In this document: one piece after another, positions 1 to 64,000 of the stretch
Numbering within the stretch: the first letter of the stretch is position 1
Layout: every line of letters starts with the position of its first letter
Assembly: GCF_001530125.1 (NCBI RefSeq)
Contig: NZ_LDUG01000018.1
Span: 201,171 to 265,170 of the forward strand
Length of the DNA: 64,000 bases
Source: Thiobacillus denitrificans
GTDB taxonomy: Bacteria; Pseudomonadota; Gammaproteobacteria; Burkholderiales; Thiobacillaceae
Direction of reading: 5' to 3'
Position numbers and translations under genes: made by a program
The notes under the pieces: generated by a model
What the model saw: the letters and a program-made list of their open reading frames with translations, nothing else
What the model was told of the DNA's origin: nothing
Database searches by the model: none

Positions 1-1
1 A

Positions 2-688
2 CTGCTCGCGTGTATTGCACACTGGGCCAAGCCCGCACACCTGGCCACTCTTCAGAAGTGCCTTGCAAGATCATGCGACCGCCTTGAAATCCGAGGTGGT
101 CTTTCGGCCTGGGTTGAGCTCCGGTGGTATCCGTTGATTCTTCAGCTCTACTCTTCTGGAATCGCTTCAATCGATGCTCAGCGCTTCGACTCACTCGCCG
201 CCATCTTTTACACACCTATACCTTCGGCGGAGGGTAGAGATCGCCAAGACGTTCTCGTCGAGGCGGTGGGGCTAGGTCTCCTAGAACTTTTGAGAACGAA
301 CGTACTAAAGCAGATACCCGGACACGAACGAAATCATGTCCCACTTAGTGAATATCTGTTCAAAATTCTCCAGCCTAAGTTAGACGACTTACTTTTCTTA
401 GGAAAAAACTATGAGGCGGCTTTTGATAACTTCGAAGTATTCTTCGCCCTTGCTGTTGCCGACCTCCAACGTACTAGAGACGTAGGTGTGTGGGGCCCTG
501 TCGGTCGTTTCGGTTGGAAACATCGACGCGGAAACGCTGGCCCTCTTGCCAAGGTTGTCACGGAAGCGCGGAGTATGAAGGATGCTTGGCCGCCACTCAG
601 AGCAGGAATGTTTGGTGGCAGCTTTGAACGCTTTGACAAAGTTGCGACTGAGTATTTAGAACAGATCTCGCAACTGAGGTGGCACTGA
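2..688 (+). CDS. C-terminal part of a large protein, possibly a defence effector (5'-truncated by window edge)
   Basis: The reading frame is open from base 2 to a TGA at 686-688, so about 228 residues of a longer protein are visible; the TTG at 134 is an internal codon, not a convincing start. The visible part is soluble and mixed, with the segments 'WVELRWYPLILQLYSSGIAS' and 'WGPVGRFGWK'. No catalytic motif can be named. From memory, tryptophan-rich C-terminal regions of this kind occur in large SIR2-like or STAND-like phage-defence proteins; this is inference and weak. Base composition and codon use are clearly more AT-rich than the operon to the right, which suits a transferred accessory gene. 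The N-terminal effector domain would lie left of the window. Confidence 0.5.
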   Translation: MLACIAHWAKPAHLATLQKCLARSCDRLEIRGGLSAWVELRWYPLILQLYSSGIASIDAQRFDSLAAIFYTPIPSAEGRDRQDVLVEAVGLGLLELLRTNVLKQIPGHERNHVPLSEYLFKILQPKLDDLLFLGKNYEAAFDNFEVFFALAVADLQRTRDVGVWGPVGRFGWKHRRGNAGPLAKVVTEARSMKDAWPPLRAGMFGGSFERFDKVATEYLEQISQLRWH

Positions 689-987
689 ACGCTGACCCTT
701 ATTGCACCGGACTGCAGTCGGCGGCCGGTGAATTCAAAAGTTAAACGTCTGCTTTCCGAATCGGCCAACTTCCGCTTAGGGTCGAGGGCGACCTTCCAGG
801 TTTTCTGGAAGCGGACATTGTCGAGTGTCCGTTATCCGCAGATATCGACTGGCCGCAAAGGCCGAGGGCCGGTCACTCAAAACAACGGTCCGTTGGCACA
901 AATCGGCTTGCCGTTGCGGGTATGAATTGAACTTGGTGGTGGTTTTACTGACACACGCATTGTGGTTGCAATAGGTGGGTCGTCCGT
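689..987. other. Intergenic region without a supported gene
   Basis: About 300 bases separate the truncated left-hand gene from the convergent ABC permease gene. A short open frame (728-925) is present but has no start context or recognisable protein. Phrases such as 'gggtcgagggcgaccttcc' and 'gtcgagtgtccgttatccg' resemble degenerate intergenic decay sequence common in proteobacterial genomes. No terminator with a T-run was found. Confidence 0.5.
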
Positions 988-1765
988 CTACTTGAGCAGC
1001 CGCCGGCGCGTCAGCGCCAGCGCGATGATGTAGCCCAGGCTGCCGTAAATCAGCAGCGCGACGACGTGCAGCGCGATGTCGCCGGGCACGTTGCCGACGA
1101 CCAGCGGCCGCGCCAGATCGATGGCGTGGGTGAGCGGCAGCCAGGCGGACACGGCCTGCACCGGCAGCGGCAGTTGCGACACCGGGAAAAACACGCCGCA
1201 CAAGAGCACCATCGGCGTGATCACCAGGCTGAAGTAGTAGAGGAAGAAGTCGTAGCTCGGCGACACCGCATTCATCACCAGCCCCAGGCCGCCGAAGCAG
1301 AAGCCGACCAGCGCCACCACCGGAATGATCCACAGCGTCATCCAGAAATTGCCGTAGAGGCCCAGCCCCCAGATCACCGCCAGAATCGCCAGCCCCGAGA
1401 GCAGGCTTTTGGCCACCGCCCAGGTCAATTCGCCCATCATCACGTCGTCGAGTGTGAGCGGCGCGTTCATGATGGCGTCCCAGGTGCGCTGCACGTGCAT
1501 GCGCGAAAAGCTCGAATACAGCACCTCGAAGGTGGCGGCGTTCATCGTGCTGTAGGCCACCGTGCCAGCAGCAAGGAAGGTGAGGTAGGGCATGCCGGCC
1601 ACGTCGGGCAGCAGGCTGCCGAGGCCGTAGCCCAGCCCCAGCATGTACAGCATCGGGTCGGCCAGGTTGCCGAGGATGGACGGGATGGCGAGCTTCTTCC
1701 ACACCAGATAATTGCGCTGCCATACCGGGATGAAGCGCCAGGACAGACGGGGGAAACGCAGGTGC

Positions 1766-1773
<8 letters not shown>
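988..1773 (-). CDS. ABC-2 type transporter permease, NodJ-like
   Basis: This 261-residue protein has about six hydrophobic segments and is the membrane half of an ABC-2 exporter of the NodJ/DrrB class. The stretch '[21 protein letters not shown]' and the following '[12 protein letters not shown]' are typical of the family's conserved C-terminal half. The start is a GTG at 1771-1773 that overlaps the TAG stop of the ATPase gene by 8 bases (GTGATTAG), which implies translational coupling. Together with the ATPase it should form an exporter in the inner membrane. The NodIJ name comes from lipo-chitooligosaccharide export in rhizobia; non-nodulating betaproteobacteria carry close homologues of unknown substrate, so no substrate is assigned. 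Confidence 0.88.
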
Positions 1774-2664
<891 letters not shown>

Positions 2665-2671
<7 letters not shown>

Positions 2672-3294
2672 GGGCAGGCCTCCAGAAACGCCTGTTTCAG
2701 CTCCTTCAGCTTGCCGTGGAAAAAGTGCCCGGCGCCGGGGATGTTTTTCACTGTCAGCCCCCGCTGCTCGGCCCACAACTGGATCGCGGCGGGCGGGATG
2801 AGTTCGTCGGCGTCACCATAAATCACCACCGTATCCGCGGGCACCGGGTCAAACTCGTACATGGTGACTGCGGGAGCGACCAGAATCAGGCGCTTGGCAT
2901 GCAGTTCCTGGCGCAGGCGATGCTGCACGAAAGCGCCGAACGAGAAGCCGGCCAGCGCCCACGGCAGGCCGGGGTAGCTCGCCTCGACGAAGCGGGCGAC
3001 CGCCAGCAGGTCGTCGGTTTCGCCCACACCGGCGTCGAATGTGCCGTCGCTCATGCCGACGCCGCGAAAGTTCGGCCGCACGCTGACCCAGCCGGCCTCG
3101 TTGGCTGCGCGGGCCAACGTCGTCACCACCTTGTTGTCGAGGCTGCCGCCGTGCAACGGATGCGGATGGGCGACCAGCAGGAGGCCGCGGCGGTTGGTTT
3201 CGGGGTCGTCGATCACGGTTTCCAGCTTGCCCACTGGAACTGGAATGCGCAGCTTGTAGCGTTTTATTTTGGCCGCTTCGCCCGCCCGCTTCAC
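2665..3294 (-). CDS. Alpha/beta hydrolase (dienelactone hydrolase-like)
   Basis: A compact 209-residue alpha/beta hydrolase. The oxyanion region '[11 protein letters not shown]' (about residues 41-51), the nucleophile elbow 'GFSFG' and a late catalytic-type His in 'GAGHFFHGK' define the fold; the acid is probably in 'YGDADELIP'. Such small cytoplasmic hydrolases are common in betaproteobacteria and their substrates are unknown. The start is a GTG overlapping the ferredoxin stop by 4 bases, and its own stop overlaps the ATPase start, so it is translated as part of the mazG-like/ferredoxin/ABC operon. Whether it acts with the exporter is not shown. Confidence 0.85.
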
Positions 3295-3608
3295 TTTAGC
3301 CGCAGGCGTTCGACGATGCGACCCTGCTTGAGATGAGCCTCGAAGATTTCATCGATGTCGGACTCGTCCACATAGGTGTACCAGACGCCTTCCGGATACA
3401 CCACCAGCAGCGGGCCCTCGTCGCAGCGGTCAAGGCAGCCGGCGCTGTTGATGCGGCATTTGCCCTCGCCATTGAGGTTGGCGTGCTTGACCTTTTTCTT
3501 CAGGTAGTCGCGCATGTGCTGGCCGCCGGACGCGCCGCAGCATTGGGCGCCGTCCTCGCGCAGGTTGGTGCAAAAAAAGACGTGGTGTTTGTAATACAGG
3601 TCAGTCAT
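3291..3608 (-). CDS. (2Fe-2S) ferredoxin domain protein, thioredoxin-like fold
   Basis: This 105-residue protein begins 'MTDLYYKHHVFFCTN' and carries the cysteine pattern of the thioredoxin-fold [2Fe-2S] ferredoxins: an early Cys in 'FFCTN', 'QCCGASGG', then 'CRINSAGCLDRC'. It ends with the conserved 'EGPLLVVYPEGVWYTYV' strand region. The start at 3606-3608 is preferred over upstream frame extension because family members begin here and the ATG overlaps the TGA stop of the mazG-like gene. The likely role is electron transfer in the cytoplasm; the redox partner is unknown. Confidence 0.9.
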   Translation of the reverse strand: MTDLYYKHHVFFCTNLREDGAQCCGASGGQHMRDYLKKKVKHANLNGEGKCRINSAGCLDRCDEGPLLVVYPEGVWYTYVDESDIDEIFEAHLKQGRIVERLRLK

Positions 3609-3981
3609 TCGAAAAGTCCGTAGATTTGAGGGCATTGCCATGCGCTTTTTCAACAGGGTATTTTCGCGCATTGAGCGCCAGCTTGTCGGCGGCGGCTTCG
3701 AGCAGATCGATGTCCAGCAGATCGGCCAGCCGGGTCAGGTAAATCAGCACGTCGGCGATTTCCTGGCGCACCGCCTCGTGCTGGTCTGCGCTCAGGTGCT
3801 GGCTTTGTTCCGCCGTTAGCCACTGGAAGGGTTCCAGCAGTTCTGCCGCCTCCACGGAGAGCGCCATCACCAGGTTCTTCGGCGTATGGTAACTTTCCCA
3901 TGCACGCGCCTGGGCGAATTCGCGGATGCGCAGACGCAGGGTGGCCAGGCTGTCGATTTTGTGAGGGATCATGGCCGGCAT
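3601..3981 (-). CDS. MazG-like nucleotide pyrophosphohydrolase (dCTPase-type)
   Basis: A 126-residue all-helical pyrophosphohydrolase. It shows the metal-binding motifs 'SVEAAELLEPFQW' and 'EIADVLIYLTRLAD' characteristic of the single-domain MazG-like/DCTPP family, which cleaves (d)NTPs to the monophosphate and pyrophosphate as house-cleaning enzymes. The start is one of two close ATGs (3981 or 3972). It is the first gene of the leftward five-gene operon and is divergent from the EPS locus, with the 212-base promoter region between them. Confidence 0.87.
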   Translation of the reverse strand: MPAMIPHKIDSLATLRLRIREFAQARAWESYHTPKNLVMALSVEAAELLEPFQWLTAEQSQHLSADQHEAVRQEIADVLIYLTRLADLLDIDLLEAAADKLALNARKYPVEKAHGNALKSTDFSND

Positions 3982-4094
3982 GATACCGCGACAGGCGCCG
4001 GGCTTGCGACACTGGTGTCGGGTTGCCGACGTTCCGGCCAGCGTGCGGCGGGTGCGGGTCTTTGCTTAGCAAGGCCGCCGTAGCGTCTATAGTC

Positions 4095-4110
4095 TGGCCT
4101 GAGGCTTGCT
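4095..4110 (+). promoter_or_regulatory. Probable sigma-54 (RpoN) -24/-12 promoter for the XrtA EPS locus
   Basis: The sequence TGGCCTGAGGCTTGCT matches the consensus TGGCACG-N4-TTGCW at the invariant GG (-24) and GC (-12) with exact spacing; only two less conserved bases differ. The predicted start of transcription is near 4121, giving a leader of about 73 bases before the ATG at 4194. XrtA/PEP-CTERM loci are known to be linked to the sigma-54-dependent PrsK/PrsR two-component system, so the placement is biologically sensible. No activator gene is in the window. Confidence 0.62.
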
Positions 4111-4193
4111 TACAGTCTTTGGCGATGTAACTAGATTTAACTCGCTCAGGCATAATGCCAGCGGATTAACTGCATATAAAAGGGAGGGTGGAC

Positions 4194-4817
4194 ATGTTTA
4201 CGATCAACAAGCATATCGCACGCGCCGGCGTGGTGCTGGCCGTTGCTGCCATGACGGGCTGCGCCGGCACGCCGACCTATCCGCCTGCGCCCGAGCGCAC
4301 CGGGCAGTTCGACTGGAATTATCTGGTCGGCCCGGGCGATTCGGTCAATGTGTTCGTCTGGCGCAATCCCGAGGTCTCCGGCAACTTCCCGGTGCGCCCC
4401 GACGGCAAGATGACCATGAACCTGATCGAGGATCTGCAGGCCTCCGGCAAGACCCCGACCCAGCTGGCGCGCGACATTGAAAAGGCGCTGGCCAAATACA
4501 TCCAGGAACCCATCGTCACCGTCATCGTCGGCGGCGGCGTCGGTCCGTTCGACCAGCAGCTCCGCGTGGTCGGTGAAGCGGCCAAGCCGCAGGCACTGAA
4601 CTACCGTGAAAAAATGAGCCTGATCGATCTGATGATCGCGGTCGGTGGCCTCACCGATTTTGCCGCGGGCAACAAGGCCTACATCCTGCGTACCGAAAAC
4701 GGCAAGCAGGAACGCCTCGGCGTGCGTCTGGAAGACTTGCTGCGAGGCGGCGACATTTCAGCCAACGTCGACATGCGCCCGGGCGATGTGCTGGTGGTGC
4801 CTGAAAGCCTGTTCTAA
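4194..4817 (+). CDS. XrtA-associated polysaccharide export lipoprotein (Wza/EpsE-like)
   Basis: A 207-residue outer-membrane polysaccharide export protein. The signal peptide ends in the lipobox 'MTGC' with the lipidated Cys at residue 23. The Poly_export domain follows ('YLVGPGDSVNVFVWRNPEVS'), then a SLBB-like region ('LRVVGEAAKPQALNYREKMS'). It is shorter than Escherichia coli Wza and matches the short exporter found first in exosortase A loci. The start at 4194 is preferred to the in-frame GTG at 4188 because the AGGGAGGG ribosome site lies just upstream. It should form the periplasm-to-surface channel for the polymer made by the following genes. Confidence 0.92.
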   Translation: MFTINKHIARAGVVLAVAAMTGCAGTPTYPPAPERTGQFDWNYLVGPGDSVNVFVWRNPEVSGNFPVRPDGKMTMNLIEDLQASGKTPTQLARDIEKALAKYIQEPIVTVIVGGGVGPFDQQLRVVGEAAKPQALNYREKMSLIDLMIAVGGLTDFAAGNKAYILRTENGKQERLGVRLEDLLRGGDISANVDMRPGDVLVVPESLF

Positions 4818-4825
4818 GCTTGTCT

Positions 4826-4849
4826 GCGCCGCATTCTGCGGCGCTTTTT
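4826..4849 (+). terminator. Rho-independent terminator or attenuator after the export gene
   Basis: A perfect 7-bp GC stem (GCGCCGC, loop ATTCT, GCGGCGC) is followed at once by five T residues. It sits 8 bases after the export-gene stop and 15 bases before the chain-length gene. Because the downstream genes are collinear and have no obvious promoter of their own, partial termination that sets a higher level of the first gene is likely. Confidence 0.72.
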
Positions 4850-4863
4850 GATGGAACGCCCTT

Positions 4864-6396
4864 ATGGATCAAATATTTCAACAAATTCTGGGTTATGCCA
4901 AGGCTTCCTGGCGGCGCCGCTGGTGGGGCGTGGCGGTGGCCTGGCTGGTATGCATCGTCGGCTGGACCTGGGTGATGACGATCCCCGACCGTTATGAGGC
5001 GTCGGCACGCGTCTATGTGGATACCCAGAGCCTGCTCCAGCCGTTGCTGGCCGGGCTGGCGGTTCAGCCCAGTGTCAACCAGCAGATTACGATGATGACG
5101 CGCCAGTTGGTTAGCCGTCCGACCCTGGAAAAGGTCGCGCGCATGACCGACCTCGACGTGAGGGCCAAAACCCCCGAGCAGACCGAGGCGTTGTTGAATG
5201 GTATGGCCGACCGAATTAGCATCGCCGATACCGGACGCGAAAACCTCTACACCATCAGCTATCAGGATCCCAATGGCGAACTGGCCAAGAAGGTCGTGCA
5301 GTCGCTGCTGACCATTTTTGTGGAAACCAGCCTCGGCAAGACTCGCCAGGACATTTCCAGCTCGCAGCGCTTCATCGAGGACCAGCTGCAGCAATACCAG
5401 CAGAAGCTCACCGACGCCGAAACCGCACTCACGGAATTCAAGCGGACGCACATCGGCATGATGCCGGGGCAGGGCGGCGACTACTACGCCAAGCTGGCCG
5501 AAACCTCGGCGCTGCTGCGCCAGGCGCAGCTGGACCAGCAGGAAGCCGTCAACCGCCGCAACCAGCTCAAGCGTCAGCTTACCGATGAAGAGCCCGAGCT
5601 TACCGCTGCAGCGATGGCATCGAGCAACAGCGAAATCGACGGCCGCATTCAGGCGCTGGAAAAACAGATGGACCAGCTGCGCATGCAATACACCGACCTG
5701 CATCCCGATATCCAGTCGACCAAGCGCCTGATTGAAAGGCTGGAAGAACAGAAGAAAATCGATCTGGCCGGGCGCAAGGCCGATCCGGCTGGGGCCCGAA
5801 TCCAGAATCCGGTCTATCAGCAGCTGACCATTGCCATCGCCGAGGCGGATGCTACGGTGTCTTCGCTGGGGGCCCGGGTGGCCGAATATCAGCGCCGCTA
5901 TAGCGAACTGCGCAATGCGTCCAACATGATTCCGCAGGTGGAGCAGGATTACACCCAGCTGATGCGCGACTACGACGTCTATCGGCAGAACTACGACGCC
6001 CTGCTGAAACGCCGCGAATCGGTCACCATGTCGGGCGAGGTCGAAAGCAAGACCGACACTGTCGACTTCCGTGTGATCGATCCGCCCTTCGTGCCGAGTC
6101 AGCCGGCGGGGCCGGATCGTCCGCTGTTGCTGTCGCTGGTGACGCTGGGCGGACTCGGCGCCGGCATCGCGGTGGCTTTCCTGCTGAGCCAGCTGCGTCG
6201 CACCGTGACTGACCGCCGCGCCCTGCGCGAGCTGACCGGGCTGCCGCTGCTGGGCGCAGTGGCGCGGGTGGAAACCGATGAAAGCCGCCGCCACAAGCGC
6301 AAGGGCCTGCTGGCCTATCTGGCCGCGCTGGGCGGCCTGATAGGCGCGTATGGCGCCGTGATGATCCTGCAACTGGTTGTGTCGCGCGCAGGCTAG
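4864..6396 (+). CDS. XrtA system polysaccharide chain-length determinant (Wzz/GNVR type)
   Basis: This 510-residue inner-membrane protein sets polymer length. A TM segment lies near residues 20-38, followed by the Wzz domain ('YEASARVYVDTQSLLQPLL'), a long coiled-coil periplasmic region rich in Gln/Glu (about residues 165-370), the GNVR-like 'PQVEQDYTQLMRDYDVYRQNY', then TM segments near 419-441 and 481-506. Length and order match the XrtA-specific chain-length family. The kinase domain is not fused and is encoded by the next gene, as usual for these loci. Confidence 0.93.
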   Translation: MDQIFQQILGYAKASWRRRWWGVAVAWLVCIVGWTWVMTIPDRYEASARVYVDTQSLLQPLLAGLAVQPSVNQQITMMTRQLVSRPTLEKVARMTDLDVRAKTPEQTEALLNGMADRISIADTGRENLYTISYQDPNGELAKKVVQSLLTIFVETSLGKTRQDISSSQRFIEDQLQQYQQKLTDAETALTEFKRTHIGMMPGQGGDYYAKLAETSALLRQAQLDQQEAVNRRNQLKRQLTDEEPELTAAAMASSNSEIDGRIQALEKQMDQLRMQYTDLHPDIQSTKRLIERLEEQKKIDLAGRKADPAGARIQNPVYQQLTIAIAEADATVSSLGARVAEYQRRYSELRNASNMIPQVEQDYTQLMRDYDVYRQNYDALLKRRESVTMSGEVESKTDTVDFRVIDPPFVPSQPAGPDRPLLLSLVTLGGLGAGIAVAFLLSQLRRTVTDRRALRELTGLPLLGAVARVETDESRRHKRKGLLAYLAALGGLIGAYGAVMILQLVVSRAG

Positions 6397-6404
6397 GAGA
6401 AACC

Positions 6405-7349
6405 ATGAGCATTATTGAAAAAGCAGCCGGCAAGATTGGCGCCGGCGCCCCCCGCCCGGCGCCCCAGGACAGCAACAGCGATTTCGGCCACGACGCCGGC
6501 CTGATCGAAAACGCGCTCAACAAGCAGCGCAGCGGTCACGCTTCGCCCTTTGTCGCCACCCCGGTCGAGCCGATGTTCAATGCGACGGATGCCGAGGCGG
6601 TGCTGGAAGGCAACAGCCAGGTGCAGTCGATTAACCTTGCGCGCCTGCACCGCATGGGTGTGGTGTCGCCGGATGCCGAGAAAAGCCAGATCGCTGAAGA
6701 GTTCCGCATCATCAAGCGCCCGCTCATCGCCAATGCCTTCGGCCAGGGCGCCGCGCGGGTCAAGAACGGCAACCTCATCATGATTACCAGTTCGCTGCCG
6801 GGTGAAGGCAAGAGCTTCTGCGCCATCAATCTGGCCATTTCGATGGCGATGGAGATGGATCGCACCGTGCTGCTGATCGACGCCGACGTCGCCAAGCCGC
6901 GCATCCCCGAGTATCTCGGCATCCACGCCGACAAGGGGCTGCTCGACGTGCTGCAGGACAAGGACCTGAAGCTGTCCGACGTGCTGATCCGCACCGATAT
7001 CGCCAAGCTGACCGTGCTGCCCGCCGGCCGCACCTACAAGCGCGCCACCGAGCTGCTGGCCAGCGCCGCCATGACGCGCCTGATCGAGGATATCGGCAAC
7101 CGCTATCCGGACCGCATCATCCTGTTCGATTCGCCGCCGCTGCTGGCGACCAGCGAGTCGAGCGTGCTGGCCACCCACATGGGGCAGATCGTCATGGTAG
7201 TGGAAGCCGAGCGGACTTCGCAGGATGCGGTGCGTGAAGCCCTGAGCCACATCCAGTCATGCGAAGTGGTGGGCATGTTGCTGAACAAGACCACGCCGAC
7301 CCCGGGCGCAGATTACTACTATGGCTACTATGGCAGTTACGGCAAATAA
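6405..7349 (+). CDS. XrtA-associated tyrosine autokinase (BY-kinase)
   Basis: A 314-residue cytoplasmic bacterial tyrosine kinase that works with the chain-length protein upstream. Walker A 'SSLPGEGKSF' (about residues 128-137), Walker A' 'VLLIDADVAKP' (about 155-165) and Walker B 'IILFDSPPLL' (about 238) are intact. The C-terminus is a Tyr cluster, 'DYYYGYYGSYGK', the usual autophosphorylation tail. The last 29 bases of this gene, coding that tail, also hold the start of the next gene in another frame. Confidence 0.94.
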   Translation: MSIIEKAAGKIGAGAPRPAPQDSNSDFGHDAGLIENALNKQRSGHASPFVATPVEPMFNATDAEAVLEGNSQVQSINLARLHRMGVVSPDAEKSQIAEEFRIIKRPLIANAFGQGAARVKNGNLIMITSSLPGEGKSFCAINLAISMAMEMDRTVLLIDADVAKPRIPEYLGIHADKGLLDVLQDKDLKLSDVLIRTDIAKLTVLPAGRTYKRATELLASAAMTRLIEDIGNRYPDRIILFDSPPLLATSESSVLATHMGQIVMVVEAERTSQDAVREALSHIQSCEVVGMLLNKTTPTPGADYYYGYYGSYGK

Positions 7350-8850
7350 GCCCCGCCCGCGCCGCCCGGTTTTTCCGGTAGGCGCGTGTTCTGTTTTCAT
7401 GGCGATGGCATGTGCAATGCCCGCGTACGCGCTCGACTGGCGCCTTGAGCGCAGCGTCGGCGCGTCGGCCACCCTTACCGACAATGCCAATCAAAGCGCA
7501 ACGGACCCGGAAAATGCGTTGATCCTCAGCGTGATGCCGAGCTTTATCCTGCGCGCCGAAGATTCGCGCCGCGTACAGGCCACCCTGCAATATGGCCTGC
7601 GGGGGGTGGCACGTTTCGGCGAGAATCAAAGCACCGACCTCTATCACAACCTCAACGCCATCGGCAAAGCCGAGCTGATCGATGATTTCCTGTTTGTCGA
7701 CGGCAGCGCGCGCATCTCGCAGGAGCTGATTTCGCTGCTGGGTTCGCCGGCCGATGCCGAGATCAACGACAGCAACCGCGCCACCGTCGGCACCTATTCG
7801 ATCAGCCCCCACATCCAGCAGCGCCTCGGCACCTTTGCCCGTGCGCAGGCGCGCTACACCCATTCCGGCGCCATTTTCGGCAGCAATGTCGCGTCCAACG
7901 CGGTCAGCAATGGGTTCAATGCCTCGCTCAACAGCGGCACCCGCTTCACCGATCTGAGCTGGGGGCTGAACTACTCGATCCGCGACGTCACCAACCGCGA
8001 CCGCAATGTCAGCGATTCGACCTTTGAGCGCGCGACCGCCTCGGCGGGCTATGCCCTGAACCGCAAGTTTCGCGTATTCGGCACCGTCGGGCAGGAATGG
8101 AACGACTATCTGAGCGCGACCGACACCGATGGTGCGTCCTGGAGCGCGGGCGCCGGCTGGTCGCCGTCGCGCCGCACCAGCCTCGAAGCCTCGGTGGGTG
8201 AGCGCTTCTTCGGCAATACCTACAGCGCGACGGCACGTCACCGCACCCGCGCCACGAACTGGAATCTGAGTTATGCCGAAGATATCAGCGACATCAGCCG
8301 GTTCCTGGGGACGACCGGTACGGTGTATGACTACCTGTGTCTTATGGATGGAGAGCTTAAGCTGTTCGACGATTGGCCATTCAGTTTTCCGCCTGCCCCG
8401 ACGAACTGCGTTAGCTTCGGTGGAAAGCCCGGACTGCTGTTCGATTTGCGCAACGGCGTATTCATCTCCAAAACCCTGCGCGCAGGGGTGAGTTGGGGGA
8501 AAGGCAAGCTCAACTATTCGCTCAATGCCTTCGACATCCGCCGCGATTACCAGCTGCTCGACAGCGAGGATCGCAGCCGCGGCGTCACCGGCGCGGTGAA
8601 CTACCGCTTCGCCCCCAAAACCAACATCATCGGCAGCGTCAGGCTGGCCCGCAACGAGGTGCCTGTCGCCCTTTCCGGCACCACCGATCGGGAGGACGAT
8701 CTGGTCACCCTTTCGCTCGGCGTGAACCATCAATTCGCCTCCGATTTGAGCGGCGCGTTGACATTCCGCCATACCCAACGGGATTCGAATGTGGCGGATG
8801 CCGACTTCGAAGAAAACCGCCTCACGGCCTCGGGCAACATGCGCTTCTGA
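7321..8850 (+). CDS. XrtA/PEP-CTERM system outer-membrane beta-barrel-type protein
   Basis: This 509-residue protein matches the family found beside the tyrosine kinase in exosortase A EPS loci (TIGR03016-type). A signal-like stretch ('GACSVFMAMACAMPAYA', ending near residue 38) is followed by many alternating polar/hydrophobic strands and a C-terminal segment ending in Phe ('ENRLTASGNMRF'), as expected for an outer-membrane barrel. It probably takes part in polymer export or assembly at the outer membrane; no member is known to me to be characterised. The start is either ATG 7321 or ATG 7330; both lie inside the kinase gene, which suggests coupling. Confidence 0.85.
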   Translation: MATMAVTANKPRPRRPVFPVGACSVFMAMACAMPAYALDWRLERSVGASATLTDNANQSATDPENALILSVMPSFILRAEDSRRVQATLQYGLRGVARFGENQSTDLYHNLNAIGKAELIDDFLFVDGSARISQELISLLGSPADAEINDSNRATVGTYSISPHIQQRLGTFARAQARYTHSGAIFGSNVASNAVSNGFNASLNSGTRFTDLSWGLNYSIRDVTNRDRNVSDSTFERATASAGYALNRKFRVFGTVGQEWNDYLSATDTDGASWSAGAGWSPSRRTSLEASVGERFFGNTYSATARHRTRATNWNLSYAEDISDISRFLGTTGTVYDYLCLMDGELKLFDDWPFSFPPAPTNCVSFGGKPGLLFDLRNGVFISKTLRAGVSWGKGKLNYSLNAFDIRRDYQLLDSEDRSRGVTGAVNYRFAPKTNIIGSVRLARNEVPVALSGTTDREDDLVTLSLGVNHQFASDLSGALTFRHTQRDSNVADADFEENRLTASGNMRF

Positions 8851-8931
8851 CCAGTCTTCCGGCATGGCACAGCCGTTGCTTCGCATCCTGCGCGCACACG
8901 GGCTGTGCCACTCTCAGAAAACGGACCGTTC

Positions 8932-9972
8932 ATGTACAAAGATTATTACCGCTTCAGCGCCAAACCCTTTCAGCTCAACCCCGACCCGCGTTTTTTCTAC
9001 GGTTCCAAGGGGCACAAGCGGGCGATGGCGTATCTCGATTACGGCCTGTCGCTGGGTGAGGGCTTCATCGTCATCACCGGCGAAGTCGGTGCCGGCAAGA
9101 CCACGCTGGTGCGCAACCTGTTTCGCCAGCTCGAGGCCCACAACCTGATCGCCGCGCAGCTGGTGTCGACTCAGCTGGATGCCGAGGACACGCTGCGCAG
9201 CGTCGCCGCCTCGTTCGGGCTGGAGCACGAAGGTCTCACCAAATCCGCGCTGCTGAAGAACCTGGAAGACTTTCTGATCGCGGCCACCCGCCAGGGCAAG
9301 CGTGCCCTGCTGGTGGTCGACGAAGCGCAGAACCTCACCCCGCGCGCGGTCGAGGAACTGCGGATGCTGTCCAACTACCAGAACAACGAGCGCTCGCTGA
9401 TCCAGACCTTTCTGCTGGGCCAGCCCGAGTTCCGCGGCATCCTGCAAAGCCCCAACATGCAGCAACTGCGCCAGCGCGTGGTGGCCTCCTATCACCTGGG
9501 GCCGATCGATGCGGACGAGACCCGCGGCTATATCGAACACCGCCTGCGCACCGTCGGCTGGCAGGGCAGCCCCAGCTTCGATGCGGAAGCCTTTGCCGCC
9601 CTGCATCTTTTTACCGGCGGCATTCCGCGCCGCATCAATACCACCTGCGACCGCCTGCTGCTGTTCGGTTTTCTCGAAGAGAAGACCCATTTTGGCGAAG
9701 CCGAGGTCAACGAAGTCATCGCCGACCTGAAGAACGAAGTCGCGCACCAGGATTTTCATGGCGCCACCGGCGTCAACGGCGGCACATCCAGCGGCGGCAT
9801 GCTGCACAACGAAGATGCCGCGCTGCTGACCCATCGGGTCGAGCAGATGGAACGCTCGGTCAACCGCATCCTGCCCATCGTGCGCAAGATTTTGTATACC
9901 GTGAGCGAGCGCAACGCGGCGGCGGACGAAGGTGCGCCGGCAGACAAGCAAGACAGCACAGCCAAGCCATGA
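8932..9972 (+). CDS. XrtA-associated AAA ATPase (ExeA/GspA-like)
   Basis: A 346-residue ATPase beginning 'MYKDYYRFSAKPFQLNPDPRF', the hallmark opening of the ExeA-like family in exosortase loci (TIGR03015-type). Walker A 'GEVGAGKTT' is near residues 50-58 and Walker B 'LLVVDEAQNL' near 126-135. The ATG at 8932 is preferred to the upstream in-frame ATG at 8905 because it gives the family N-terminus. A role in powering assembly or localisation of the export machine is inferred from ExeA, which helps place a secretin. Confidence 0.9.
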   Translation: MYKDYYRFSAKPFQLNPDPRFFYGSKGHKRAMAYLDYGLSLGEGFIVITGEVGAGKTTLVRNLFRQLEAHNLIAAQLVSTQLDAEDTLRSVAASFGLEHEGLTKSALLKNLEDFLIAATRQGKRALLVVDEAQNLTPRAVEELRMLSNYQNNERSLIQTFLLGQPEFRGILQSPNMQQLRQRVVASYHLGPIDADETRGYIEHRLRTVGWQGSPSFDAEAFAALHLFTGGIPRRINTTCDRLLLFGFLEEKTHFGEAEVNEVIADLKNEVAHQDFHGATGVNGGTSSGGMLHNEDAALLTHRVEQMERSVNRILPIVRKILYTVSERNAAADEGAPADKQDSTAKP

Positions 9973-11072
9973 CCCAGGTCTTATGCGTCGCGGGCGCGCG
10001 CCCGAATTTCATGAAAATCGCCCCGGTGATGGCCGCACTGGCCGAAACCGGGATCGCCGCCCAACTGCTGCACACCGGCCAGCATTACGACGCGGCGATG
10101 AGCGACAGCTTCTTTGCCGATCTCGGCATCCCGCGTCCCGACCATCACCTGGAGGTCGGTTCCGGCAGCCATGCGGTGCAGACCGCCGAGGTGATGAAGC
10201 GCTTCGAGCCGGTGCTCGAAAGCGTGCAGCCGCAGGCGGTGCTGGTGGTGGGCGACGTGAATTCCACCCTCGCCTGCGCGCTGGTGGCGGCCAAGCACGG
10301 CGTGCGGGTGATCCACGTCGAGGCCGGCCTCAGGAGCTACGACCGCGGCATGCCGGAAGAAATCAACCGCGTGCTGACCGACCAGATTTCCGATCTGCTG
10401 TTCATCACCGAAAAGAGCGCGCTGGCCAACCTCGTGCGTGAAGGCATCGACCCCGCGCGCGTCGAGTTCGTCGGCAACGTGATGATCGACACCCTGCACC
10501 GCAACCTCGAACGGGCGGTGCCGGCGAGCCTCACCCTCGGCACCCTGCTGCCGCACTATGCGGTGCTGACGCTGCACCGGCCGTCGAATGTCGACGATCC
10601 CGCCACGCTTGCCGGGCTGCTCGATGTGATCGGCGAAATCAACCGCAGCCTGCCGGTGGTGCTGCCGCTGCATCCGCGCACCCGCGGCAACATCGAGAAA
10701 TTCGGGTTCACCGCCCGCCTCGACGGCCTGCACATCCTGCCGCCGCTCGGCTATCTGGAAATGCTCGGCCTGATGCGCGATGCCAAACTGGTGCTCACCG
10801 ATTCCGGCGGCATCCAGGAAGAGACTACCGCGCTCGGCGTGCCCTGCCTCACCCTGCGCGAGAACACCGAACGTCCGATCACCATTGCCGAAGGCACCAA
10901 TGTCCTGGTCGGCCCCGATCCCGCTGCGATCCGGGCGGCGTTCAACGACGTCATGTCGAATGGCGGCAAGGCCGGGCGCATTCCCGAATACTGGGATGGC
11001 CGCGCGGCGATGCGCATTGCGCATACCCTGCAGGGCTGGCTGCCGCAGCGGAAAGGGACACGGGCTGCGTGA
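9969..11072 (+). CDS. wecB: UDP-N-acetylglucosamine 2-epimerase (non-hydrolysing)
   Basis: This 367-residue enzyme interconverts UDP-GlcNAc and UDP-ManNAc, supplying an aminosugar donor for the polymer. It shows 'GARPNFMKIAPV' at the N-terminus, 'HVEAGLRSYDRGMPEEINR' with the UDP-GlcNAc-binding residues, and 'TDSGGIQEETTALGVP' near the C-terminus, all diagnostic of WecB. The start ATG overlaps the ATPase stop by 4 bases. A wecB copy is a usual member of XrtA loci. Confidence 0.95.
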   Translation: MTQVLCVAGARPNFMKIAPVMAALAETGIAAQLLHTGQHYDAAMSDSFFADLGIPRPDHHLEVGSGSHAVQTAEVMKRFEPVLESVQPQAVLVVGDVNSTLACALVAAKHGVRVIHVEAGLRSYDRGMPEEINRVLTDQISDLLFITEKSALANLVREGIDPARVEFVGNVMIDTLHRNLERAVPASLTLGTLLPHYAVLTLHRPSNVDDPATLAGLLDVIGEINRSLPVVLPLHPRTRGNIEKFGFTARLDGLHILPPLGYLEMLGLMRDAKLVLTDSGGIQEETTALGVPCLTLRENTERPITIAEGTNVLVGPDPAAIRAAFNDVMSNGGKAGRIPEYWDGRAAMRIAHTLQGWLPQRKGTRAA

Positions 11073-11917
11073 TGGCTGGGCCAATCAAGAACGCCATGTC
11101 GGTCGACGTCGAGGACTATTTTCAGGTCTCGGCGTTTGCCCCGCACATCCGCCGCGAAGACTGGGACAGCCTGCCGTGCCGGGTCGAGCGCAATGTCGAT
11201 GCCATCCTCGGTCTGCTCGACGAGGCCGATGCCAGCGCAACCTTCTTCACCCTCGGCTGGATCGCCGAGCGCTACCCGCAGGTGGTGCGGCGCATCGTCG
11301 ACGGCGGCCACGAACTTGCCAGCCACGGCTACGGCCACCAGCGCGTATCCGACCTCACGCCGGCCGAATTCCGTGACGACATCACCCACGCCAAGCGCCT
11401 CCTCGAAGACCTCGGCGGCGTCGCCATCCGCGGTTACCGCGCGCCGAGCTTTTCCATCAACCAGAACAACTGGTGGGCGGTCGAGGAACTGGAAAATGCC
11501 GGTTACGTGTACAGCTCCAGCATCTACCCGGTCAAACACGACCACTACGGCATGCCCGATGCGCCGCGCTTTCCGCACCGGCCCAATGGCGAAGCCGGCA
11601 TCCTCGAACTGCCGCCGACCACCCTGCCGCTGCTGGGGCGCAACCTGCCCGCTGCGGGCGGCGGCTGGTTTCGTCTGCTGCCGTATGAGGTGTCGCGCTG
11701 GATGCTGCGGCGCGTCAACGCGCAGGACCAGGCGCCGTGCATGTTCTATTTCCATCCCTGGGAACTCGACGCCGGGCAGCCGCGCCAGCGCGGTATTTCC
11801 GCCAAGACGCGCTTTCGCCATTACGTCAACCTGCAACGCATGCCGGGCAGGCTGCGCCAATTGTTGAACGACTTTGAATGGGACCGCGTTGACCGCGTGT
11901 TCCTCCCCGGCCAGTGA
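11072..11917 (+). CDS. XrtA system polysaccharide deacetylase (NodB plus DUF3473)
   Basis: A 281-residue deacetylase of the exosortase A type (TIGR03006-like). The NodB metal site begins with 'SVDVEDYF' and 'GHELASHGYGHQRV' (His pair), and the catalytic fold continues in 'IRGYRAPSFSINQNNWWAVEEL'. The C-terminal DUF3473 extension contains 'FYFHPWELD'. It should remove acetyl groups from aminosugars of the polymer or its precursor. The ATG at 11072 shares its A with the wecB TGA; an in-frame GTG at 11069 is an alternative. Confidence 0.92.
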   Translation: MAGPIKNAMSVDVEDYFQVSAFAPHIRREDWDSLPCRVERNVDAILGLLDEADASATFFTLGWIAERYPQVVRRIVDGGHELASHGYGHQRVSDLTPAEFRDDITHAKRLLEDLGGVAIRGYRAPSFSINQNNWWAVEELENAGYVYSSSIYPVKHDHYGMPDAPRFPHRPNGEAGILELPPTTLPLLGRNLPAAGGGWFRLLPYEVSRWMLRRVNAQDQAPCMFYFHPWELDAGQPRQRGISAKTRFRHYVNLQRMPGRLRQLLNDFEWDRVDRVFLPGQ

Positions 11918-11949
11918 ACCCGGGTTTATCCTTCGTGCCAAAACCCCAC

Positions 11950-12140
11950 TGTAGGAGGCCCGCCCCCGGGCCGAATGCGGACGGTTGCGCGGCACGGGCA
12001 ATCGCGGCGAGGGCGCCGGTGCGCGGTTGTTGCCGACTTGTCGGCTATACAACCACGGCCTACCCCTTGCGGGTGCTCCTACAAGGGGCGCGGGCGCCTG
12101 CTGGGATGGCGGGCAGGAGGCCCGCCCCCGGGCCGAATTT
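11950..12140. repeat. Palindromic intergenic repeat cluster A (TAGGAGG/CCTCCTA family)
   Basis: The gap of 265 bases between the deacetylase and the FemAB-like gene is filled with repeat modules: 'tgtaggaggcccgcccccgg' at 11950, 'ccttgcgggtgctcctaca' ending near 12091, and again 'aggaggcccgcccccgggcc' near 12116. The same modules recur at 17331, 19373, 26062, 29544, 32019, 54779, 56081, 57232 and 63391. They are GC-rich and can form long hairpins. No coding potential is claimed. Confidence 0.8.
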
Positions 12141-12182
12141 TGGCCGAATCAATAGGATGCATAAACAAACGGAGCATCCGAT

Positions 12183-13256
12183 TTGAATACGCAAGCCGAA
12201 CCCCTCGCCGTGACCACCGATTCGATGGCTGACGTCACGGTCCGAACGCTGGAAACCAGCGACTTCGCGCGCTGGGACACCTATGTGAACACGCATCCGG
12301 ACGCGACCTTTTTCCACCGCGCCGGCTGGCGCCGCGTGATCGAGGAGGCGTTCGGCCACCGCACGCATTTTCTGCTGGCCGAACGCGGCGGCGAGGTGGT
12401 GGGGGTGCTGCCGCTGGCCGAGATCGACAGCTGGCTGTTCGGCCACGGCCTCGGCTCGCTGCCGTTCTGCGCCTACGGCGGCATCCTGGCCGACCACGAC
12501 GCCGCCTTCCGCGCACTCGACGAGGCCGCGCAGGCGCTCGCCGGCACCCTCAAGGTTGGCGCGCTCGAATACCGCAACCAGATCGCGCAGCATGCCCACT
12601 GGCCGACCAAGGACCTGTACGTCACGTTCAAGAAAGCCATCGAACCCGAAATCGAGGCCAACATGAACGCCATCCCGCGCAAGCAGCGCGCGATGGTGAG
12701 GAAAGGCATCAAGGCCGGGCTGGTGGGCGAGATCGACGCCGACACCACGCGCTTCTTCGAGGCCTACTCGGCGAGCGTGCATCGCCTGGGCACGCCGGTA
12801 TTTTCGCGCAAGTTTTTCCGCCTGCTGAAGGATGAATTCGGCGACGACTGCGAAGTGCTGACCATTACGCTCGACGGCAAAGTCATCTCCAGCGTGATGT
12901 CGTTCTATTTCCGCGACGAAGTGCTGCCGTATTACGGCGGCGGCGTCGATGCCGCGCGCGCGGTGGCCGGCAACGACTTCATGTACTGGGATCTGATGCG
13001 GCGCGCCTGCGAGCGTGGGCTGCGCGTGTTCGACTTCGGCCGCAGCAAGCGCGGCACCGGCTCGTTCGACTTCAAGAAGAACTGGGGCTTCGAACCGACG
13101 CCGCTGTATTACGAGTATTGTCTGGTGACCGACACGGACGTCCCGGAAATCAACCCGCTCAACCCCAAATACCGCCTGTTCATCCTGGCCTGGAAAAAAA
13201 TGCCGCTGGCGCTCGCCAACGTGATCGGACCGCATATCGTGAAGAATCTGGGATGA
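12183..13256 (+). CDS. FemAB-like XrtA/PEP-CTERM system-associated protein
   Basis: A 357-residue protein of the GNAT/FemAB fold group (TIGR03019-type) that is conserved in exosortase A loci. It has 'THPDATFFHRAGWRRVIEEAFGH' near the N-terminus and 'GLRVFDFGRSKRGTGSFDFK' near the C-terminus, both typical. FemAB enzymes transfer aminoacyl groups, so it may add an amino-acid substituent to the polymer; this is inference. The start is a TTG at 12183 with GGAG 8 bases upstream; the ATG at 12225 is a fallback. Confidence 0.88.
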   Translation: MNTQAEPLAVTTDSMADVTVRTLETSDFARWDTYVNTHPDATFFHRAGWRRVIEEAFGHRTHFLLAERGGEVVGVLPLAEIDSWLFGHGLGSLPFCAYGGILADHDAAFRALDEAAQALAGTLKVGALEYRNQIAQHAHWPTKDLYVTFKKAIEPEIEANMNAIPRKQRAMVRKGIKAGLVGEIDADTTRFFEAYSASVHRLGTPVFSRKFFRLLKDEFGDDCEVLTITLDGKVISSVMSFYFRDEVLPYYGGGVDAARAVAGNDFMYWDLMRRACERGLRVFDFGRSKRGTGSFDFKKNWGFEPTPLYYEYCLVTDTDVPEINPLNPKYRLFILAWKKMPLALANVIGPHIVKNLG

Positions 13257-13270
13257 ATCAAGTGCTTTTT

Positions 13271-13360
13271 ACCACAGAGGCACAGAGGCACAGAGGAAAA
13301 CCCTACCCGATCAGAGAGACAGCGAATGTGGTCTTCTCTGTGTCTCTGTGCCTCTGTGGT
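13271..13360. repeat. Long inverted repeat of the CACAGAGGCACAGAG type
   Basis: The left arm 13271-13297 (starting accacagaggcacagaggca) is nearly the reverse complement of the right arm 13334-13360 (ending ctctgtgcctctgtggt). The arms flank a 36-base loop and would fold into a strong hairpin in RNA. Elements of this wording occur in intergenic DNA of many unrelated bacteria. It lies just ahead of the next glycosyltransferase gene. Confidence 0.8.
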
Positions 13361-13385
13361 TGCTGTTTTTCCCCGGCTTGATTCT

Positions 13386-14606
13386 ATGGAAGGCCTGCTG
13401 TTTCTCGCGCATCGCATCCCGTTCCCGCCCAACAAGGGCGACAAGATCCGCTCGTTCAATCTGCTGCGGCATCTCTCCACGCGCTATGCAATCCATCTTG
13501 GCGCCTTCGTCGACGACCCCGACGACTGGCAGTACCGGGACGCGCTGAAGCCGTATTGCGCATCGATCAAGCTGCTGCCGCTGCACCCGCGCCGCGCCAA
13601 ACTGGCGAGCCTGGTCGGCCTGCTCAGCGGCGAGGCGCTGACCTTGCCGTATTACCGCAACCGCGAGCTTGCCCGCTGGGCGGATGAACTGGCCGCCTCC
13701 GGCGCGGTGACGCGCGGGCTGGCGTTCTCTTCGGCGATGGCGCAGTTCATGCCGAAAAATCTCGCGCGGCGCGTGCTCGACATGGTCGATGTCGATTCCG
13801 ACAAATGGACCCAATACGCGCCGACCCAGCGCTGGCCGTTGTCGTGGCTGTATGCGCGCGAAGGCCGCAAGCTGGCGGCATGGGAAGCGCGTGTGGCGCG
13901 CGATTTCGACGCCACTCTGCTGGTGTCGAATGCCGAGGCGGCGCTGCTGCAACAGCGCGCGCCGGCCGCGCAACACAAGATCGGCGCATTCGAGAACGGC
14001 GTCGACGCCGAGTATTTTTCGCCGGCGCGCGACTATCCGAATCCGTATCCGCCCGGCGTACAGGGCGTGGTGTTCACCGGCGCGATGGATTACTGGCCGA
14101 ATATCGATGCCGTCAGCTGGTTTGCCGAACGGATCTTTCCGGCCGTCCGCGCGGCGGTGCCGGGCGCGCAGTTCACCATCGTCGGCAGCCACCCCACTGA
14201 AGCCGTGCTGGAACTGGCGCGTCAGCCCGGCGTCGTCGTTACCGGCAGCGTGCCCGACGTGCGGCCCTGGCTGGCCCATGCCGCCTGCGCGGTCGCCCCG
14301 CTGCGCATCGCACGTGGCGTGCAGAACAAGGTGCTCGAAGCGATGGCGATGGCGCGTCCTGTCGTCGCCAGCGCCCAGGCCGCCGAAGGCATCCGCGCCG
14401 AAGCCGGCCGCGATTTCACGCTGGCGCTGGGCGAAGCCGAATTCGCCCGCGCCGTCGTCGCCCGACTGCAGAGCGTGTCTACCGCCGCGCCCGCGCGCGA
14501 CTGTATCCTGGCCCACTACGACTGGGCCCGCAATCTGAGCACGATCGACCCCCTGTTTGAACAGGCAACTGTTGTGCCCCCCATTCTGGAGACCTGCCCC
14601 GCATGA
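13386..14606 (+). CDS. XrtA-associated glycosyltransferase, GT4 family (TIGR03087-like)
   Basis: This 406-residue GT-B glycosyltransferase begins 'MEGLLFLAHRIPFPPNKGDK', the diagnostic start of the first XrtA-associated transferase (often called stp1). The donor-binding half includes 'GVVFTGAMDYWPNIDAVSWF' and 'ARGVQNKVLEAMAMARPVV'. The ATG at 13386 is chosen because upstream in-frame sequence lies within the CACAGAG repeat. The sugar and acceptor cannot be read from the sequence. Its stop overlaps the exosortase start by 4 bases. Confidence 0.92.
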   Translation: MEGLLFLAHRIPFPPNKGDKIRSFNLLRHLSTRYAIHLGAFVDDPDDWQYRDALKPYCASIKLLPLHPRRAKLASLVGLLSGEALTLPYYRNRELARWADELAASGAVTRGLAFSSAMAQFMPKNLARRVLDMVDVDSDKWTQYAPTQRWPLSWLYAREGRKLAAWEARVARDFDATLLVSNAEAALLQQRAPAAQHKIGAFENGVDAEYFSPARDYPNPYPPGVQGVVFTGAMDYWPNIDAVSWFAERIFPAVRAAVPGAQFTIVGSHPTEAVLELARQPGVVVTGSVPDVRPWLAHAACAVAPLRIARGVQNKVLEAMAMARPVVASAQAAEGIRAEAGRDFTLALGEAEFARAVVARLQSVSTAAPARDCILAHYDWARNLSTIDPLFEQATVVPPILETCPA

Positions 14607-16165
14607 GCGCACTGCCCGATGCCCTTCCCGCCGTTCCCCCACGCAGCAACTGGCTGCTGTCGGGTGCGCTGACCCTCGGCGTCCTGCTGATCCTGGCTGG
14701 CGTGTTCTGGCCGACGGTCTATTCGATGGTCGAAATCTGGGAACGCTCGGAGACCTTCACCCACGGCTATCTCATTTTCCCCATCAGCGCCTGGCTCCTC
14801 TGGCGCCAGCGCCACGAACTGGCGCAGGTGCGGCCGCGCCCCGACCTGCGCGGGCTGATCCTGCTGGCGGCGGCCGGTGCCGGCTGGCTGCTGGCCGACG
14901 CCGGCAGCGTCAACGTCGTTGCGCAATACGCGTTCATTGCCATGCTGATTGCGGCGGTGTGGACGCTGCTCGGCTGGACCTTTGTCTGGGCGGCATTTTT
15001 CCCCCTGATGTTCCTGTTTTTCGCGGTGCCGGTGGGCGAGTTCCTGATCCAGCCGCTGATGGGGGTGACGGCCGATTTCACCGTGGCGATGCTGCAGTTC
15101 ACCGGCATCCCGGTGTACCGCGAAGGCATGTTCTTCAGCATCCCCAGCGGCGACTGGTCAGTGGTCGAAGGCTGCTCCGGGCTGCGCTATCTGATCGCAT
15201 CGGTCACGCTCGGCGTGCTGTACGCCTATCTCACCTACCGCTCATGGAAACGGCGGCTGTTGTTCTCGATCGCGGCCATCATCGTGCCGATCTTCGCCAA
15301 CAGCGGGCGCGCCTACATGATCGTGATGATTGCCCACCTGTCCGACATGCAACTGGCGCTTGGCGTCGACCATTACATTTACGGCTGGGTGTTTTTCGGT
15401 CTGGTCATGCTGCTGCTGTTCTGGATCGGCAGCTTCTGGCGCGAGGACGACCAGCCCGAGCCCAGCCAGTCTGAACCTGGTGTGGCGCCGCCGGCTGCAG
15501 CGCCGGCAGGCCGGGCTGCGCGGCCGCGCCTGCAGGTGGCGATCATTGTTCTGCTGGTTGCAGGCCTGTGGCCGGCCTACGCCAGCTGGCTCACCGCGCG
15601 CCCGCTGCCCGCCATGCCTGCCTTGCAGGTCGAGTCGCAGGGCGGCTGGCAGGCCGGCGAGACCTTCACCAGCTGGACGCCGCACTGGGTCGGCGCCAAC
15701 CGCCAGCTGCGCCAGTCGTATGCCCAGGCCGGGCGCAACGTGCTGCTGGAGCTCAATTACTACGTCACCCAGCGGCAGGGTGCCGAACTCATCAACTCGC
15801 AGAATTTCATGATCCGGCAGAAAGACCCGGCCTGGTCGAACGTCGGCGAAACCCGCGTCACGGTGGAAATCGGCGGCGTATCGCGGCAGGTGCGGCAGGC
15901 CAAGCTGCGCGGCAGCGATGGCCAGCGTCTGCTGGTATGGCAGTGGAACCTGATCAACCAGCACCCCACCGTCAACGACCATGCCGCCAAGCTGATCCTG
16001 GCGCTCGACCGCGTGCGGCTGCAGCGCGACGACGGCCTGTCGGTGCTGATCGCCACCCCGTACGACGCGGCGGAGCACGCGACTGCGGTCGCCACCCTGG
16101 CGCGTTTTGCCGCCGACATGGCGCCGGCGATCGGGCGCGCGCTCGATCAGGTCGACGGGCAGTGA
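14603..16165 (+). CDS. xrtA: Exosortase A fused to EpsI domain (XrtA/EpsH)
   Basis: A 520-residue fusion. The N-terminal 290 residues form a polytopic exosortase with the active site Cys191 in 'VVEGCSGLRYL', Arg236 in 'ANSGRAYM' and His257 in 'GVDHYIYGWVFFG'. About residues 340-520 are the periplasmic EpsI domain ('TSWTPHWVGANRQLRQSY'). Exosortase A cleaves PEP-CTERM tails of exported proteins at the inner membrane, and the EPS genes around it are the usual partners of this type. No PEP-CTERM substrate gene is in the window. The start overlaps the preceding stop (ATGA) and the stop overlaps the next start (GTGA). Confidence 0.96.
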   Translation: MSALPDALPAVPPRSNWLLSGALTLGVLLILAGVFWPTVYSMVEIWERSETFTHGYLIFPISAWLLWRQRHELAQVRPRPDLRGLILLAAAGAGWLLADAGSVNVVAQYAFIAMLIAAVWTLLGWTFVWAAFFPLMFLFFAVPVGEFLIQPLMGVTADFTVAMLQFTGIPVYREGMFFSIPSGDWSVVEGCSGLRYLIASVTLGVLYAYLTYRSWKRRLLFSIAAIIVPIFANSGRAYMIVMIAHLSDMQLALGVDHYIYGWVFFGLVMLLLFWIGSFWREDDQPEPSQSEPGVAPPAAAPAGRAARPRLQVAIIVLLVAGLWPAYASWLTARPLPAMPALQVESQGGWQAGETFTSWTPHWVGANRQLRQSYAQAGRNVLLELNYYVTQRQGAELINSQNFMIRQKDPAWSNVGETRVTVEIGGVSRQVRQAKLRGSDGQRLLVWQWNLINQHPTVNDHAAKLILALDRVRLQRDDGLSVLIATPYDAAEHATAVATLARFAADMAPAIGRALDQVDGQ

Positions 16166-17286
16166 CCGCACACATCGTGCATATCGTCCACCGCTTCGAT
16201 ACCGGTGGCATGGAAAACGGCATGGTCAACCTGTTCAACGCCCTGCCGCCGGACCATTACCGGCACACCGTGGTGTCGCTCACCGACTACAGCGATTTCC
16301 GCCAGCGAATTGCCGCGCAGCCGGTCGCCTTCCACGCGCTGCACCGCGCCCCGGGGCATGGCTTCGGCTGGACGGTGCGCTTATGGAAACTGCTGCGAAG
16401 CCTCAAGCCCGATCTGGTGCACACCCGCAACCTGGCGGCGCTGGAAGCGCAGTTCGTCGCCGCCGCCGCCGGCATTCGCGCCACCGTGCACGGCGAGCAT
16501 GGGCGCGACGTGTTCGACCTCTATGGACAGAACTGGAAATACAACCTGCTGCGCCGCGCCGCCCAGCCCTTTGTGTCGAACTACATTGCCGTGAGCCGGG
16601 ATCTCGAGACCTGGCTGCGTCTGGCCATCCGCGTGCCGCCGCGCAAGTTGCACCATATCTACAACGGCGTCGACAGCGAAAAATTCCATCCGCGCGAAGG
16701 TGCGCGGCCGGCGTTTGCCCATCCCGACAGCATTGTGTTCGGCTCGGTGGGGCGCATGGTCGCGGTCAAGGATTACCCCACGCTCACGCGGGCCTTCATC
16801 CAGCTGGTGCGCCAGCAGCCCGAACGTGCCGCGCGCGCGCGCCTGGTCATCGTCGGCGAGGGCCCGGCCCGCAAGACCTGTCTCGACCTGCTGCAGGCCG
16901 CCGGCCTGGCGCACCTGGCCTGGCTGCCGGGCGCGCGCGACGACATTGCGGACATCATGCAGGTGCTCGACGTGTTCGTGCTGCCGTCCAAAAACGAGGG
17001 GATTTCCAATACCATTCTGGAAGCGCTGGCGAGCGGCCTGCCGGTGATTGCCACTGCGGTGGGCGGCAATCTCGAACTGGTGGAAGAGGGCGTCAACGGC
17101 ATGCTGGTTCAGCCGGGCGACGTGGGCGGCCTGGCACAGGCCTTGCTCGGTTATCTGGACGCGCCGGCGCGCATTGCCGAACACGGGGAGCATGCGCGGC
17201 AGCACGCCGTGCAGCGCTTCAGCATTCCGGTCATGGCCGAGGCCTACGGCACCGTCTACGAACTGACATTGGGTAGAAAACACTGA
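16162..17286 (+). CDS. XrtA-associated glycosyltransferase, GT4 family (TIGR03088-like)
   Basis: A 374-residue GT-B transferase starting at a GTG that overlaps the exosortase stop. It opens 'VTAHIVHIVHRFDTGGMENGMVNLF', the typical start of the second XrtA-associated transferase (stp2). The donor site has 'FGSVGRMVAVKDYPTL' and the E-x7-E region 'PSKNEGISNTILEALASGLPV'. It acts at the cytoplasmic face in building the repeat unit. Specific sugar unknown. Confidence 0.93.
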   Translation: MTAHIVHIVHRFDTGGMENGMVNLFNALPPDHYRHTVVSLTDYSDFRQRIAAQPVAFHALHRAPGHGFGWTVRLWKLLRSLKPDLVHTRNLAALEAQFVAAAAGIRATVHGEHGRDVFDLYGQNWKYNLLRRAAQPFVSNYIAVSRDLETWLRLAIRVPPRKLHHIYNGVDSEKFHPREGARPAFAHPDSIVFGSVGRMVAVKDYPTLTRAFIQLVRQQPERAARARLVIVGEGPARKTCLDLLQAAGLAHLAWLPGARDDIADIMQVLDVFVLPSKNEGISNTILEALASGLPVIATAVGGNLELVEEGVNGMLVQPGDVGGLAQALLGYLDAPARIAEHGEHARQHAVQRFSIPVMAEAYGTVYELTLGRKH

Positions 17287-17330
17287 TGGGACACCGACAA
17301 CTGAACCGGTATGTCGACATGACCACATCT

Positions 17331-17407
17331 TGTAGGAGGGGCGCCCTCGCCCCGATTGCCCGCGCCGCGCTACCGCACGCAATCGGCCCGAGGGCGGGCC
17401 TCCTACA
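17331..17407. repeat. 77-bp palindromic repeat ahead of the amidotransferase gene
   Basis: TGTAGGAGG at 17331 pairs with CCTCCTACA ending at 17407, and the interior arms 'ggcgccctcgccccgatt' and 'aatcggcccgagggcggg' also pair, giving an almost full-length hairpin. It is a clean single copy of the TAGGAGG family and sits 30 bases before the ATG at 17438. Confidence 0.85.
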
Positions 17408-17437
17408 ACCCCCGCAACCCCAACCAATTCCAATCCT

Positions 17438-19357
17438 ATGTGCGGCATAACCGGAATTTTCGATACCCGCGGCTTCGACGAGATTTCACGCGAGCTGCTG
17501 CATCGCATGAACGAGAGCCAGTTCCACCGCGGCCCCGACGAGGGCGGCCTGCATCTGGAGCCGGGCGTTGGCTTGGGGCATCGACGTCTGTCGATCATCG
17601 ACCTGTCCAGCGGCCAGCAGCCGCTGTTCAACGAGGACGGCAGCGTCGTCGTCGTGTTCAACGGCGAAATCTACAACTTCCAGGAACTGGTGCCCGAACT
17701 CGAGGCGCTCGGCCACATCTTCCGCACCCATTCCGACACCGAAGTCATCGTCCACGCCTGGGAGGCCTGGGGCGAAGCCTGCGTGGCGCGCTTTCGCGGC
17801 ATGTTCGCGTTTGCGCTGTGGGACCGCAACCTGGAAACCCTGTTCGTGGTGCGCGACCGCTTCGGCGTCAAGCCGCTGTATTACGCCTTCCTCGACACCG
17901 GCGAATTCATTTTCGGCTCCGAGCTGAAGTCCCTGATGGTGCATCCCAGCCTGGCACGCGACATCGATCCGCTGGCGGTCGAGGAATATTTCGCCTATGG
18001 CTACGTGCCGGAGCCGCGCACCATTTTCAAGCGCGCCTGCAAGCTGCCGCCGGGGTTCACGCTCACGATCAAGCGCGGCCAGGCGCGCGCGCTGCCCAAG
18101 CAATACTGGGACATGCCGTTCACCCCGGTGGCGGTTACGGACGAGGCCAGCGCAATGGACGAGCTGGTCGAGCGCATGCAGGAATCGATCCGCCTGCGCA
18201 TGATTGCCGACGTTCCGCTCGGCGCGTTCCTGTCGGGCGGCGTCGATTCCAGCGCAGTGGTGGCGATGATGGCCACGCAGTCCGCAGCCCCGGTGAATAC
18301 CTGCTCGATCGGCTTCGACGATCCCGCATTCAACGAAATCGAATTCGCCCAGAAGGTCGCCGACCGCTACAAGACGAATCACCACATCGAGACCGTCGCC
18401 TCCAACGATTTCAGCCTGGTCGACAAACTCGCCGGGGTGTACGACGAGCCCTACGCCGATTCGTCCGCGCTGCCGACCTACCGGGTGTGCGAACTGGCGC
18501 GGAAGCACGTCAAGGTCGCCTTGTCGGGCGATGGCGGCGACGAACATTTTGCCGGCTACCGGCGCTATCGCTGGTTCCGCTACGAAGAACGGATGCGCGC
18601 GGTGATGCCCCTCGCACTGCGCCGCCCCCTGTTCGGCGCGCTCGGCAAGCTGTACCCCAAGGCCGACTGGGCGCCCAAGGTGTTCCGTGCCAAGACCACC
18701 TTCGAGGCGCTGGCGCGCGACACCGTCGAAGGCTATTTCCATGGCATCTCGCTCTTGTCCGACGCCCAGCGCCGCCAGCTGTTCTCGCCGGCCTTCAAGC
18801 GCGAGTTGCAGGGCTACCAGGCGGTGGAAGTGCTGCGCCGCCACGCCGCCGTCGCGCCCACCGACGACCCGCTGTCGCTGGTGCAATATCTCGACATCAA
18901 AACCTATCTGGTCGGCGACATCCTCACCAAGGTCGACCGCGCCAGCATGGCGCATGCGCTCGAAGTGCGCGAGCCGCTGCTCGACCACGAGCTGATGGGC
19001 TGGGTCTCCGGCCTGCCGGTCGATCTCAAGCTGCGCGGCACCGAGGGCAAGTACCTGCTGAAAAAATCGATGGAACCCTACCTGCCGCACGACGTGCTGT
19101 ACCGCAAGAAAATGGGCTTCTCGGTGCCGCTGGCAGCCTGGTTCCGCGGCCCGCTGGCGGTCACCATCCGCGGCGTGGTGCTGGGCGAGCGCCTGGCGTC
19201 CACCGGTCTGTTCAACCAGGATTTCCTGCGTGAAGTGGTCGAGACGCACCAGTCCGGGCGCCGCGATTATTCCGTCATCCTGTGGACCGTGCTGATGTTC
19301 GACGCTTTTCTCGGCCAGGTGCTGGGCGTGGACGAAACGGAAAGGCAGGCCGCATGA
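17438..19357 (+). CDS. XrtA-associated asparagine synthase-type amidotransferase
   Basis: A 639-residue class II glutamine amidotransferase of the exosortase A type (TIGR03108-like). It begins 'MCGITGIFDTRG' with the glutaminase nucleophile Cys2. The asparagine-synthase PP-loop 'SGGVDSSA' lies near residues 266-273 and 'ALSGDGGDEHFAGY' follows. It probably makes an amide on a sugar acid or other polymer precursor, with ammonia from glutamine. Of the three asparagine-synthase-fold proteins in this window, only this one keeps Cys2. Its ATG is preceded by the 77-bp palindrome. Confidence 0.93.
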   Translation: MCGITGIFDTRGFDEISRELLHRMNESQFHRGPDEGGLHLEPGVGLGHRRLSIIDLSSGQQPLFNEDGSVVVVFNGEIYNFQELVPELEALGHIFRTHSDTEVIVHAWEAWGEACVARFRGMFAFALWDRNLETLFVVRDRFGVKPLYYAFLDTGEFIFGSELKSLMVHPSLARDIDPLAVEEYFAYGYVPEPRTIFKRACKLPPGFTLTIKRGQARALPKQYWDMPFTPVAVTDEASAMDELVERMQESIRLRMIADVPLGAFLSGGVDSSAVVAMMATQSAAPVNTCSIGFDDPAFNEIEFAQKVADRYKTNHHIETVASNDFSLVDKLAGVYDEPYADSSALPTYRVCELARKHVKVALSGDGGDEHFAGYRRYRWFRYEERMRAVMPLALRRPLFGALGKLYPKADWAPKVFRAKTTFEALARDTVEGYFHGISLLSDAQRRQLFSPAFKRELQGYQAVEVLRRHAAVAPTDDPLSLVQYLDIKTYLVGDILTKVDRASMAHALEVREPLLDHELMGWVSGLPVDLKLRGTEGKYLLKKSMEPYLPHDVLYRKKMGFSVPLAAWFRGPLAVTIRGVVLGERLASTGLFNQDFLREVVETHQSGRRDYSVILWTVLMFDAFLGQVLGVDETERQAA

Positions 19358-19372
19358 TTACGATCCTTCCCC

Positions 19373-19530
19373 GTGGGAGCCCCCGCAAGGGGGAGGCCAT
19401 GGTTGTACAGCCGCTGTCCCAAGGGATACACCTTCGGATAAAGCGACAACAACCATGCACCGGCGCCCCCGCCGCGATTGCCCGCATCGCACGACCGTCC
19501 GCAATCGGCCCGAGGGCGGGCCTCCTACAA
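19373..19530. repeat. Palindromic repeat cluster B (TAGGAGG family)
   Basis: After the amidotransferase gene comes 'ccccgcaagggggaggcca', then a 'gttgtacagccgctgt ... acaacaaccatgcaccggcg' segment, and finally 'cggcccgagggcgggcctcc'. This is the long form of the repeat (with the AACAACCAYGCACCGG module) also seen at 11990-12060, 26062, 29581, 32232 and 56081. Confidence 0.78.
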
Positions 19531-19560
19531 TCCCGTCCTGTAGACGCAGATTGCGCAGGC

Positions 19561-19697
19561 CGTAGGTTGGGCTGTCAAGCCCAACGCATTGGACCGCGCG
19601 CGGAGTTCTTTGTGCGCGTGAGTGATGCGCTGGGTGTGTTGGGCTTCATTTCATACAGCCCAACCTACGTGTCATTCAGCCCAACCTGCGTGGACTA
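19561..19697. repeat. Second repeat family: GTTGGGCT/AGCCCAAC palindromes
   Basis: 'taggttgggctgtcaagccc' at 19562 is a short palindrome, and 'gttgggcttcatttcataca' with 'cagcccaacctacg' forms a larger inverted repeat with it. The same core recurs at 26478, 54880, 54933, 57469, 57641 and 57775. It is distinct from the TAGGAGG family but often adjacent to it. Confidence 0.75.
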
Positions 19698-19700
19698 TGC

Positions 19701-19810
19701 CCGTCATTGCGAGCGAAGCGAAGCAACCCAGTCGTCGTGGTGCGAAGCACGGAATAAAGTCACTGGTGTGCATCCATCCTGGATTGCCGCGCTGCACTCG
19801 CAATGACGGC
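19701..19810. repeat. Third repeat family: CGTCATTGCGAGCGAAGCG inverted repeat
   Basis: 'ccgtcattgcgagcgaagcg' at 19701 faces 'cgcaatgacggc' ending at 19810, giving a roughly 110-bp element with inverted ends. Diverged copies are at 28450-28537 and 29792-29880. Elements with these ends are widespread in bacterial genomes and have no coding content here. It ends 16 bases before the next gene. Confidence 0.72.
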
Positions 19811-19826
19811 ATGAAAGCTGACACCC

Positions 19827-21053
19827 ATGAAAATCCTCCACGTCTTCGACCACACCCTGCCGCTGCATTCCGGCTACACCTTCCGCAGCGCGGCGATCCT
19901 GCGCAACCAGCGAAAAATGGGCTGGGACACCTACCACCTGTCCGGCCCCAAGCAGCTCAACTGCGACGTGATGGAAGAAGACGCCGACGGCCTGCACTTC
20001 TACCGCACGCCCCAACCCACCGGCCTGCTCGCCAAACTCCCCGGGGGCGACCCCTTCGCGGTGATGGGCGCGATCGAAGCTCGCCTGCTGGGCCTGGCGA
20101 AGGAACTGCAACCCGACGTCATCCACGCCCATTCGCCGGTGCTCGACGCGGTGCCGGCGATCCGCGTCGGCCGCAAGCTTGGCATCCCCGTGGTCTATGA
20201 AATCCGCGCCTTCTGGGAAGACGCCGCGGTCGACCACGGCAGCACCAAAGAAGGCAGCTTGCGCTACAAGCTCACCCGCGCGCTGGAAACCTGGGCGGTG
20301 AAAAACGCCGACGCCGTCACCGTCATTTGCGAAGGCCTGCGCCGCGATCTCGTCGCGCGCGGCATCCCGCCCGGCAAGATCACCGTCATCCCCAACGCCG
20401 TCGACGTCGACCAGTTCGCCGTCGGCGGCAAGCCCGATGCCGAACTGAAAATGAAACTCGGCCTCGGCAGCAGCCGCGTGCTCGGCTTCATCGGCTCGTT
20501 CTACGCCTACGAAGGGCTCGATCTGCTGATCGCCGCGTTGCCGGCCATCGCGAAGCAGATGCCCGACGTCAAGGTGCTGCTGGTCGGCGGCGGGCCGCAG
20601 GATGCCGCGCTAAAGCAGCAGGTGATGGCGCTCGACCTGAAGGACCGGGTGGTGTTCACCGGGCGCGTGCCGCACGCCGACGTCAACCGCTATTACGACC
20701 TGGTCGACGTGCTGGTCTACCCGCGCCATCCGATGCGGCTGACTAACCTGGTCACCCCGCTGAAGCCGCTGGAAGCCATGGCGCAGGGCCGCCTGATGGT
20801 GGCGTCCGACGTCGGCGGCCACAAGGAGTTGATCCAGGACGGCAAGACCGGCGTCCTGTTCCACGCCGGCAACGCGGGCGACCTCGCCAGCAAGGTGGTG
20901 GGCCTGCTGAAATACGAGCAGGGCTGGGACAGCATGAAGCGCAACGGCCGCCAGTTCGTCGAGTCCGAGCGCACCTGGGCTGCCAGCGTGGCGCGCTACC
21001 GCGGCGTATACGGCAGCCTCGTCAAATCCGGAATGGTGACCGCGCTTGGCTGA
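19827..21053 (+). CDS. XrtA-associated glycosyltransferase, GT4 (TIGR04063-like)
   Basis: A 408-residue GT-B enzyme beginning 'MKILHVFDHTLPLHSGYTFR', the signature of the third XrtA-associated transferase family. It has the typical 'VVYEIRAFWEDAAVDHGST' segment, 'VIPNAVDVDQF' and a C-terminal donor site 'PLKPLEAMAQGRLMVASDVGG'. The acceptor and sugar are unknown. The next gene starts inside its last codons. Confidence 0.92.
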   Translation: MKILHVFDHTLPLHSGYTFRSAAILRNQRKMGWDTYHLSGPKQLNCDVMEEDADGLHFYRTPQPTGLLAKLPGGDPFAVMGAIEARLLGLAKELQPDVIHAHSPVLDAVPAIRVGRKLGIPVVYEIRAFWEDAAVDHGSTKEGSLRYKLTRALETWAVKNADAVTVICEGLRRDLVARGIPPGKITVIPNAVDVDQFAVGGKPDAELKMKLGLGSSRVLGFIGSFYAYEGLDLLIAALPAIAKQMPDVKVLLVGGGPQDAALKQQVMALDLKDRVVFTGRVPHADVNRYYDLVDVLVYPRHPMRLTNLVTPLKPLEAMAQGRLMVASDVGGHKELIQDGKTGVLFHAGNAGDLASKVVGLLKYEQGWDSMKRNGRQFVESERTWAASVARYRGVYGSLVKSGMVTALG

Positions 21054-22302
21054 AGATCGCCCATCCGACCGCATCGACCTGGTCGTGTTCAGCGCGCTCT
21101 TCCCCAGCGCGGCGCGCCCCGGCGCCGGCCTGTTCATCCGCGAGCGCATGTTCCGCGTCGCCCAGCAGCGGCCGCTCGCCGTCGTCTCGCCGCAGCCGTG
21201 GTTTCCCGGGCAGTCGCTGATCCGCCTGCTGCGCCCCGGCTACCGCCCACAGGCCCCGGCGCTGGAAACCCAGCACGGCATCCGCGTGTACCACCCGCGC
21301 TATCTGTCGGTGCCCGGCCTGTTGCGCCAGTTCGACGGCTGGTCGATGGCGCTGGCGAGTTTCTGGTTGATGCGAAAACTGAAGCGCCAGGGCGCGCAAC
21401 TGATCGATGCCCATTTCACCTACCCCGACGGCGAAGCCGCCACCCGGCTGGGGCGCTGGTTGGGCCTGCCAGCGACCATCACCCTGCGCGGCACCGAAGT
21501 GCCGCACAGCAGGAACCCCGTGCTGCGCCCGCGGCTGTCGCGCACCCTGAAAGCCGCCGCGCGGGTGTTTTCCGTCTCCGATTCCCTGCGCCGCCTGGCG
21601 ATCGAACTTGGCGCCGGCGAAGATAAAACCGAAGTCGTCGGCAACGGCGTCGACACCGCCCGCTTCCATCCGGTCGGCCGCGCCGCAGCCCGCGCGCGAT
21701 ATGGCCTGCCGGATAGCGCGAAGGTGCTGGTCTCGGTGGGCGGGCTGGTCGAGCGCAAGGGCATGCACCGCGTCATCGACGTCATGCCGGCGCTGATCAA
21801 GCACCATCCCGACCTGCACTACCTCATCGTCGGCGGCGCCAGCCCCGAAGGCGACAACCGCGCCGAACTCGCCGCCCAGGTCGCCCGGCTGGGGCTGGCC
21901 GGGCGCGTGCATTTCCTCGGCGAACTGCCGTCGGACGAACTCAAATGGCCGCTGTCGGCATCGGACGTGTTCGTGCTCGCCACCCGCAACGAGGGCTGGG
22001 CGAATGTCTTTCTCGAAGCCATGGCCTGCGGCCTGCCGGTCGTTTCCACCGATGTCGGCGGCAACGCCGAAGTGGTCTGCCGCGACGAACTCGGCAGCAT
22101 CGTCCCGTTCGGCGACAGCGCCGCCCTGCAGCAGGCGCTGGATGCCGCTCTCATAAAAGAGTGGGACCGCGCCGCGATCCTTGACTACGCCCAGGCCAAC
22201 CAGTGGGAAAAACGCGTGACGCAATTGCTGCGGGCGTTCGCCCCCTTGCTCGCCAACGCCAGCAATCCGGAACAGTCTGCGCCGGCAGCAGCCGAACGAT
22301 GA
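21046..22302 (+). CDS. Glycosyltransferase, GT4 family
   Basis: A 418-residue GT-B glycosyltransferase. The acceptor-domain start 'VVFSALFPSAARPGAGLFIR' and the donor motifs 'VSVGGLVERKGMHRVIDVMP' and 'ATRNEGWANVFLEAMACGLP' place it in GT4. The start is a TTG at 21046 overlapping the stop of the preceding transferase by 8 bases. Its stop overlaps the sulfotransferase ATG. It is collinear with the XrtA transferases and likely adds one of the repeat-unit sugars. Confidence 0.9.
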   Translation: MAEDRPSDRIDLVVFSALFPSAARPGAGLFIRERMFRVAQQRPLAVVSPQPWFPGQSLIRLLRPGYRPQAPALETQHGIRVYHPRYLSVPGLLRQFDGWSMALASFWLMRKLKRQGAQLIDAHFTYPDGEAATRLGRWLGLPATITLRGTEVPHSRNPVLRPRLSRTLKAAARVFSVSDSLRRLAIELGAGEDKTEVVGNGVDTARFHPVGRAAARARYGLPDSAKVLVSVGGLVERKGMHRVIDVMPALIKHHPDLHYLIVGGASPEGDNRAELAAQVARLGLAGRVHFLGELPSDELKWPLSASDVFVLATRNEGWANVFLEAMACGLPVVSTDVGGNAEVVCRDELGSIVPFGDSAALQQALDAALIKEWDRAAILDYAQANQWEKRVTQLLRAFAPLLANASNPEQSAPAAAER

Positions 22303-23144
22303 GCGCCAGCAAACCCGCCACCGGCCACGACGCACGCAGCCTGCCTGGCCGCATCCGGCATGCATTGTGGCGGCACAGCAAGGCACTTCGCCAGCGCGTG
22401 TTGCCGCGCGCCGTTGCGCACCATGTGTTGGTCGCCGGCATGCAGCGTTCCGGCACCAACTTGCTGATGGACGTGCTGGATGCCAGCGCGGACACCCAGG
22501 TGTTCCACGAAACCGACCCGCGCGCGTTCGAGCGCTACGAAATGCGCGATCTGGCCGTGATCCGGCAGCTAGCGCAGCAATGCCCGGCACCGGTGTTCGT
22601 GATCAAGGCGCTGTGCGAGCTCGACCGCATCAAGTTTCTGATGGAAACGTTCAGTCCGGCGAAAACCCTGTGGGTCGTGCGCGACTGGCGCGACAGCGTC
22701 AATTCGGCAATCAAGTCATTCGGCAACTTCGTCCCGCAATGGCAGCGACTGGCGCATGGCGACGTGGCTGACTGGCGCGGGCGCGGCATGTCGCCCGCCA
22801 CCTGCGAATTGCTCGCTGCGCTTTACCGCCCGGACGCCAGCGAGGCCGAGGGCGCCGCGATCATGTGGTTTTATCGCAATGCGCTGTTCTTCGAGCAGCA
22901 GCTGGCCGCCGATGCGCGCGTGCGCGTGGTGTTCTACGAAGATCTGGTGCGGCATCCCCTGCGTGAAGTGGCGGCAGTCTACGATTTCCTCGGCTTGCAG
23001 GGTTTCAATCACCGGGTCGCCGGGCGCATTCATGCGCGCTCGGTCAAGCATCGCAGCCCGCCGGACATCGCGCCTGCGGTGGTTGCGCTGTGCGACGAAC
23101 TGCTGGCGCGTTTCCGGGCACTGCCCCGCCAGGAAATGTCATGA
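22299..23144 (+). CDS. Sulfotransferase family protein
   Basis: A 281-residue PAPS-dependent sulfotransferase. The 5'-phosphosulfate-binding loop is 'GMQRSGTN' (residues 47-54) and the 3'-phosphate-binding region is 'WVVRDWRDSVNSAIKSFG'. It starts at 22299 with ATGA overlap and ends overlapping the next gene. It predicts sulfation of the polysaccharide or of a lipid or protein partner in the cytoplasm before export. A second sulfotransferase lies at 28541. Confidence 0.85.
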   Translation: MSASKPATGHDARSLPGRIRHALWRHSKALRQRVLPRAVAHHVLVAGMQRSGTNLLMDVLDASADTQVFHETDPRAFERYEMRDLAVIRQLAQQCPAPVFVIKALCELDRIKFLMETFSPAKTLWVVRDWRDSVNSAIKSFGNFVPQWQRLAHGDVADWRGRGMSPATCELLAALYRPDASEAEGAAIMWFYRNALFFEQQLAADARVRVVFYEDLVRHPLREVAAVYDFLGLQGFNHRVAGRIHARSVKHRSPPDIAPAVVALCDELLARFRALPRQEMS

Positions 23145-24517
23145 GCGTCCCGGCCTGGTTCGCCCGCAGCGTTTACCGCGCCCAGGAGGCGGCGATGCAC
23201 CGCCCCACCTTCGCGATGCTCGCCGAGCTTGAGCGGACGCAATGGCTGTCGCACGATGCGATGCAGGATTATCAAGCCGGACGTCTCAACGCGCTGCTGA
23301 AAAGCGCGCTGGCGCACAGCCCCTGGCATGCCGACCGCCTGCGTGCAGCCGGACTGGACGATTCCGCCAGGGCGGGCCGTGCGACGCTGGCTGACCTGGC
23401 CCGTCTGCCGACCATGAACAAGCGCGATGCGCGCGACAACGTCGAGCGCCTGGTCTGGCGCGAGGTGCCGGGCGGCGTGTTCAAATACACCACCGGCGGC
23501 TCCAGCGGCGAGCCGCTGATCTTCTATTTTGGCCGCGCGCGCCAGGCTGCAGATGCCGCCGGCCGCCTGCGCGCACGCCGCTGGTGGGGCGTGCAGCCGG
23601 GCGACCGCGAGGTGTATCTGTGGGGCGCGCCGGTGGAACTGAACAAGACCGACCGCATCAAGACCCTGCGCGACCGTCTGGTGAATCAACTGCTGCTGAA
23701 TGCGTTCGAAATGACGCCCGCGCGCATGGACGAGTATCTGGCGGCGATCCAGGCATGGAACCCGAAGGCGATCTATGGCTATGCCAGCAGCCTGACGCTG
23801 CTTGCGGCGCATGCCGAGTCGCGCGGCATCCGGCCCAAGCTACCCGCGCTGCGCGTGGTGAGCACCACCGGCGAGCCACTGTTTCCGCACCAGCGCGAAC
23901 TGATCGAACGCGTGTTCGGGGTGCCGGTCTCGGTCGAATACGGCGCCCGCGATGCCGGCCTGATGGCGCTGCAATCGCCGGACGGACCCCTGCTGCAAAT
24001 GAGCGAAACGCATCTCATCGAAGTGCTCGACGACGCCGGCAATCCGGTGGAGGAGGGCGAGGCGGTGATCACCAGCCTGGTATCCGAGGCGCAGCCCTTC
24101 ATTCGTTATCGCACCGGCGACGTGGTCCGGCGTTCAGGCAAGACCGATCCCGGCGGGCGCGGCCTGGCCGTGCTGGATGCCGTGGTCGGACGGCAAACCG
24201 ATTTCATCGTCGCCGCCGATGGCCGCATCATGCATGCGCTGGCAGTGATTTATGTGCTGCGCGCGATTCCCGGCATCGGCCAGTTCAAGCTGATCCAGCA
24301 CACGGTCGACCGGATGGAAGTGCAGGTCGTGCCGGACGCGCGCTGGAACGACGCAGCAGGCGAAGCCATCCAGCAGGGCTTGTGCGCCCGCTTGGGGAGC
24401 GAGCTGAAAATAGAACTGAAGCTGCTGGATGCCATTGCCCCCGAAGCCTCGGGCAAACATCGTTATGTCGTCAGTCATGTCCCCCTGCAGGGCGCGCTTG
24501 CGCAGGCCACAGCATGA
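23141..24517 (+). CDS. Phenylacetate-CoA ligase/CapK-like adenylate-forming protein
   Basis: A 458-residue member of the ANL adenylating superfamily, PaaK/CapK branch. The ATP loop is 'YTTGGSSGEPL' (about residues 116-126), with 'VSTTGEPLFPHQRELIERVF' and 'YGARDAGLMALQSPDG' further on and the hinge 'IRYRTGDVVRRSG'. Homologues in capsule loci (CapK) are thought to activate a carboxylate for attachment to the glycan; the substrate here is unknown. It is tightly coupled to the sulfotransferase gene by an ATGA overlap. Confidence 0.87.
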   Translation: MSVPAWFARSVYRAQEAAMHRPTFAMLAELERTQWLSHDAMQDYQAGRLNALLKSALAHSPWHADRLRAAGLDDSARAGRATLADLARLPTMNKRDARDNVERLVWREVPGGVFKYTTGGSSGEPLIFYFGRARQAADAAGRLRARRWWGVQPGDREVYLWGAPVELNKTDRIKTLRDRLVNQLLLNAFEMTPARMDEYLAAIQAWNPKAIYGYASSLTLLAAHAESRGIRPKLPALRVVSTTGEPLFPHQRELIERVFGVPVSVEYGARDAGLMALQSPDGPLLQMSETHLIEVLDDAGNPVEEGEAVITSLVSEAQPFIRYRTGDVVRRSGKTDPGGRGLAVLDAVVGRQTDFIVAADGRIMHALAVIYVLRAIPGIGQFKLIQHTVDRMEVQVVPDARWNDAAGEAIQQGLCARLGSELKIELKLLDAIAPEASGKHRYVVSHVPLQGALAQATA

Positions 24518-24552
24518 ATTCAACCGCCTGGCATCAAGTCCCCCGCCGCCCC

Positions 24553-24613
24553 CGTAGGCGCGCCGCCCCCGGCGCGATAGCGTGCGCACATCGCGCCGGG
24601 GGCGGCGCTCCCA
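24553..24613. repeat. Palindromic repeat, short variant
   Basis: 'gtaggcgcgccgcccccggc' is mirrored by 'gccgggggcggcgctcccac' around a 'gcgatagcgtgcgcacatcgc' centre. The hairpin would be very stable. It lies in the 220-base gap before the ligase/polymerase gene and has no T-run, so it is classed as a repeat and not a terminator. Confidence 0.75.
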
Positions 24614-24737
24614 CAGGCCTCAATGGCCATCGCGGAGTCAGCATGCGCGCCCCCAATCCCCAATATGTTCCCGATGCGCTGATGATGGATAGCCCGGGGA
24701 TCAGCATTGCGCCAATAGCGCCTGGAGTGAATCACGC

Positions 24738-26066
24738 ATGAGAGACATACTGGTCACCGCAATTGTGTTCGGCGTGCTGCCCTTCATCTTCAAGCGGCCG
24801 TGGATCGGTATTTTGCTGTGGTGCTGGCTGGGCTACATGAACCCGCATCGGCAGGCCTGGGGCTTTGCCTACGATATGCCGTTCGCTTTCATGACCGCCG
24901 TCGTCACCATCGTCGCCTTTGCGTTCTCGAAAGAGAAAAAGGAAATGGTCTGGACGCGCGAAACTATCCTGCTGCTGCTGTTTATCGGCTGGATGCTCAT
25001 CACCACGTTTTTCGCGTTCTATTCCGAGCTGGCATGGGCGCAGTGGAGCAAGGTCTGGAGAATCCAGCTCATGGTGTTTCTGACCCTCATGATCATCAAG
25101 GAACGGAAGCATCTGCACTGGATGATCTGGGTCATCGCCCTGTCGCTGGGCTACTACGGGGTCAAGGGCGGCATTTTCACCATCCTTCACGGCGGCCAGT
25201 TCAGGGTGCAGGGCCCGACCGGTACCTTCTTTGCCGGCAACAATGAAATGGCGCTGGTGCTGGCCATGCTTGTTCCGCTGATCCGCTATTTGCATTTGCA
25301 GGCGACCCAGCAATGGGTACGCTGGGGGCTGGCGTCAGCCATGGTGTTGTCCGGGATTGCTGCCATTGGCAGCCAGTCGCGTGGCGGATTGCTGGCGATG
25401 GCGGCCATGGGCCTGTTCCTGTGGTTCAAGAGCCGCCACAAGTTTGTCATGACTATTTACATGGTGATCGCGGTTGCGATCATGGCATCGGTGATGCCGC
25501 AGGAATGGTATGACCGCATGAATACGATCAAGTCCTATGAGGAAGACTCCTCGGCCCTGGGGCGCATCAACGCCTGGCATACCGCATTCAATGTAGCGAA
25601 GGACCAGGTCACCGGTGGCGGGTTCGAAATGTTCAGGGCGCCGACCTTCCGCCAATATGCGCCCGAGCCCTTCAGGGTGCACGACGTGCACAGCATCTAC
25701 TTCGAGGTGATGGGCGAGCACGGTTTCATCGGCTTCGGCATGTTCATCCTGCTGGCGGTGTTCGCCTGGTTGCGCGCCAACCAGGTCATCCGCGAGTGCA
25801 AGCATGACCCCGGGCGAAAATGGGCGTCCGATCTGGCCGCGATGATCCAGGTCAGCCTGGTCGGATACGGGGTGGGGGGTGTCTTCCTGGGGCTGGCCTA
25901 TTTCGACCTGACCTATCACCTGATGATTATCCTTGTGATGGTAGCCAAGTTCTCGGGTGTGCTGGACAAAATCGCACCAGCCATGAACCCGGTGAAAAAC
26001 AGCATGCCGCCGCATCCGTCCAGCCGGTTTGAGCATGAAGGTGCGGGGCGGCGCATAGGCAGGTAG
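24738..26066 (+). CDS. Putative O-glycosylation ligase / Wzy-like polymerase, exosortase A-associated
   Basis: This 442-residue polytopic membrane protein opens 'MRDILVTAIVFGVLPFIFKR' and is the family linked to XrtA loci (TIGR03097-like) within the O-antigen ligase/Wzy superfamily. About ten TM segments are seen, with the conserved 'IGSQSRGGLLAMAAMGLFLW' and a periplasmic loop containing 'TGGGFEMFRAPTFRQYAP'. It would polymerise or ligate undecaprenyl-linked repeat units in the periplasm. GGAG at 24724 supports the ATG at 24738. Confidence 0.9.
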   Translation: MRDILVTAIVFGVLPFIFKRPWIGILLWCWLGYMNPHRQAWGFAYDMPFAFMTAVVTIVAFAFSKEKKEMVWTRETILLLLFIGWMLITTFFAFYSELAWAQWSKVWRIQLMVFLTLMIIKERKHLHWMIWVIALSLGYYGVKGGIFTILHGGQFRVQGPTGTFFAGNNEMALVLAMLVPLIRYLHLQATQQWVRWGLASAMVLSGIAAIGSQSRGGLLAMAAMGLFLWFKSRHKFVMTIYMVIAVAIMASVMPQEWYDRMNTIKSYEEDSSALGRINAWHTAFNVAKDQVTGGGFEMFRAPTFRQYAPEPFRVHDVHSIYFEVMGEHGFIGFGMFILLAVFAWLRANQVIRECKHDPGRKWASDLAAMIQVSLVGYGVGGVFLGLAYFDLTYHLMIILVMVAKFSGVLDKIAPAMNPVKNSMPPHPSSRFEHEGAGRRIGR

Positions 26067-26462
26067 GAGCACCCGCAAGGGGTAGGCCGTGTTTGTAAGC
26101 CGCTTATGCGGCAACAACCACGCACCGGTGCCCTCGCCGCGATTTTCGCACCGTCGCAATCACCACGGCATCGGGCCGGGGGCGACCCTCCTACAACAGC
26201 ACGGACCTGCAGCATTCACCGGTAGGAGCACCCGCAAGGGGTAGGCCGTGTTTGTAAGCCGCTTATGCGGCAACAACCACGCACCGGCGCCCCCGCCGCG
26301 ATTTTCGCATCGTCGCAATCACCACGGCATCGGGCCGGGGGCGACCCGCCTACAACAGCGCGGACCTGCAGCATTCACCGGTAGGAGCGGCGCCCTCGCC
26401 GCGATTTTCGCACCGTCGCAATCACCATAGCATCGGGCCGGGGCGACCCTCCTACAACAGCG
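26062..26462. repeat. Tandem copies of the TAGGAGG palindromic repeat (159-bp spacing)
   Basis: Copy 1 begins at 26062 and copy 2 at 26221; both run 'ggtaggagcacccgcaaggg' through 'cctacaacagc' and 'gcggacctgcagcattcacc' with few differences. A third, shortened copy begins at 26380 and ends near 26462. The spacing of the first two copies is 159 bases. Copy 1 starts just inside the end of the preceding gene, whose last codons read into it. Confidence 0.85.
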
Positions 26463-26511
26463 CGGACCTGCAGCAGCGGTAGGTTGGGCTGCCAAGCCCA
26501 ACGCCTTTGCC

Positions 26512-28338
26512 TCAGTGCTCGTTCGCCGTCAGCCACTGCTCCAGCATCATCACCACCCAGATCATCACCCCGTAATAGCTGGCATGCTGGCCGCGCTGCA
26601 TGGCCAGCATGTGGTCCAGATACGCCGGCTGGATCAAACCGCGCTTTTTGAAGTCCGACAGGCTGTCGCCGACGATGTCGCCGAGCGGGGCGTATTGCGT
26701 GCTCCACACGCCGAACGGCAGGCCGAAGCCGTGCTTGGTCTTGTTGATGATCTTTTCCGGCAGCAGGTCGTCCAGCGCTTCCTTGAAGAACCAGCGCAGC
26801 TTTTGCCCGCGCACCTTGTAATCCACCGGCAGATGATTGGCAAACGCGACCAGGCGGTCGTCTAGCAGCGGGTAGTGCACCTCGATCCCTGCCGCTTCCG
26901 TCATCGTGCCGACCTTGCGCAGGTCGTTGTCGGCCAGGGTGAATTTCAGGTCCAGATGCATCAGACGGTTGATGTAATGGTCGGAGCTGGTGCGGTCGTA
27001 GACTTCGCTGAGGGCGGCGTCCGTCGATGAGGGGTCGACCGCACGAATGAAATCCGCCGCAAAAATCTGATCGAGCGGGGTGCGGTGCAGGAAATTGTAG
27101 CTTTCCAGTCGTAGCGGCAGCCCGACCTTGGCCTGGGCGACATAGCTTTTCAGCTTGGACAGCGGGAACCGGTCTGACAGCCCCGGCAAGTTTGCAAGCG
27201 GCTCGATCAGCCCGCGCCGCAGTACGGCGGGCAGGTGGGCATAGGCCTCGAACAGTCGCTGCTTGGCATAGCGCGCGTTGCCGCCAAAGATTTCATCGCC
27301 GCCGTCGCCGGCGAACATGTTCTCGAATCCTGCCTCGCGCGCGGTCTTGGCGCAGAACCAGGTCGGCACCGCTGAGTCGTTGCCGAACGGCTCGTCGTAT
27401 TCGCGCGCGATGATCGGAATCGCGGTCACGATGTCGGCCGGCTTCAGGTAATACTCGTGGCTGCGGCTGCCGTAGCGTTCGGCGGCGCAGCGCGCGTATT
27501 CCATTTCATCGAAACCGTCGGCGTCGAAGCCGATGGAAAAGGTGTCGACCGGCGCGCCGCGCGCGGCGGTGAGGGCGCCGACGATGGTCGAGCTGTCCGT
27601 GCCGCCGGACAGAAACGCTGCGGTGGCCGGCGCATCGGCATCGCGTACCGCTTGCTCCAGCACCTTGCGGAAATCGCGGCGGAGGGGGTCGAAGCCGGCA
27701 TCGACCGGGGTGTAATCGGCCTGCCAGTAAAACCCGGTGCTGACCTGGCCGTTTTTCAGGGTGAGGGTTTGCCCGGGCAGCAGCTTGCGCACGCCCTGAT
27801 ACAGGCTGCGCGGTGCGGGAATGGTGTGGAAATAGAGATAGTCGTAGATTGCCTGCGGGTCGATGACGCGGCCCACGGCGGCGTGGGCCGCCACGCTTTG
27901 CACGCTGCTGCCGAACACCAGCTGGCCGCCGTGCTTGGCGTAACACAGGCGCTCGGCGCCGACGCGGTCGAGCGCCAGAAAGGCTTTTTTCTTCAACGGT
28001 TCGAGCACGGCGAAGGCGAAGTTGCCCTGCATCAGCGTGGGCAGTTTTTCGCCGAAGCGTAGCCAGCCGTGCGCCACCGCCATCGCCGGATTCTGGTCGC
28101 GGGCGATGAAGGCCAAGCCGTCATCGAGAAAGCGCGGTCGTCCGTACAGTGCCGCGGCCAGCCCGTTTTCAACGTGGATTTCGGCCTTGCCGAGGCGCGA
28201 GCAGCCCGCCACCCCCAGCATCTGGCTGCTATGCGCGTGCAGCAGGCCTTCGGGGGATAGGCAGGCCGCCTGCCCCATGTGCTTGATCAAATCCTGATGC
28301 GCGCCGTGCTCGCCCAGCCAGCCGAAAATGCCATCCAT
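26512..28338 (-). CDS. Asparagine synthase-family protein lacking the Cys2 nucleophile
   Basis: A 608-residue two-domain asparagine synthetase homologue. It begins 'MDGIFGWLGEHG', so the N-terminal glutaminase nucleophile Cys is Asp at position 2, while the synthetase half is intact: 'FLSGGTDSST' (residues 242-251) and 'MFAGDGGDEIFGG'. The codon is GAT and no alternative start restores a Cys. The enzyme probably uses free ammonia or another nucleophile, or makes an intramolecular bond as beta-lactam synthetase does; this is inference. It is oriented against the flanking genes and isolated by repeats on the left. Confidence 0.9.
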   Translation of the reverse strand: MDGIFGWLGEHGAHQDLIKHMGQAACLSPEGLLHAHSSQMLGVAGCSRLGKAEIHVENGLAAALYGRPRFLDDGLAFIARDQNPAMAVAHGWLRFGEKLPTLMQGNFAFAVLEPLKKKAFLALDRVGAERLCYAKHGGQLVFGSSVQSVAAHAAVGRVIDPQAIYDYLYFHTIPAPRSLYQGVRKLLPGQTLTLKNGQVSTGFYWQADYTPVDAGFDPLRRDFRKVLEQAVRDADAPATAAFLSGGTDSSTIVGALTAARGAPVDTFSIGFDADGFDEMEYARCAAERYGSRSHEYYLKPADIVTAIPIIAREYDEPFGNDSAVPTWFCAKTAREAGFENMFAGDGGDEIFGGNARYAKQRLFEAYAHLPAVLRRGLIEPLANLPGLSDRFPLSKLKSYVAQAKVGLPLRLESYNFLHRTPLDQIFAADFIRAVDPSSTDAALSEVYDRTSSDHYINRLMHLDLKFTLADNDLRKVGTMTEAAGIEVHYPLLDDRLVAFANHLPVDYKVRGQKLRWFFKEALDDLLPEKIINKTKHGFGLPFGVWSTQYAPLGDIVGDSLSDFKKRGLIQPAYLDHMLAMQRGQHASYYGVMIWVVMMLEQWLTANEH

Positions 28339-28540
28339 GGTGTCGTGTGTCAGAGTGATGCGGGATAATGTCCGACAATATAAACGAGCCTGTCGCTTGG
28401 TACGAATCCTGTATGTTGGGTCCGCCAGGGAAGCGTTGATTTATTCTTGGTCATTGCGAGTGCAACGAAGCAATCCAGTTTTTTGATCGACAGCGTCATT
28501 CTGGATCACCGCGTCGCCATGCGCCTTGCGATGACAGATT
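28339..28540. repeat. Divergent intergenic region with a CATTGCGAGTGC-type inverted repeat
   Basis: Between two divergent genes, 28450-28537 holds a diverged copy of the 19701 family: 'tcattgcgagtgcaacgaag' faces 'cgccttgcgatgaca'. The left 110 bases are AT-richer ('gacaatataaacgagcctgt') and probably contain the promoter of the leftward gene, but no clear -35/-10 pair could be assigned. Confidence 0.6.
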
Positions 28541-29506
28541 TTGCAGAGTTTCACCAAGCGTTGCCCTATTGTCAGAAAGCCCAAGCCCTTGAATGCATTC
28601 CTGATCAAAGTCAGCAAAACACTTGCCTACCATGCGCGGCGCGCTCAACGTGGTGTGCGCAGTTTGCGCTGGGCGCTTGCGCGGCGACCTGCGCAGCGCC
28701 CGATCATCGTGGTCGGCTGCTCTCGCGCCGGCACCACCCTGGTCTACAAAACCCTGTCAGAATCGCGCGAGATCGGCAGCCTGCAGCGCGAAACCCACGA
28801 TTACTGGACCGACCTGCATCCGCCGGCCGACAAGCACTGGGACACCCACGCGCTGGATGCCGGCGACGCCAGCCCGGCCGACCGCAACACCGTCAGCCGC
28901 TATTTCTACAGTTGCAGCGGCCACCATCGCTGGGTCGACAAGAACAACCAGAACGGCCTGTGCGTACCCTATCTGCGGGCACTGTTTCCCGATGCCGTGT
29001 TCGTCTTCATCAAGCGCAGCCCCGGCGACAACCTCAATTCGCTGATCGAGGGCTGGCGCAAGCCCGACGAATTCGCCACCTGGTCGAACGACCTGCCGGC
29101 CAAGGTGGCGGTGGAAAATGGCGCGCTGACGCAGTGGTGCTTTTTTCTGGCCGACGGCTGGCGCGAGGTTGTCAATGCGCCGGTCGAGGACGTCGCCGCG
29201 TTCCAGTACACCGCCATCAACCAGGCCATCCTCGACGCGAAGGCCAACGTGCCCGCCGGGCAGTGGGTCGAGGTGTTCTACGAAGACTTCCTGCGCGACC
29301 CAGTCGCTACCTTCCGCCAGGTGTTCGAAGGCTGCGGCCTGGCCTTCGACGCCCGCCTGCAGGCGCACTGCGCCGACGTGCTCGACATCCCCTACAACGC
29401 CTTCTCCGAAATCCGCCTGGATAAATGGAAAGACGGCCGCAACCGGGACAAAGTCGAACGCGTGCTGCCGCAGGTGGCGGATGTCGCCGCCAGGATGGGG
29501 TATTGA
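28541..29506 (+). CDS. Sulfotransferase family protein
   Basis: A protein of up to 321 residues with the sulfotransferase phosphosulfate loop 'VVGCSRAGTTLVYKTL' and a 3'-phosphate region 'VFIKRSPGDNLNSLIEGW'. A basic N-terminal segment precedes the loop. Start choice is uncertain: TTG at 28541 gives the longest form and TTG at 28589 a 305-residue form; neither has a good ribosome site and no in-frame ATG is suitable. It is more distant from the sulfotransferase at 22299 than a recent duplicate would be. Confidence 0.8.
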   Translation: MQSFTKRCPIVRKPKPLNAFLIKVSKTLAYHARRAQRGVRSLRWALARRPAQRPIIVVGCSRAGTTLVYKTLSESREIGSLQRETHDYWTDLHPPADKHWDTHALDAGDASPADRNTVSRYFYSCSGHHRWVDKNNQNGLCVPYLRALFPDAVFVFIKRSPGDNLNSLIEGWRKPDEFATWSNDLPAKVAVENGALTQWCFFLADGWREVVNAPVEDVAAFQYTAINQAILDAKANVPAGQWVEVFYEDFLRDPVATFRQVFEGCGLAFDARLQAHCADVLDIPYNAFSEIRLDKWKDGRNRDKVERVLPQVADVAARMGY

Positions 29507-29543
29507 TGGGCGTCATGAATTTGCCCACTTCCATGCCGCCGAA

Positions 29544-29880
29544 ATTCGGGGCGAGGGCGCCCCTCCTACTATGGGCGGTCGTTGTAGGAGCACCCGCAAG
29601 GGGTAGGCCGTGGTTGAATAGCCGACAAGTCGGCAACAACCACGCACCGGCGCCTTCGCCGCGATTGCCCGCGCCGCATCATCGCCAGCAATCGGCCCGG
29701 GGGCGGGCGAGCATGCTTGTTGCCGCTTCAGCGGCTGTACAAGCATGGCCTACCCCTCGCGGGTGCTCCTACACTCTGGAATATGCCTTTACCGTCATTG
29801 CGAGCGAAGCGCGGCAATCCAGCGCCTTTGTTGAACTGGATCCCGGCGTTCGCCGGGATGATGCAACTCAGAGGGCGTCC
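29544..29880. repeat. Composite of three repeat families
   Basis: From 29544 to 29772 there is a long TAGGAGG element: 'gttgtaggagcacccgcaag', the 'aacaaccacgcaccggcgcc' module, and an inverted end 'cctacccctcgcgggtgctc'. From 29792 a CGTCATTGCGAGCGAAGC element follows, ending with the small palindrome 'tcccggcgttcgccggga'. This fills the whole gap of 376 bases and reaches the ribosome site of the next gene. Confidence 0.78.
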
Positions 29881-29882
29881 CA

Positions 29883-31076
29883 GTGACGATGCTAGCCCTC
29901 GCGCTCGCGGCCATCCTCCTGCTATGGGCCGCCGTCCTGCTCGCCTTCGCCGGCCCCCTCGCCGCGCGCTGGCGCGAACCCGTGCTGCGCCACCCCGTGC
30001 TCGTCATCGAAAGCGACGACTGGGGCGCGGGTCCGCTGGCGCAGGCCGATGCGCTGGCCCGGCTCTCAACCCTGCTGCAACACATCCGCGATCACAGCGG
30101 CCGGCCCGCAGTCATGACCCTCGGCCTCATCCTGGAAGTCCCCGACGGCCCCCGCATCGCCGCCACCCACTGCGCCGAATACCACGCGCTGCCCCTGGCC
30201 GATCCCCGCTTCGACGCCGTGCGCGCTGCCATTCAGTCCGGCATCCGGGCCGGCGTCTTCGCCCCGCAACTCCACGGCCAGTGCCACTACTGGCCGCCTG
30301 CGCTGCTGGCTGCCGCGCGTGACACCCCCGCCGTACGCGACTGGCTCACCGCCCCCGAACCCGCGTCCACCGAAGACCTGCCATCCCCCCTGCAAAGCCG
30401 CTGGGTCGATGCGTCCAGCCTGCCGTCGCGTGCGCTGACGCCAGCCGCGATCCAACAAGCCATCGCCACCGAGGCCGCCGACTACCAGGCCCTGTTCGGC
30501 AGCGCGCCGCAGGTCGCCGTCGCCACCACCTTCGTCTGGAACGACGCCGTCGAAGCCGCCTGGGCCCAGGCGGGGATCGAGGCCATCATCACCCCGGGCC
30601 GCCGTGCCACCTGCCGCAATGCCGCCGGCCAACCGGGCTGCGTGGATGCCACGATGCTGGCAGGTGAGCGTTCACTCGCCGGGCCAAGCTTTCTGGTGCG
30701 CGACGTGTATTTCGAGCCGGCACTGGGGCATGCGCCGCAGCGCCTGGCCGACGGCCTGCGGGCGCGCACCCGGCAGGGGCGCGCCTGCCTGGTCGAAACC
30801 CATCGCTTCAATTTCCTGCAGGCACCGGACGCCAGCCTGACTGCTCTCGAAGCCGGCCTGCGCGAAGCCCTCGCAAGCTGCCCCGATCTGCGCTTTGCTG
30901 CCCCGCTTGAACTTGCACACGCGATGCGAAACCACGACCCGGCCTGGGTCGAAATCCGGCTCAAGCCGCGGCTTGCCGCCTGGCGCGCGCGCCTCGACGA
31001 AATCCCGCGCTTTCGCCGCCTGTCGCAATTAAGCGGTCTGGCCCTGCCGCTGGCCCTGCTGGGGGGGCGCGCATGA
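29883..31076 (+). CDS. Membrane-anchored polysaccharide deacetylase-like protein (uncharacterised)
   Basis: A 397-residue protein with one N-terminal TM segment (about residues 3-25) and then a region that resembles the NodB/glycoside hydrolase-deacetylase barrel: 'VLVIESDDWGAG' offers an Asp pair and 'APQLHGQCHYW' a His pair at the expected spacing, and 'VETHRFNF' a later His. The canonical TFDDG motif is missing, so function is inferred from fold-like spacing only. The GTG at 29883 has GAGGG 7 bases upstream; the ATG at 29889 is less well spaced. The stop overlaps the next gene's ATG. Confidence 0.62.
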   Translation: MTMLALALAAILLLWAAVLLAFAGPLAARWREPVLRHPVLVIESDDWGAGPLAQADALARLSTLLQHIRDHSGRPAVMTLGLILEVPDGPRIAATHCAEYHALPLADPRFDAVRAAIQSGIRAGVFAPQLHGQCHYWPPALLAAARDTPAVRDWLTAPEPASTEDLPSPLQSRWVDASSLPSRALTPAAIQQAIATEAADYQALFGSAPQVAVATTFVWNDAVEAAWAQAGIEAIITPGRRATCRNAAGQPGCVDATMLAGERSLAGPSFLVRDVYFEPALGHAPQRLADGLRARTRQGRACLVETHRFNFLQAPDASLTALEAGLREALASCPDLRFAAPLELAHAMRNHDPAWVEIRLKPRLAAWRARLDEIPRFRRLSQLSGLALPLALLGGRA

Positions 31077-31999
31077 ACCCGCGCTTCTCGGTCGTCATCC
31101 CCGCCTTCAACGCCGCCGCCACGCTGGCGCGCGCAATCGAGTCGGTGCGCGCGCAAAGCTGGCCGGCGCACGAAATCATCGTGATCGACGATGGCTCAAC
31201 CGATGCCACCGCAGAAATCGCGGCCGGCTTCGACGGCGTGCGCCTGATCCGGCAACAAAACAGCGGCGTCTCGGTGGCGCGCAACGCCGGCGCGGCGGCC
31301 GCCACCGGCGACTGGCTGGCGTTTCTCGACGCCGACGACTGGTATGCCCCCGACCGCATCAAGCTGCACGCCGAGTGGATCGCCGAAGACGCGACGCTCG
31401 ATTTCATGACCGGCGATTACGAATACCGCGACGACACCGGCACCCTGCTCGGCACCTCGATGGCGCAGCACGAATCGGGACGCATGATGCTGAACAAGGC
31501 CGCGGGTGCGGCCCGGGTGGTGATCGAAACCCCCGCCGAGATCGCCGCCTTCGTCGCCGACCATTTCGGCGACACCCACACGCTGTCGGTGCCGCGCGCG
31601 CGCTTCATCGAACTGGGCGGTTATCCCACCGGCTACAAGGTGTGCGAGGACGTGCACTTTCTGACCCGGCTGGTGGCGAAGAGCCGCCGCATCGGCGTGA
31701 TCTGCCAAAGTCTTGGCGCCTATGTGATCCACGGCGGCAGCGCTACCCGCCGCGATCCGGTGGCGGCGCAGCGCGAAAACGTGCGCACGCTGACCGACCT
31801 TTCCCGGCTGGCAGAAAATTTCCCCGTGTCGGTCAGGCGCGGCGTGGCAGCACGGATGCAAAGCGCCCGCTACAACCTCGGCTGCGCATTGAGCAAAAAC
31901 GGCCAGCGCATCGCCGCTGTTGGCGCCGTGCTGCCCACGCTGGCAGCGCGCCCCAACTGGCGCAGCCTGCTCGATGTGCTCTCGATGATCAGGGGATGA
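31073..31999 (+). CDS. Glycosyltransferase, GT2 family
   Basis: A 308-residue GT-A enzyme with 'RFSVVIPAFNAAATLARAIE', the nucleotide-binding 'IIVIDDGSTDATAEI', and the metal site 'WLAFLDADDWYAPDR' (DxD). It is translationally coupled to the deacetylase-like gene. Inverting enzymes of this family act in the cytoplasm; the sugar is unknown. Confidence 0.9.
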   Translation: MNPRFSVVIPAFNAAATLARAIESVRAQSWPAHEIIVIDDGSTDATAEIAAGFDGVRLIRQQNSGVSVARNAGAAAATGDWLAFLDADDWYAPDRIKLHAEWIAEDATLDFMTGDYEYRDDTGTLLGTSMAQHESGRMMLNKAAGAARVVIETPAEIAAFVADHFGDTHTLSVPRARFIELGGYPTGYKVCEDVHFLTRLVAKSRRIGVICQSLGAYVIHGGSATRRDPVAAQRENVRTLTDLSRLAENFPVSVRRGVAARMQSARYNLGCALSKNGQRIAAVGAVLPTLAARPNWRSLLDVLSMIRG

Positions 32000-32018
32000 T
32001 GCATGGACGTCCGCATTC

Positions 32019-32525
32019 GGCCCGAGGCGGGCTTCCACAACGCCACCGGACTCACCTGTGGGAGCGGCGCCCTCGCCGCGATTGCCCGCACAGCACAAAC
32101 GCCCGCATTCGCCCCGAGGGCGGGCCTCCCACAAGCATGGTCTGCGCCGCGCAACGGCCTGCAATCGGCCCGGGGGCGGGCCTCCCACAAGCATGGTCTG
32201 CCCCTGGTGGGTGCGCCTACACTCTCTTGTGGGGTCCCCGCAAGGGGGAGGCCATGGCTGTCAAGCCACTGAAGCGGCAACAGCCATGCACCGGCACCCC
32301 CGCACTCACCTGTGGGAGCGGCGCCCTCGCCGCGATTGCCCGCACAGCACAAACGCCCGCATTCGCCCCGGGGGCGGGCCTCCCACAAGCATGGTCTGCG
32401 CCGCGCAACGGCCTGCAATCGGCCCGGGGGCGGGCCTCCCACAAGCATGGTCTGCACCGCACAAACGTCCGCATTCGCCCCGAGGGCGGGCCGCCTACGT
32501 CATTCCGGCGGACGCCGGAATCCAG
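32019..32525. repeat. Repeat cluster with a 151-bp direct duplication
   Basis: 32051-32201 and 32305-32455 are direct repeats differing at about one position, each holding 'ctcacctgtgggagcggcgc' and two 'gggcgggcctcccacaagca' arms. A 'gtccccgcaagggggaggcc' module lies between them. The last part ends with the palindrome 'attccggcggacgccggaat' at about 32502-32521. The full gap of 549 bases is repeat-derived and no gene is supported. Confidence 0.85.
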
Positions 32526-32548
32526 TCAAATAAAATAGCGCTTTCCAC

Positions 32549-33703
32549 ATGAACCGCCTGCTCGTCCTCACCGAACTCTTCCTCCCCACCAAGGGCGGCA
32601 CCGCCGTGTGGGCGGCCGAAGTCTACAAACGCCTAGGCGGCAAGGAAATCCACATCGTCACCGCCGACGTGCCGGGCGCGGATGCAGTCGACACAGCACA
32701 CCCCAACACCATCCACCGCCTCAACCTCAAGCGCATCCCCTGGCTACGCCCCGAATCGCTGGTGATGTACACGCGCTTCTTCTTCAAGTCGCTCACCCTG
32801 GCACTCACCCACCGCTTCGACGCCATCCACGCCTTCCGCGCCCTGCCCGAAGGCCTGGTTGCATGGGCCGTGGCACGACTGACATTTCGCCCGGTGGTGA
32901 TCTATGCTCATGGGGAGGAACTCACCACCTGGGGACGCGGCGGAAAATTCAAGGCAATGCGCTTTGCCCTGCGCCATGCCGACAGGGTAATTGCCAACAG
33001 CGAGCACACGCGGGAGACCCTGCTCGAAATGGGCATCGATCCGGCACGCATCACCATCATTTACCCGGGCGTCGATGTCTCGGTGTTCAGGCCGGGCCTC
33101 GATGTCAGCGGACTGCGTGAAAGCCTCGGCATCCGCCCCGATGAAAAACTGGTCTTCTCGGTCGGCCGCCTGTCGCGCCGCAAGGGCTTCGACCAGATGA
33201 TCCGTGCCGTCGCGCAATTACACGCCGAAGGCATCCCGCTACGCTATGTCATCGCGGGCATCGGTGAAGATACCGACTACCTCGACGGCCTGATCGCGGA
33301 ACATAATGTGCAAGGCATCGTCCACCGGATAGGCGCAGTGAGTGAACCAGACCTGCCGCGCTGGATGAATGCCTGCGATGTTTTTGCCATGCCCAATCGC
33401 GACATCAACGGCGACAACGAGGGCTTCGGCATGGTGTTCATCGAAGCGGCAGCGTGTGGCAAGCCCAGCCTGGCTGGCGAGGCGGGTGGTACCGGATCGG
33501 CTGTGCTGCATGATGAGACCGGGCTGCGGGTGGATGGCGTTGATACCATGAATGTTGTGAACGGTTTGCGCCAGTTGCTGGCCAAACCGGAATGGATGCA
33601 TGCGCTGGGACAGGCAGGATTGAGTCGGGTTAATGCGAAGTTCGCATGGGAGCAGGTCGCTCAGGCGACGCAACAGACAATTTTGGCGAGGAACGGGAAA
33701 TGA
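32549..33703 (+). CDS. Glycosyltransferase, GT4 family (PimB/mannosyltransferase-like)
   Basis: A 384-residue GT-B enzyme. It begins 'MNRLLVLTELFLPTKGGTAV' and has 'VIYAHGEELTTWGRG', 'IIYPGVDVSVFRPG', 'FSVGRLSRRKGFDQMI' and the donor-site 'GFGMVFIEAAACGKPSLAGE'. Close wording to the PimB-like subgroup suggests a mannosyl-type transfer, but that is inference. It overlaps the following TPR gene by 4 bases. Confidence 0.88.
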   Translation: MNRLLVLTELFLPTKGGTAVWAAEVYKRLGGKEIHIVTADVPGADAVDTAHPNTIHRLNLKRIPWLRPESLVMYTRFFFKSLTLALTHRFDAIHAFRALPEGLVAWAVARLTFRPVVIYAHGEELTTWGRGGKFKAMRFALRHADRVIANSEHTRETLLEMGIDPARITIIYPGVDVSVFRPGLDVSGLRESLGIRPDEKLVFSVGRLSRRKGFDQMIRAVAQLHAEGIPLRYVIAGIGEDTDYLDGLIAEHNVQGIVHRIGAVSEPDLPRWMNACDVFAMPNRDINGDNEGFGMVFIEAAACGKPSLAGEAGGTGSAVLHDETGLRVDGVDTMNVVNGLRQLLAKPEWMHALGQAGLSRVNAKFAWEQVAQATQQTILARNGK

Positions 33704-34488
33704 ACTGGAAACAGCTGGGTTGGGGTATCGCAGCCTGTACGGTATGTGCGCACGCTGGTGCGGTCGATTTTAGCTCCAAAGCCAATGCGGCAGAAATGCT
33801 GCGCATGCCCCCCTATTGCCAGGTTAAATGGAATTCACCCCCCACTTCGCCAGAATGGAAATCCTGGCGTGACCAGATTGGCTCGAACTATATCGATCTG
33901 CATCACTATTGCGCGGGCCTCAATTTCGTCAACCGCTACTGGGGTGCCCGCACTCCACAGGATCGAGGCTTCTATCTGCAGAACGCTATGAACAACTTCA
34001 ATTACATGGTGAAAGCGGAAAAGCCGGATTTTGCCCTGCGCGCTGAACTATATTCACATCGCGGCGAGGTGTTCAAACTCATGCGCAAGCCTGGCGAAGC
34101 CGTAAAGGATTTTAACCACGCACTGTCTATCAACCCCAGGTTCGTCAAGCCCTATCTGCAGTTGGCTGATCTCAATGTTGCCGGCAAGTCAAATGCCCGG
34201 GCAATTGAAATTGTGACCGAGGGCCTGCGCCACGTGCCTGACTCCTCGGCCCTCCAGCGCCGCTATCTGGAACTGGGTGGAAAAAAGCCCTTCCCCGAGC
34301 CTGTCGTTGCAAAAGCAGCCGAGCCAGTGGCAGTGCAGCCAGATGCCCCGGCATCCAAACCGGAGGCAGTGAATGATCCGGCGCCCTCGGCCACCGCTTT
34401 ACCTGAATCTGAGTCCGCCGCGCAAACCGAAGCCGCGCCAATCGGAACCCCCAGCAACCCCTATTGCCGCTTCTGCCCACCGGAGTAA
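33700..34488 (+). CDS. Secreted TPR-repeat protein
   Basis: A 262-residue protein with a Sec-type signal peptide ('MNWKQLGWGIAACTVCAHAGA', mature near residue 22), a region with conserved Cys and His ('PPYCQVKW', 'IDLHHYCAGLNFVNRYW') and two to three TPR-like helical repeats around residues 110-190 ('AELYSHRGEVFKLMRKPGEA'). The C-terminal 60 residues are Pro/Ala/Glu-rich and end 'CRFCPPE'. It is periplasmic or outer-membrane associated and coupled to the GT4 gene. TPR proteins often scaffold EPS secretion; the specific role is unknown. Confidence 0.8.
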   Translation: MNWKQLGWGIAACTVCAHAGAVDFSSKANAAEMLRMPPYCQVKWNSPPTSPEWKSWRDQIGSNYIDLHHYCAGLNFVNRYWGARTPQDRGFYLQNAMNNFNYMVKAEKPDFALRAELYSHRGEVFKLMRKPGEAVKDFNHALSINPRFVKPYLQLADLNVAGKSNARAIEIVTEGLRHVPDSSALQRRYLELGGKKPFPEPVVAKAAEPVAVQPDAPASKPEAVNDPAPSATALPESESAAQTEAAPIGTPSNPYCRFCPPE

Positions 34489-34497
34489 ACTGCACGT

Positions 34498-35595
34498 TCA
34501 GGGGCGCACGAAGCCCAACAGCAGCGTTTCGAACGCCCTCACCGGGCAGGTCGTGAAGTCCTGTTCCACCCGGGCACGGCCGGCCTCTCCCATGCGGGCG
34601 CGTAGGGACGGGTCGGCAATCAGGTCAGCAACCCGTGCAGTCAGTCCATCGACGTCTTCAGGCTCGACCAGATAGCCGTTCACCCCGTCTTCCACCACCT
34701 CGGGAATACCCCCCACCCGCGTGGCGACAACCGGTTTGCGGCAGGCGCCGGCTTCCAGGTTGATGAGCCCAAGCGGCTCCTGCCAGCGCGAGGGCACCAC
34801 CACGATATCCGCGGTGTGGTAGACGTTTTCCACCGCCTTCACATAGCCGATGTAGCGGATGCGGGGGTCGTCCCCCACCATGTCCCCGAGATCCTGTTCC
34901 GAATACGAACCAGGGAATTTCTTCGGGTCGCGGCATTCCCCCGCAATCAGGAAGCGGGCGTTGGGGTCCGGAATTTTTCTGGCCATGGCGATGAAGTCCG
35001 CCACGCCCTTGATGTCGCGGATCTGTCCCAGAAAGGCCACCACCACCTGATCGGGGCCCAGGCCCAGTTCCTCGCGCAGGCTGTGCCCGGCATCGAAGCG
35101 TGCGAGGCTGATCGGGTTGTAGATCACCGGCTTGGCGAGCGCCGGCGGACCGGATTGGTCCGCCGTGTAGTGCGATACCGCTATTGCTGCGCGGCACCAG
35201 CGCATCGCAGGCGAAGGTTTGTGATTGATGACGTGGTAGTGCGCCAGGATGGGAATGCCGGCCAGCCTTGCAGCGAGCAATTCCGCCGGGCGCCAGAAGT
35301 TCGAGCCGTTGACGTGGACGACTTCCACCCGCTCGCGGCGAAAAAAGCGCCACGCTTTCCAGAGGGCGCGCACGTAGGCTGCGGGCGAGCCCGGTTCGGT
35401 AAAGCCTGACCACACTTCGTAGCGCAATCCGTGCGCCTTCAGTTCAGGTTCGATCGGCCCCTTGCAGGGTAGTATCAGAATGGGGTCTAGCCTGGTAGTG
35501 TCGAGTTGCCACAGATTGGTGTAAAGCACGCGACTAGCGCCCCCCCAGTCGCCGCAACTGTTGGTGAAAAAACAGACTATGGGTTTCTTGTTCAT
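34498..35595 (-). CDS. Glycosyltransferase, GT4 family
   Basis: A 365-residue GT-B enzyme ('CFFTNSCGDWGGASRVLYTN' at the acceptor side; 'VAFLGQIRDIKGVADFIAMA' and 'GLINLEAGACRKPVVATRVGG' at the donor side). It is the last gene of the long leftward cluster and converges with the TPR gene across a 9-base gap, without a hairpin terminator between them. Specific sugar unknown. Confidence 0.9.
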   Translation of the reverse strand: MNKKPIVCFFTNSCGDWGGASRVLYTNLWQLDTTRLDPILILPCKGPIEPELKAHGLRYEVWSGFTEPGSPAAYVRALWKAWRFFRRERVEVVHVNGSNFWRPAELLAARLAGIPILAHYHVINHKPSPAMRWCRAAIAVSHYTADQSGPPALAKPVIYNPISLARFDAGHSLREELGLGPDQVVVAFLGQIRDIKGVADFIAMARKIPDPNARFLIAGECRDPKKFPGSYSEQDLGDMVGDDPRIRYIGYVKAVENVYHTADIVVVPSRWQEPLGLINLEAGACRKPVVATRVGGIPEVVEDGVNGYLVEPEDVDGLTARVADLIADPSLRARMGEAGRARVEQDFTTCPVRAFETLLLGFVRP

Positions 35596-35706
35596 TGGTT
35601 CAGGCTCAAGGCGAAAACGTCACAGACCGGCATCGTATTCTCCGGGCGATGCAAACAAAACGGCCATGGCAAAGTCGGCGATCTACGTATGGGACTCAAT
35701 GGCGCA

Positions 35707-36417
35707 TCACTGTTTGATGACGTGATATTTCCAGGCGCATTTTGGGTGCGGCAGAACCGTTTCGGGCTTGTCGCTGAAAAACTCGTCTATCGCCTTGGTG
35801 GCACCTGGCCAGCGGGTGTCGCCATATTCATCAAACATGATCGCGCCACCCGGTTGAACCTTGTCATAGAGGGTTTCCAGTGAGAGCTTGTAGGAGTCGT
35901 AGAGATCGCAGTCGAGATGCAAGAGGGCGATGCGTCCCTCGTACGTGGGCAGGGTCTTGTCAAACCATCCCTTCACCAGGCGGATGCGCTCGCGGATGAC
36001 TTCTTCGCCCAGACGCCCGTCGCGCAGGACTTTAAGCACGGTATCAGGTGGGTTGGCCCAGAAACCCTTGCCCTTGATCGGCGTGATTTCGTCCTTTTCG
36101 ACCGGATCGGGGAAACCCTCGAAGGAGTCGAAGCCGTAGTATGTCCGCGGTGTCCCGATATAGTCGCTGAACAGGGTGAACAGCAAGGCGCCATGTCCGA
36201 TTGAGACGCCGCATTCGACGATATCCCCCTCTACCGTGCGTACGCGCTCCACCATATCCTTGAAGTAAAGATAGCGATCCAGCGCGCCTCGATAAATGCG
36301 GGGAAGAAAAGGGGAATGGTTGTAGTCGGCGGGTATGCTTTCTTCCAGTGGATCGATTTTCTCGATTTTGTAGCCCAGGCTACACAAAACACGTTTGGCG
36401 ATTGTTTTGAACGACAT
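35707..36417 (-). CDS. TylF/macrocin O-methyltransferase-like protein
   Basis: A 236-residue class I SAM-dependent methyltransferase of the TylF group, beginning 'MSFKTIAKRVLCSLGYKI'. The SAM-binding region is 'VEGDIVECGVSIGHGALLF', and 'IALLHLDCDLYDSYKLSLETL' with 'GAIMFDEYGDTRWPG' carries the metal-binding acidic residues of the family. Such enzymes methylate sugar hydroxyls. The ATG at 36417 has GGGAG upstream; the frame is open further but without support. It lies directly downstream of the fusion gene. Confidence 0.87.
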   Translation of the reverse strand: MSFKTIAKRVLCSLGYKIEKIDPLEESIPADYNHSPFLPRIYRGALDRYLYFKDMVERVRTVEGDIVECGVSIGHGALLFTLFSDYIGTPRTYYGFDSFEGFPDPVEKDEITPIKGKGFWANPPDTVLKVLRDGRLGEEVIRERIRLVKGWFDKTLPTYEGRIALLHLDCDLYDSYKLSLETLYDKVQPGGAIMFDEYGDTRWPGATKAIDEFFSDKPETVLPHPKCAWKYHVIKQ

Positions 36418-36434
36418 CCAGATGCTCCCTTTTT

Positions 36435-39400
36435 TTACTGCGGGTTGTTCAGCGTATTGGAAGCTGCGAGCGCGGCTGCGGAGCTGCCGCATGATTTTAT
36501 CGTTTTGTCATCGTTGTCATTGACAGACGCAACTTCAGGCATGCGGCCGATCCATACGGACAGCCTTTGCCACAACATGGTTGCTATATCCGCATGCTGG
36601 TCGATCTGGTTCTGTTTGCACATGGGGTCCTCCACGACGTCGAAGAGCTGGAGCAGGTGGCCGTCGCTGAGCGGTTGATAGACGAGTTTCCAGCGGCCAC
36701 GCCTGATCATGCGGTCCTTGGCAGCGAAGATGGTGTCGCAGTATTCGGGTTTGATGGCGAGCGTTCCGCTGCCACGGTTCGGCACTTCCATCAGTTCCAG
36801 CAAATCCGGGTAGCGCAGGTGATCGTCGGGCAGCCCCGGTATATCCGCTATCCAGATGCCGGTCTCGTTGAAAGCATCGAGTTCTGGGCAGACACGGTCA
36901 GTCCCTATGCAACTGACAAGGGACACGCCGTCCATATTACTGGTTGCGGGATGACCGCATAATTCCAAAAGTGTCGGGGCCAGATCGATTGTGCGGACGA
37001 CATCGTCGACTCTTCCTCTGGCCGGCAGGCGCGGATCGCGAATCACCAGCGGAATGCGCGGGCTCGCCTCGCCGACAGCCGAATTGCCCTGGCCCCAGGT
37101 GTCGTGCTCGAAGAACTCCATGCCATGGTCGGAGTAGACGACGACGATGGTATTGCCGGCCAGGCCACAGGTTTCAAGATGCGTCAGCATCTTCCCCACT
37201 TCGTCGTCGAACTCGGCCACGCAGCCGTCGTACAGATCGATGATCTGGTCGAGGTCGAATTCCGCCTTCGGCGCGCCCTGGCGGCGAATGATGTCGAACG
37301 GGTCAGTGAGCCGGGCCATGGCGAACTTGGATTCGCCCGCATAGGCTGGATCAGCGAAGCGCGTATACCACGGCCATTCCGATGCAAACGGCGGATGGGT
37401 GGTGGAATAGAACACGTTGAGAAAAAACGGTTGCGGGCTTTCCGCCAGGCGCGACACCAGCCGCCGCGCGCGCTTGCCCAAAGGCTGCGTCAATGGCACC
37501 CCGCCCAGATAATACAGCTCGGGCAGCATCAGCCGTCCCAGCCGGTTGTGGGTGAACAGAGACAGGTACAGGCGCAGATCCTTGGGACCCTGGCGAATCA
37601 GGTACTTCAGGTTCCACTGGTCTTCGGGCAGGTCGGTGTAATCAAAACCGAAGGAAAACTTTCCCATGTCGCCACCGCACCAGTCCGAGAGCGCGGCGGT
37701 GCGATAGCCCACCTGCTTCAGCAGCGTGGGCAGGGCATCGACTTTCAGGCGCGTGTCCTCGTCAGCAACAAAGTTGTCGCGGATGCCATGGGTGTGCGGC
37801 CAGGTGCCGGTCAGCATCGAAATCAGGCTGGGGGCGGTACGCGCGCACGGTACATAACAGTTGGCAAACAGCGTGCCGGCCGCGGCCAGTGCATCGATGT
37901 TCGGCGTCAGCGCGCGATGGTAGCCCAGCGCGCCCAGGCGGTCGGCGCGCAGCGTGTCGGAGCCGATCATCAGAATGTTGGGCGGCGCATCGGCCGCCCG
38001 TATCGGCAGTTTGCGCGGTGCGCGTGCCTGCGGCTGCCAGCCCGTCCAGGTGATCGTCCCGGCAAAAAACAGCGTGGCTGCCCACAACGCCATCAGGTCG
38101 CCGATGCGGTTCTCCTTCGCCAACTGCCAGGTGGCGGCCGCGAACAGCAGCCCGGCCAGACTCATTGCCCCCCACTGCAGGCCCGCGATGCGGGCCGGGG
38201 TCATCCACTGCCACAGCGGATACAGCCGGCTCATGCGGTAATGCATCGACGCCACCAGGAGGCCGGGGTTGAAGCGCAGCTTGCGGATAAATTGCAGCGA
38301 GAACGCGCCCAGCACGCCCAGGATGGCGGCAATGAAGACCAGGCCCGCCGACCACGTCGTGCCGAGCACCGTATTGAGCATGAAGTACAGCAACACCCCC
38401 GCGCCGCCGGTGAACAGCATCAGCGCGAACGCCCAGGCAGTCAGGCGTGCCAGTGCAAACAGGGTGTAGCGCCGGTAATGGGTGAGCACTTCCTCGCGCA
38501 TACGCGGCCCGGTTTGGGAAAAATCGAGCAGCGATTTGGCGAGCAGCGCTGCCGCCCCCACGACTGCCACACCCATCGCGGGCAGGATGCCGGCCCAGCG
38601 CGCATCGCCGGCGGCGAACCAGGCGATGAGGCCGCAGGCGGCAGCGAGCAGGGCCAAGGCCTCGATGCCCACCATGCCGCGGTCGGGCGGCAGGGCAAGT
38701 CCGCGGCCGCGATAACCCGACTCGCGCCGGCCATGAACCTCGCCCAATGCAGCCGCCGTCCGTATCCAGTAGAAGCGGCGCCTGGCCCACGACAGGCTGA
38801 ACAGGCTGTGAAAACCATATTCCGCAAGCTTGCGCCACATGAAAAGCGGCACCCGGCCGTTGCCGTGAATGCGCGAGGTGGAGCGCGTGCGCTGATAGCT
38901 TTTCTTCAGCAGATAACCAAGCCTGAGTCGCTCGGTGTCGACGTAATGGTGCTGCACCATGTCCGGGGTATATTGGCATCGCACGCCGCGATGCATGGCG
39001 CGCAGCACATATTCGCTGTCCTCGCCGCCGCCCAGGTCATGCCCGTGCGGTCCCAGTTCGGTGGAAAACTCGCCGGCCAGTTCGAATACATTACGCCGCA
39101 CCACCAGATTGCCACCACCCGGGATGGGCCCTTCCTCGGGGGTGATCGTCTTGGGCTGTTTCTCCTGGTCGTAGCGCGGAACGGGCAGCGGATAAATCCG
39201 GTAGGGCCCATTGTCATGTACCCATGCGGGTTCGCTGCCGTCCCAGTCAGGCAGGATGCGGCCGCAATACAGCCCCGCATCCGGCCAGGTTTGCGCCGCC
39301 TGTTCGATGGCGACCAGATAGTTTTCATCGACCCGGTGATCGTCATCGACAAACGCGGTGAGTTCGGTGTCGATTTCCGGTATGGCGCGATTCAGCGCAT

Positions 39401-39632
39401 GCGACTTGCCGGGCGTGGGCACCTCGATCAGCCGCAACGGTAGCCAGCCTTTTTCGTCTTGCTGCGCCTGATACGCTTGCATGCGCGTGACGGTGTCATC
39501 GGTGCAGGCATTGGCTGCCACCAGAATCTGCACGGGCATGGCAGGGCGCTTTGCCGCATTGAGTGAAGCCAGCACACGTTCCAGTAGATCGGCCCGGTTG
39601 TGGGTGCAGATGAGGATGGTGAGCGCGGTCAC
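36435..39632 (-). CDS. GT2 glycosyltransferase - membrane domain - sulfatase-fold transferase fusion
   Basis: A 1065-residue three-part protein. Residues 1 to about 260 are a GT2 domain ('TILICTHNRADLLERVLASL', DDD in 'TAFVDDDHRVDENY'). Residues about 320-540 hold six or so TM segments. Residues about 550-1010 are a sulfatase/alkaline-phosphatase-fold domain ('ILMIGSDTLRADRLGALGY', 'VVVYSDHGMEFFEHDTWGQG'). At the position where sulfatases carry formylglycine Cys/Ser, the sequence is 'TAPSLISMLTG' with Thr599, as in LtaS- and EptA-type phosphotransferases. This points to phospho-substituent transfer or hydrolysis and not classical sulfatase activity. The frame is unbroken and both ends overlap or abut neighbours, so it is not an assembly artefact by appearance. 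Confidence 0.88.
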   Translation of the reverse strand: MTALTILICTHNRADLLERVLASLNAAKRPAMPVQILVAANACTDDTVTRMQAYQAQQDEKGWLPLRLIEVPTPGKSHALNRAIPEIDTELTAFVDDDHRVDENYLVAIEQAAQTWPDAGLYCGRILPDWDGSEPAWVHDNGPYRIYPLPVPRYDQEKQPKTITPEEGPIPGGGNLVVRRNVFELAGEFSTELGPHGHDLGGGEDSEYVLRAMHRGVRCQYTPDMVQHHYVDTERLRLGYLLKKSYQRTRSTSRIHGNGRVPLFMWRKLAEYGFHSLFSLSWARRRFYWIRTAAALGEVHGRRESGYRGRGLALPPDRGMVGIEALALLAAACGLIAWFAAGDARWAGILPAMGVAVVGAAALLAKSLLDFSQTGPRMREEVLTHYRRYTLFALARLTAWAFALMLFTGGAGVLLYFMLNTVLGTTWSAGLVFIAAILGVLGAFSLQFIRKLRFNPGLLVASMHYRMSRLYPLWQWMTPARIAGLQWGAMSLAGLLFAAATWQLAKENRIGDLMALWAATLFFAGTITWTGWQPQARAPRKLPIRAADAPPNILMIGSDTLRADRLGALGYHRALTPNIDALAAAGTLFANCYVPCARTAPSLISMLTGTWPHTHGIRDNFVADEDTRLKVDALPTLLKQVGYRTAALSDWCGGDMGKFSFGFDYTDLPEDQWNLKYLIRQGPKDLRLYLSLFTHNRLGRLMLPELYYLGGVPLTQPLGKRARRLVSRLAESPQPFFLNVFYSTTHPPFASEWPWYTRFADPAYAGESKFAMARLTDPFDIIRRQGAPKAEFDLDQIIDLYDGCVAEFDDEVGKMLTHLETCGLAGNTIVVVYSDHGMEFFEHDTWGQGNSAVGEASPRIPLVIRDPRLPARGRVDDVVRTIDLAPTLLELCGHPATSNMDGVSLVSCIGTDRVCPELDAFNETGIWIADIPGLPDDHLRYPDLLELMEVPNRGSGTLAIKPEYCDTIFAAKDRMIRRGRWKLVYQPLSDGHLLQLFDVVEDPMCKQNQIDQHADIATMLWQRLSVWIGRMPEVASVNDNDDKTIKSCGSSAAALAASNTLNNPQ

Positions 39633-40549
39633 GAACGCGAGCGGTAACCCATCAAGGCACCAAACGCATGTGACGCGTTCATGCCCTGTCGCAGCGCGCC
39701 CGGGCGTCCGGTGAGTTGCATGCCGATGGCCTTGGCGGCTTGCCGCAGAAACTGCGTAACGAGGAAGGGCGGCAGGCCCAGATAAATTTTATGATAAGTT
39801 GGCAACCGGTGCTGGCCATGGCGCAGACCTGCGCGGTAATGCAGTTTGAGGAAGTAGCTGCGCGTCAGGCGCCATTCTTCCACCGTATGCAGTACGGCCA
39901 TTTCAGGGCGATAGCGGATGCGTGCCTTGCGCTCCAGCAGGGTACGGAACATGATGGCGTCGGAGCCTCCCCCGACAACATTTCCGACGCGGTCGAAGCG
40001 CTTGTCGAAACGCAATGTCAGGTCATTCCGGAACAGGCGCATGTCATAGGCGACGTTCGCTGTCCAGATCGGCGTGCTGGCGTCCTGAATCCAGAAGGCG
40101 TCCGCACCATGATTGACGGCCGCCAGAAATCCCAACAGGTCGTCTTCGAGCCAGGGTGGGCGGGGGATCGTGGTGAAGTCCATTTCCACGCGCCCGCCCG
40201 CGCATTCGGCGCCTTCGTTCAGGATCGCGTCTGCGGCGGCCTCGATCAGCCCCGGAAGAGGGATTTCGTCGTCGTCGATATAGACCAGGATGTCGCTGTC
40301 CAGCGCCTCGGCAATGCCGCGGTTGCGCGCAGCGACAATCCCTTGAACAGGCTCGGTCACCCAGCGCAATGTAGGACCCGGAAACTGTGCAAGCTGCGTC
40401 AGCACTTCGGTCGTGCTGTCGGTGCTGTTGTTGTTGATCGCCAGAACCTCGAACGGAATCGGACAGCTTTGCGCGCGCATGGCGGCGACCAGCTTTTCCA
40501 GTCGGTCGGCACGGTTGTAGGTGCAAAATGCAAAAGTGAGCAGGGGCAT
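39629..40549 (-). CDS. Glycosyltransferase, GT2 family
   Basis: A 306-residue GT-A enzyme: 'LTFAFCTYNRADRLEKLVAAM', 'EVLAINNNSTDSTTEVLTQ' and the metal site 'DILVYIDDDEIPLPGLI'. The ATG at 40549 is preferred over a TTG two codons upstream. Its stop overlaps the start of the GT2-sulfatase fusion by 4 bases, so the two are co-translated. The N-terminal domain of the fusion belongs to the same subfamily. Confidence 0.89.
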   Translation of the reverse strand: MPLLTFAFCTYNRADRLEKLVAAMRAQSCPIPFEVLAINNNSTDSTTEVLTQLAQFPGPTLRWVTEPVQGIVAARNRGIAEALDSDILVYIDDDEIPLPGLIEAAADAILNEGAECAGGRVEMDFTTIPRPPWLEDDLLGFLAAVNHGADAFWIQDASTPIWTANVAYDMRLFRNDLTLRFDKRFDRVGNVVGGGSDAIMFRTLLERKARIRYRPEMAVLHTVEEWRLTRSYFLKLHYRAGLRHGQHRLPTYHKIYLGLPPFLVTQFLRQAAKAIGMQLTGRPGALRQGMNASHAFGALMGYRSRS

Positions 40550-40639
40550 GGTCAAAATTTGGCGTGGTTGCGTGCGCTACGCCGGAGGCCGCACGCTGCG
40601 GCGTTGTGCAGGGCATGACGGCAGGGATCAGCGCGGAAA

Positions 40640-41599
40640 TTAAAGTTGTCCATCGGTAGTCGGTGCCTTTCGGTCGAGTATCCCGATCAGTCTGCGGTGC
40701 CAGGATTCGGGCAGCCAGGCGGGCAGCATGTATTTCCAATCGGCAAGTGTGCCATAGCCTTGTTTCATTACCGTGCGAAAAATTTGCCGCGCGGCCGGCA
40801 GGTCGCGTTGCCAGTAGCAGTCATAGCCGCGCTTGAGCAATTCTCCGTGCGTCAGGAAGCGCGCCCGTTTTTTGCCCAGTGATGCCTGAAAATCGGGGTG
40901 CTGCGCAAGATAGTGTTGCTGCGCATGCAGGTGGTGCAGGGCGGCGCGCGCCTTGTTGGATGAAGCCTGTGCGCTACCGTGAAAATGGTAGAACGCCAGT
41001 ACTTCCGGCACGCGGACGATGGGTGCGGTGGTCGCGATCCGCAGCCATAGTGCATAGTCCTCGGCATTTTTAAGCCGGGTATCGAAACCGCCAGCGGCCA
41101 ACACCGCCTCGCGCTTGACCAGCGCGGCGTGGATCGGCCAGCGGCAGCCGGCAAACAGGGTTTCGCCCTTTGCGTCGTTCTCGTAGTCCGGCGGCACGAA
41201 CGGTTCGTCGCGTCCGCCCGGCAAGCCGCGATTCTGCCAGCCGCAGTAGGCCAGCACCGCATCGGGGCGGGGCTGCAATGCGGCCAGCATTTTTTCCAGA
41301 AAATTGGCAGCCCAGGTGTCGTCAGCATCGAGAAAGGCAATGTATTCGCCGCGAGCAAGCGCCAAACCTGCATTACGCGTTGTACTCACACCGCAATTTG
41401 CGTGGGTATGAACGTGCAAGCGGGAATCGGTTTGTGCGCGCAGCCAAGCCAAGGTGTCGTCGCTGGAGCCATCATCCATGGCGATCAATTCCCAGTTGGC
41501 GAACGTCTGCGCCAACACGCTGCCGACACTGCCTGGCAGATGCGCCACTGCGTTGTAGCAGGGCATGATGATCGAAACTGCCGGCGCCGGATCGCTCAT
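40640..41599 (-). CDS. Glycosyltransferase, GT2 family
   Basis: A 319-residue GT-A enzyme starting 'MSDPAPAVSIIMPCYNAVAH', with 'ELIAMDDGSSDDTLAWL' and DxD in 'YIAFLDADDTWAANFLEKM'. The C-terminal helical part ('RDLPAARQIFRTVMKQGYG') is common in capsule transferases. The start at 41599 overlaps nothing but lies 2 bases after the deacetylase stop. Confidence 0.9.
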   Translation of the reverse strand: MSDPAPAVSIIMPCYNAVAHLPGSVGSVLAQTFANWELIAMDDGSSDDTLAWLRAQTDSRLHVHTHANCGVSTTRNAGLALARGEYIAFLDADDTWAANFLEKMLAALQPRPDAVLAYCGWQNRGLPGGRDEPFVPPDYENDAKGETLFAGCRWPIHAALVKREAVLAAGGFDTRLKNAEDYALWLRIATTAPIVRVPEVLAFYHFHGSAQASSNKARAALHHLHAQQHYLAQHPDFQASLGKKRARFLTHGELLKRGYDCYWQRDLPAARQIFRTVMKQGYGTLADWKYMLPAWLPESWHRRLIGILDRKAPTTDGQL

Positions 41600-41601
41600 G
41601 C

Positions 41602-42405
41602 TCAACTGCGGAAACGCGCTACCAGTTGCCGCTTCCAATATCCCGCTAATGCCGGCCAACTGACATCGTGGCTGCCGAACGCCAGCTTGCGTGCCAGGCT
41701 ACTGGCCGTATCGGTATTGAAAACGGTGAGCCGGCGCAGCCGGTACGGTGTTTGTTCGTAAAAGGTCCAGCCAGTGCCAGTAGTACAGGCGGCGGCGTAA
41801 CCCGCATTTTTAACGAACGTCTCACAGCGCTCGTCCCAGTCGCCGTATGGGTAAGCGAAGCTGCCAACCGCAGTGCCAAGCGCATTCTCCAGTGCGATTT
41901 TCGAATCCACCAACTCGACACGCAGGCGGTCGTCATCGACTTCGGTGAGGCGGGCGTGACTGACCGTGTGCGAGCCGATTTCCATACCGGCGGCCTGCAT
42001 CTTGCGTAGTTCTGCAGCGTTAAGCAGGCGGCCGCCAGGGCGACCATCTGCAGGCCATGCAGGCTCTTTGCCGAGTGAGCCGGTAACCATGAACCAGGTC
42101 GCACGCATGCCGCGCCGCTGAAGCTCATCGCAGGCAGCGAGGTTATCGATATAGCCATCGTCGAAGGTGATCACGGCGGTTCGACCGGGGCCGGTCAATC
42201 CCGGCGCGGCGACAAGTTCGCCCATCGTCGGCGTGGCATAGCCCTCAGCGGCCAGAAAATCCAGCTGCTCACGAAATGCTTGCATCGACACGGCCCAAGG
42301 CCAGGCAGGTCTGCCAGCACCTGGCACGACAGAGTGATACATCAGCATCACTGGGCCATGTTGGCCTGCACCCGCGTGCAAAAGTTTTGAAAGAGGATCG
42401 ATCAA
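41602..42405 (-). CDS. Polysaccharide deacetylase (NodB domain)
   Basis: A 267-residue carbohydrate esterase family 4 protein. The NodB motifs are complete: 'ITFDDGYIDN' (catalytic base and metal Asp), 'GSHTVSHARL' (metal His pair) and 'FAYPYGDWD'. It has no signal peptide, so it may act on a cytoplasmic lipid-linked intermediate or be a membrane-face enzyme. It sits between two glycosyltransferase genes of the leftward cluster. Confidence 0.9.
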   Translation of the reverse strand: MIDPLSKLLHAGAGQHGPVMLMYHSVVPGAGRPAWPWAVSMQAFREQLDFLAAEGYATPTMGELVAAPGLTGPGRTAVITFDDGYIDNLAACDELQRRGMRATWFMVTGSLGKEPAWPADGRPGGRLLNAAELRKMQAAGMEIGSHTVSHARLTEVDDDRLRVELVDSKIALENALGTAVGSFAYPYGDWDERCETFVKNAGYAAACTTGTGWTFYEQTPYRLRRLTVFNTDTASSLARKLAFGSHDVSWPALAGYWKRQLVARFRS

Positions 42406-42417
42406 GATTGGCTGCGA

Positions 42418-43740
42418 TTAACGTATTTTATTGAAGAGATTTGGTAAGCGGCTGCGTATCAGTGTACGCATGCTTTTCGGCGCGCGATCCGATTTCAAGA
42501 GTCTTCCGTGCGCTTCGCGGATTTCGTTGAGCAAACCCAGCGCAAAGCTTGCCGCCGCCGCATTCCTGCCGGGCTGGTTATCTTCTACCGCGCGTTGCGC
42601 GATCTGCAGGAACCCGCTGCCATATGCCGCAGCCGAATAGTGCGCCTGCACGCTTTCGCGGCCACGGACACCCAGGCGGGCGGCCAGCGCTTTATCGGAG
42701 AGCACGCGCAAGATAGCTGACGCACAGGCATCCTCGTCACCTAGCGGCACCAGCAAACCATCGACCTCGCTCTGGATGCATTCACGTAGGCCCACGCAAT
42801 CCATCGCGACAGCAGGCTTGTTGAGTGTCATGGCTTCCAGTGCCGCAAGGCCTTGGCCTTCAAATGTCGCGGTAGAAAGAAACACATCGCACTGCGCCAA
42901 CAAAGCCGGCACATCGTTTCTAGCGCCCAGAATGAACACGCTGCGGCTAAGCCCCAATTCGGTAATTTGTTTTTGCAAGGCATCGGCCAGTGATTTGTCC
43001 TCAGCCGGGCCGGCAATGGCAAAACATGCGGTTGGATGCGCCTTCACGACCCGATGGGCAACGCGCGTAAAAGTGGCAAAATCCTTCTGCGCCGAAATCC
43101 GCCCCACCCCGAGCACCAGCGGCGTATCGGGCGCAAGCCCGAGATCCTGACGAATCGAATTGGAGGGTAGGCGCGCGCGCTGCTCCAGGTCTTCAATATC
43201 GATTCCGTTGTAAAGCGTACTGACTTTATTCGCCGGGAGATGGATTAGTAGACTTGCGCGTACGTCGTCCGATACGGCGATGACATGACTGCCTAGTTCC
43301 CCTAGCAGCCATGCGTAGCCTTCCGGCGCCATGAAACCCGAATAGCGTTCCAAATCGATCTCGAAAGGCGCATGGATATGCCAGACTGCTGCAGCGCCTG
43401 CGCGCGTGGCGGCAATGGCGGCATCGAGCAGGTGCCCAGTGTTCAGGTGTACCAGGTCGATCCGCTCCTGGCGTATCCAGGCCTCGATTTCAACCGCGCG
43501 TTCTGCAGCCCGGCTTAGATAGGCCAGCTCCGCCATCTTGGCGGAGCCGGTGCAGCATCCTAAATTAGCCACGCGATAGTTCACACCCAATTTATCCAGG
43601 GCGGCGGTGACATCGCCAACTTGCGGCACCATGGCCAAAACTTCAACGCCTTGTTTGCGCAAGGTGCGCAGCAGCGTCAAGGTCGTCCAATCGACACCGT
43701 TTACTAGATTCGAATGGTGAAAAACGTGCAGAATTTTCAT
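42418..43740 (-). CDS. Glycosyltransferase, GT4 family
   Basis: A 440-residue GT-B enzyme beginning 'MKILHVFHHSNLVNGVDWTT'. Donor-site motifs are 'LGVGRISAQKDFATFTRVAH' and 'TATFEGQGLAALEAMTLNKP' (E-x7-E). The C-terminal 50 residues form a basic tail ('LKSDRAPKSMRTLIRSRLP') that could bind the membrane. The ATG overlaps the upstream gene's stop by 4 bases. Confidence 0.9.
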   Translation of the reverse strand: MKILHVFHHSNLVNGVDWTTLTLLRTLRKQGVEVLAMVPQVGDVTAALDKLGVNYRVANLGCCTGSAKMAELAYLSRAAERAVEIEAWIRQERIDLVHLNTGHLLDAAIAATRAGAAAVWHIHAPFEIDLERYSGFMAPEGYAWLLGELGSHVIAVSDDVRASLLIHLPANKVSTLYNGIDIEDLEQRARLPSNSIRQDLGLAPDTPLVLGVGRISAQKDFATFTRVAHRVVKAHPTACFAIAGPAEDKSLADALQKQITELGLSRSVFILGARNDVPALLAQCDVFLSTATFEGQGLAALEAMTLNKPAVAMDCVGLRECIQSEVDGLLVPLGDEDACASAILRVLSDKALAARLGVRGRESVQAHYSAAAYGSGFLQIAQRAVEDNQPGRNAAAASFALGLLNEIREAHGRLLKSDRAPKSMRTLIRSRLPNLFNKIR

Positions 43741-45818
43741 GGTCTCGCTACGGCCCCAAAGATCTGATTCTTGCCGGTAAGCTTATGCCAGACCTTGTTC
43801 ATAGCCCACCAAGCCAAGCCCAGTTGAGCTTGAAAAGGGCGCTGTTGGCGCAGCGCATCGAGAGCTTGCGTTGGATAGTTGCGCAGAATGTATCTAAAGC
43901 TTGCGCGGGTAAGGGGCACCGGGCTAAAGCGCAAGATGAAGTGCAGCAGCAAGCCAAAATTACCTGGATGCGCACACAAGTTCCCGCGTGCCAGTTCGAC
44001 ATCCAGCCGGTTCAGGCATTGCCGGACTTGATTAGGGTGCAAATCCGCCCACGCATATTCGGATGGAATACTTCCCAAGCCGGCATCAAAAAACCATAAG
44101 ATCAAACGCTGATTCAGCGTTGCCTGGATGTTATTCCCCAAGCGTATGGGCGGCGCAAACTCACAATTTCGCAGGCTCAGCAAATGCGGGCGATGTCGAA
44201 TTAACAGGCAACGCGCCAGCGCCCAAGTCGTCACCCGACCGGTCTCGGCCAGGTTGAGGGGCAAATCAAGCAGCAATTCACGCCGCGCCACCATGCAACT
44301 CAGGCGACCGCGATCTTTGCCCAGCAAGGTTTCCTGGCACCAGCGTGGTTCGGGCGCGGGGTCTTTAACGGGCTGGCCCTTGGGGTCGAGCGCATCGGGG
44401 TAATAGATTTCCGATACCGCATAGGTCAAGCCTGCGTGGCGGTTTGAATCCAGAAACGAAAGGCTTTGAGCAAGAAAATCCGGGTGATGCTGGAAGCCGG
44501 GTTCCAGCCAGGCCAGATAACGTCCTCGCGCCACGCCGCATGCACGCCCCCATGCTTCAGCCACATTCTGGACAGGCGGCAAAAAATGTACGCGCGCATC
44601 ACGTCGCCATTCCGTTGGCTCCAGCCGCGTTTCATCCGTGGCAAAAACCAGGATTTCGGCATCATCAGGCAAAGACTCAAGGGCAGTACCAATGCGCCCG
44701 TTCAAGTCGGCGTCGTCCGCCTGAGTGGGTAGCAGAACCGACAGGGCACACAGGGGACCGCTCTCCCCGAGATTTTTAAAGGCCTGTTCAGGGTTCGGCA
44801 GGCTCGCCACAAACGGCGTTGTGCGCCCGCTTTTTGCCCGTATCAATCGGGCAAGAAACGGCAGCGATGCGCGCTGCAGTGCTTCGGCAAGCGCATCGGC
44901 ATGCGCAAGCTCGTCATGTAACCACGCAACGGATTGAACTTCCAGATCAGGCAGATCGCCTTGCGCGGCAAGTTCACGCCACCTCGCCAAGGCAGGGCTT
45001 GGTTCAGCGTCCGGAATCAATTTGGCCAACTTCTCATCGAACCAACTTCCGGCTGGAAAGCCCCGGACCAAGTCCCGTGCAATCTGGTTTGCTCGAAGCC
45101 GGTCCCGTGTATCTATTTGAAAGAAGGCTCGAGCGCGAATGCGCAAGCACTCTTCGGTCTGCAGACGAGCATTGCCGTACGTGGCGCCACCTGGATTAAG
45201 GCGCCAGCGCGTCAGTAGAAAAGGCAGGTTGATCATACGATACCCTGCCAGCAAAAGGTTTAAAAACACGCCGTAGTCCATACACCCCTGCTTGACCGTA
45301 TTGCTGTAGGCGCCACAAGCTAGGATGGCTTCTTTACGCGCCATGATAGTGGGATGGTGCATGGCAAAAAAAGCAAACATCAGCGTAAAGAGCGTGTCCG
45401 GGGCAGTGGATTGACGGTCTATTCCCAGAATTTCTCCTTGGGGGCTCATCGTGAACCATTGACTACCCACAGCCGCAATGTCTGCATGCGCATCCAGATA
45501 ATCCGCTTGCATGGCCAGGCGCTCTGGCGCCATGGTGTCATCGCTGTCAAGAATGGCGACATAGGGGGCGCGTGCAAGCTTTAATGCTTGGTTGGTGGCC
45601 CCGCCTATACCTTTGTTGGTCTGGTGATGGACCACTATGCGCGGGTCAAGGGCCACCAGGCGTGCCAGGATGACTGGGGTCGCATCTGTGCTCCCATCGT
45701 CCACAACGACGAGTTCAAAATTCGGCATGGTCTGGTTTAACACGCTAACCACGGCCTCATCCAAGTAGGCGGCCGCATTGTAGGCAGCCATGACGACGCT
45801 GACTCTTGGCGTGTTCAT
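43737..45818 (-). CDS. Large GT2 glycosyltransferase with a second, degenerate GT-like domain
   Basis: A 693-residue protein. The first domain (about 1-230) is a normal GT2: 'RVSVVMAAYNAAAYLDEAVV', 'LVVVDDGSTDATPVI' and 'PYVAILDSDDTMAPERLAM'. A second GT-A-like segment begins near residue 360 ('LCALSVLLPTQADDADLN') and has 'RGRYLAWLEPGFQHHPDFL' where a DxD would be expected, so its metal site is probably lost. The ATG at 45818 with GGAAAAG upstream is preferred over 45839. The protein probably transfers one sugar, with the second half serving in acceptor binding; this is inference. Confidence 0.84.
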   Translation of the reverse strand: MNTPRVSVVMAAYNAAAYLDEAVVSVLNQTMPNFELVVVDDGSTDATPVILARLVALDPRIVVHHQTNKGIGGATNQALKLARAPYVAILDSDDTMAPERLAMQADYLDAHADIAAVGSQWFTMSPQGEILGIDRQSTAPDTLFTLMFAFFAMHHPTIMARKEAILACGAYSNTVKQGCMDYGVFLNLLLAGYRMINLPFLLTRWRLNPGGATYGNARLQTEECLRIRARAFFQIDTRDRLRANQIARDLVRGFPAGSWFDEKLAKLIPDAEPSPALARWRELAAQGDLPDLEVQSVAWLHDELAHADALAEALQRASLPFLARLIRAKSGRTTPFVASLPNPEQAFKNLGESGPLCALSVLLPTQADDADLNGRIGTALESLPDDAEILVFATDETRLEPTEWRRDARVHFLPPVQNVAEAWGRACGVARGRYLAWLEPGFQHHPDFLAQSLSFLDSNRHAGLTYAVSEIYYPDALDPKGQPVKDPAPEPRWCQETLLGKDRGRLSCMVARRELLLDLPLNLAETGRVTTWALARCLLIRHRPHLLSLRNCEFAPPIRLGNNIQATLNQRLILWFFDAGLGSIPSEYAWADLHPNQVRQCLNRLDVELARGNLCAHPGNFGLLLHFILRFSPVPLTRASFRYILRNYPTQALDALRQQRPFQAQLGLAWWAMNKVWHKLTGKNQIFGAVARP

Positions 45819-45835
45819 CTTTTCCGTATGCGAAA

Positions 45836-46213
45836 TCATAGATTTTGCGCAGTGCGGACACGTGCCAGGAATGCGCGCGTACCGTGCTTTGTCGGGCGGC
45901 CTTGGTTCGCCAGGGTCGAGTGCACCAAATGCGGTGCAGGCGAGGCCAAGTCAGTTTGCTCCTGCCTCAGGCCCATAACGGCTAGCGCTACATTGCCGCA
46001 AAGGGGCCGGGTGTTATGGGAGAAGGCGTCCTTCACTGTCGCGTAATTCGCCAGCATGGCGGCGACGCATTCTATTACGGGGTGGTCATGAACCATCTTG
46101 ACATTCAAGGGAAAATCGAAATCATTGGCGCAAGTGCATAAGTATGGGGCGGCCAACGGGGGGGGCGTGGGCGCCCGTGAACAAATTGTCTGCGCAACCC
46201 CGACAGCATTCAT
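45836..46213 (-). CDS. Small open frame of unknown nature, possible gene remnant
   Basis: A 125-residue frame whose ATG overlaps the stop of the upstream GT2 gene (ATGA), which would allow coupling. The predicted protein resembles nothing I recognise; a central part ('HPVIECVAAMLANYATVKDAF') looks more protein-like than the Pro-rich start and the Arg-rich end. It fills the otherwise empty 391-base gap between two transferase genes, and a run of eight G on the plus strand (about 46156-46164) could mark a frameshift. It may be a decayed gene or non-coding. Confidence 0.3.
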   Translation of the reverse strand: MNAVGVAQTICSRAPTPPPLAAPYLCTCANDFDFPLNVKMVHDHPVIECVAAMLANYATVKDAFSHNTRPLCGNVALAVMGLRQEQTDLASPAPHLVHSTLANQGRPTKHGTRAFLARVRTAQNL

Positions 46214-47199
46214 TTGTATTTTTTTTCCACCTCAAAACATTGGCTTGATCCCCATATGGCCTCTCGTAACAATTGTCGTATTCTTCCCCGCAGAAATGCC
46301 ATAAATACTCGGGTATGAAACATTTGCGCGCGGTAGTGCCAGTAAACATGGTGCGGCTTCAACTTTCCACCCGTTAGCGCCCGAACCAACTTGTTGGCCG
46401 TCAATATAGCGTCGCCGATGAGTGCGATAGGTCGTTTCGGCTCGACTATTTGCTGAAAAACAATATCCGATATGCCTTGCCAGTAGCTTCGTTTGAGAAC
46501 CCATTCAACTGTTGTTCGGTCGGCAGGAATTCTGTGGCGGAGCCTTGCATCCGGAGCAAACCAGCAACCTCTTCCGGCCCGGTAAAAGCGCCAGAATAGC
46601 AAGGATTCCTCACTGGAAAGCAGATTGTCACGAATGCGCCCAAGCCTGGTGTCGAAGCCGCCTTCTTCCATCAATGCTGTGCGTCGAAAAGCCATGTTCA
46701 CACCAAATGGATGCTCTGGATATGCCATCCAGTGGGGGTTTTCCCCAGAGTCGGTAGAACCGTACATGTAAGTAAAGGAGGGGTGCATCCATGATGGTAT
46801 TCCCGTCTCAAAAAAGGACGTTGTATGGCCACCTACGCAGCCCGTGTCCTTTTGTTCACGAAACGCACGAACGATAGCGTCTGTCCAGCCAGGTTCGAAG
46901 AACACATCATCGTCCACGAACGCAACGATCTCGCCCCGTGCTTCAGTAATGCCCAGGTTACGTGCATGCGAAAGTCCGGCGGTGGGCTCGTATAGATACC
47001 TACCCATGTTTTTCTGCTGGGTCAGAAAAGATCGGGCGACAATTTCCGTATTGTCCGTGCTGTTGTTATCCACGATTATGAGTTCTGCCGTGCTGGTGCA
47101 GCTAGACGCCATTTCAGCATAGCTTTCTAGGGTTTCTCCCAGCATGATTGCCCGGTTGAACGTGCACATCACGATGGATATTTCGGGGATGCTGTTCAT
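46210..47199 (-). CDS. Glycosyltransferase, GT2 family
   Basis: A 329-residue GT-A enzyme: 'EISIVMCTFNRAIMLGETLE', 'AELIIVDNNSTDNTEIVAR' and 'EIVAFVDDDVFFEPGWTDAI'. It belongs to the same 'CTFNRA...DDD' subgroup as the proteins at 39629 and the N-terminus of the fusion. DNA here is visibly more AT-rich than the XrtA locus, and this trend continues to about 52 kb. Confidence 0.9.
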   Translation of the reverse strand: MNSIPEISIVMCTFNRAIMLGETLESYAEMASSCTSTAELIIVDNNSTDNTEIVARSFLTQQKNMGRYLYEPTAGLSHARNLGITEARGEIVAFVDDDVFFEPGWTDAIVRAFREQKDTGCVGGHTTSFFETGIPSWMHPSFTYMYGSTDSGENPHWMAYPEHPFGVNMAFRRTALMEEGGFDTRLGRIRDNLLSSEESLLFWRFYRAGRGCWFAPDARLRHRIPADRTTVEWVLKRSYWQGISDIVFQQIVEPKRPIALIGDAILTANKLVRALTGGKLKPHHVYWHYRAQMFHTRVFMAFLRGRIRQLLREAIWGSSQCFEVEKKYK

Positions 47200-47221
47200 G
47201 TTTGTATGGGTTCCAGTTCAA

Positions 47222-48265
47222 TCATGGACACGTGGAGATTTGTCGGGGTATGGCGTTGGAGTCCGGAGCCATCTTTTCACCGGCCCGCTCAAGTGCCTCA
47301 CTGAAGTTGGCGCAATGCACCAAGTCCGGTGTATTGTCCAGCCAGGAGGCAACGAAGTTCGACAGCTTGTTGTAGTTGTTGTCGACAAAGAAAACCGGCG
47401 TTTCACCCAGCCAGCTGAGAATGATCGCGTGGAGCCGATCTGTGACGACCACATTGCCCTGACCTAGAAGACCGAGCCCGCGCGCGAGGCGTTGCCTTGC
47501 CATGGCATTTGCCGCCGCCAGCGCCAGCTTGTTCAAAATGAACGGCGGTATTTTGGAGCTTCCCCAGCCAAGGCGCCGGTGCGACCAGTCGTAGAGCCAT
47601 TTTTGCCTTGGCTCGGGTTCGTCGAGCCAGTCCATCACAACACTATTCACTCCAGTGCCCACTTTGGATGTGAGATGTGCGGCTTTCTCTTCATCTGTCC
47701 GCGACAAGATGACTGCATCCGATGTTTTTAGCTGTGATTGCAAGGGCTTCAAATCCAGCATCATCGCCATGTCGGGGCAGAGATAAGTCGGATTGACGTA
47801 GTGCTGTTGCGCAAGTTGGAGGCTGACCGTGTCACGAACAACAAAGTGAAAGTCCTTGTGTCGCGACAGGTTGGCTTGCGATCGGGCTAGGTTACCCTCA
47901 TCAGCGAAGTGGATGGACTGGGGAAATTGAACAATCCGGTTATCTGGAAAGTTCCTGATTACCTTTTCTCTCAGTTTTTGATGATTTGGATATAGGTCGC
48001 CGAAATTTCCACCACCATGCAGCAGGATAATATTTTTTCCAACTGCAGCATGCAGAGCGGCCTGGTTGTAATTATTCCAATCGCAAATATATTTTATTTT
48101 GCATTTTCTGCTCTTGAGATACGCAATCTCACCTAACCAAATAGCGCTGTCCCCGACATTTCCGTGGTGCGGGAAGTCAATCAATGCGCAACTGGAGTTA
48201 ACGGGAATAAGCTGGTCAAGAACATGACTTATTTGCGCACGCAATATGTCTAATTTTTGCTTCAT
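47222..48265 (-). CDS. Polysaccharide pyruvyl transferase family protein
   Basis: A 347-residue protein with the hallmark 'CALIDFPHHGNVGDSAIWLGE', followed by 'IILLHGGGNFGDLYP' and 'VVVTDRLHAIILSWLGETPV'. These define the pyruvyltransferase fold (EpsO/CsaB-like), which adds ketal-linked pyruvate to sugars from phosphoenolpyruvate. It predicts an acidic substituent on the second polymer. Base composition is AT-richer than the flanks. Confidence 0.9.
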   Translation of the reverse strand: MKQKLDILRAQISHVLDQLIPVNSSCALIDFPHHGNVGDSAIWLGEIAYLKSRKCKIKYICDWNNYNQAALHAAVGKNIILLHGGGNFGDLYPNHQKLREKVIRNFPDNRIVQFPQSIHFADEGNLARSQANLSRHKDFHFVVRDTVSLQLAQQHYVNPTYLCPDMAMMLDLKPLQSQLKTSDAVILSRTDEEKAAHLTSKVGTGVNSVVMDWLDEPEPRQKWLYDWSHRRLGWGSSKIPPFILNKLALAAANAMARQRLARGLGLLGQGNVVVTDRLHAIILSWLGETPVFFVDNNYNKLSNFVASWLDNTPDLVHCANFSEALERAGEKMAPDSNAIPRQISTCP

Positions 48266-48291
48266 GGGAATGCTATTTCGCTAATCGGGTA

Positions 48292-49038
48292 TCACGCCGG
48301 TTTGGATGTTGATCTGGTTATCTTCATTGAGCCTGCAGAGTCATCCAGCAAGAATTCACCCGGCACGGTTTGAAGATATTCGTCAGTTGCCTTCCGGCAG
48401 CCACCCCAATCGTGATAATCGTCAAGAATAATGCTTCCCCCAACGACCAGATACGGAAAGATGCGTGTCAGGCATGTCATCACAGGCTCATACCAGTCGA
48501 CATCGATGTGAGCAAAGGCGACAGGTTGATTGATCCGCATGGTCTCTTGCACCAGTCCCTTGATGAGCTGAACGTTTTTCTTTTCGCAATCAATATCGAA
48601 TGCCCTGAAATTGGACAAAACAATTTCATACAGATTTTCCTCGTAACCGTAATACCTATCCCCATCAATCCCTGTCGATTTTCCTTCTGAAATTGTTCTG
48701 TATCGTTCATGTACATCTTGTGTGTCCTGATCGGTAGGGGGCGGGATCATGCCGAAAACATCATAAATAAGGAGGGGCCGTTGATCTGATTTGATCGATG
48801 CCATCAAGATTGATGAGCCACCCAGTGCACAGCCGGCTTCCAGGAACAAGCCATCCAGTTTTCTCTTTTCGATGTTCTGGCATGTGGTGGCGAGACTCAA
48901 CAGTTTTTTATCAGGCAGGTAGGTAAGTTTCTTTTCTCGAATGCGTGCGATTAGGATCTTAACGTTATCGGGTATTGTGGCTATCGAGCTACCAATGCCT
49001 AGTGACTGCCTTACATACTTCTTGATTTGGTCGAGCAT
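48292..49038 (-). CDS. TylF/macrocin O-methyltransferase-like protein
   Basis: A 248-residue SAM-dependent methyltransferase of the TylF group, beginning 'MLDQIKKYVRQSLGIG'. The SAM site is 'LDGLFLEAGCALGGSSILMA'; 'VAFAHIDVDWYEPVMTCL' and 'GGSIILDDYHDWGGCRKATDEY' hold the metal-binding Asp residues. An in-frame TTG at 49086 would add 16 residues and overlap the previous stop, but the ATG at 49038 better fits the family. It is only distantly similar to the enzyme at 35707. Confidence 0.85.
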   Translation of the reverse strand: MLDQIKKYVRQSLGIGSSIATIPDNVKILIARIREKKLTYLPDKKLLSLATTCQNIEKRKLDGLFLEAGCALGGSSILMASIKSDQRPLLIYDVFGMIPPPTDQDTQDVHERYRTISEGKSTGIDGDRYYGYEENLYEIVLSNFRAFDIDCEKKNVQLIKGLVQETMRINQPVAFAHIDVDWYEPVMTCLTRIFPYLVVGGSIILDDYHDWGGCRKATDEYLQTVPGEFLLDDSAGSMKITRSTSKPA

Positions 49039-49082
49039 GGGATGTTTTTCCTGCCAAAGAGGTTTTAGAAAAACCAGAGGTA

Positions 49083-50258
49083 TCAAAACCTTTCAGATAT
49101 TTTGTGAAAGGTTTTTTCCAGAAAAGTCTTTTTCTTTTTTTTATTTGTATAAGCGTCTATACGTTTTTTTAAGTTATCAGCCCAAGGGGCTTCAACCCCC
49201 CTTTTCTCAACATAATTAAAAATGGTCTGTAATTCGAGTAGTTGCGCATCGTTTATTAGACGTATGTATAAAATTTGTTTTGGATCCAGCGCTTCATCGA
49301 AACAGGGCGCGTCTGACACCCCCACAGCCAGGAGATTAAGTTTCGTTCTTATGCACTTTTCGCAAACCCCACAATTTCGTTCCTGATTGCTTCCCTCCCA
49401 GCATACTTTTAACGTCTTCAGGGCGGTGGGGTGATGGCGCAGTGTCTCCATTTTTTCGGTACGCGTGTAGGCGCTGCCATCCAGAACAAGTTGCATCTGG
49501 TCACCGGACATCAAGTAATCGGTAGCAGGGGTTGAGCCCCATGGATAGAAAATGTTCGAGTAAGGCTCGCCGCTGCCCATCAAGGCGTAGTTAAAGTCGT
49601 GTGAGTAGTTGTGTAGACATGCCGCCAGTTGGACGCCGAAACTGTCTTCCCAATATTGTCCCGAAGCCTCTTTCAGGTTTGTCCTGATCACCTTCATGCC
49701 CAGGCCCAGTTCATCGACGAGGGGGCGTATGCGCTGCAGCAGCAGATCGAAGGCTTCAGGTTTGCCAAGCGGGACGTCAAAACCATGCACCAGTAGCACA
49801 TCAGTCAGGGGATACGAGGCATTGCCTAACAACTTGTGTTTATGGCGTATCGCCGTGAACGTGCCATCTACCCCGCCAGAAAATGCAGAAATGGCCCGGG
49901 GCGGGTGACCGAAAGCCGGGAAGTCAACGATTTCGTCAGGAACGATTTCGACTCGCTGGTATTTGTGTGGTCTCCAGCATGCCCAGGCACTCTGAAGCTC
50001 AGCCAGGTTGAAACAGGCGGTCCGGCTCAGGCTTCCATGTACCTTCACGGGGCGGCCCAATTGCATGGCGATGAATATGACGCCAAACACAAAACCATCC
50101 AAAACCAATGGGGTCGTGGAGGTTGTGTCGCCGATCAGATCGAAAAAAAACTCATGATCATCATCCCGGCTCGTACCGGTTTTGTGGAGGCGCAAGATGC
50201 GACGCAAACCTTCATTGCCAGTTTCTTGTTCCAGTGAGATCTCTAAGGCTTCAGGCAT
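49083..50258 (-). CDS. QueC-like PP-loop ATPase of unknown function
   Basis: A 391-residue protein with an adenylating PP-loop 'AFSGGVDGTF' (residues 125-134) and a zinc-type cluster C286, C296, C299, C302 ('NCGVCEKC') as in QueC (7-cyano-7-deazaguanine synthase) and relatives. A 110-residue N-terminal extension and the C-terminal Lys-rich tail are not found in QueC. Given its place next to an asparagine-synthase homologue in a glycan cluster, it may adenylate a sugar acid and form an amide or nitrile-like group; this is inference. DNA is AT-rich, especially the 3' end. Confidence 0.78.
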   Translation of the reverse strand: MPEALEISLEQETGNEGLRRILRLHKTGTSRDDDHEFFFDLIGDTTSTTPLVLDGFVFGVIFIAMQLGRPVKVHGSLSRTACFNLAELQSAWACWRPHKYQRVEIVPDEIVDFPAFGHPPRAISAFSGGVDGTFTAIRHKHKLLGNASYPLTDVLLVHGFDVPLGKPEAFDLLLQRIRPLVDELGLGMKVIRTNLKEASGQYWEDSFGVQLAACLHNYSHDFNYALMGSGEPYSNIFYPWGSTPATDYLMSGDQMQLVLDGSAYTRTEKMETLRHHPTALKTLKVCWEGSNQERNCGVCEKCIRTKLNLLAVGVSDAPCFDEALDPKQILYIRLINDAQLLELQTIFNYVEKRGVEAPWADNLKKRIDAYTNKKKKKTFLEKTFHKISERF

Positions 50259-50349
50259 GATTGCTTTCTGTAACGTAGAGGGCCTTATCTGTCAGGGTTA
50301 AATGAGGACCAGTGTAGGACTGACGTATTCAGACTACCCAAACTGCCAC

Positions 50350-52182
50350 TCAGGTCGGGGGGCAACCGGCCCGGTCGTGATTCGGTTCATGTGTTGGGCC
50401 GTTTTTAAAAGTGCCTAATTGCAGGAGCAACCCGGTCATGGTTTTGTAGCGTGCGCCATCGACAATTGGGTCGGGGGTAACAAGAGGCGTGCTGGGGCGA
50501 GGTAGCATGTCCTCAAGCGTTTCGGCGTCCAGCAGGTCTCTCGTTAAGGGGCGGTAATTTTCGGCCAATTGCCGAACAGCATGCCAACCTTGGCTGTTCA
50601 CATCGTAATGTCGAACAAACTGTCGCCGCTCGATTTGTTTCCCTGGGAATTTCCAGGAATCAAATCGTGAAAGCATGATGTGTCGGAGTTTCGAGGCTTG
50701 ACTGAATATCAATGGGCGTATATCTGGCCCACCCCGGTCCAGCGGCAAAGCCGCCAACCTGGGAAGCTTGTTGCTCAGCATGTTGATTTGGGCGAGGCGC
50801 TCGGCAAAGGCCGACGCTGCCATGCCGGCCATAATGTTCAGTAAGTCCAGGTCAACGTAAGGGTATGTTGGCCAGGCCCCGTATGAAAGTCGCCATGCCG
50901 CCCCACTAACATGGTGCCGTTGGCGGTGGTGCAAGTCGAACAACCAGCACTTCTGGAATGACATGCCGTCGTATCCAGACCAAGTCTTGTGCAACTCTTC
51001 TACAATTGCTTCGGCAAGGCCTGGTTGTCCAATGAGCTTGGAGATTACTTCTGCCTTGAACCCAAGACGATTCACACTTTTAAACTGGGCGCGAAAATCG
51101 TATTCAGAAAAATCCTTGTTAAATCCTTCGGCAAGGTGGCTTCCGCCCATCACTGAGTCGCCCAATAGGCCCGTCATAATTCTGGGTTTAAGCTTGTTTA
51201 CAGTGCCTGCAGCTTGCCACCACATGAATTCGACGAAGCTGGACTGCATGCCTTCCAATCTTGCCTGGATAGGCGCCCATGTTGGATAGGCGTCTAGATT
51301 CACTGGAACAGGGTGCATGGACCAGCCCAGGCTCGCCGAAACCCGGCGCGCGCATTGCATTTCATAGTCCGTCGATTCACCGAGGGTAACGACGGGAACT
51401 TTGTAACGAGCATGCCAACGCAGGCAGCCGGCCACTAAACGCGAGTCGAGGCCGCCTGACAGGAGCACGGAAGTTTCACCGAGTTTGTCGAGTCTTTGTA
51501 CGGCTTCGTTGAAGCTGTTCTGGATCAGGTTCTGGCAGCGTGATGGCGGCCACCCGAAATAGCTGTCATGTGCCTTGAGCGAGTTGACATCGGACAGCCT
51601 GATGCCTTCCCCCTTTCGCCAGCGCAACAAGTGGCCGGGCGGAAGTCGTTTGACATCCTGCCATGTGGTGCGGTTGGCGGTCGCATGCATGGTCAAAAGA
51701 ATGCCAGCTATTCCCATGAGATCTGGTTTTGCGGTGAAGCCAGGATGGGAACAGAACGCATTGGGGCTCGTGGAAAAGCAGAAGTGATCGGTTCCCCCCC
51801 AGTAATACACTGGCATCAGGCCGAGTTGGTCGGCCGCGAGATAAATGGTCTCGTGCTCATCGATCATGCCGGTCAGGTGATAACCATTCTGCCGCGCCAG
51901 CATTTCCGGGCCGTTTTCCCGGCATTGAGAATGCAGCCAGGTGGCATTGTCCAATTGAGTTGTGTGCAGGATGTCGCCGAGGACGAATACTGACTGTCCT
52001 GAAGGGGCTTCAAACGTTGAATAGGGCGCTTGGGGGGCGGAGTCAAGCGTGAGCGCAAGTCGTCCCAATCGGGTGTCAGTGTGCTTGAGCCATGGCAGAT
52101 CGGGGGCCAGCTTGCGGCTGCCCTCCAGGAAGAGTCTGGCCCACTGGGCATTGGCGTCGAGTGTCCCGGTGAAGAGTGTCAT
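50350..52182 (-). CDS. Asparagine synthase-family protein without glutaminase Cys
   Basis: A 610-residue asparagine-synthetase-like protein. It begins 'MTLFTGTLDANAQW', with no Cys at position 2 and no candidate upstream, yet an Ntn-type N-domain is still recognisable ('IYLAADQLGLMPVYYWG'). The PP-loop 'LLSGGLDSRLV' (residues 240-250) is intact. It therefore probably adenylates a carboxylate without using glutamine. The start has AGGAAAA upstream. It lies between Wzt and the QueC-like gene. Confidence 0.88.
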   Translation of the reverse strand: MTLFTGTLDANAQWARLFLEGSRKLAPDLPWLKHTDTRLGRLALTLDSAPQAPYSTFEAPSGQSVFVLGDILHTTQLDNATWLHSQCRENGPEMLARQNGYHLTGMIDEHETIYLAADQLGLMPVYYWGGTDHFCFSTSPNAFCSHPGFTAKPDLMGIAGILLTMHATANRTTWQDVKRLPPGHLLRWRKGEGIRLSDVNSLKAHDSYFGWPPSRCQNLIQNSFNEAVQRLDKLGETSVLLSGGLDSRLVAGCLRWHARYKVPVVTLGESTDYEMQCARRVSASLGWSMHPVPVNLDAYPTWAPIQARLEGMQSSFVEFMWWQAAGTVNKLKPRIMTGLLGDSVMGGSHLAEGFNKDFSEYDFRAQFKSVNRLGFKAEVISKLIGQPGLAEAIVEELHKTWSGYDGMSFQKCWLFDLHHRQRHHVSGAAWRLSYGAWPTYPYVDLDLLNIMAGMAASAFAERLAQINMLSNKLPRLAALPLDRGGPDIRPLIFSQASKLRHIMLSRFDSWKFPGKQIERRQFVRHYDVNSQGWHAVRQLAENYRPLTRDLLDAETLEDMLPRPSTPLVTPDPIVDGARYKTMTGLLLQLGTFKNGPTHEPNHDRAGCPPT

Positions 52183-52226
52183 CTGGATTTTCCTGGTCGA
52201 TCCAATGCAGGTCTACCAATGCAGGT

Positions 52227-53498
52227 CTATTTGACTGCGCAACACGCGCCGTCCGTTTTTTGTTGCAGGGCGTAGTGCTGGCCATCGACAAGAAACTCGG
52301 TCGGCAGGTCGACCATTTTCCACTGGCTGTTCATCGATTCCAGGCGCTTCGCCTTGACGGTAAAGGTCTTGAGGGATTCACCGTTGAAAAGATGGCGCCA
52401 GTTCTTGTCGAGAAACACGAGGCGAACGGAGTAGGTGCCTGCGGCGAGCGGAAAGCTGGGCACGATGTATTCGATTTCATGCGCGCCGCGGCTGAAAGGC
52501 ATGTTCGGCAGGAAGTCGTGCGTGCTGGCTGAGCTGATGTACACAAAATCGGTGCGGTGGGTGCCTGCCACGATTTCAAGGCCTGCAAGGTCATGCAACA
52601 ACGTGAACCTGACTCTGATGCGGAGCCTTTCGCCGGACTCGATTTCGCTCACGGCATGGCCGTGGTCGTCGAGTATGTCGATGGAGTCGATCGTGACCTC
52701 GCCGGAGCCAGAGACCTTGGCTACTGCGGCTTGATGCGCCTGGGCTTCGATTTTGGAATTGCTTTGCTGGTAGAAAAGCTCACAGACCTCGGTTGCCGTG
52801 CCGTCTGCGATGGCTTTGCCATGATCCATCAGGATGACCCGGCTGCAGATGCGCTCTACTTGCCTGATGTTGTGGCTGACCAGAAGAACGGTTCGGCCCT
52901 GGTTCTTGATGATGTCTTCCATGCGGTCGAAGCACTTGCGCTGGAATGCCAGGTCACCGACGGCCAGCACTTCGTCGACGATCAGGATTTCGGCCTCGAT
53001 GCTGGTGGCGACGGCGAAAGCGAGCTTGACCTGCATGCCTGAACTGTAACGTTTGACAGGAGTATCGATGAATTCCGCCATTTCGGCGAAGTCGACGATC
53101 TCGTCGAATTTCCTGTCGATTTCCTGTTTTGACATGCCGAGGATGGCGCCGTTGAGATAGACGTTCTCGCGCCCGGTGAAGTCCGGCACGAAACCGGCGC
53201 CCACCTCGATGAGGGGTGCGATACGGCCGTTGGCCATGACCGAACCGCGGGTGGGTGTGCTGATTTTCGCCAGCATCTTGAGGAGGGTGGACTTGCCTGC
53301 ACCGTTGTGGCCGATGATGCCGACAACTTCGCCTGGTTCGATGGCGAAGCTGACGTCATCCAGCGCCTTGAAGAGGGGGCGCTCGGGTATCGTTTTGCCC
53401 ATGAGCCGTGCTCCGGCGTTGAGCAGGGTCTGCTTGAGCCCTTGCATGGCCCCGAGGCGGTATTCTTTGGTGAGGTGGCTGACTTCGATGACAGGCAT
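52227..53498 (-). CDS. wzt: ABC transporter ATP-binding protein for polysaccharide export (Wzt)
   Basis: A 423-residue ATPase. The N-terminal 240 residues have Walker A 'GHNGAGKSTLLK', the signature 'YSSGMQVKLAFA' and Walker B 'EILIVDEVLAVGD', as in the O-antigen/capsule Wzt group. About residues 255-423 are a C-terminal Wzt_C-type beta-sandwich ('GEVTIDSIDILDDHGHAVSE'), which in characterised homologues binds the modified end of the glycan and couples completion to export. It predicts that chain termination of this polymer is sensed by Wzt. Confidence 0.94.
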   Translation of the reverse strand: MPVIEVSHLTKEYRLGAMQGLKQTLLNAGARLMGKTIPERPLFKALDDVSFAIEPGEVVGIIGHNGAGKSTLLKMLAKISTPTRGSVMANGRIAPLIEVGAGFVPDFTGRENVYLNGAILGMSKQEIDRKFDEIVDFAEMAEFIDTPVKRYSSGMQVKLAFAVATSIEAEILIVDEVLAVGDLAFQRKCFDRMEDIIKNQGRTVLLVSHNIRQVERICSRVILMDHGKAIADGTATEVCELFYQQSNSKIEAQAHQAAVAKVSGSGEVTIDSIDILDDHGHAVSEIESGERLRIRVRFTLLHDLAGLEIVAGTHRTDFVYISSASTHDFLPNMPFSRGAHEIEYIVPSFPLAAGTYSVRLVFLDKNWRHLFNGESLKTFTVKAKRLESMNSQWKMVDLPTEFLVDGQHYALQQKTDGACCAVK

Positions 53499-53507
53499 GG
53501 CGTGTAC

Positions 53508-54326
53508 TCAGATGACGTCGGCGAAATAGCTTTCCGCGCGCTTGAAGTAAAGGTAGCTGAGCGGCAGCAGGATGACGATCATGATTGCCCCCGGGATCAT
53601 GGCGTTCAGATCCGGCGGCGCCCCCCGCAGGACGACATTCTGGAAGGCATCGATGATGCCAGCCAGGGGGTTGAGGGTGTACAGGGTATAGAGCGTATCG
53701 GACCACTCGCCTGCGGCCTGCTGCACCAGCAGTTTGTCCTTGACCAGTTGCAGGGGGTAGATGACCGGGGAAATGTACATCAGTAGGGAGAGCATCACCG
53801 GCAGGGCCGCACCTACATCGCGGTAATAAACATTGATGGCCGCGCCGGCGAAGGCGATGGTGAGCGCTGCGAGGATGGTGTAGGCGATGATGAGGGGCAC
53901 CCACAGGATGTAAATGCTGGGCATCATCTGGTACCAGACCATCAGCCCCGCCAGGATGACAAAGCTGATGCCCAGTTCAACCAGCTTGGTGAGGACGGAG
54001 GTGATGGGGAAGATCTCGCGCGGAAAGTAGATTTTCTTGATCAGCGCCGTGTTGCCGACGACGCTGGTGACCCCTTCGGACGTGGATTCCTGAAAGAATG
54101 TCCACGGCATGAGCGCAGCGAAAACCAGGATGGGATAGGGAATGTCGCCGCTTTCGATGCCGACGAAGCTCTTCACCAGGGTGAAGATCAGCATGAGCAT
54201 GACCGGCTTGAGGATGGCCCAGGCGATGCCCAGGTAGGCCTGCTTGTAGCGCAGGGTGACGTTCTTCCACGCCAGCGTGGCCATCAGTTCGCGGTAGTCG
54301 TAGAGGTTCTTGGCGATGGTGAGCAT
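53508..54326 (-). CDS. wzm: ABC transporter permease for polysaccharide export (Wzm)
   Basis: A 272-residue ABC-2 permease beginning 'MLTIAKNLYDYRELMATLAW', with 'LRYKQAYLGIAWAILKPVM' and 'YFPREIFPITSVLTKLVELG', both typical of Wzm/KpsM proteins. Six TM segments are evident. The ATG at 54326 gives the family N-terminus; an upstream in-frame extension is not supported. It is the first clear gene of the 20-kb leftward cluster and pairs with the Wzt gene 9 bases downstream. Confidence 0.94.
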   Translation of the reverse strand: MLTIAKNLYDYRELMATLAWKNVTLRYKQAYLGIAWAILKPVMLMLIFTLVKSFVGIESGDIPYPILVFAALMPWTFFQESTSEGVTSVVGNTALIKKIYFPREIFPITSVLTKLVELGISFVILAGLMVWYQMMPSIYILWVPLIIAYTILAALTIAFAGAAINVYYRDVGAALPVMLSLLMYISPVIYPLQLVKDKLLVQQAAGEWSDTLYTLYTLNPLAGIIDAFQNVVLRGAPPDLNAMIPGAIMIVILLPLSYLYFKRAESYFADVI

Positions 54327-54648
54327 GGGGTTAGGTATTGCCTGATTGTGAAGCGGTTTTCTTTTCCCGCTTCGAATCGTCATCAACAATGGTTTTGAGA
54401 TCAAATCGGGCGGGTTTCCACTGCAGTGCCTGGCTGCCTGCAGATTCTTTGGCCACTCGCGGTAATGGTTCATTGCTAGCTGCTACGTCGCGATATGCCG
54501 TTGATCGGTTGTCAACCATGACGACATCGCAACGCCGGCGCGAACCCATAAACCCCGCCCCACCGCCGACGAGCGGGCGATGTGGTGCGCTTGGAGTGAT
54601 GGGGGCGGATGGGATCATGGGTGGCTATTGTAAATGCAGAAGATGTTA
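54327..54648. other. Leader region of the second polysaccharide cluster
   Basis: About 320 bases lie between wzm and the possible -24/-12 element. On the minus strand a 95-codon frame (54618 down to 54331) ends 4 bases before the wzm ATG, coding a hydrophilic protein with 'FDLKTIVDDDSKREKKTASQ'. It has no ribosome site and no recognised homologue, so it is not called as a gene. A long 5' leader is the other possibility. Confidence 0.35.
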
Positions 54649-54663
54649 GCAAGGGGTGTGCCA
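54648..54663 (-). promoter_or_regulatory. Possible sigma-54 -24/-12 element upstream of wzm
   Basis: Read on the minus strand, TGGCACACCCCTTGCT matches TGGCACG-N4-TTGCW with one mismatch (G to A at the seventh base) and correct spacing. Transcription would begin near 54637, 311 bases before wzm. Caution is needed, because the surrounding bases belong to a diverged repeat (see 55973-55988), where the -12 C is lost. Confidence 0.4.
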
Positions 54664-54778
54664 AAAAGTGACGCCTTACTCTTGAGTGGCTGGGGTAGGG
54701 GGTGGCGGTGGGAGGCTGGGTTTTGTTGGGTTGAGCAGGCCATCCGGCACGGGGGCGGCCACCCACAGCAGCGCGGAC

Positions 54779-55030
54779 CTGTAGGAGGGGCGCCCCCGTG
54801 CCGATTTTCGCGCCGTCGCAATCTCCACGGCATCGGGCCGGGGGCGGCCCTCCTACAACAGCGGGTGAGGCGACCGGCCGTAGGTTGGGCTGCCAAGCCC
54901 AACGCATTCAACAGCGGGTGAGGCGGCCGGCCGTAGGTTGGGCTGCCAAGCCCAACGCATTGGACTGCGCTTGCCAGGAATGGGCTTATGCGTCTGGTGT
55001 GTTGGGCTGAATGAAATGAAGCCCAACACG
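54779..55030. repeat. TAGGAGG hairpin followed by two GTTGGGCT palindromes
   Basis: 'tgtaggaggggcgcccccgt' at 54780 pairs with 'cgggccgggggcggccctcc' ending near 54857. Then 'taggttgggctgccaagccc' occurs at 54880 and again at 54933, with 'gttgggctgaatgaaatgaa' and 'gcccaac' further on. It continues to within 20 bases of the HepT stop. Confidence 0.82.
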
Positions 55031-55044
55031 CGCGCCCGCCGCGA

Positions 55045-55470
55045 TTATTGCGGTGACTTCGGTATGGGCGGGGCCAGTAAAAATTCGGTTACGAACGCGT
55101 GGCGTCCCTGGCTGACCAGCTCAAGTACTTTGGTCATGTCGATGTTCATGTAGTCGTGCACGATGCGGTTACGCAGACCGATTACCGCGTTCCAGGCGGG
55201 AAGTTGCGCTTGCTCAATCTCGCCATGCCGCACCAGGGCTGCGAAGGCATCGTAAGCCGAGATGGGGACGGTTTCGCCGCTGGCTTTCAGTAGTTGCTTG
55301 GCCTTGCCGATAGCGTTTTCAATAAGCACCTGCAAGGCATGCAACACCCCATTTTGCTCAAGCGGAGTCAGCATGAGGCCTTCCGTCAAACGTTGCCTGG
55401 CCACGTCCAGCAACGCCGATTGCTCTGTGGCAATGCGCGCGGTTTCTGCATGGTAGAGGTCAAGCCGCAT
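55045..55470 (-). CDS. hepT: HepT-like ribonuclease toxin (HEPN, DUF86), pair 1
   Basis: A 141-residue all-helical HEPN protein. It contains 'GLRNRIVHDYMNIDMTKV', which fits the catalytic R-x4-H-x-Y motif exactly (RNRIVHDY). In characterised systems the toxin cleaves RNA and is silenced when MntA adenylylates the Tyr. The start ATG at 55470 lies inside the end of the MntA gene (11-base overlap), the standard antitoxin-first order. Confidence 0.88.
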   Translation of the reverse strand: MRLDLYHAETARIATEQSALLDVARQRLTEGLMLTPLEQNGVLHALQVLIENAIGKAKQLLKASGETVPISAYDAFAALVRHGEIEQAQLPAWNAVIGLRNRIVHDYMNIDMTKVLELVSQGRHAFVTEFLLAPPIPKSPQ

Positions 55471-55888
55471 GGGCGCGCTCCCAGTAAAAGTCTTCCAGTT
55501 CACGCCAGGTCCGGGTCAGGAAGCGCGCCCAGGCCAGGGTGTCCTCGCCTTTGAGCACGACCCCATCTTCCGCGGCGTTGGCACGCATGGCCAGGTTGGC
55601 GCGGGGAAGGTCGATCAGATCAATGTCTTCAGGCGCGGTGCCCAGGATAGTTGCAATGCTTCGGCGCAGGTTTTCCTGGGCGCCGAGCAGCGCAAGCCAG
55701 TCAGCCTGCGGGTGCCATTTAAGGGCAATATCCCAGTCGCTTGTCGTGCGTGCGGTTCCTTGGGCACGGCTGCCAACCAGTACTGCGAATTCCAGTTCGG
55801 GTACGCCCGATAGCAATTGCCCCAGCAAAGCCGGTTGCGGGTCTGTCTGCGTTGGGTGCCTGGATGGAGGTGTCTGGGCGTGTTTCAT
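55460..55888 (-). CDS. mntA: MntA-like minimal nucleotidyltransferase antitoxin, pair 1
   Basis: A 142-residue nucleotidyltransferase with the G-S-x10-DxD motif in 'AVLVGSRAQGTARTTSDWD' and the second Asp in 'WDIALKW'. It would AMPylate the Tyr of the partner HepT and so neutralise it. It has a 25-residue polar N-terminal extension ('KHAQTPPSRHPTQTDPQP'). An inverted repeat TTGTTG-N6-CAACAA at 55960-55977 lies upstream and may serve as an operator. Confidence 0.86.
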   Translation of the reverse strand: MKHAQTPPSRHPTQTDPQPALLGQLLSGVPELEFAVLVGSRAQGTARTTSDWDIALKWHPQADWLALLGAQENLRRSIATILGTAPEDIDLIDLPRANLAMRANAAEDGVVLKGEDTLAWARFLTRTWRELEDFYWERAHAA

Positions 55889-55959
55889 CGTTTGTTCCTG
55901 AACGCGTCTACAGTTTGAGCATTGTGCGCTTGCCTGCCGGATCACTGCCGATATTCTAG

Positions 55960-55977
55960 TTGTTGAATCGACAACAA
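55960..55977. promoter_or_regulatory. Short inverted repeat upstream of pair 1, possible operator
   Basis: TTGTTG at 55960-55965 and CAACAA at 55972-55977 form perfect 6-base arms around AATCGA, about 75 bases before the antitoxin ATG. Toxin-antitoxin operons are often autoregulated through such sites. There is no direct evidence of binding. Confidence 0.3.
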
Positions 55978-56080
55978 GGTATGTGCCAAATAGTAACGCG
56001 CTCTCCCTTGAGGGGGATGACGGAGGGAGGCCGGGTGTTGCTGATTTGATCAAGTGCTTCGGCCCCGGGCGGGCTTCATC

Positions 56081-56330
56081 CTGTAGGAGCCCCCGCAAGG
56101 GAGAGGCGGTGGTTGTAAGCCGATAAATCGGCAACAACCACGCACCGGCGCCTTTATGCCCTCTGGGTACTCGCCGCGAATTTCGCGCCGATGCAAGCTC
56201 CACGGCATCGGCCCGGGGGCGGGCCTCCTACATGGTGAGAAGTCCGTAGATTGGACTACGCCTGCGTTCGCTGGGCATGGGTGTCATGCGAAGGCGTGTT
56301 GGGCTTCACTTCATTCAGCCCAATCTACGC
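56081..56330. repeat. Long-form TAGGAGG repeat and a GATTGGACTACG/CCCAATC inverted repeat
   Basis: 'tgtaggagcccccgcaaggg' at 56082, the 'aacaaccacgcaccggcgcc' module near 56135 and 'gggggcgggcctcctaca' ending at 56232 form one long element. It is followed by 'gtagattggactacgcctgc' with 'cattcagcccaatctacg' at the far end. The gap between the two toxin-antitoxin pairs is filled by these repeats and a diverged copy of the 54650-54730 sequence. Confidence 0.78.
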
Positions 56331-56747
56331 ATGCTTTTCCATATGGTTGATGATTGCAGCGGCGAAAGCGGAAAAGTCCACTATGTGACGGGTGGCGATG
56401 TGGAAGGTGATCTGCCAGTCAATGGTTTCGTAATTGTGGATTGCGATATTGCGAAAGCCGACTGCTTTTTTCATGCGCAACGCGAGTTCAGGACTGATCA
56501 GCCCCATGTTGGCCAGAACGTCGAATGTTTGGCCCATCGTGTCTGGTGCGGGTTGATCGCTGTTTGCGATCAGGTGCGTTCCGATATCTACGCTGATCTG
56601 AACCGCACGCGTGAGGTTGAGGGTGAGCACATCCTGGGCGTCGGGATCGTGCTCGAGTTCTGCAAAGGTGGCAGGCGTTTTCTGCTGGACCCGCATCAAG
56701 CAGCGTCTCAGGGATTCAAGCTTTTGCTCGATTACTTGCCGATCCAT
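56325..56747 (-). CDS. hepT: HepT-like ribonuclease toxin (HEPN), pair 2
   Basis: A 140-residue helical HEPN protein with 'VGFRNIAIHNYETIDWQI', again fitting R-x4-H-x-Y (RNIAIHNY). The protein is only distantly similar to the toxin of pair 1, so the pairs are not a recent tandem duplication. Its start lies inside the antitoxin gene (16-base overlap). The last codons enter the adjoining repeat. Confidence 0.9.
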   Translation of the reverse strand: MDRQVIEQKLESLRRCLMRVQQKTPATFAELEHDPDAQDVLTLNLTRAVQISVDIGTHLIANSDQPAPDTMGQTFDVLANMGLISPELALRMKKAVGFRNIAIHNYETIDWQITFHIATRHIVDFSAFAAAIINHMEKHA

Positions 56748-57139
56748 GCCAGTCTCCGCTCGGACAGGATGCGGTTGCGATAGGGCAGAAAGTCGGCTTC
56801 GTCAAATACATGTCGAGTCAGAAGGGCCGCGTATGCTTCGTCGCTGCCCAGCAGTCTTACACCGTGTTTTAGAATTTGTCCCAGCAAGGGTTCGCCAGCG
56901 TGTTTGAGATCGATCAGGTCGATCGGCAGGCCGGTGGCTTGGGCGAGCTTTTCGATCAGCGCGATTTTGCCGGCGGCAGTCAGCGGGGCGGACGTCTGCA
57001 CAGCAAGGTCAAGATCGCTGTCGGGTGTGGCGCGCCCGGTTGCACGGGAGCCGAACAGGATCGCCAGGCGCACGCCACCGTGTTCGGTCAGGGATTGCCT
57101 GAGGAGGTGACGCAGATCGGATTGGGCGCGCGTGTCCAT
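56732..57139 (-). CDS. mntA: MntA-like minimal nucleotidyltransferase antitoxin, pair 2
   Basis: A 135-residue nucleotidyltransferase with 'AILFGSRATGRATPDSDLD' and 'DLDLAVQT', the full catalytic signature. A later acidic strand 'LPIDLIDL' completes the site. It precedes and overlaps its HepT gene. Partner specificity between the two neighbouring pairs cannot be read from the sequence. Confidence 0.9.
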   Translation of the reverse strand: MDTRAQSDLRHLLRQSLTEHGGVRLAILFGSRATGRATPDSDLDLAVQTSAPLTAAGKIALIEKLAQATGLPIDLIDLKHAGEPLLGQILKHGVRLLGSDEAYAALLTRHVFDEADFLPYRNRILSERRLAWIGK

Positions 57140-57231
57140 GAACGGATTATGGGTTGAGTTGGCCGGGTTGCAAAGCTGCAGCGGGAATGTTGGGCTTCAC
57201 GATATTCCGCCTACCTCTGTGGGAATGCCCG

Positions 57232-57915
57232 CAAGGGGGAGGCCGCTGAAGGCCCGCAAGGCGGGATGGATAAGAGTTCGTATGCGGCAACAACTACGCA
57301 CCGTCGCTCTCGCGGCGCAACCTTTTCGGCATCGGCCCGGGGGCGGGCCTGCCACAACAACGCGGACTTGTGGGAGGGGCGCCCCCGCCTCGATTTTCGC
57401 GCCGTCGCAATCTCCACGGCATCGGGCCGGGGGCGGCCCTCCTACAACAGCGGGCGAGGCGGCCGGCCGTAGGTTGGGCTGCCAAGCCCAACGCATTGGA
57501 CTTGTGGGAGGGGGCGCCCCCGCCTTGATTTTCGCGCGGGCTTGTGGGAGGGGCGCCCCCGCCCCGATTTTCGCGCCGTCGCAATCTCCACGGCACCGGG
57601 CCGGGGGCGACCCTCCTACAACAGCGGGCGAGGCGACCGGCCGTAGGTTGGGCTGCCAAGCCCAACGCATTGGACTTGTGGGAGGGGCGCCCCCGCCCCG
57701 ATTTTCGCGCCGTCGCAATCTCCACGGCACCGGGCCGGGGCGGCCCTCCTACAACAGCGGGCGAGGCGACCGGCCGTAGGTTGGGCTGCCAAGCCCAACG
57801 CATTGGGCTTGTGGGAGGGGCGCCCCCGCCCCGATTTTCGCGCCGTCGCAATCTCCACGGCATCGGGCCGGGGGCGGCCCTCCTACAACAGCGCGGATTT
57901 GTGGGAGGGCCCGCC
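57232..57915. repeat. Tandem array of palindromic repeats, about 133-bp period
   Basis: Units starting 'cttgtgggaggggcgccccc' occur at 57367, 57541, 57675 and 57808, with a partial one at 57501. Each runs through 'cgattttcgcgccgtcgcaa', 'ctcctacaacagcgggcgag' and 'taggttgggctgccaagccc'. Each unit therefore joins the TAGGAGG hairpin and the GTTGGGCT palindrome into a composite. A long-form module lies before it at 57232-57357. Open frames across the array are low-complexity artefacts. Confidence 0.9.
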
Positions 57916-58083
57916 GTTGGGCTGATGGAGTGCTTTGCTTCGCTCGCGAGATAAAAAATGACTTGTCGCCGGGCTGTCCCCGGCCAACGGTCGGCAGTCC
58001 TGCCGCGTTCCCCCCACCGTGAACAGCGAAACCCCCGCCAAGCACGCTAAAATGCGGCTTTCCCGAAAAGCCGCTGATCCGCC
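57916..58083. other. Region upstream of glyQ
   Basis: After the repeat array comes non-coding sequence with a hairpin GCGGCTT-N7-AAGCCGC (about 58054-58074) just before the glyQ start, and a possible -10 box TAAAAT at 58048-58053 without a matching -35. The hairpin sits in the likely leader and may affect expression. No other feature was seen. Confidence 0.45.
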
Positions 58084-59007
58084 GTGAAACCCACCTTTCA
58101 GGACATTATCCTCACCCTGCAACGCTACTGGGCCGAGCGCGGCTGCGCGCTGCTGCAGCCCTACGACATGGAGGTCGGCGCGGGGACTTCGCACACCGCG
58201 ACTTTTCTGCGTGCGCTGGGGCCCGAGCCCTGGAAGGCGGCCTACGTGCAGCCCAGTCGCCGGCCCAAGGACGGCCGCTACGGCGACAACCCCAACCGGC
58301 TGCAGCACTATTACCAGTTTCAGGTAGTGCTGAAACCGGCGCCGGTCGACATTCTGGAGCTGTATCTCGGCTCGCTCGAAGCGTTGGGGTTTGATCTGAA
58401 AAAGAACGACGTGCGTTTCGTCGAGGACGACTGGGAAAACCCCACGCTGGGCGCCTGGGGGCTGGGCTGGGAGGTGTGGCTGAACGGCATGGAGGTGACG
58501 CAGTTCACCTACTTCCAGCAGGTCGGCGGCATCGACTGCAAGCCGATTACCGGCGAGATCACCTACGGTCTGGAACGCCTGGCGATGTACCTGCAGGGCG
58601 TCGAAAGCGTGTACGACCTGACCTGGACCGAGGGACTGAGCTATCGCGATGTCTATCACCAGAACGAGGTCGAGCAGTCGACCTACAACTTCGAGCACAG
58701 CGATGTCGAGTTCCTGCTCACCGCCTTTGCCGCGCACGAGAAAAAGGCGCAGGAACTGGTGGCGGTGCAGCTCGCGCTGCCGGCGTATGAACAGGTGCTG
58801 AAGGCCGCCCACACCTTCAACCTGCTCGACGCGCGCGGCGCGATTTCGGTGACCGAGCGCGCTGCCTACATCGGCCGCATCCGCAACCTCGCGCGGGCAG
58901 TGGCGAAGAGCTATCTCGACAGCCGCGCGCGGCTGGGTTTTCCGATGGCGCCCAAGGCCTGGGCAGACGAAGTGCTGGCACAGATTGAAAAGAAGGCCGC
59001 AGCATGA
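58084..59007 (+). CDS. glyQ: Glycine--tRNA ligase alpha subunit
   Basis: A 307-residue protein that with GlyS forms the alpha2beta2 glycyl-tRNA synthetase and holds the catalytic core. '[30 protein letters not shown]' region markers, '[14 protein letters not shown]' and '[13 protein letters not shown]' are diagnostic. The start is a GTG at 58084. Its stop overlaps the glyS ATG by 4 bases. Confidence 0.97.
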
Positions 59008-61109
59008 CCGCCGCAAACTTGCTGGTTGAACTCTTCGTCGAAGAACTGCCGCCCAAGGCGCTGAAGAAGCTGGGCGAGGCCTTTGCCGCCGCGCTGGCCG
59101 AAAGCCTGGTGGCGCAGGGGCTGGCCGAGGCGGCGGCAGTCGTCACCGGATTTGCCTCGCCGCGCCGTCTCGGCGTGCGCATCGAAGGCGTGCTGGCGCG
59201 CGCTACCGACCGGCCGCTGTCGACCAAGCTGATGCCGGTGAATGTCGGCCTGGACGCGGCGGGCCAGGCGACGCCTGCGCTGCTTAAGCGACTGGCGGCG
59301 CTCGGCGCCGATGAATCGGTGGTCGGCCAGCTGCGCCGCGCGGTGGATGGCAAGAGCGAGGTGCTGTTTTACGACAGCATCGCGCCCGGCACGACGCTTG
59401 CCGACGGCCTGCAGCGCGCGCTCGAATCCGCGATGGCGAAGCTGCCGATCCCGAAGGTGATGCAGTACCAACTGGCGGACGGCTGGAGCAGCGTCCATTT
59501 CGTGCGTCCGGTGCACGGGCTGGTTGCGCTGCATGGCATCGACGTGGTGCCGCTGTCGGTGCTGGGCCTGACGGCCGGGCGCGACACGCAGGGCCATCGC
59601 TTCGAGGCGCGCGTCAGCCCGGTGGTGATCCACAGCGCCGACAGCTATGCCGGCCAATTGAAGGACGAGGGCGCGGTGATCGCCAGCTTTGCCGAGCGCC
59701 GTGCCGAGATCGTTCGCCAGCTGCAGACGGCAGCCGCGCTCTCGGGTTTGACCCCGGTCGAGGACGACGCCCTGCTCGACGAGGTGACCGCGCTGGTCGA
59801 ACGCCCGAACGTGCTGGTCGGCCAGTTCGAGGAAGCCTACCTCGAAGTGCCGCAGGAATGCCTGATCCTGACCATGAAGGCGAACCAGAAATACTTCCCG
59901 TTATTGGATAAAAGCGGGAAGTTGACCAACCGGTTTCTCATCGTCTCCAACATCTCGCCCGCCGATGCGTCTGCCGTGATTCAAGGCAACGAGCGCGTGG
60001 TGCGCCCGCGTCTGGCCGACGCCAGGTTCTTCTACGACCAGGACCGCAAGAAGGCGCTTGATTCGCGCGTGCTGGGGCTGGCCAAGGTGGTGTACCACAA
60101 CAGGCTCGGCACCCAGGGCGAGCGCGTCACCCGGGTGCAGGCGATCGCCCGCGCCATCGGCGAGCGGATCGGCGGCGAGGCGCTGGCGCTGAAAGCCGAT
60201 CAGGCCGCGCTGCTGGCCAAGGCCGATCTGCTGACCGACATGGTCGGCGAGTTTCCCGAGCTGCAGGGCATCATGGGGCGCTATTACGCGCTGCACGACG
60301 GGCTGGCCGACGACATCGCCTTTGCCATCGAGGACCACTACAAGCCGCGCTTTGCCGGCGACGAGCTGCCGCGCAGCGACGTCGGCGTGTGCGTGGCGCT
60401 GGCGGACAAGCTGGAGACCCTGACCGGCCTGTTCGGCATCGGGCAGATCCCGACCGGCGACAAGGATCCGTTTGCGCTGCGCCGCCATGCGCTGGGCGTG
60501 ATCCGCATGCTGACCGAGAAGAATTTGCCATTGAGCCTGGACGCTCTTGTCAATACCGCCTTCGCCGCTTTCCCGCAGGGATTGCTGGGACAGGCACACA
60601 CTGATGTGTACCTGTTTATGTTCGAGCGTCTCAGTGGCGCGATGCGCGAACAGGGCTACTCCGCGAACGAGGTCGATGCGGTACTGAGCCTGAACCCGAC
60701 GCAGATCTATCTGGTGCCGAAGCAACTGGAGGCAGTGCGTGCCTTCGCTGCACTGCCGGAAGCAGCAGCGCTTGCCGCGGCCAACAAGCGCGTCGGCAAC
60801 ATCCTGAAAAAAGCCGAGGGCGAGGTGGGCGGCGCGGTCAATCCGGCCTTGTTCGCCGAGGCGGCGGAAACAGCGCTGTTTGCCGCGCTTGGCGACATTG
60901 CCCCGCGCGCCGACGCCGCGTTTGCCGCCGGCGATTACACCGCCTCGCTGCAGGCCCTGGCGACCCTGAAGGCCCCGGTCGACGCCTTCTTCGACCAGGT
61001 GATGGTGAACGCAGACGATCCCGCCCTCAAGGCCAACCGGCTGGCGCTGCTGAACCAGCTGCACCAGACCATGAACCGGGTGGCGGACTTGTCGCGACTG
61101 GCGGCGTAA
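59004..61109 (+). CDS. glyS: Glycine--tRNA ligase beta subunit
   Basis: A 701-residue beta subunit beginning '[20 protein letters not shown]'. It includes '[20 protein letters not shown]' and '[14 protein letters not shown]', both typical, and a C-terminal anticodon-binding region. Length matches the family (about 690-720). It is co-translated with glyQ. Confidence 0.97.
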
Positions 61110-61139
61110 TATGGGCCTTGAAACGGCAGGAGTTTAGCC

Positions 61140-61676
61140 ATGAATCTCATCATTCTCGACCGTGACGGCGTCATCAATTTCGACTCCGACCAGTTCATCA
61201 AGACTCCCGACGAATGGAAACCCATTCCCGGCAGCCTGGAAGCGATCGCGCGGCTGACGCGCGAGGGCTGGCGCGTGGTGGTGGCGACCAACCAGTCGGG
61301 CCTGGCGCGTGGGCTGTTCGAGATGGCGACGCTCAATGCCATCCACACCAAGATGCACAAGGCGGTGGGGCAGGCGGGCGGGCGCATCGAGGCGGTGTTT
61401 TATTGCCCGCATTCGGCCGAAATGGATTGCGGCTGCCGCAAACCCAAGCCGGGGCTGCTCGACGAAATCGCCGTGCGCTATGGTCGCGACCTGCGCGACG
61501 TGCCCGCCGTCGGCGATTCGCTGCGCGACCTGCTGGCGGCGGCCAGCGTGGGCGCCCGCCCGCTGCTGGTGAAAACCGGCAAGGGCGAGAAAACGCTGGC
61601 GGCAGGCGGCCTACCCGAGAACACGCCGGTGTTTGCCGACTTGAGCGAGGCCGTCGAATTCCTGCTCAAGGCTTAA
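61140..61676 (+). CDS. gmhB: D-glycero-beta-D-manno-heptose-1,7-bisphosphate 7-phosphatase
   Basis: A 178-residue HAD-family phosphatase: 'LIILDRDGVINFDSD' holds the catalytic DxD, 'VVVATNQSGLARG' motif II, and 'FYCPHSAEMDCGCRKPKP' the zinc-binding Cys/His set specific to GmhB. It makes heptose 1-phosphate for lipopolysaccharide core. Its TAA stop at 61674-61676 is also the first bases of the inverted-repeat element that follows. Confidence 0.94.
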   Translation: MNLIILDRDGVINFDSDQFIKTPDEWKPIPGSLEAIARLTREGWRVVVATNQSGLARGLFEMATLNAIHTKMHKAVGQAGGRIEAVFYCPHSAEMDCGCRKPKPGLLDEIAVRYGRDLRDVPAVGDSLRDLLAAASVGARPLLVKTGKGEKTLAAGGLPENTPVFADLSEAVEFLLKA

Positions 61677-61944
61677 GGCGTCAAGAATGGATAAATTGGA
61701 TATTCGCCGGGGTGTATTTGCGCGCAGGCCACGAAGCAAGACGCGCCGTTGTGTCATTCACAACAAGCGGCTTGCGACAAAGGGATGCGTGCAAATACAC
61801 TCCGGCCCGAAGGGTTGCACCGAATTCGCGCGTCTGCGGCGTTGCAAGCCTTGCCCAATGATGACATTGGGCGGCGCCTTGCGCCTTGCATCCATCACGA
61901 ATTCGAAGCAACGAATGTCCAATTTATCCATTCTTGATGCCTTA
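61674..61944. mobile_element. MITE-like element with 33-bp terminal inverted repeats, TA-flanked
   Basis: The left end 61674-61706 (taaggcgtcaagaatggata, then aattggatattcg) is the reverse complement of 61912-61944 at 31 of 33 positions. Both outer ends are TA, as in elements of the IS630/Tc1-mariner type that duplicate TA. The interior has further paired segments: 61706-61726 with 61786-61806 (19 of 21), GTTGTG-N5-CACAAC at 61748-61764 and GCCCAATG-N4-CATTGGGC at 61853-61872. It holds no convincing gene. It fills the gap between gmhB and plsC and supplies the gmhB stop codon. Confidence 0.7.
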
Positions 61945-61946
61945 GC

Positions 61947-62669
61947 ATGAGCCTGATTCGCTCGTTGATTTTCGCGGTCCTGCAAACCACGCTGACGATT
62001 TTTTTCAGCGTGGTCGCGTTCCTCAGTTTTCCGTTTTCGGCGCATGCGCGCTACCGCCTGATCACCGGCTACAACCATATCGTGATCTGGCTGGCACGCT
62101 GGGTGCTCGGTATCCGCTACGTGGTGGAGGGGCGGGAAAACCTGCCGGTGCAGCCGGCCATCATTCTCGCCAAGCATCAGTCGGCGTGGGAAACGGTGGC
62201 TTTCCTTTGCCTGTTTCCGCCGGTCTCGCCGGTGATCAAGCAGGAACTGCTGAATGTGCCGTTTTTTGGCTGGGCATTCCGCATGCTCTCGCCCATCGCC
62301 ATCGACCGCGGTGCCGGGCGCGAGGCGTTGAAGCAGATCGTCGCCCAGGGCCAGGAGAAGCTTGCGCAGGGATTTTGGGTGCTGGTGTTTCCCGAAGGCA
62401 CGCGCGTCGCCCCGGGCGAAAAAGGCCGCTACGGCATCGGCGGCGGCTGGCTGGCGGCGGATACCGGCGCGCCCATCGTGCCGATTGCGCACAACGCCGG
62501 CGAAGTGTGGCCGAAGAATGCCTTCATCAAGCGTCCCGGCACCATCACCGTGCGCATCGGCCCGGTGATCGACCCCACCGGCAAGAGCGCGGCCGAACTC
62601 ACCCGCGCGGTGGAAGCCTGGATCGAAACCGAAATGACGAGGCTGCCCCCTGCTGCCGCACACCAATAG
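61947..62669 (+). CDS. plsC: 1-acyl-sn-glycerol-3-phosphate acyltransferase
   Basis: A 240-residue PlsC-type acyltransferase with an N-terminal TM segment (about residues 5-30). The catalytic box reads 'KHQSAWETVAF' (H-x4-E variant of H-x4-D, common in betaproteobacteria) and the glycerol phosphate-binding box 'VLVFPEGTRVAPG'. It makes phosphatidate in the inner membrane. It starts 3 bases after the inverted-repeat element. Confidence 0.93.
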   Translation: MSLIRSLIFAVLQTTLTIFFSVVAFLSFPFSAHARYRLITGYNHIVIWLARWVLGIRYVVEGRENLPVQPAIILAKHQSAWETVAFLCLFPPVSPVIKQELLNVPFFGWAFRMLSPIAIDRGAGREALKQIVAQGQEKLAQGFWVLVFPEGTRVAPGEKGRYGIGGGWLAADTGAPIVPIAHNAGEVWPKNAFIKRPGTITVRIGPVIDPTGKSAAELTRAVEAWIETEMTRLPPAAAHQ

Positions 62670-62691
62670 CGGCGTCCTGCAGATCGGCGAT

Positions 62692-63357
62692 GTGGCGGTG
62701 CCGTTTGCGCTCAAGCGCTCGCGCCGCCGCCGCACCCTGGGGCTGACCGTGACCGCGCGCGAAGTGCGCATCCACGCGCCGAGCTGGACCCCGCGCGCCG
62801 AAATCGATTGCTATGTGCGGCAGCAGCACGACTGGCTGCAGCGCGCCTGGACCCGCATGCAGACGCGCGTGCCGCAAGCCGGGACGGCATCTCTGGGGGA
62901 AGTGCGTTATCTCGGCCGCACCCTCGCGCTCGACATCCAGCCTTCCCTGTTCAGCGAGGTGCGGCGTCATGGCAACACCCTGCGCGTGCTTGCCCCGCAC
63001 GATGCGGATGCCGGCGCCCTGATCCGCGCCTGGTTCCACACCCGCGCCGCACATCTTCTGGCCTGGCGCCTCGCGCGCATCGCGCGGAAACTGGGGCGCG
63101 CGCCCAGCCGCTTCGCACTGTCCAACGCCCAGACGCAGTGGGGCAGCTGCACCCAGCGCGGCCATGTTCGCCTCAACTGGCGGCTGGTGCAGGCACCGCT
63201 CGCGCTGATCGACTACGTCGCCGCGCACGAACTGGCGCATCTGATTCACCTTGACCACTCGCCGCGCTTCTGGGCGCAGGTCGTCGAATTGTGCCCCGAT
63301 GCGTTGGCAAGGCGCGCCGAGTTGCGCACAATGAGCGCGGTGCTGTTTCAGGTTTGA
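62692..63357 (+). CDS. YgjP-like (DUF45/M48-type) metallopeptidase domain protein
   Basis: A 221-residue protein of the YgjP/DUF45 family with the zinc signature 'AAHELAHLIHLDHSPRFW' (HExxH variant: His-Glu-Leu-Ala-His, with the downstream His). The preceding 'TQWGSCTQRGHVRLNWRL' is also typical. The start is a GTG at 62692; the frame is open from 62638 but without ATG, GTG or TTG before it. Physiological role is unknown. Confidence 0.88.
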   Translation: MAVPFALKRSRRRRTLGLTVTAREVRIHAPSWTPRAEIDCYVRQQHDWLQRAWTRMQTRVPQAGTASLGEVRYLGRTLALDIQPSLFSEVRRHGNTLRVLAPHDADAGALIRAWFHTRAAHLLAWRLARIARKLGRAPSRFALSNAQTQWGSCTQRGHVRLNWRLVQAPLALIDYVAAHELAHLIHLDHSPRFWAQVVELCPDALARRAELRTMSAVLFQV

Positions 63358-63390
63358 TTTTATAAGGCTCTTTCATCGTTATTTGTTGGT

Positions 63391-63940
63391 ATTGGCCAGC
63401 ACTGTGGGCGGGGCGTCCTCGCCCCGATTTGCGCGCCGTCGCAACCTTCACGGCATCGGCCCGGGGGCGGGCCTCCTACAACAGCCCCCCTGGCGGCGAG
63501 GTCTTTTGGTATTGGCCAGCGCTGTGGGCGGGGCGCCCTCGCCCCGAATTACGCACCGTCGCAACCGCCACGGCATCGGCCCGGGGGCGGGCCTCCTACA
63601 ACAGCACCCCTGGCGGCGAGGTCTTTTGGTATTGGCCAGCGCTGTGGGCGGGGCGCCCTCGCCCCGAATTACGCACCGTCGCAACCGCCACGGCATCGGC
63701 CCGGGGGCGGGCCTCCTACAACAGCACCCCTGGTGGCGAGGCCTTTTGGTATTGGCCAGCGCTGTGGGCGGGGCGCCCTCGCCCCGAATTACGCACCGTC
63801 GCAACCTTCACGGCATCGGCCCGGGGGCGGGCCTCCTACAACAGCACCCCTGGTGGCGAGGCCTTTTGGTATTGGCCAGCGCTGTGGGCGGGGCGCCCTC
63901 GCCCCGATTTGCGCACCGTCGCAACCGCCACGGTATCTGG
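63391..63940. repeat. Tandem array of five 120-bp palindromic units
   Basis: The phrase 'attggccagcgctgtgggcg' begins at 63391 (one base different), 63511, 63631, 63751 and 63871, exactly 120 bases apart. Each unit holds 'ggggcgccctcgccccgaat' facing 'cggcccgggggcgggcctcc' and 'tacaacagcacccctgg'. The fifth unit is cut short after about 65 bases. Because 120 is divisible by three, open frames run through the array on both strands, but they are repetitive and not genes. The last 50 bases of the window are unrelated and end 'cttcgtgtccttcgcgg'. Confidence 0.93.
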
Positions 63941-64000
63941 AGCGCTGCATTGAGCCGAAAAGTTACGATATCCAATTGTGTTTCTTCGTGTCCTTCGCGG

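Follow-up and report, generated by a model that had tools for sequence, protein, structure and literature searches.

In sulfur-oxidising bacteria, a glycosyltransferase and a sulfatase-shaped domain are joined in one membrane protein, which is encoded by the window (the whole stretch of 64,000 nucleotides of DNA that was analysed). The exchange of the glycosyltransferase (GT2) half around a constant membrane-sulfatase part, the link with exosortase A and the link with sulfotransferases are new here. It is proposed, with a chance that we put just short of even, that the protein is an inner-membrane enzyme with two functions in the synthesis of exosortase A-linked polysaccharides and that it combines a cytoplasm-facing glycosyltransferase with a Thr-dependent phosphotransferase.

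For the catalysis, the phospho-chemistry, the donor, the acceptor and the order of steps we infer the following scheme. The N-terminal GT2 domain would add a sugar residue, supplied as a nucleotide sugar, to a glycan that is held in the membrane, and six helices would anchor the protein and return the C-terminal domain to the same cytoplasmic side. There, a metal bound by Asp559, Asp835 and His836 would activate Thr599, which would accept a phospho-group, with either a phospholipid head group or a cytosolic nucleotide-alcohol as the donor. The resulting phospho-Thr would pass the group to the newly made or a neighbouring sugar, and the surface sugar chain would be decorated prior to export, not across the membrane. 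It is tempting to go further and to assume an inside-out branch of Thr phosphotransferases, in which an S1-sulfatase-like scaffold was re-tooled with Thr on the cytoplasmic face and an exchangeable GT2 cartridge re-aims a constant phosphotransfer module at different glycans; this extension is possible, yet we hold it to be rather doubtful. If true, the modification of glycans by the Thr enzymes of the sulfatase superfamily would not be limited to the outside of the membrane, and sugar addition and chemical capping would be coupled in a single protein. The fusion would also offer a testable handle on exosortase A-linked polysaccharide chemistry in sulfur-oxidising and related bacteria.

The fusion gene and the exchange of its GT2 half

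The gene is a single open frame of 1065 codons on the minus strand. Its GTG start codon shares bases with the TGA stop codon of the GT2 gene that lies upstream (GTGA; Table 1). Pfam matched Glycos_transf_2 at residues 5-183 (E 2.7e-13) and Sulfatase at residues 551-893 (E 1.5e-44), and six hydrophobic segments were found between the two domains. The earlier note had described one unbroken 1065-codon gene, naming no strand, and a fusion of GT2, membrane region and alkaline-phosphatase fold; both the frame and the architecture were confirmed. The N-terminal domain belongs to the GT2 class, with a PF00535 score of 50.6 bits (cut-off 23.3) and an acidic metal motif; Asp96-98 was found in all 70 rows of the alignment that have a residue there, and Glu204-Asp205 is invariant where present. 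Its best NCBIfam match is to HpsE-type polysaccharide GT2 enzymes (99.7 bits), which lies under the family cut-off of 300, and HpsE-type enzymes differ in that they are devoid of a sulfatase-fold part.

Table 1. Positions in the window of the fusion gene, its parts and selected genes of the locus.
Feature	Position	Strand	Evidence or remark
Exosortase A-associated O-glycosylation ligase (TIGR03097), locus marker	24738..26066	+	586.7 bits, cut-off 188.1
Sulfotransferase (PF13469)	28541..29506	+	E 8.9e-23; cluster found repeatedly in fusion loci
Whole fusion gene, 1065 aa	36435..39632	-	GTG start; same fusion, one frame, in 64/79 named loci
Sulfatase-fold (alkaline phosphatase superfamily) domain, residues 551-1030, predicted cytoplasmic	36543..37982	-	
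Thr599, predicted nucleophile, motif ARTAPSL	37836..37838	-	Alignment to Cys of 6hhm, 7oz8, 7p24
Six-helix membrane region, residues 318-531	38040..38681	-	AlphaFold2 (whole protein and membrane part alone); hydropathy; charge
LPPD junction, residues 314-317; GT2 half of swapped relatives differs up to this point	38682..38693	-	DNA identity, window versus L081
GT2 glycosyltransferase domain, residues 4-305	38718..39623	-	Pfam PF00535/PF13641; residue census; AlphaFold2
Upstream GT2 gene, stop overlapping the fusion start	39629..40555	-	Pfam
ABC glycan exporter genes, Wzt-type (with Wzt_C) and Wzm-type (PF01061)	52227..54473	-	Upstream, same strand as fusion

Eight more full-length fusions with 49-88% identity were present among 300 genomes of the order (including that of the window), together with split or partial forms in five further genomes (G088, G201, G206, G045, G266) and, in G129, a GT2 on its own. 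When named genomes were searched, the best 80 of 188 matches represented 79 distinct loci. The whole fusion was found in one frame in 64 of these (47-90% identity), the membrane-sulfatase part was fused to a different GT2 in five, the halves were adjacent genes in one (L119), eight loci were cut by contig ends, and one (L083) was unmatched before residue 100. The genera among the matches listed include Thiobacillus, Nitrotoga, Thauera, Aromatoleum, Sulfuricella, Sulfuriferula and others. Of 398 genomes drawn from the phylum, only that of the window and one other matched at 1e-30, the latter to the GT2 alone. Because one frame is kept in relatives from 90% down to 47% identity, a missed stop, a frameshift or an assembly artefact was ruled out; the case of two genes with a missed stop, against which the earlier note had advised a check, is thus settled by the 64 intact loci. 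Among the papers listed by targeted searches of one open-access library, none was seen to describe a GT2 plus sulfatase-fold architecture; the earlier note, too, knew of no characterised case. A plasmid-borne origin was rejected, the single weak plasmid record having 28.3% identity over 44% of the query, and so was an anti-phage role, for which PADLOC gave no match. One genome (G028) holds, in addition to a full fusion, a fragment (L037:12294-12662) that shares about 65% identity with the window protein over residues 782-928 of the latter and has a stop inside the matched stretch.

Five relatives have a different GT2 (L081, L087, L089, L092, L103); their membrane-sulfatase parts share 71-89% identity with that of the window. 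The other GT2 was identified by Pfam on L087, and the N-terminal parts of the remaining four are 68-90% identical to that of L087. A comparison of the DNA of the window and L081 in bins of 20 codons revealed identities of 31-51% in each bin before the LPPD junction (45% in the one just before it), 77% in the bin starting at LPPD and 88-95% over the next seven bins, the first of which has 93%. More distant pairs step less sharply, i.e., from 33% to 65% for L055/L103 and from 32% to 58% for L051/L092. On a tree of the membrane-sulfatase part, which was a quick tree without bootstrap, at least four changes of GT2 type are required, and all four are forced by branches with SH-aLRT values of at least 95. 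This count left out L086, L102, L113 and L116, the N-terminal parts of which were not visible; L086 lies at a contig edge, and its N-terminal part resembles the usual GT2. Because 43 of 500 shuffled label sets needed as few changes, the GT2 type is hardly clustered on the tree. As far as can be read from the sequences, the changes fit repeated exchange at one junction, and whole-gene transfer would add changes too. This natural exchange at a fixed junction offers a ready set of homologues for asking which half sets the acceptor.

A sulfatase fold with a threonine at the nucleophile position

Fold and sequence comparison placed the C-terminal domain in the S1 sulfatase/phosphonate monoester hydrolase branch, and the formylglycine (FGly) sulfatases (SulfAtlas S1) and phosphonate monoester hydrolases (PMHs) are nearest to it in both respects. 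The NCBIfam score was 127 bits for arylsulfatase versus 22.8, 21.4 and 20 bits for LtaS, YejM and CptA, the cut-offs of which are 970, 825 and 404, respectively. The equivalents of His211 and Asp317 are present in the S1 fold. Fold searches gave no usable match for the membrane part, and no LtaS/EptA chain was among the matches listed, which carries no weight.

Thr599 aligns with the nucleophilic Cys of the solved sulfatases 6hhm, 7oz8 and 7p24. The earlier note had given it the nucleophile position of LtaS/EptA-type enzymes, and its numbering was right; Thr is found in all 79 rows that have a residue there (81 rows in total). Asp559 is equally constant (79 of 79 rows), as are Asp835, His836 and His746 (78 of 78 each), and even in rows with as little as 44% identity neither the nucleophile nor the metal-type residues vary. 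A Thr nucleophile with a metal-type site is a feature of the LtaS/EptA type, and Thr599, Asp559, Asp835 and His836 would form such a site, which is predicted from the sequence. The LtaS/EptA/YejM family, according to the excerpted text of PMC7576196, shares with the fusion the Thr nucleophile, a metal site of the Asp/Glu-Asp-His type and a multi-helix anchor, but it differs by the weak sequence match, the helix number, the predicted side and the lack of a GT2.

FGly sulfatases are defined by the motif (C/S)-x-P-x-R with a Cys or Ser nucleophile and an equivalent of Arg55 (PMC5066984, in excerpt). In the fusion the motif reads T-A-P-S-L. Position 603, the place of the motif Arg, is Leu in 78 rows and Met in one, and two rows have no residue there. 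Oxidation of a Thr would yield a ketone and not formylglycine, as stated in an excerpt of the same source. The place of the sulfatase Lys (Lys375 of AtsA) is taken by Gln848 in 78 of 78 rows. The pair Lys113/His115 is also replaced, as Asp650 and Cys652 align with the Lys and His of 7p24, an alignment that is less certain, with Lys there in only 5 of 12 S1 hits. In contrast to the fusion, 12 S1-like hits that were read from the same order all keep the Cys, the Arg and the Lys. Because the formylglycine motif is lost, the domain is not a classical sulfatase, and if the proposed reading is right the annotation "sulfatase" would mislead for this protein. The domain has the shape of a sulfatase enzyme without sulfatase chemistry, and we infer a phosphotransferase activity.

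Another possible activity would be that of a cytoplasmic phosphodiesterase or phosphatase, i.e., a PMH-like hydrolase that trims the lipid-linked or nucleotide product of the GT2 and thereby drives or edits its reaction. The PMHs that are grouped with the sulfatases have been reported to depend on formylglycine (PMC5066984, in excerpt), and LtaS, EptA and BcsG are transferases. Hydrolysis is judged to be unlikely.

Predicted sidedness and activity of the C-terminal domain

The membrane region was modelled twice with AlphaFold2, as part of the whole protein (81 sequences, mean pLDDT 84.2) and alone (61 sequences, mean pLDDT 89.2). Six long helices were predicted in both cases, and the block pLDDT inside them was mostly 90-98. 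Two further short helices at residues 456-476 in the models were taken as interfacial. Over 75 rows, including the window, the loops on the GT2 side contain on average 19.9 Lys and Arg residues versus 1.9 on the other side, and the smallest difference was 14. Per residue the charge gap is modest (0.18 versus 0.12), because the outer loops are very short.

GT2 enzymes as a class use cytosolic donors. Because of these donors, the N-terminal start and the absence of a visible signal sequence, the GT2 domain was taken to be cytoplasmic, and with six crossings the sulfatase-fold domain would therefore come back inside. The charge score of the window protein likewise puts the domain inside (21 versus 3). 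As a control, the only other PF00884 protein of the genome was used, which is encoded outside the window about 27 kb from the fusion (L047:5619-7541) and has five hydrophobic segments and a Thr; its top NCBIfam matches, both under cut-off, are phosphoglycerol transferase I (71.6 bits) and LtaS (52.2 bits). With helix strings that were chosen by hand, as they were for the score of the window protein, the control domain scored outside, as expected (11 versus 2), and three of four split relatives (L119, L041, L042), which are without helix A, scored with the N-terminus out and the domain in. The fourth (L045) scored with the domain outside, albeit narrowly (10 versus 8). The arrangement of LtaS and EptA, five helices and an outward catalytic domain, thus differs from that predicted here, with six long helices and a domain inside by charge (L045 excepted). 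Helix parity and loop charge predict both domains on the cytoplasmic side. The periplasmic location of the phosphatase-fold domain in the earlier note is probably wrong, and the modification across the membrane that it had envisaged disagrees with this prediction.

In Candidatus Nitrotoga sp. 1052 (L096:10907-15271), one frame of 1454 codons contains the GT2, six-helix and sulfatase-fold domains and, C-terminal of the latter, a PF04464 domain of the CDP-glycerol glycerophosphotransferase type (E 5.7e-13). This was seen in one genome, and the other fetched fusion loci contained no relative of the domain that would make it a general partner. A PF04464-type domain would need a cytosolic donor.

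The cellulose synthase BcsA of E. coli is a GT2. Together with the phosphoethanolamine transferase BcsG it is the closest working analogue, in that a GT2 membrane enzyme and an alkaline-phosphatase-fold enzyme are physically together on one glycan, but these are two proteins, and BcsG, which has five helices, carries its catalytic module in the periplasm (PMC11470070, in excerpt). The fusion, in contrast, is one chain with six predicted helices, has both domains predicted on the same side, and its domain is S1-sulfatase/PMH-like and not LtaS/EptA-like. A second alternative, the arrangement of the earlier note, has a cytoplasmic GT2 and a periplasmic Thr domain, which would modify the exported glycan like BcsG, EptA or LtaS. 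The known membrane-anchored Thr enzymes of the superfamily that are described in the excerpts of PMC11470070 and PMC7576196 face outward, e.g., the five-helix BcsG bound to the GT2 synthase BcsA, and L045 scores outside. However, two models have six, not five, long helices, the charge is inside for the window and three of four split forms while the control scored as expected, and the PF04464 domain of L096 lies at the C-terminus; taken together, this makes a periplasmic domain quite unlikely.

A catalytically dead domain that serves solely for binding or scaffolding would agree with the replacement of several sulfatase residues and with an activity that is predicted, but the invariance of the nucleophile and metal-type residues in such distant rows renders it very unlikely.

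Locus context and the link to sulfotransferases

The window contains an exosortase A polysaccharide locus with genes for exosortase A, ligase, chain-length protein, amidotransferase and glycosyltransferases, and TIGR03109, TIGR03097 and TIGR03007 are all over cut-off in it. The minus-strand genes around the fusion encode a deacetylase, methyltransferases, a pyruvyl transferase, several glycosyltransferases and an exporter pair, which we read as Wzt/Wzm. Because of these neighbours and the exporter with its Wzt_C, the glycan may be completed in the cytoplasm and exported afterwards. The route of export varies, because a Wzx-type flippase, instead or as well, was found in 25 of 87 distinct fusion loci. 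A conserved donor-making gene was not seen among the neighbour families scanned in the fusion loci. The 87 loci for the neighbour counts were obtained from 90 by merging the doubles L033/L049, L035/L095 and L038/L099; L046, L113 and L121 had been left out of the 90.

The TIGR03097 ligase was over cut-off in all 14 genomes with the membrane-sulfatase part versus 67 of 300 overall (P 2.4e-10, assuming an independence that the genomes do not have). It lies on the same contig within 18 kb in 11 of the 14, and on another contig in the other three. Of 13 genomes that have the family, 12 (all but G045) contain a PF13469 sulfotransferase at most 10 kb from the ligase, compared with 2 of 17 that lack the family (G295, G257); the Fisher value is 1.7e-5 under the same assumption. 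This comparison left out G266 of the former set and G082, G200 and G173 of the latter (short contigs), and the set without the family consisted of the best-scoring ligase genomes, not of a random draw. In several genomes of the two sets (e.g., G291, G260, G128; G273, G201) the ligase is near the end of its contig, which leaves some flanks short. A BLAST version (11 of 14 versus 2 of 20), which carried a bias from queries taken out of fusion loci, was replaced by the Pfam model. A sulfotransferase of one of three clusters was present in the fetched flanks of 55 of the 87 fusion loci, and in both split genomes of the window's family (L041:6524-11460, L042:5635-10591) a sulfotransferase gene lies between the GT2 gene and the membrane-sulfatase gene.

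The sulfotransferase neighbours could point to sulfate instead of phosphate. A further possibility is a functional sulfatase or sulfate-transferring enzyme whose substrate is made by these sulfotransferases. It would match the 12 of 13 versus 2 of 17 genomes and the S1-like fold, and it is kept mainly because the sulfation link is unexplained under the phosphotransferase reading, but with T-x-P-S-L in place of (C/S)-x-P-x-R and Gln848 at the Lys375 place, against 12 S1-like hits that keep Cys, Arg and Lys, it is extremely improbable.

Three asparagine-synthase-like genes are present in the one polysaccharide region of the window (17438-19357, 26512-28338, 50350-52182), and of two that were tested with NCBIfam only the first reaches the cut-off for the XrtA amidotransferase. 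A protein of 397 aa (29883-31076) had no Pfam match at E 0.001; its family occurs in 43 of the 87 distinct fusion loci, and one member matches Glyco_hydro_57 weakly. In addition, GC-rich repeat units of about 50-170 bases, tandem and scattered, were observed at 26062-26475, 29583-29777, 32007-32514, 54856-54961, 57361-57893 and 63386-63937, several of which have GCGCCC-CGCC-CGATT-like and CCTCCTACAA-like cores.
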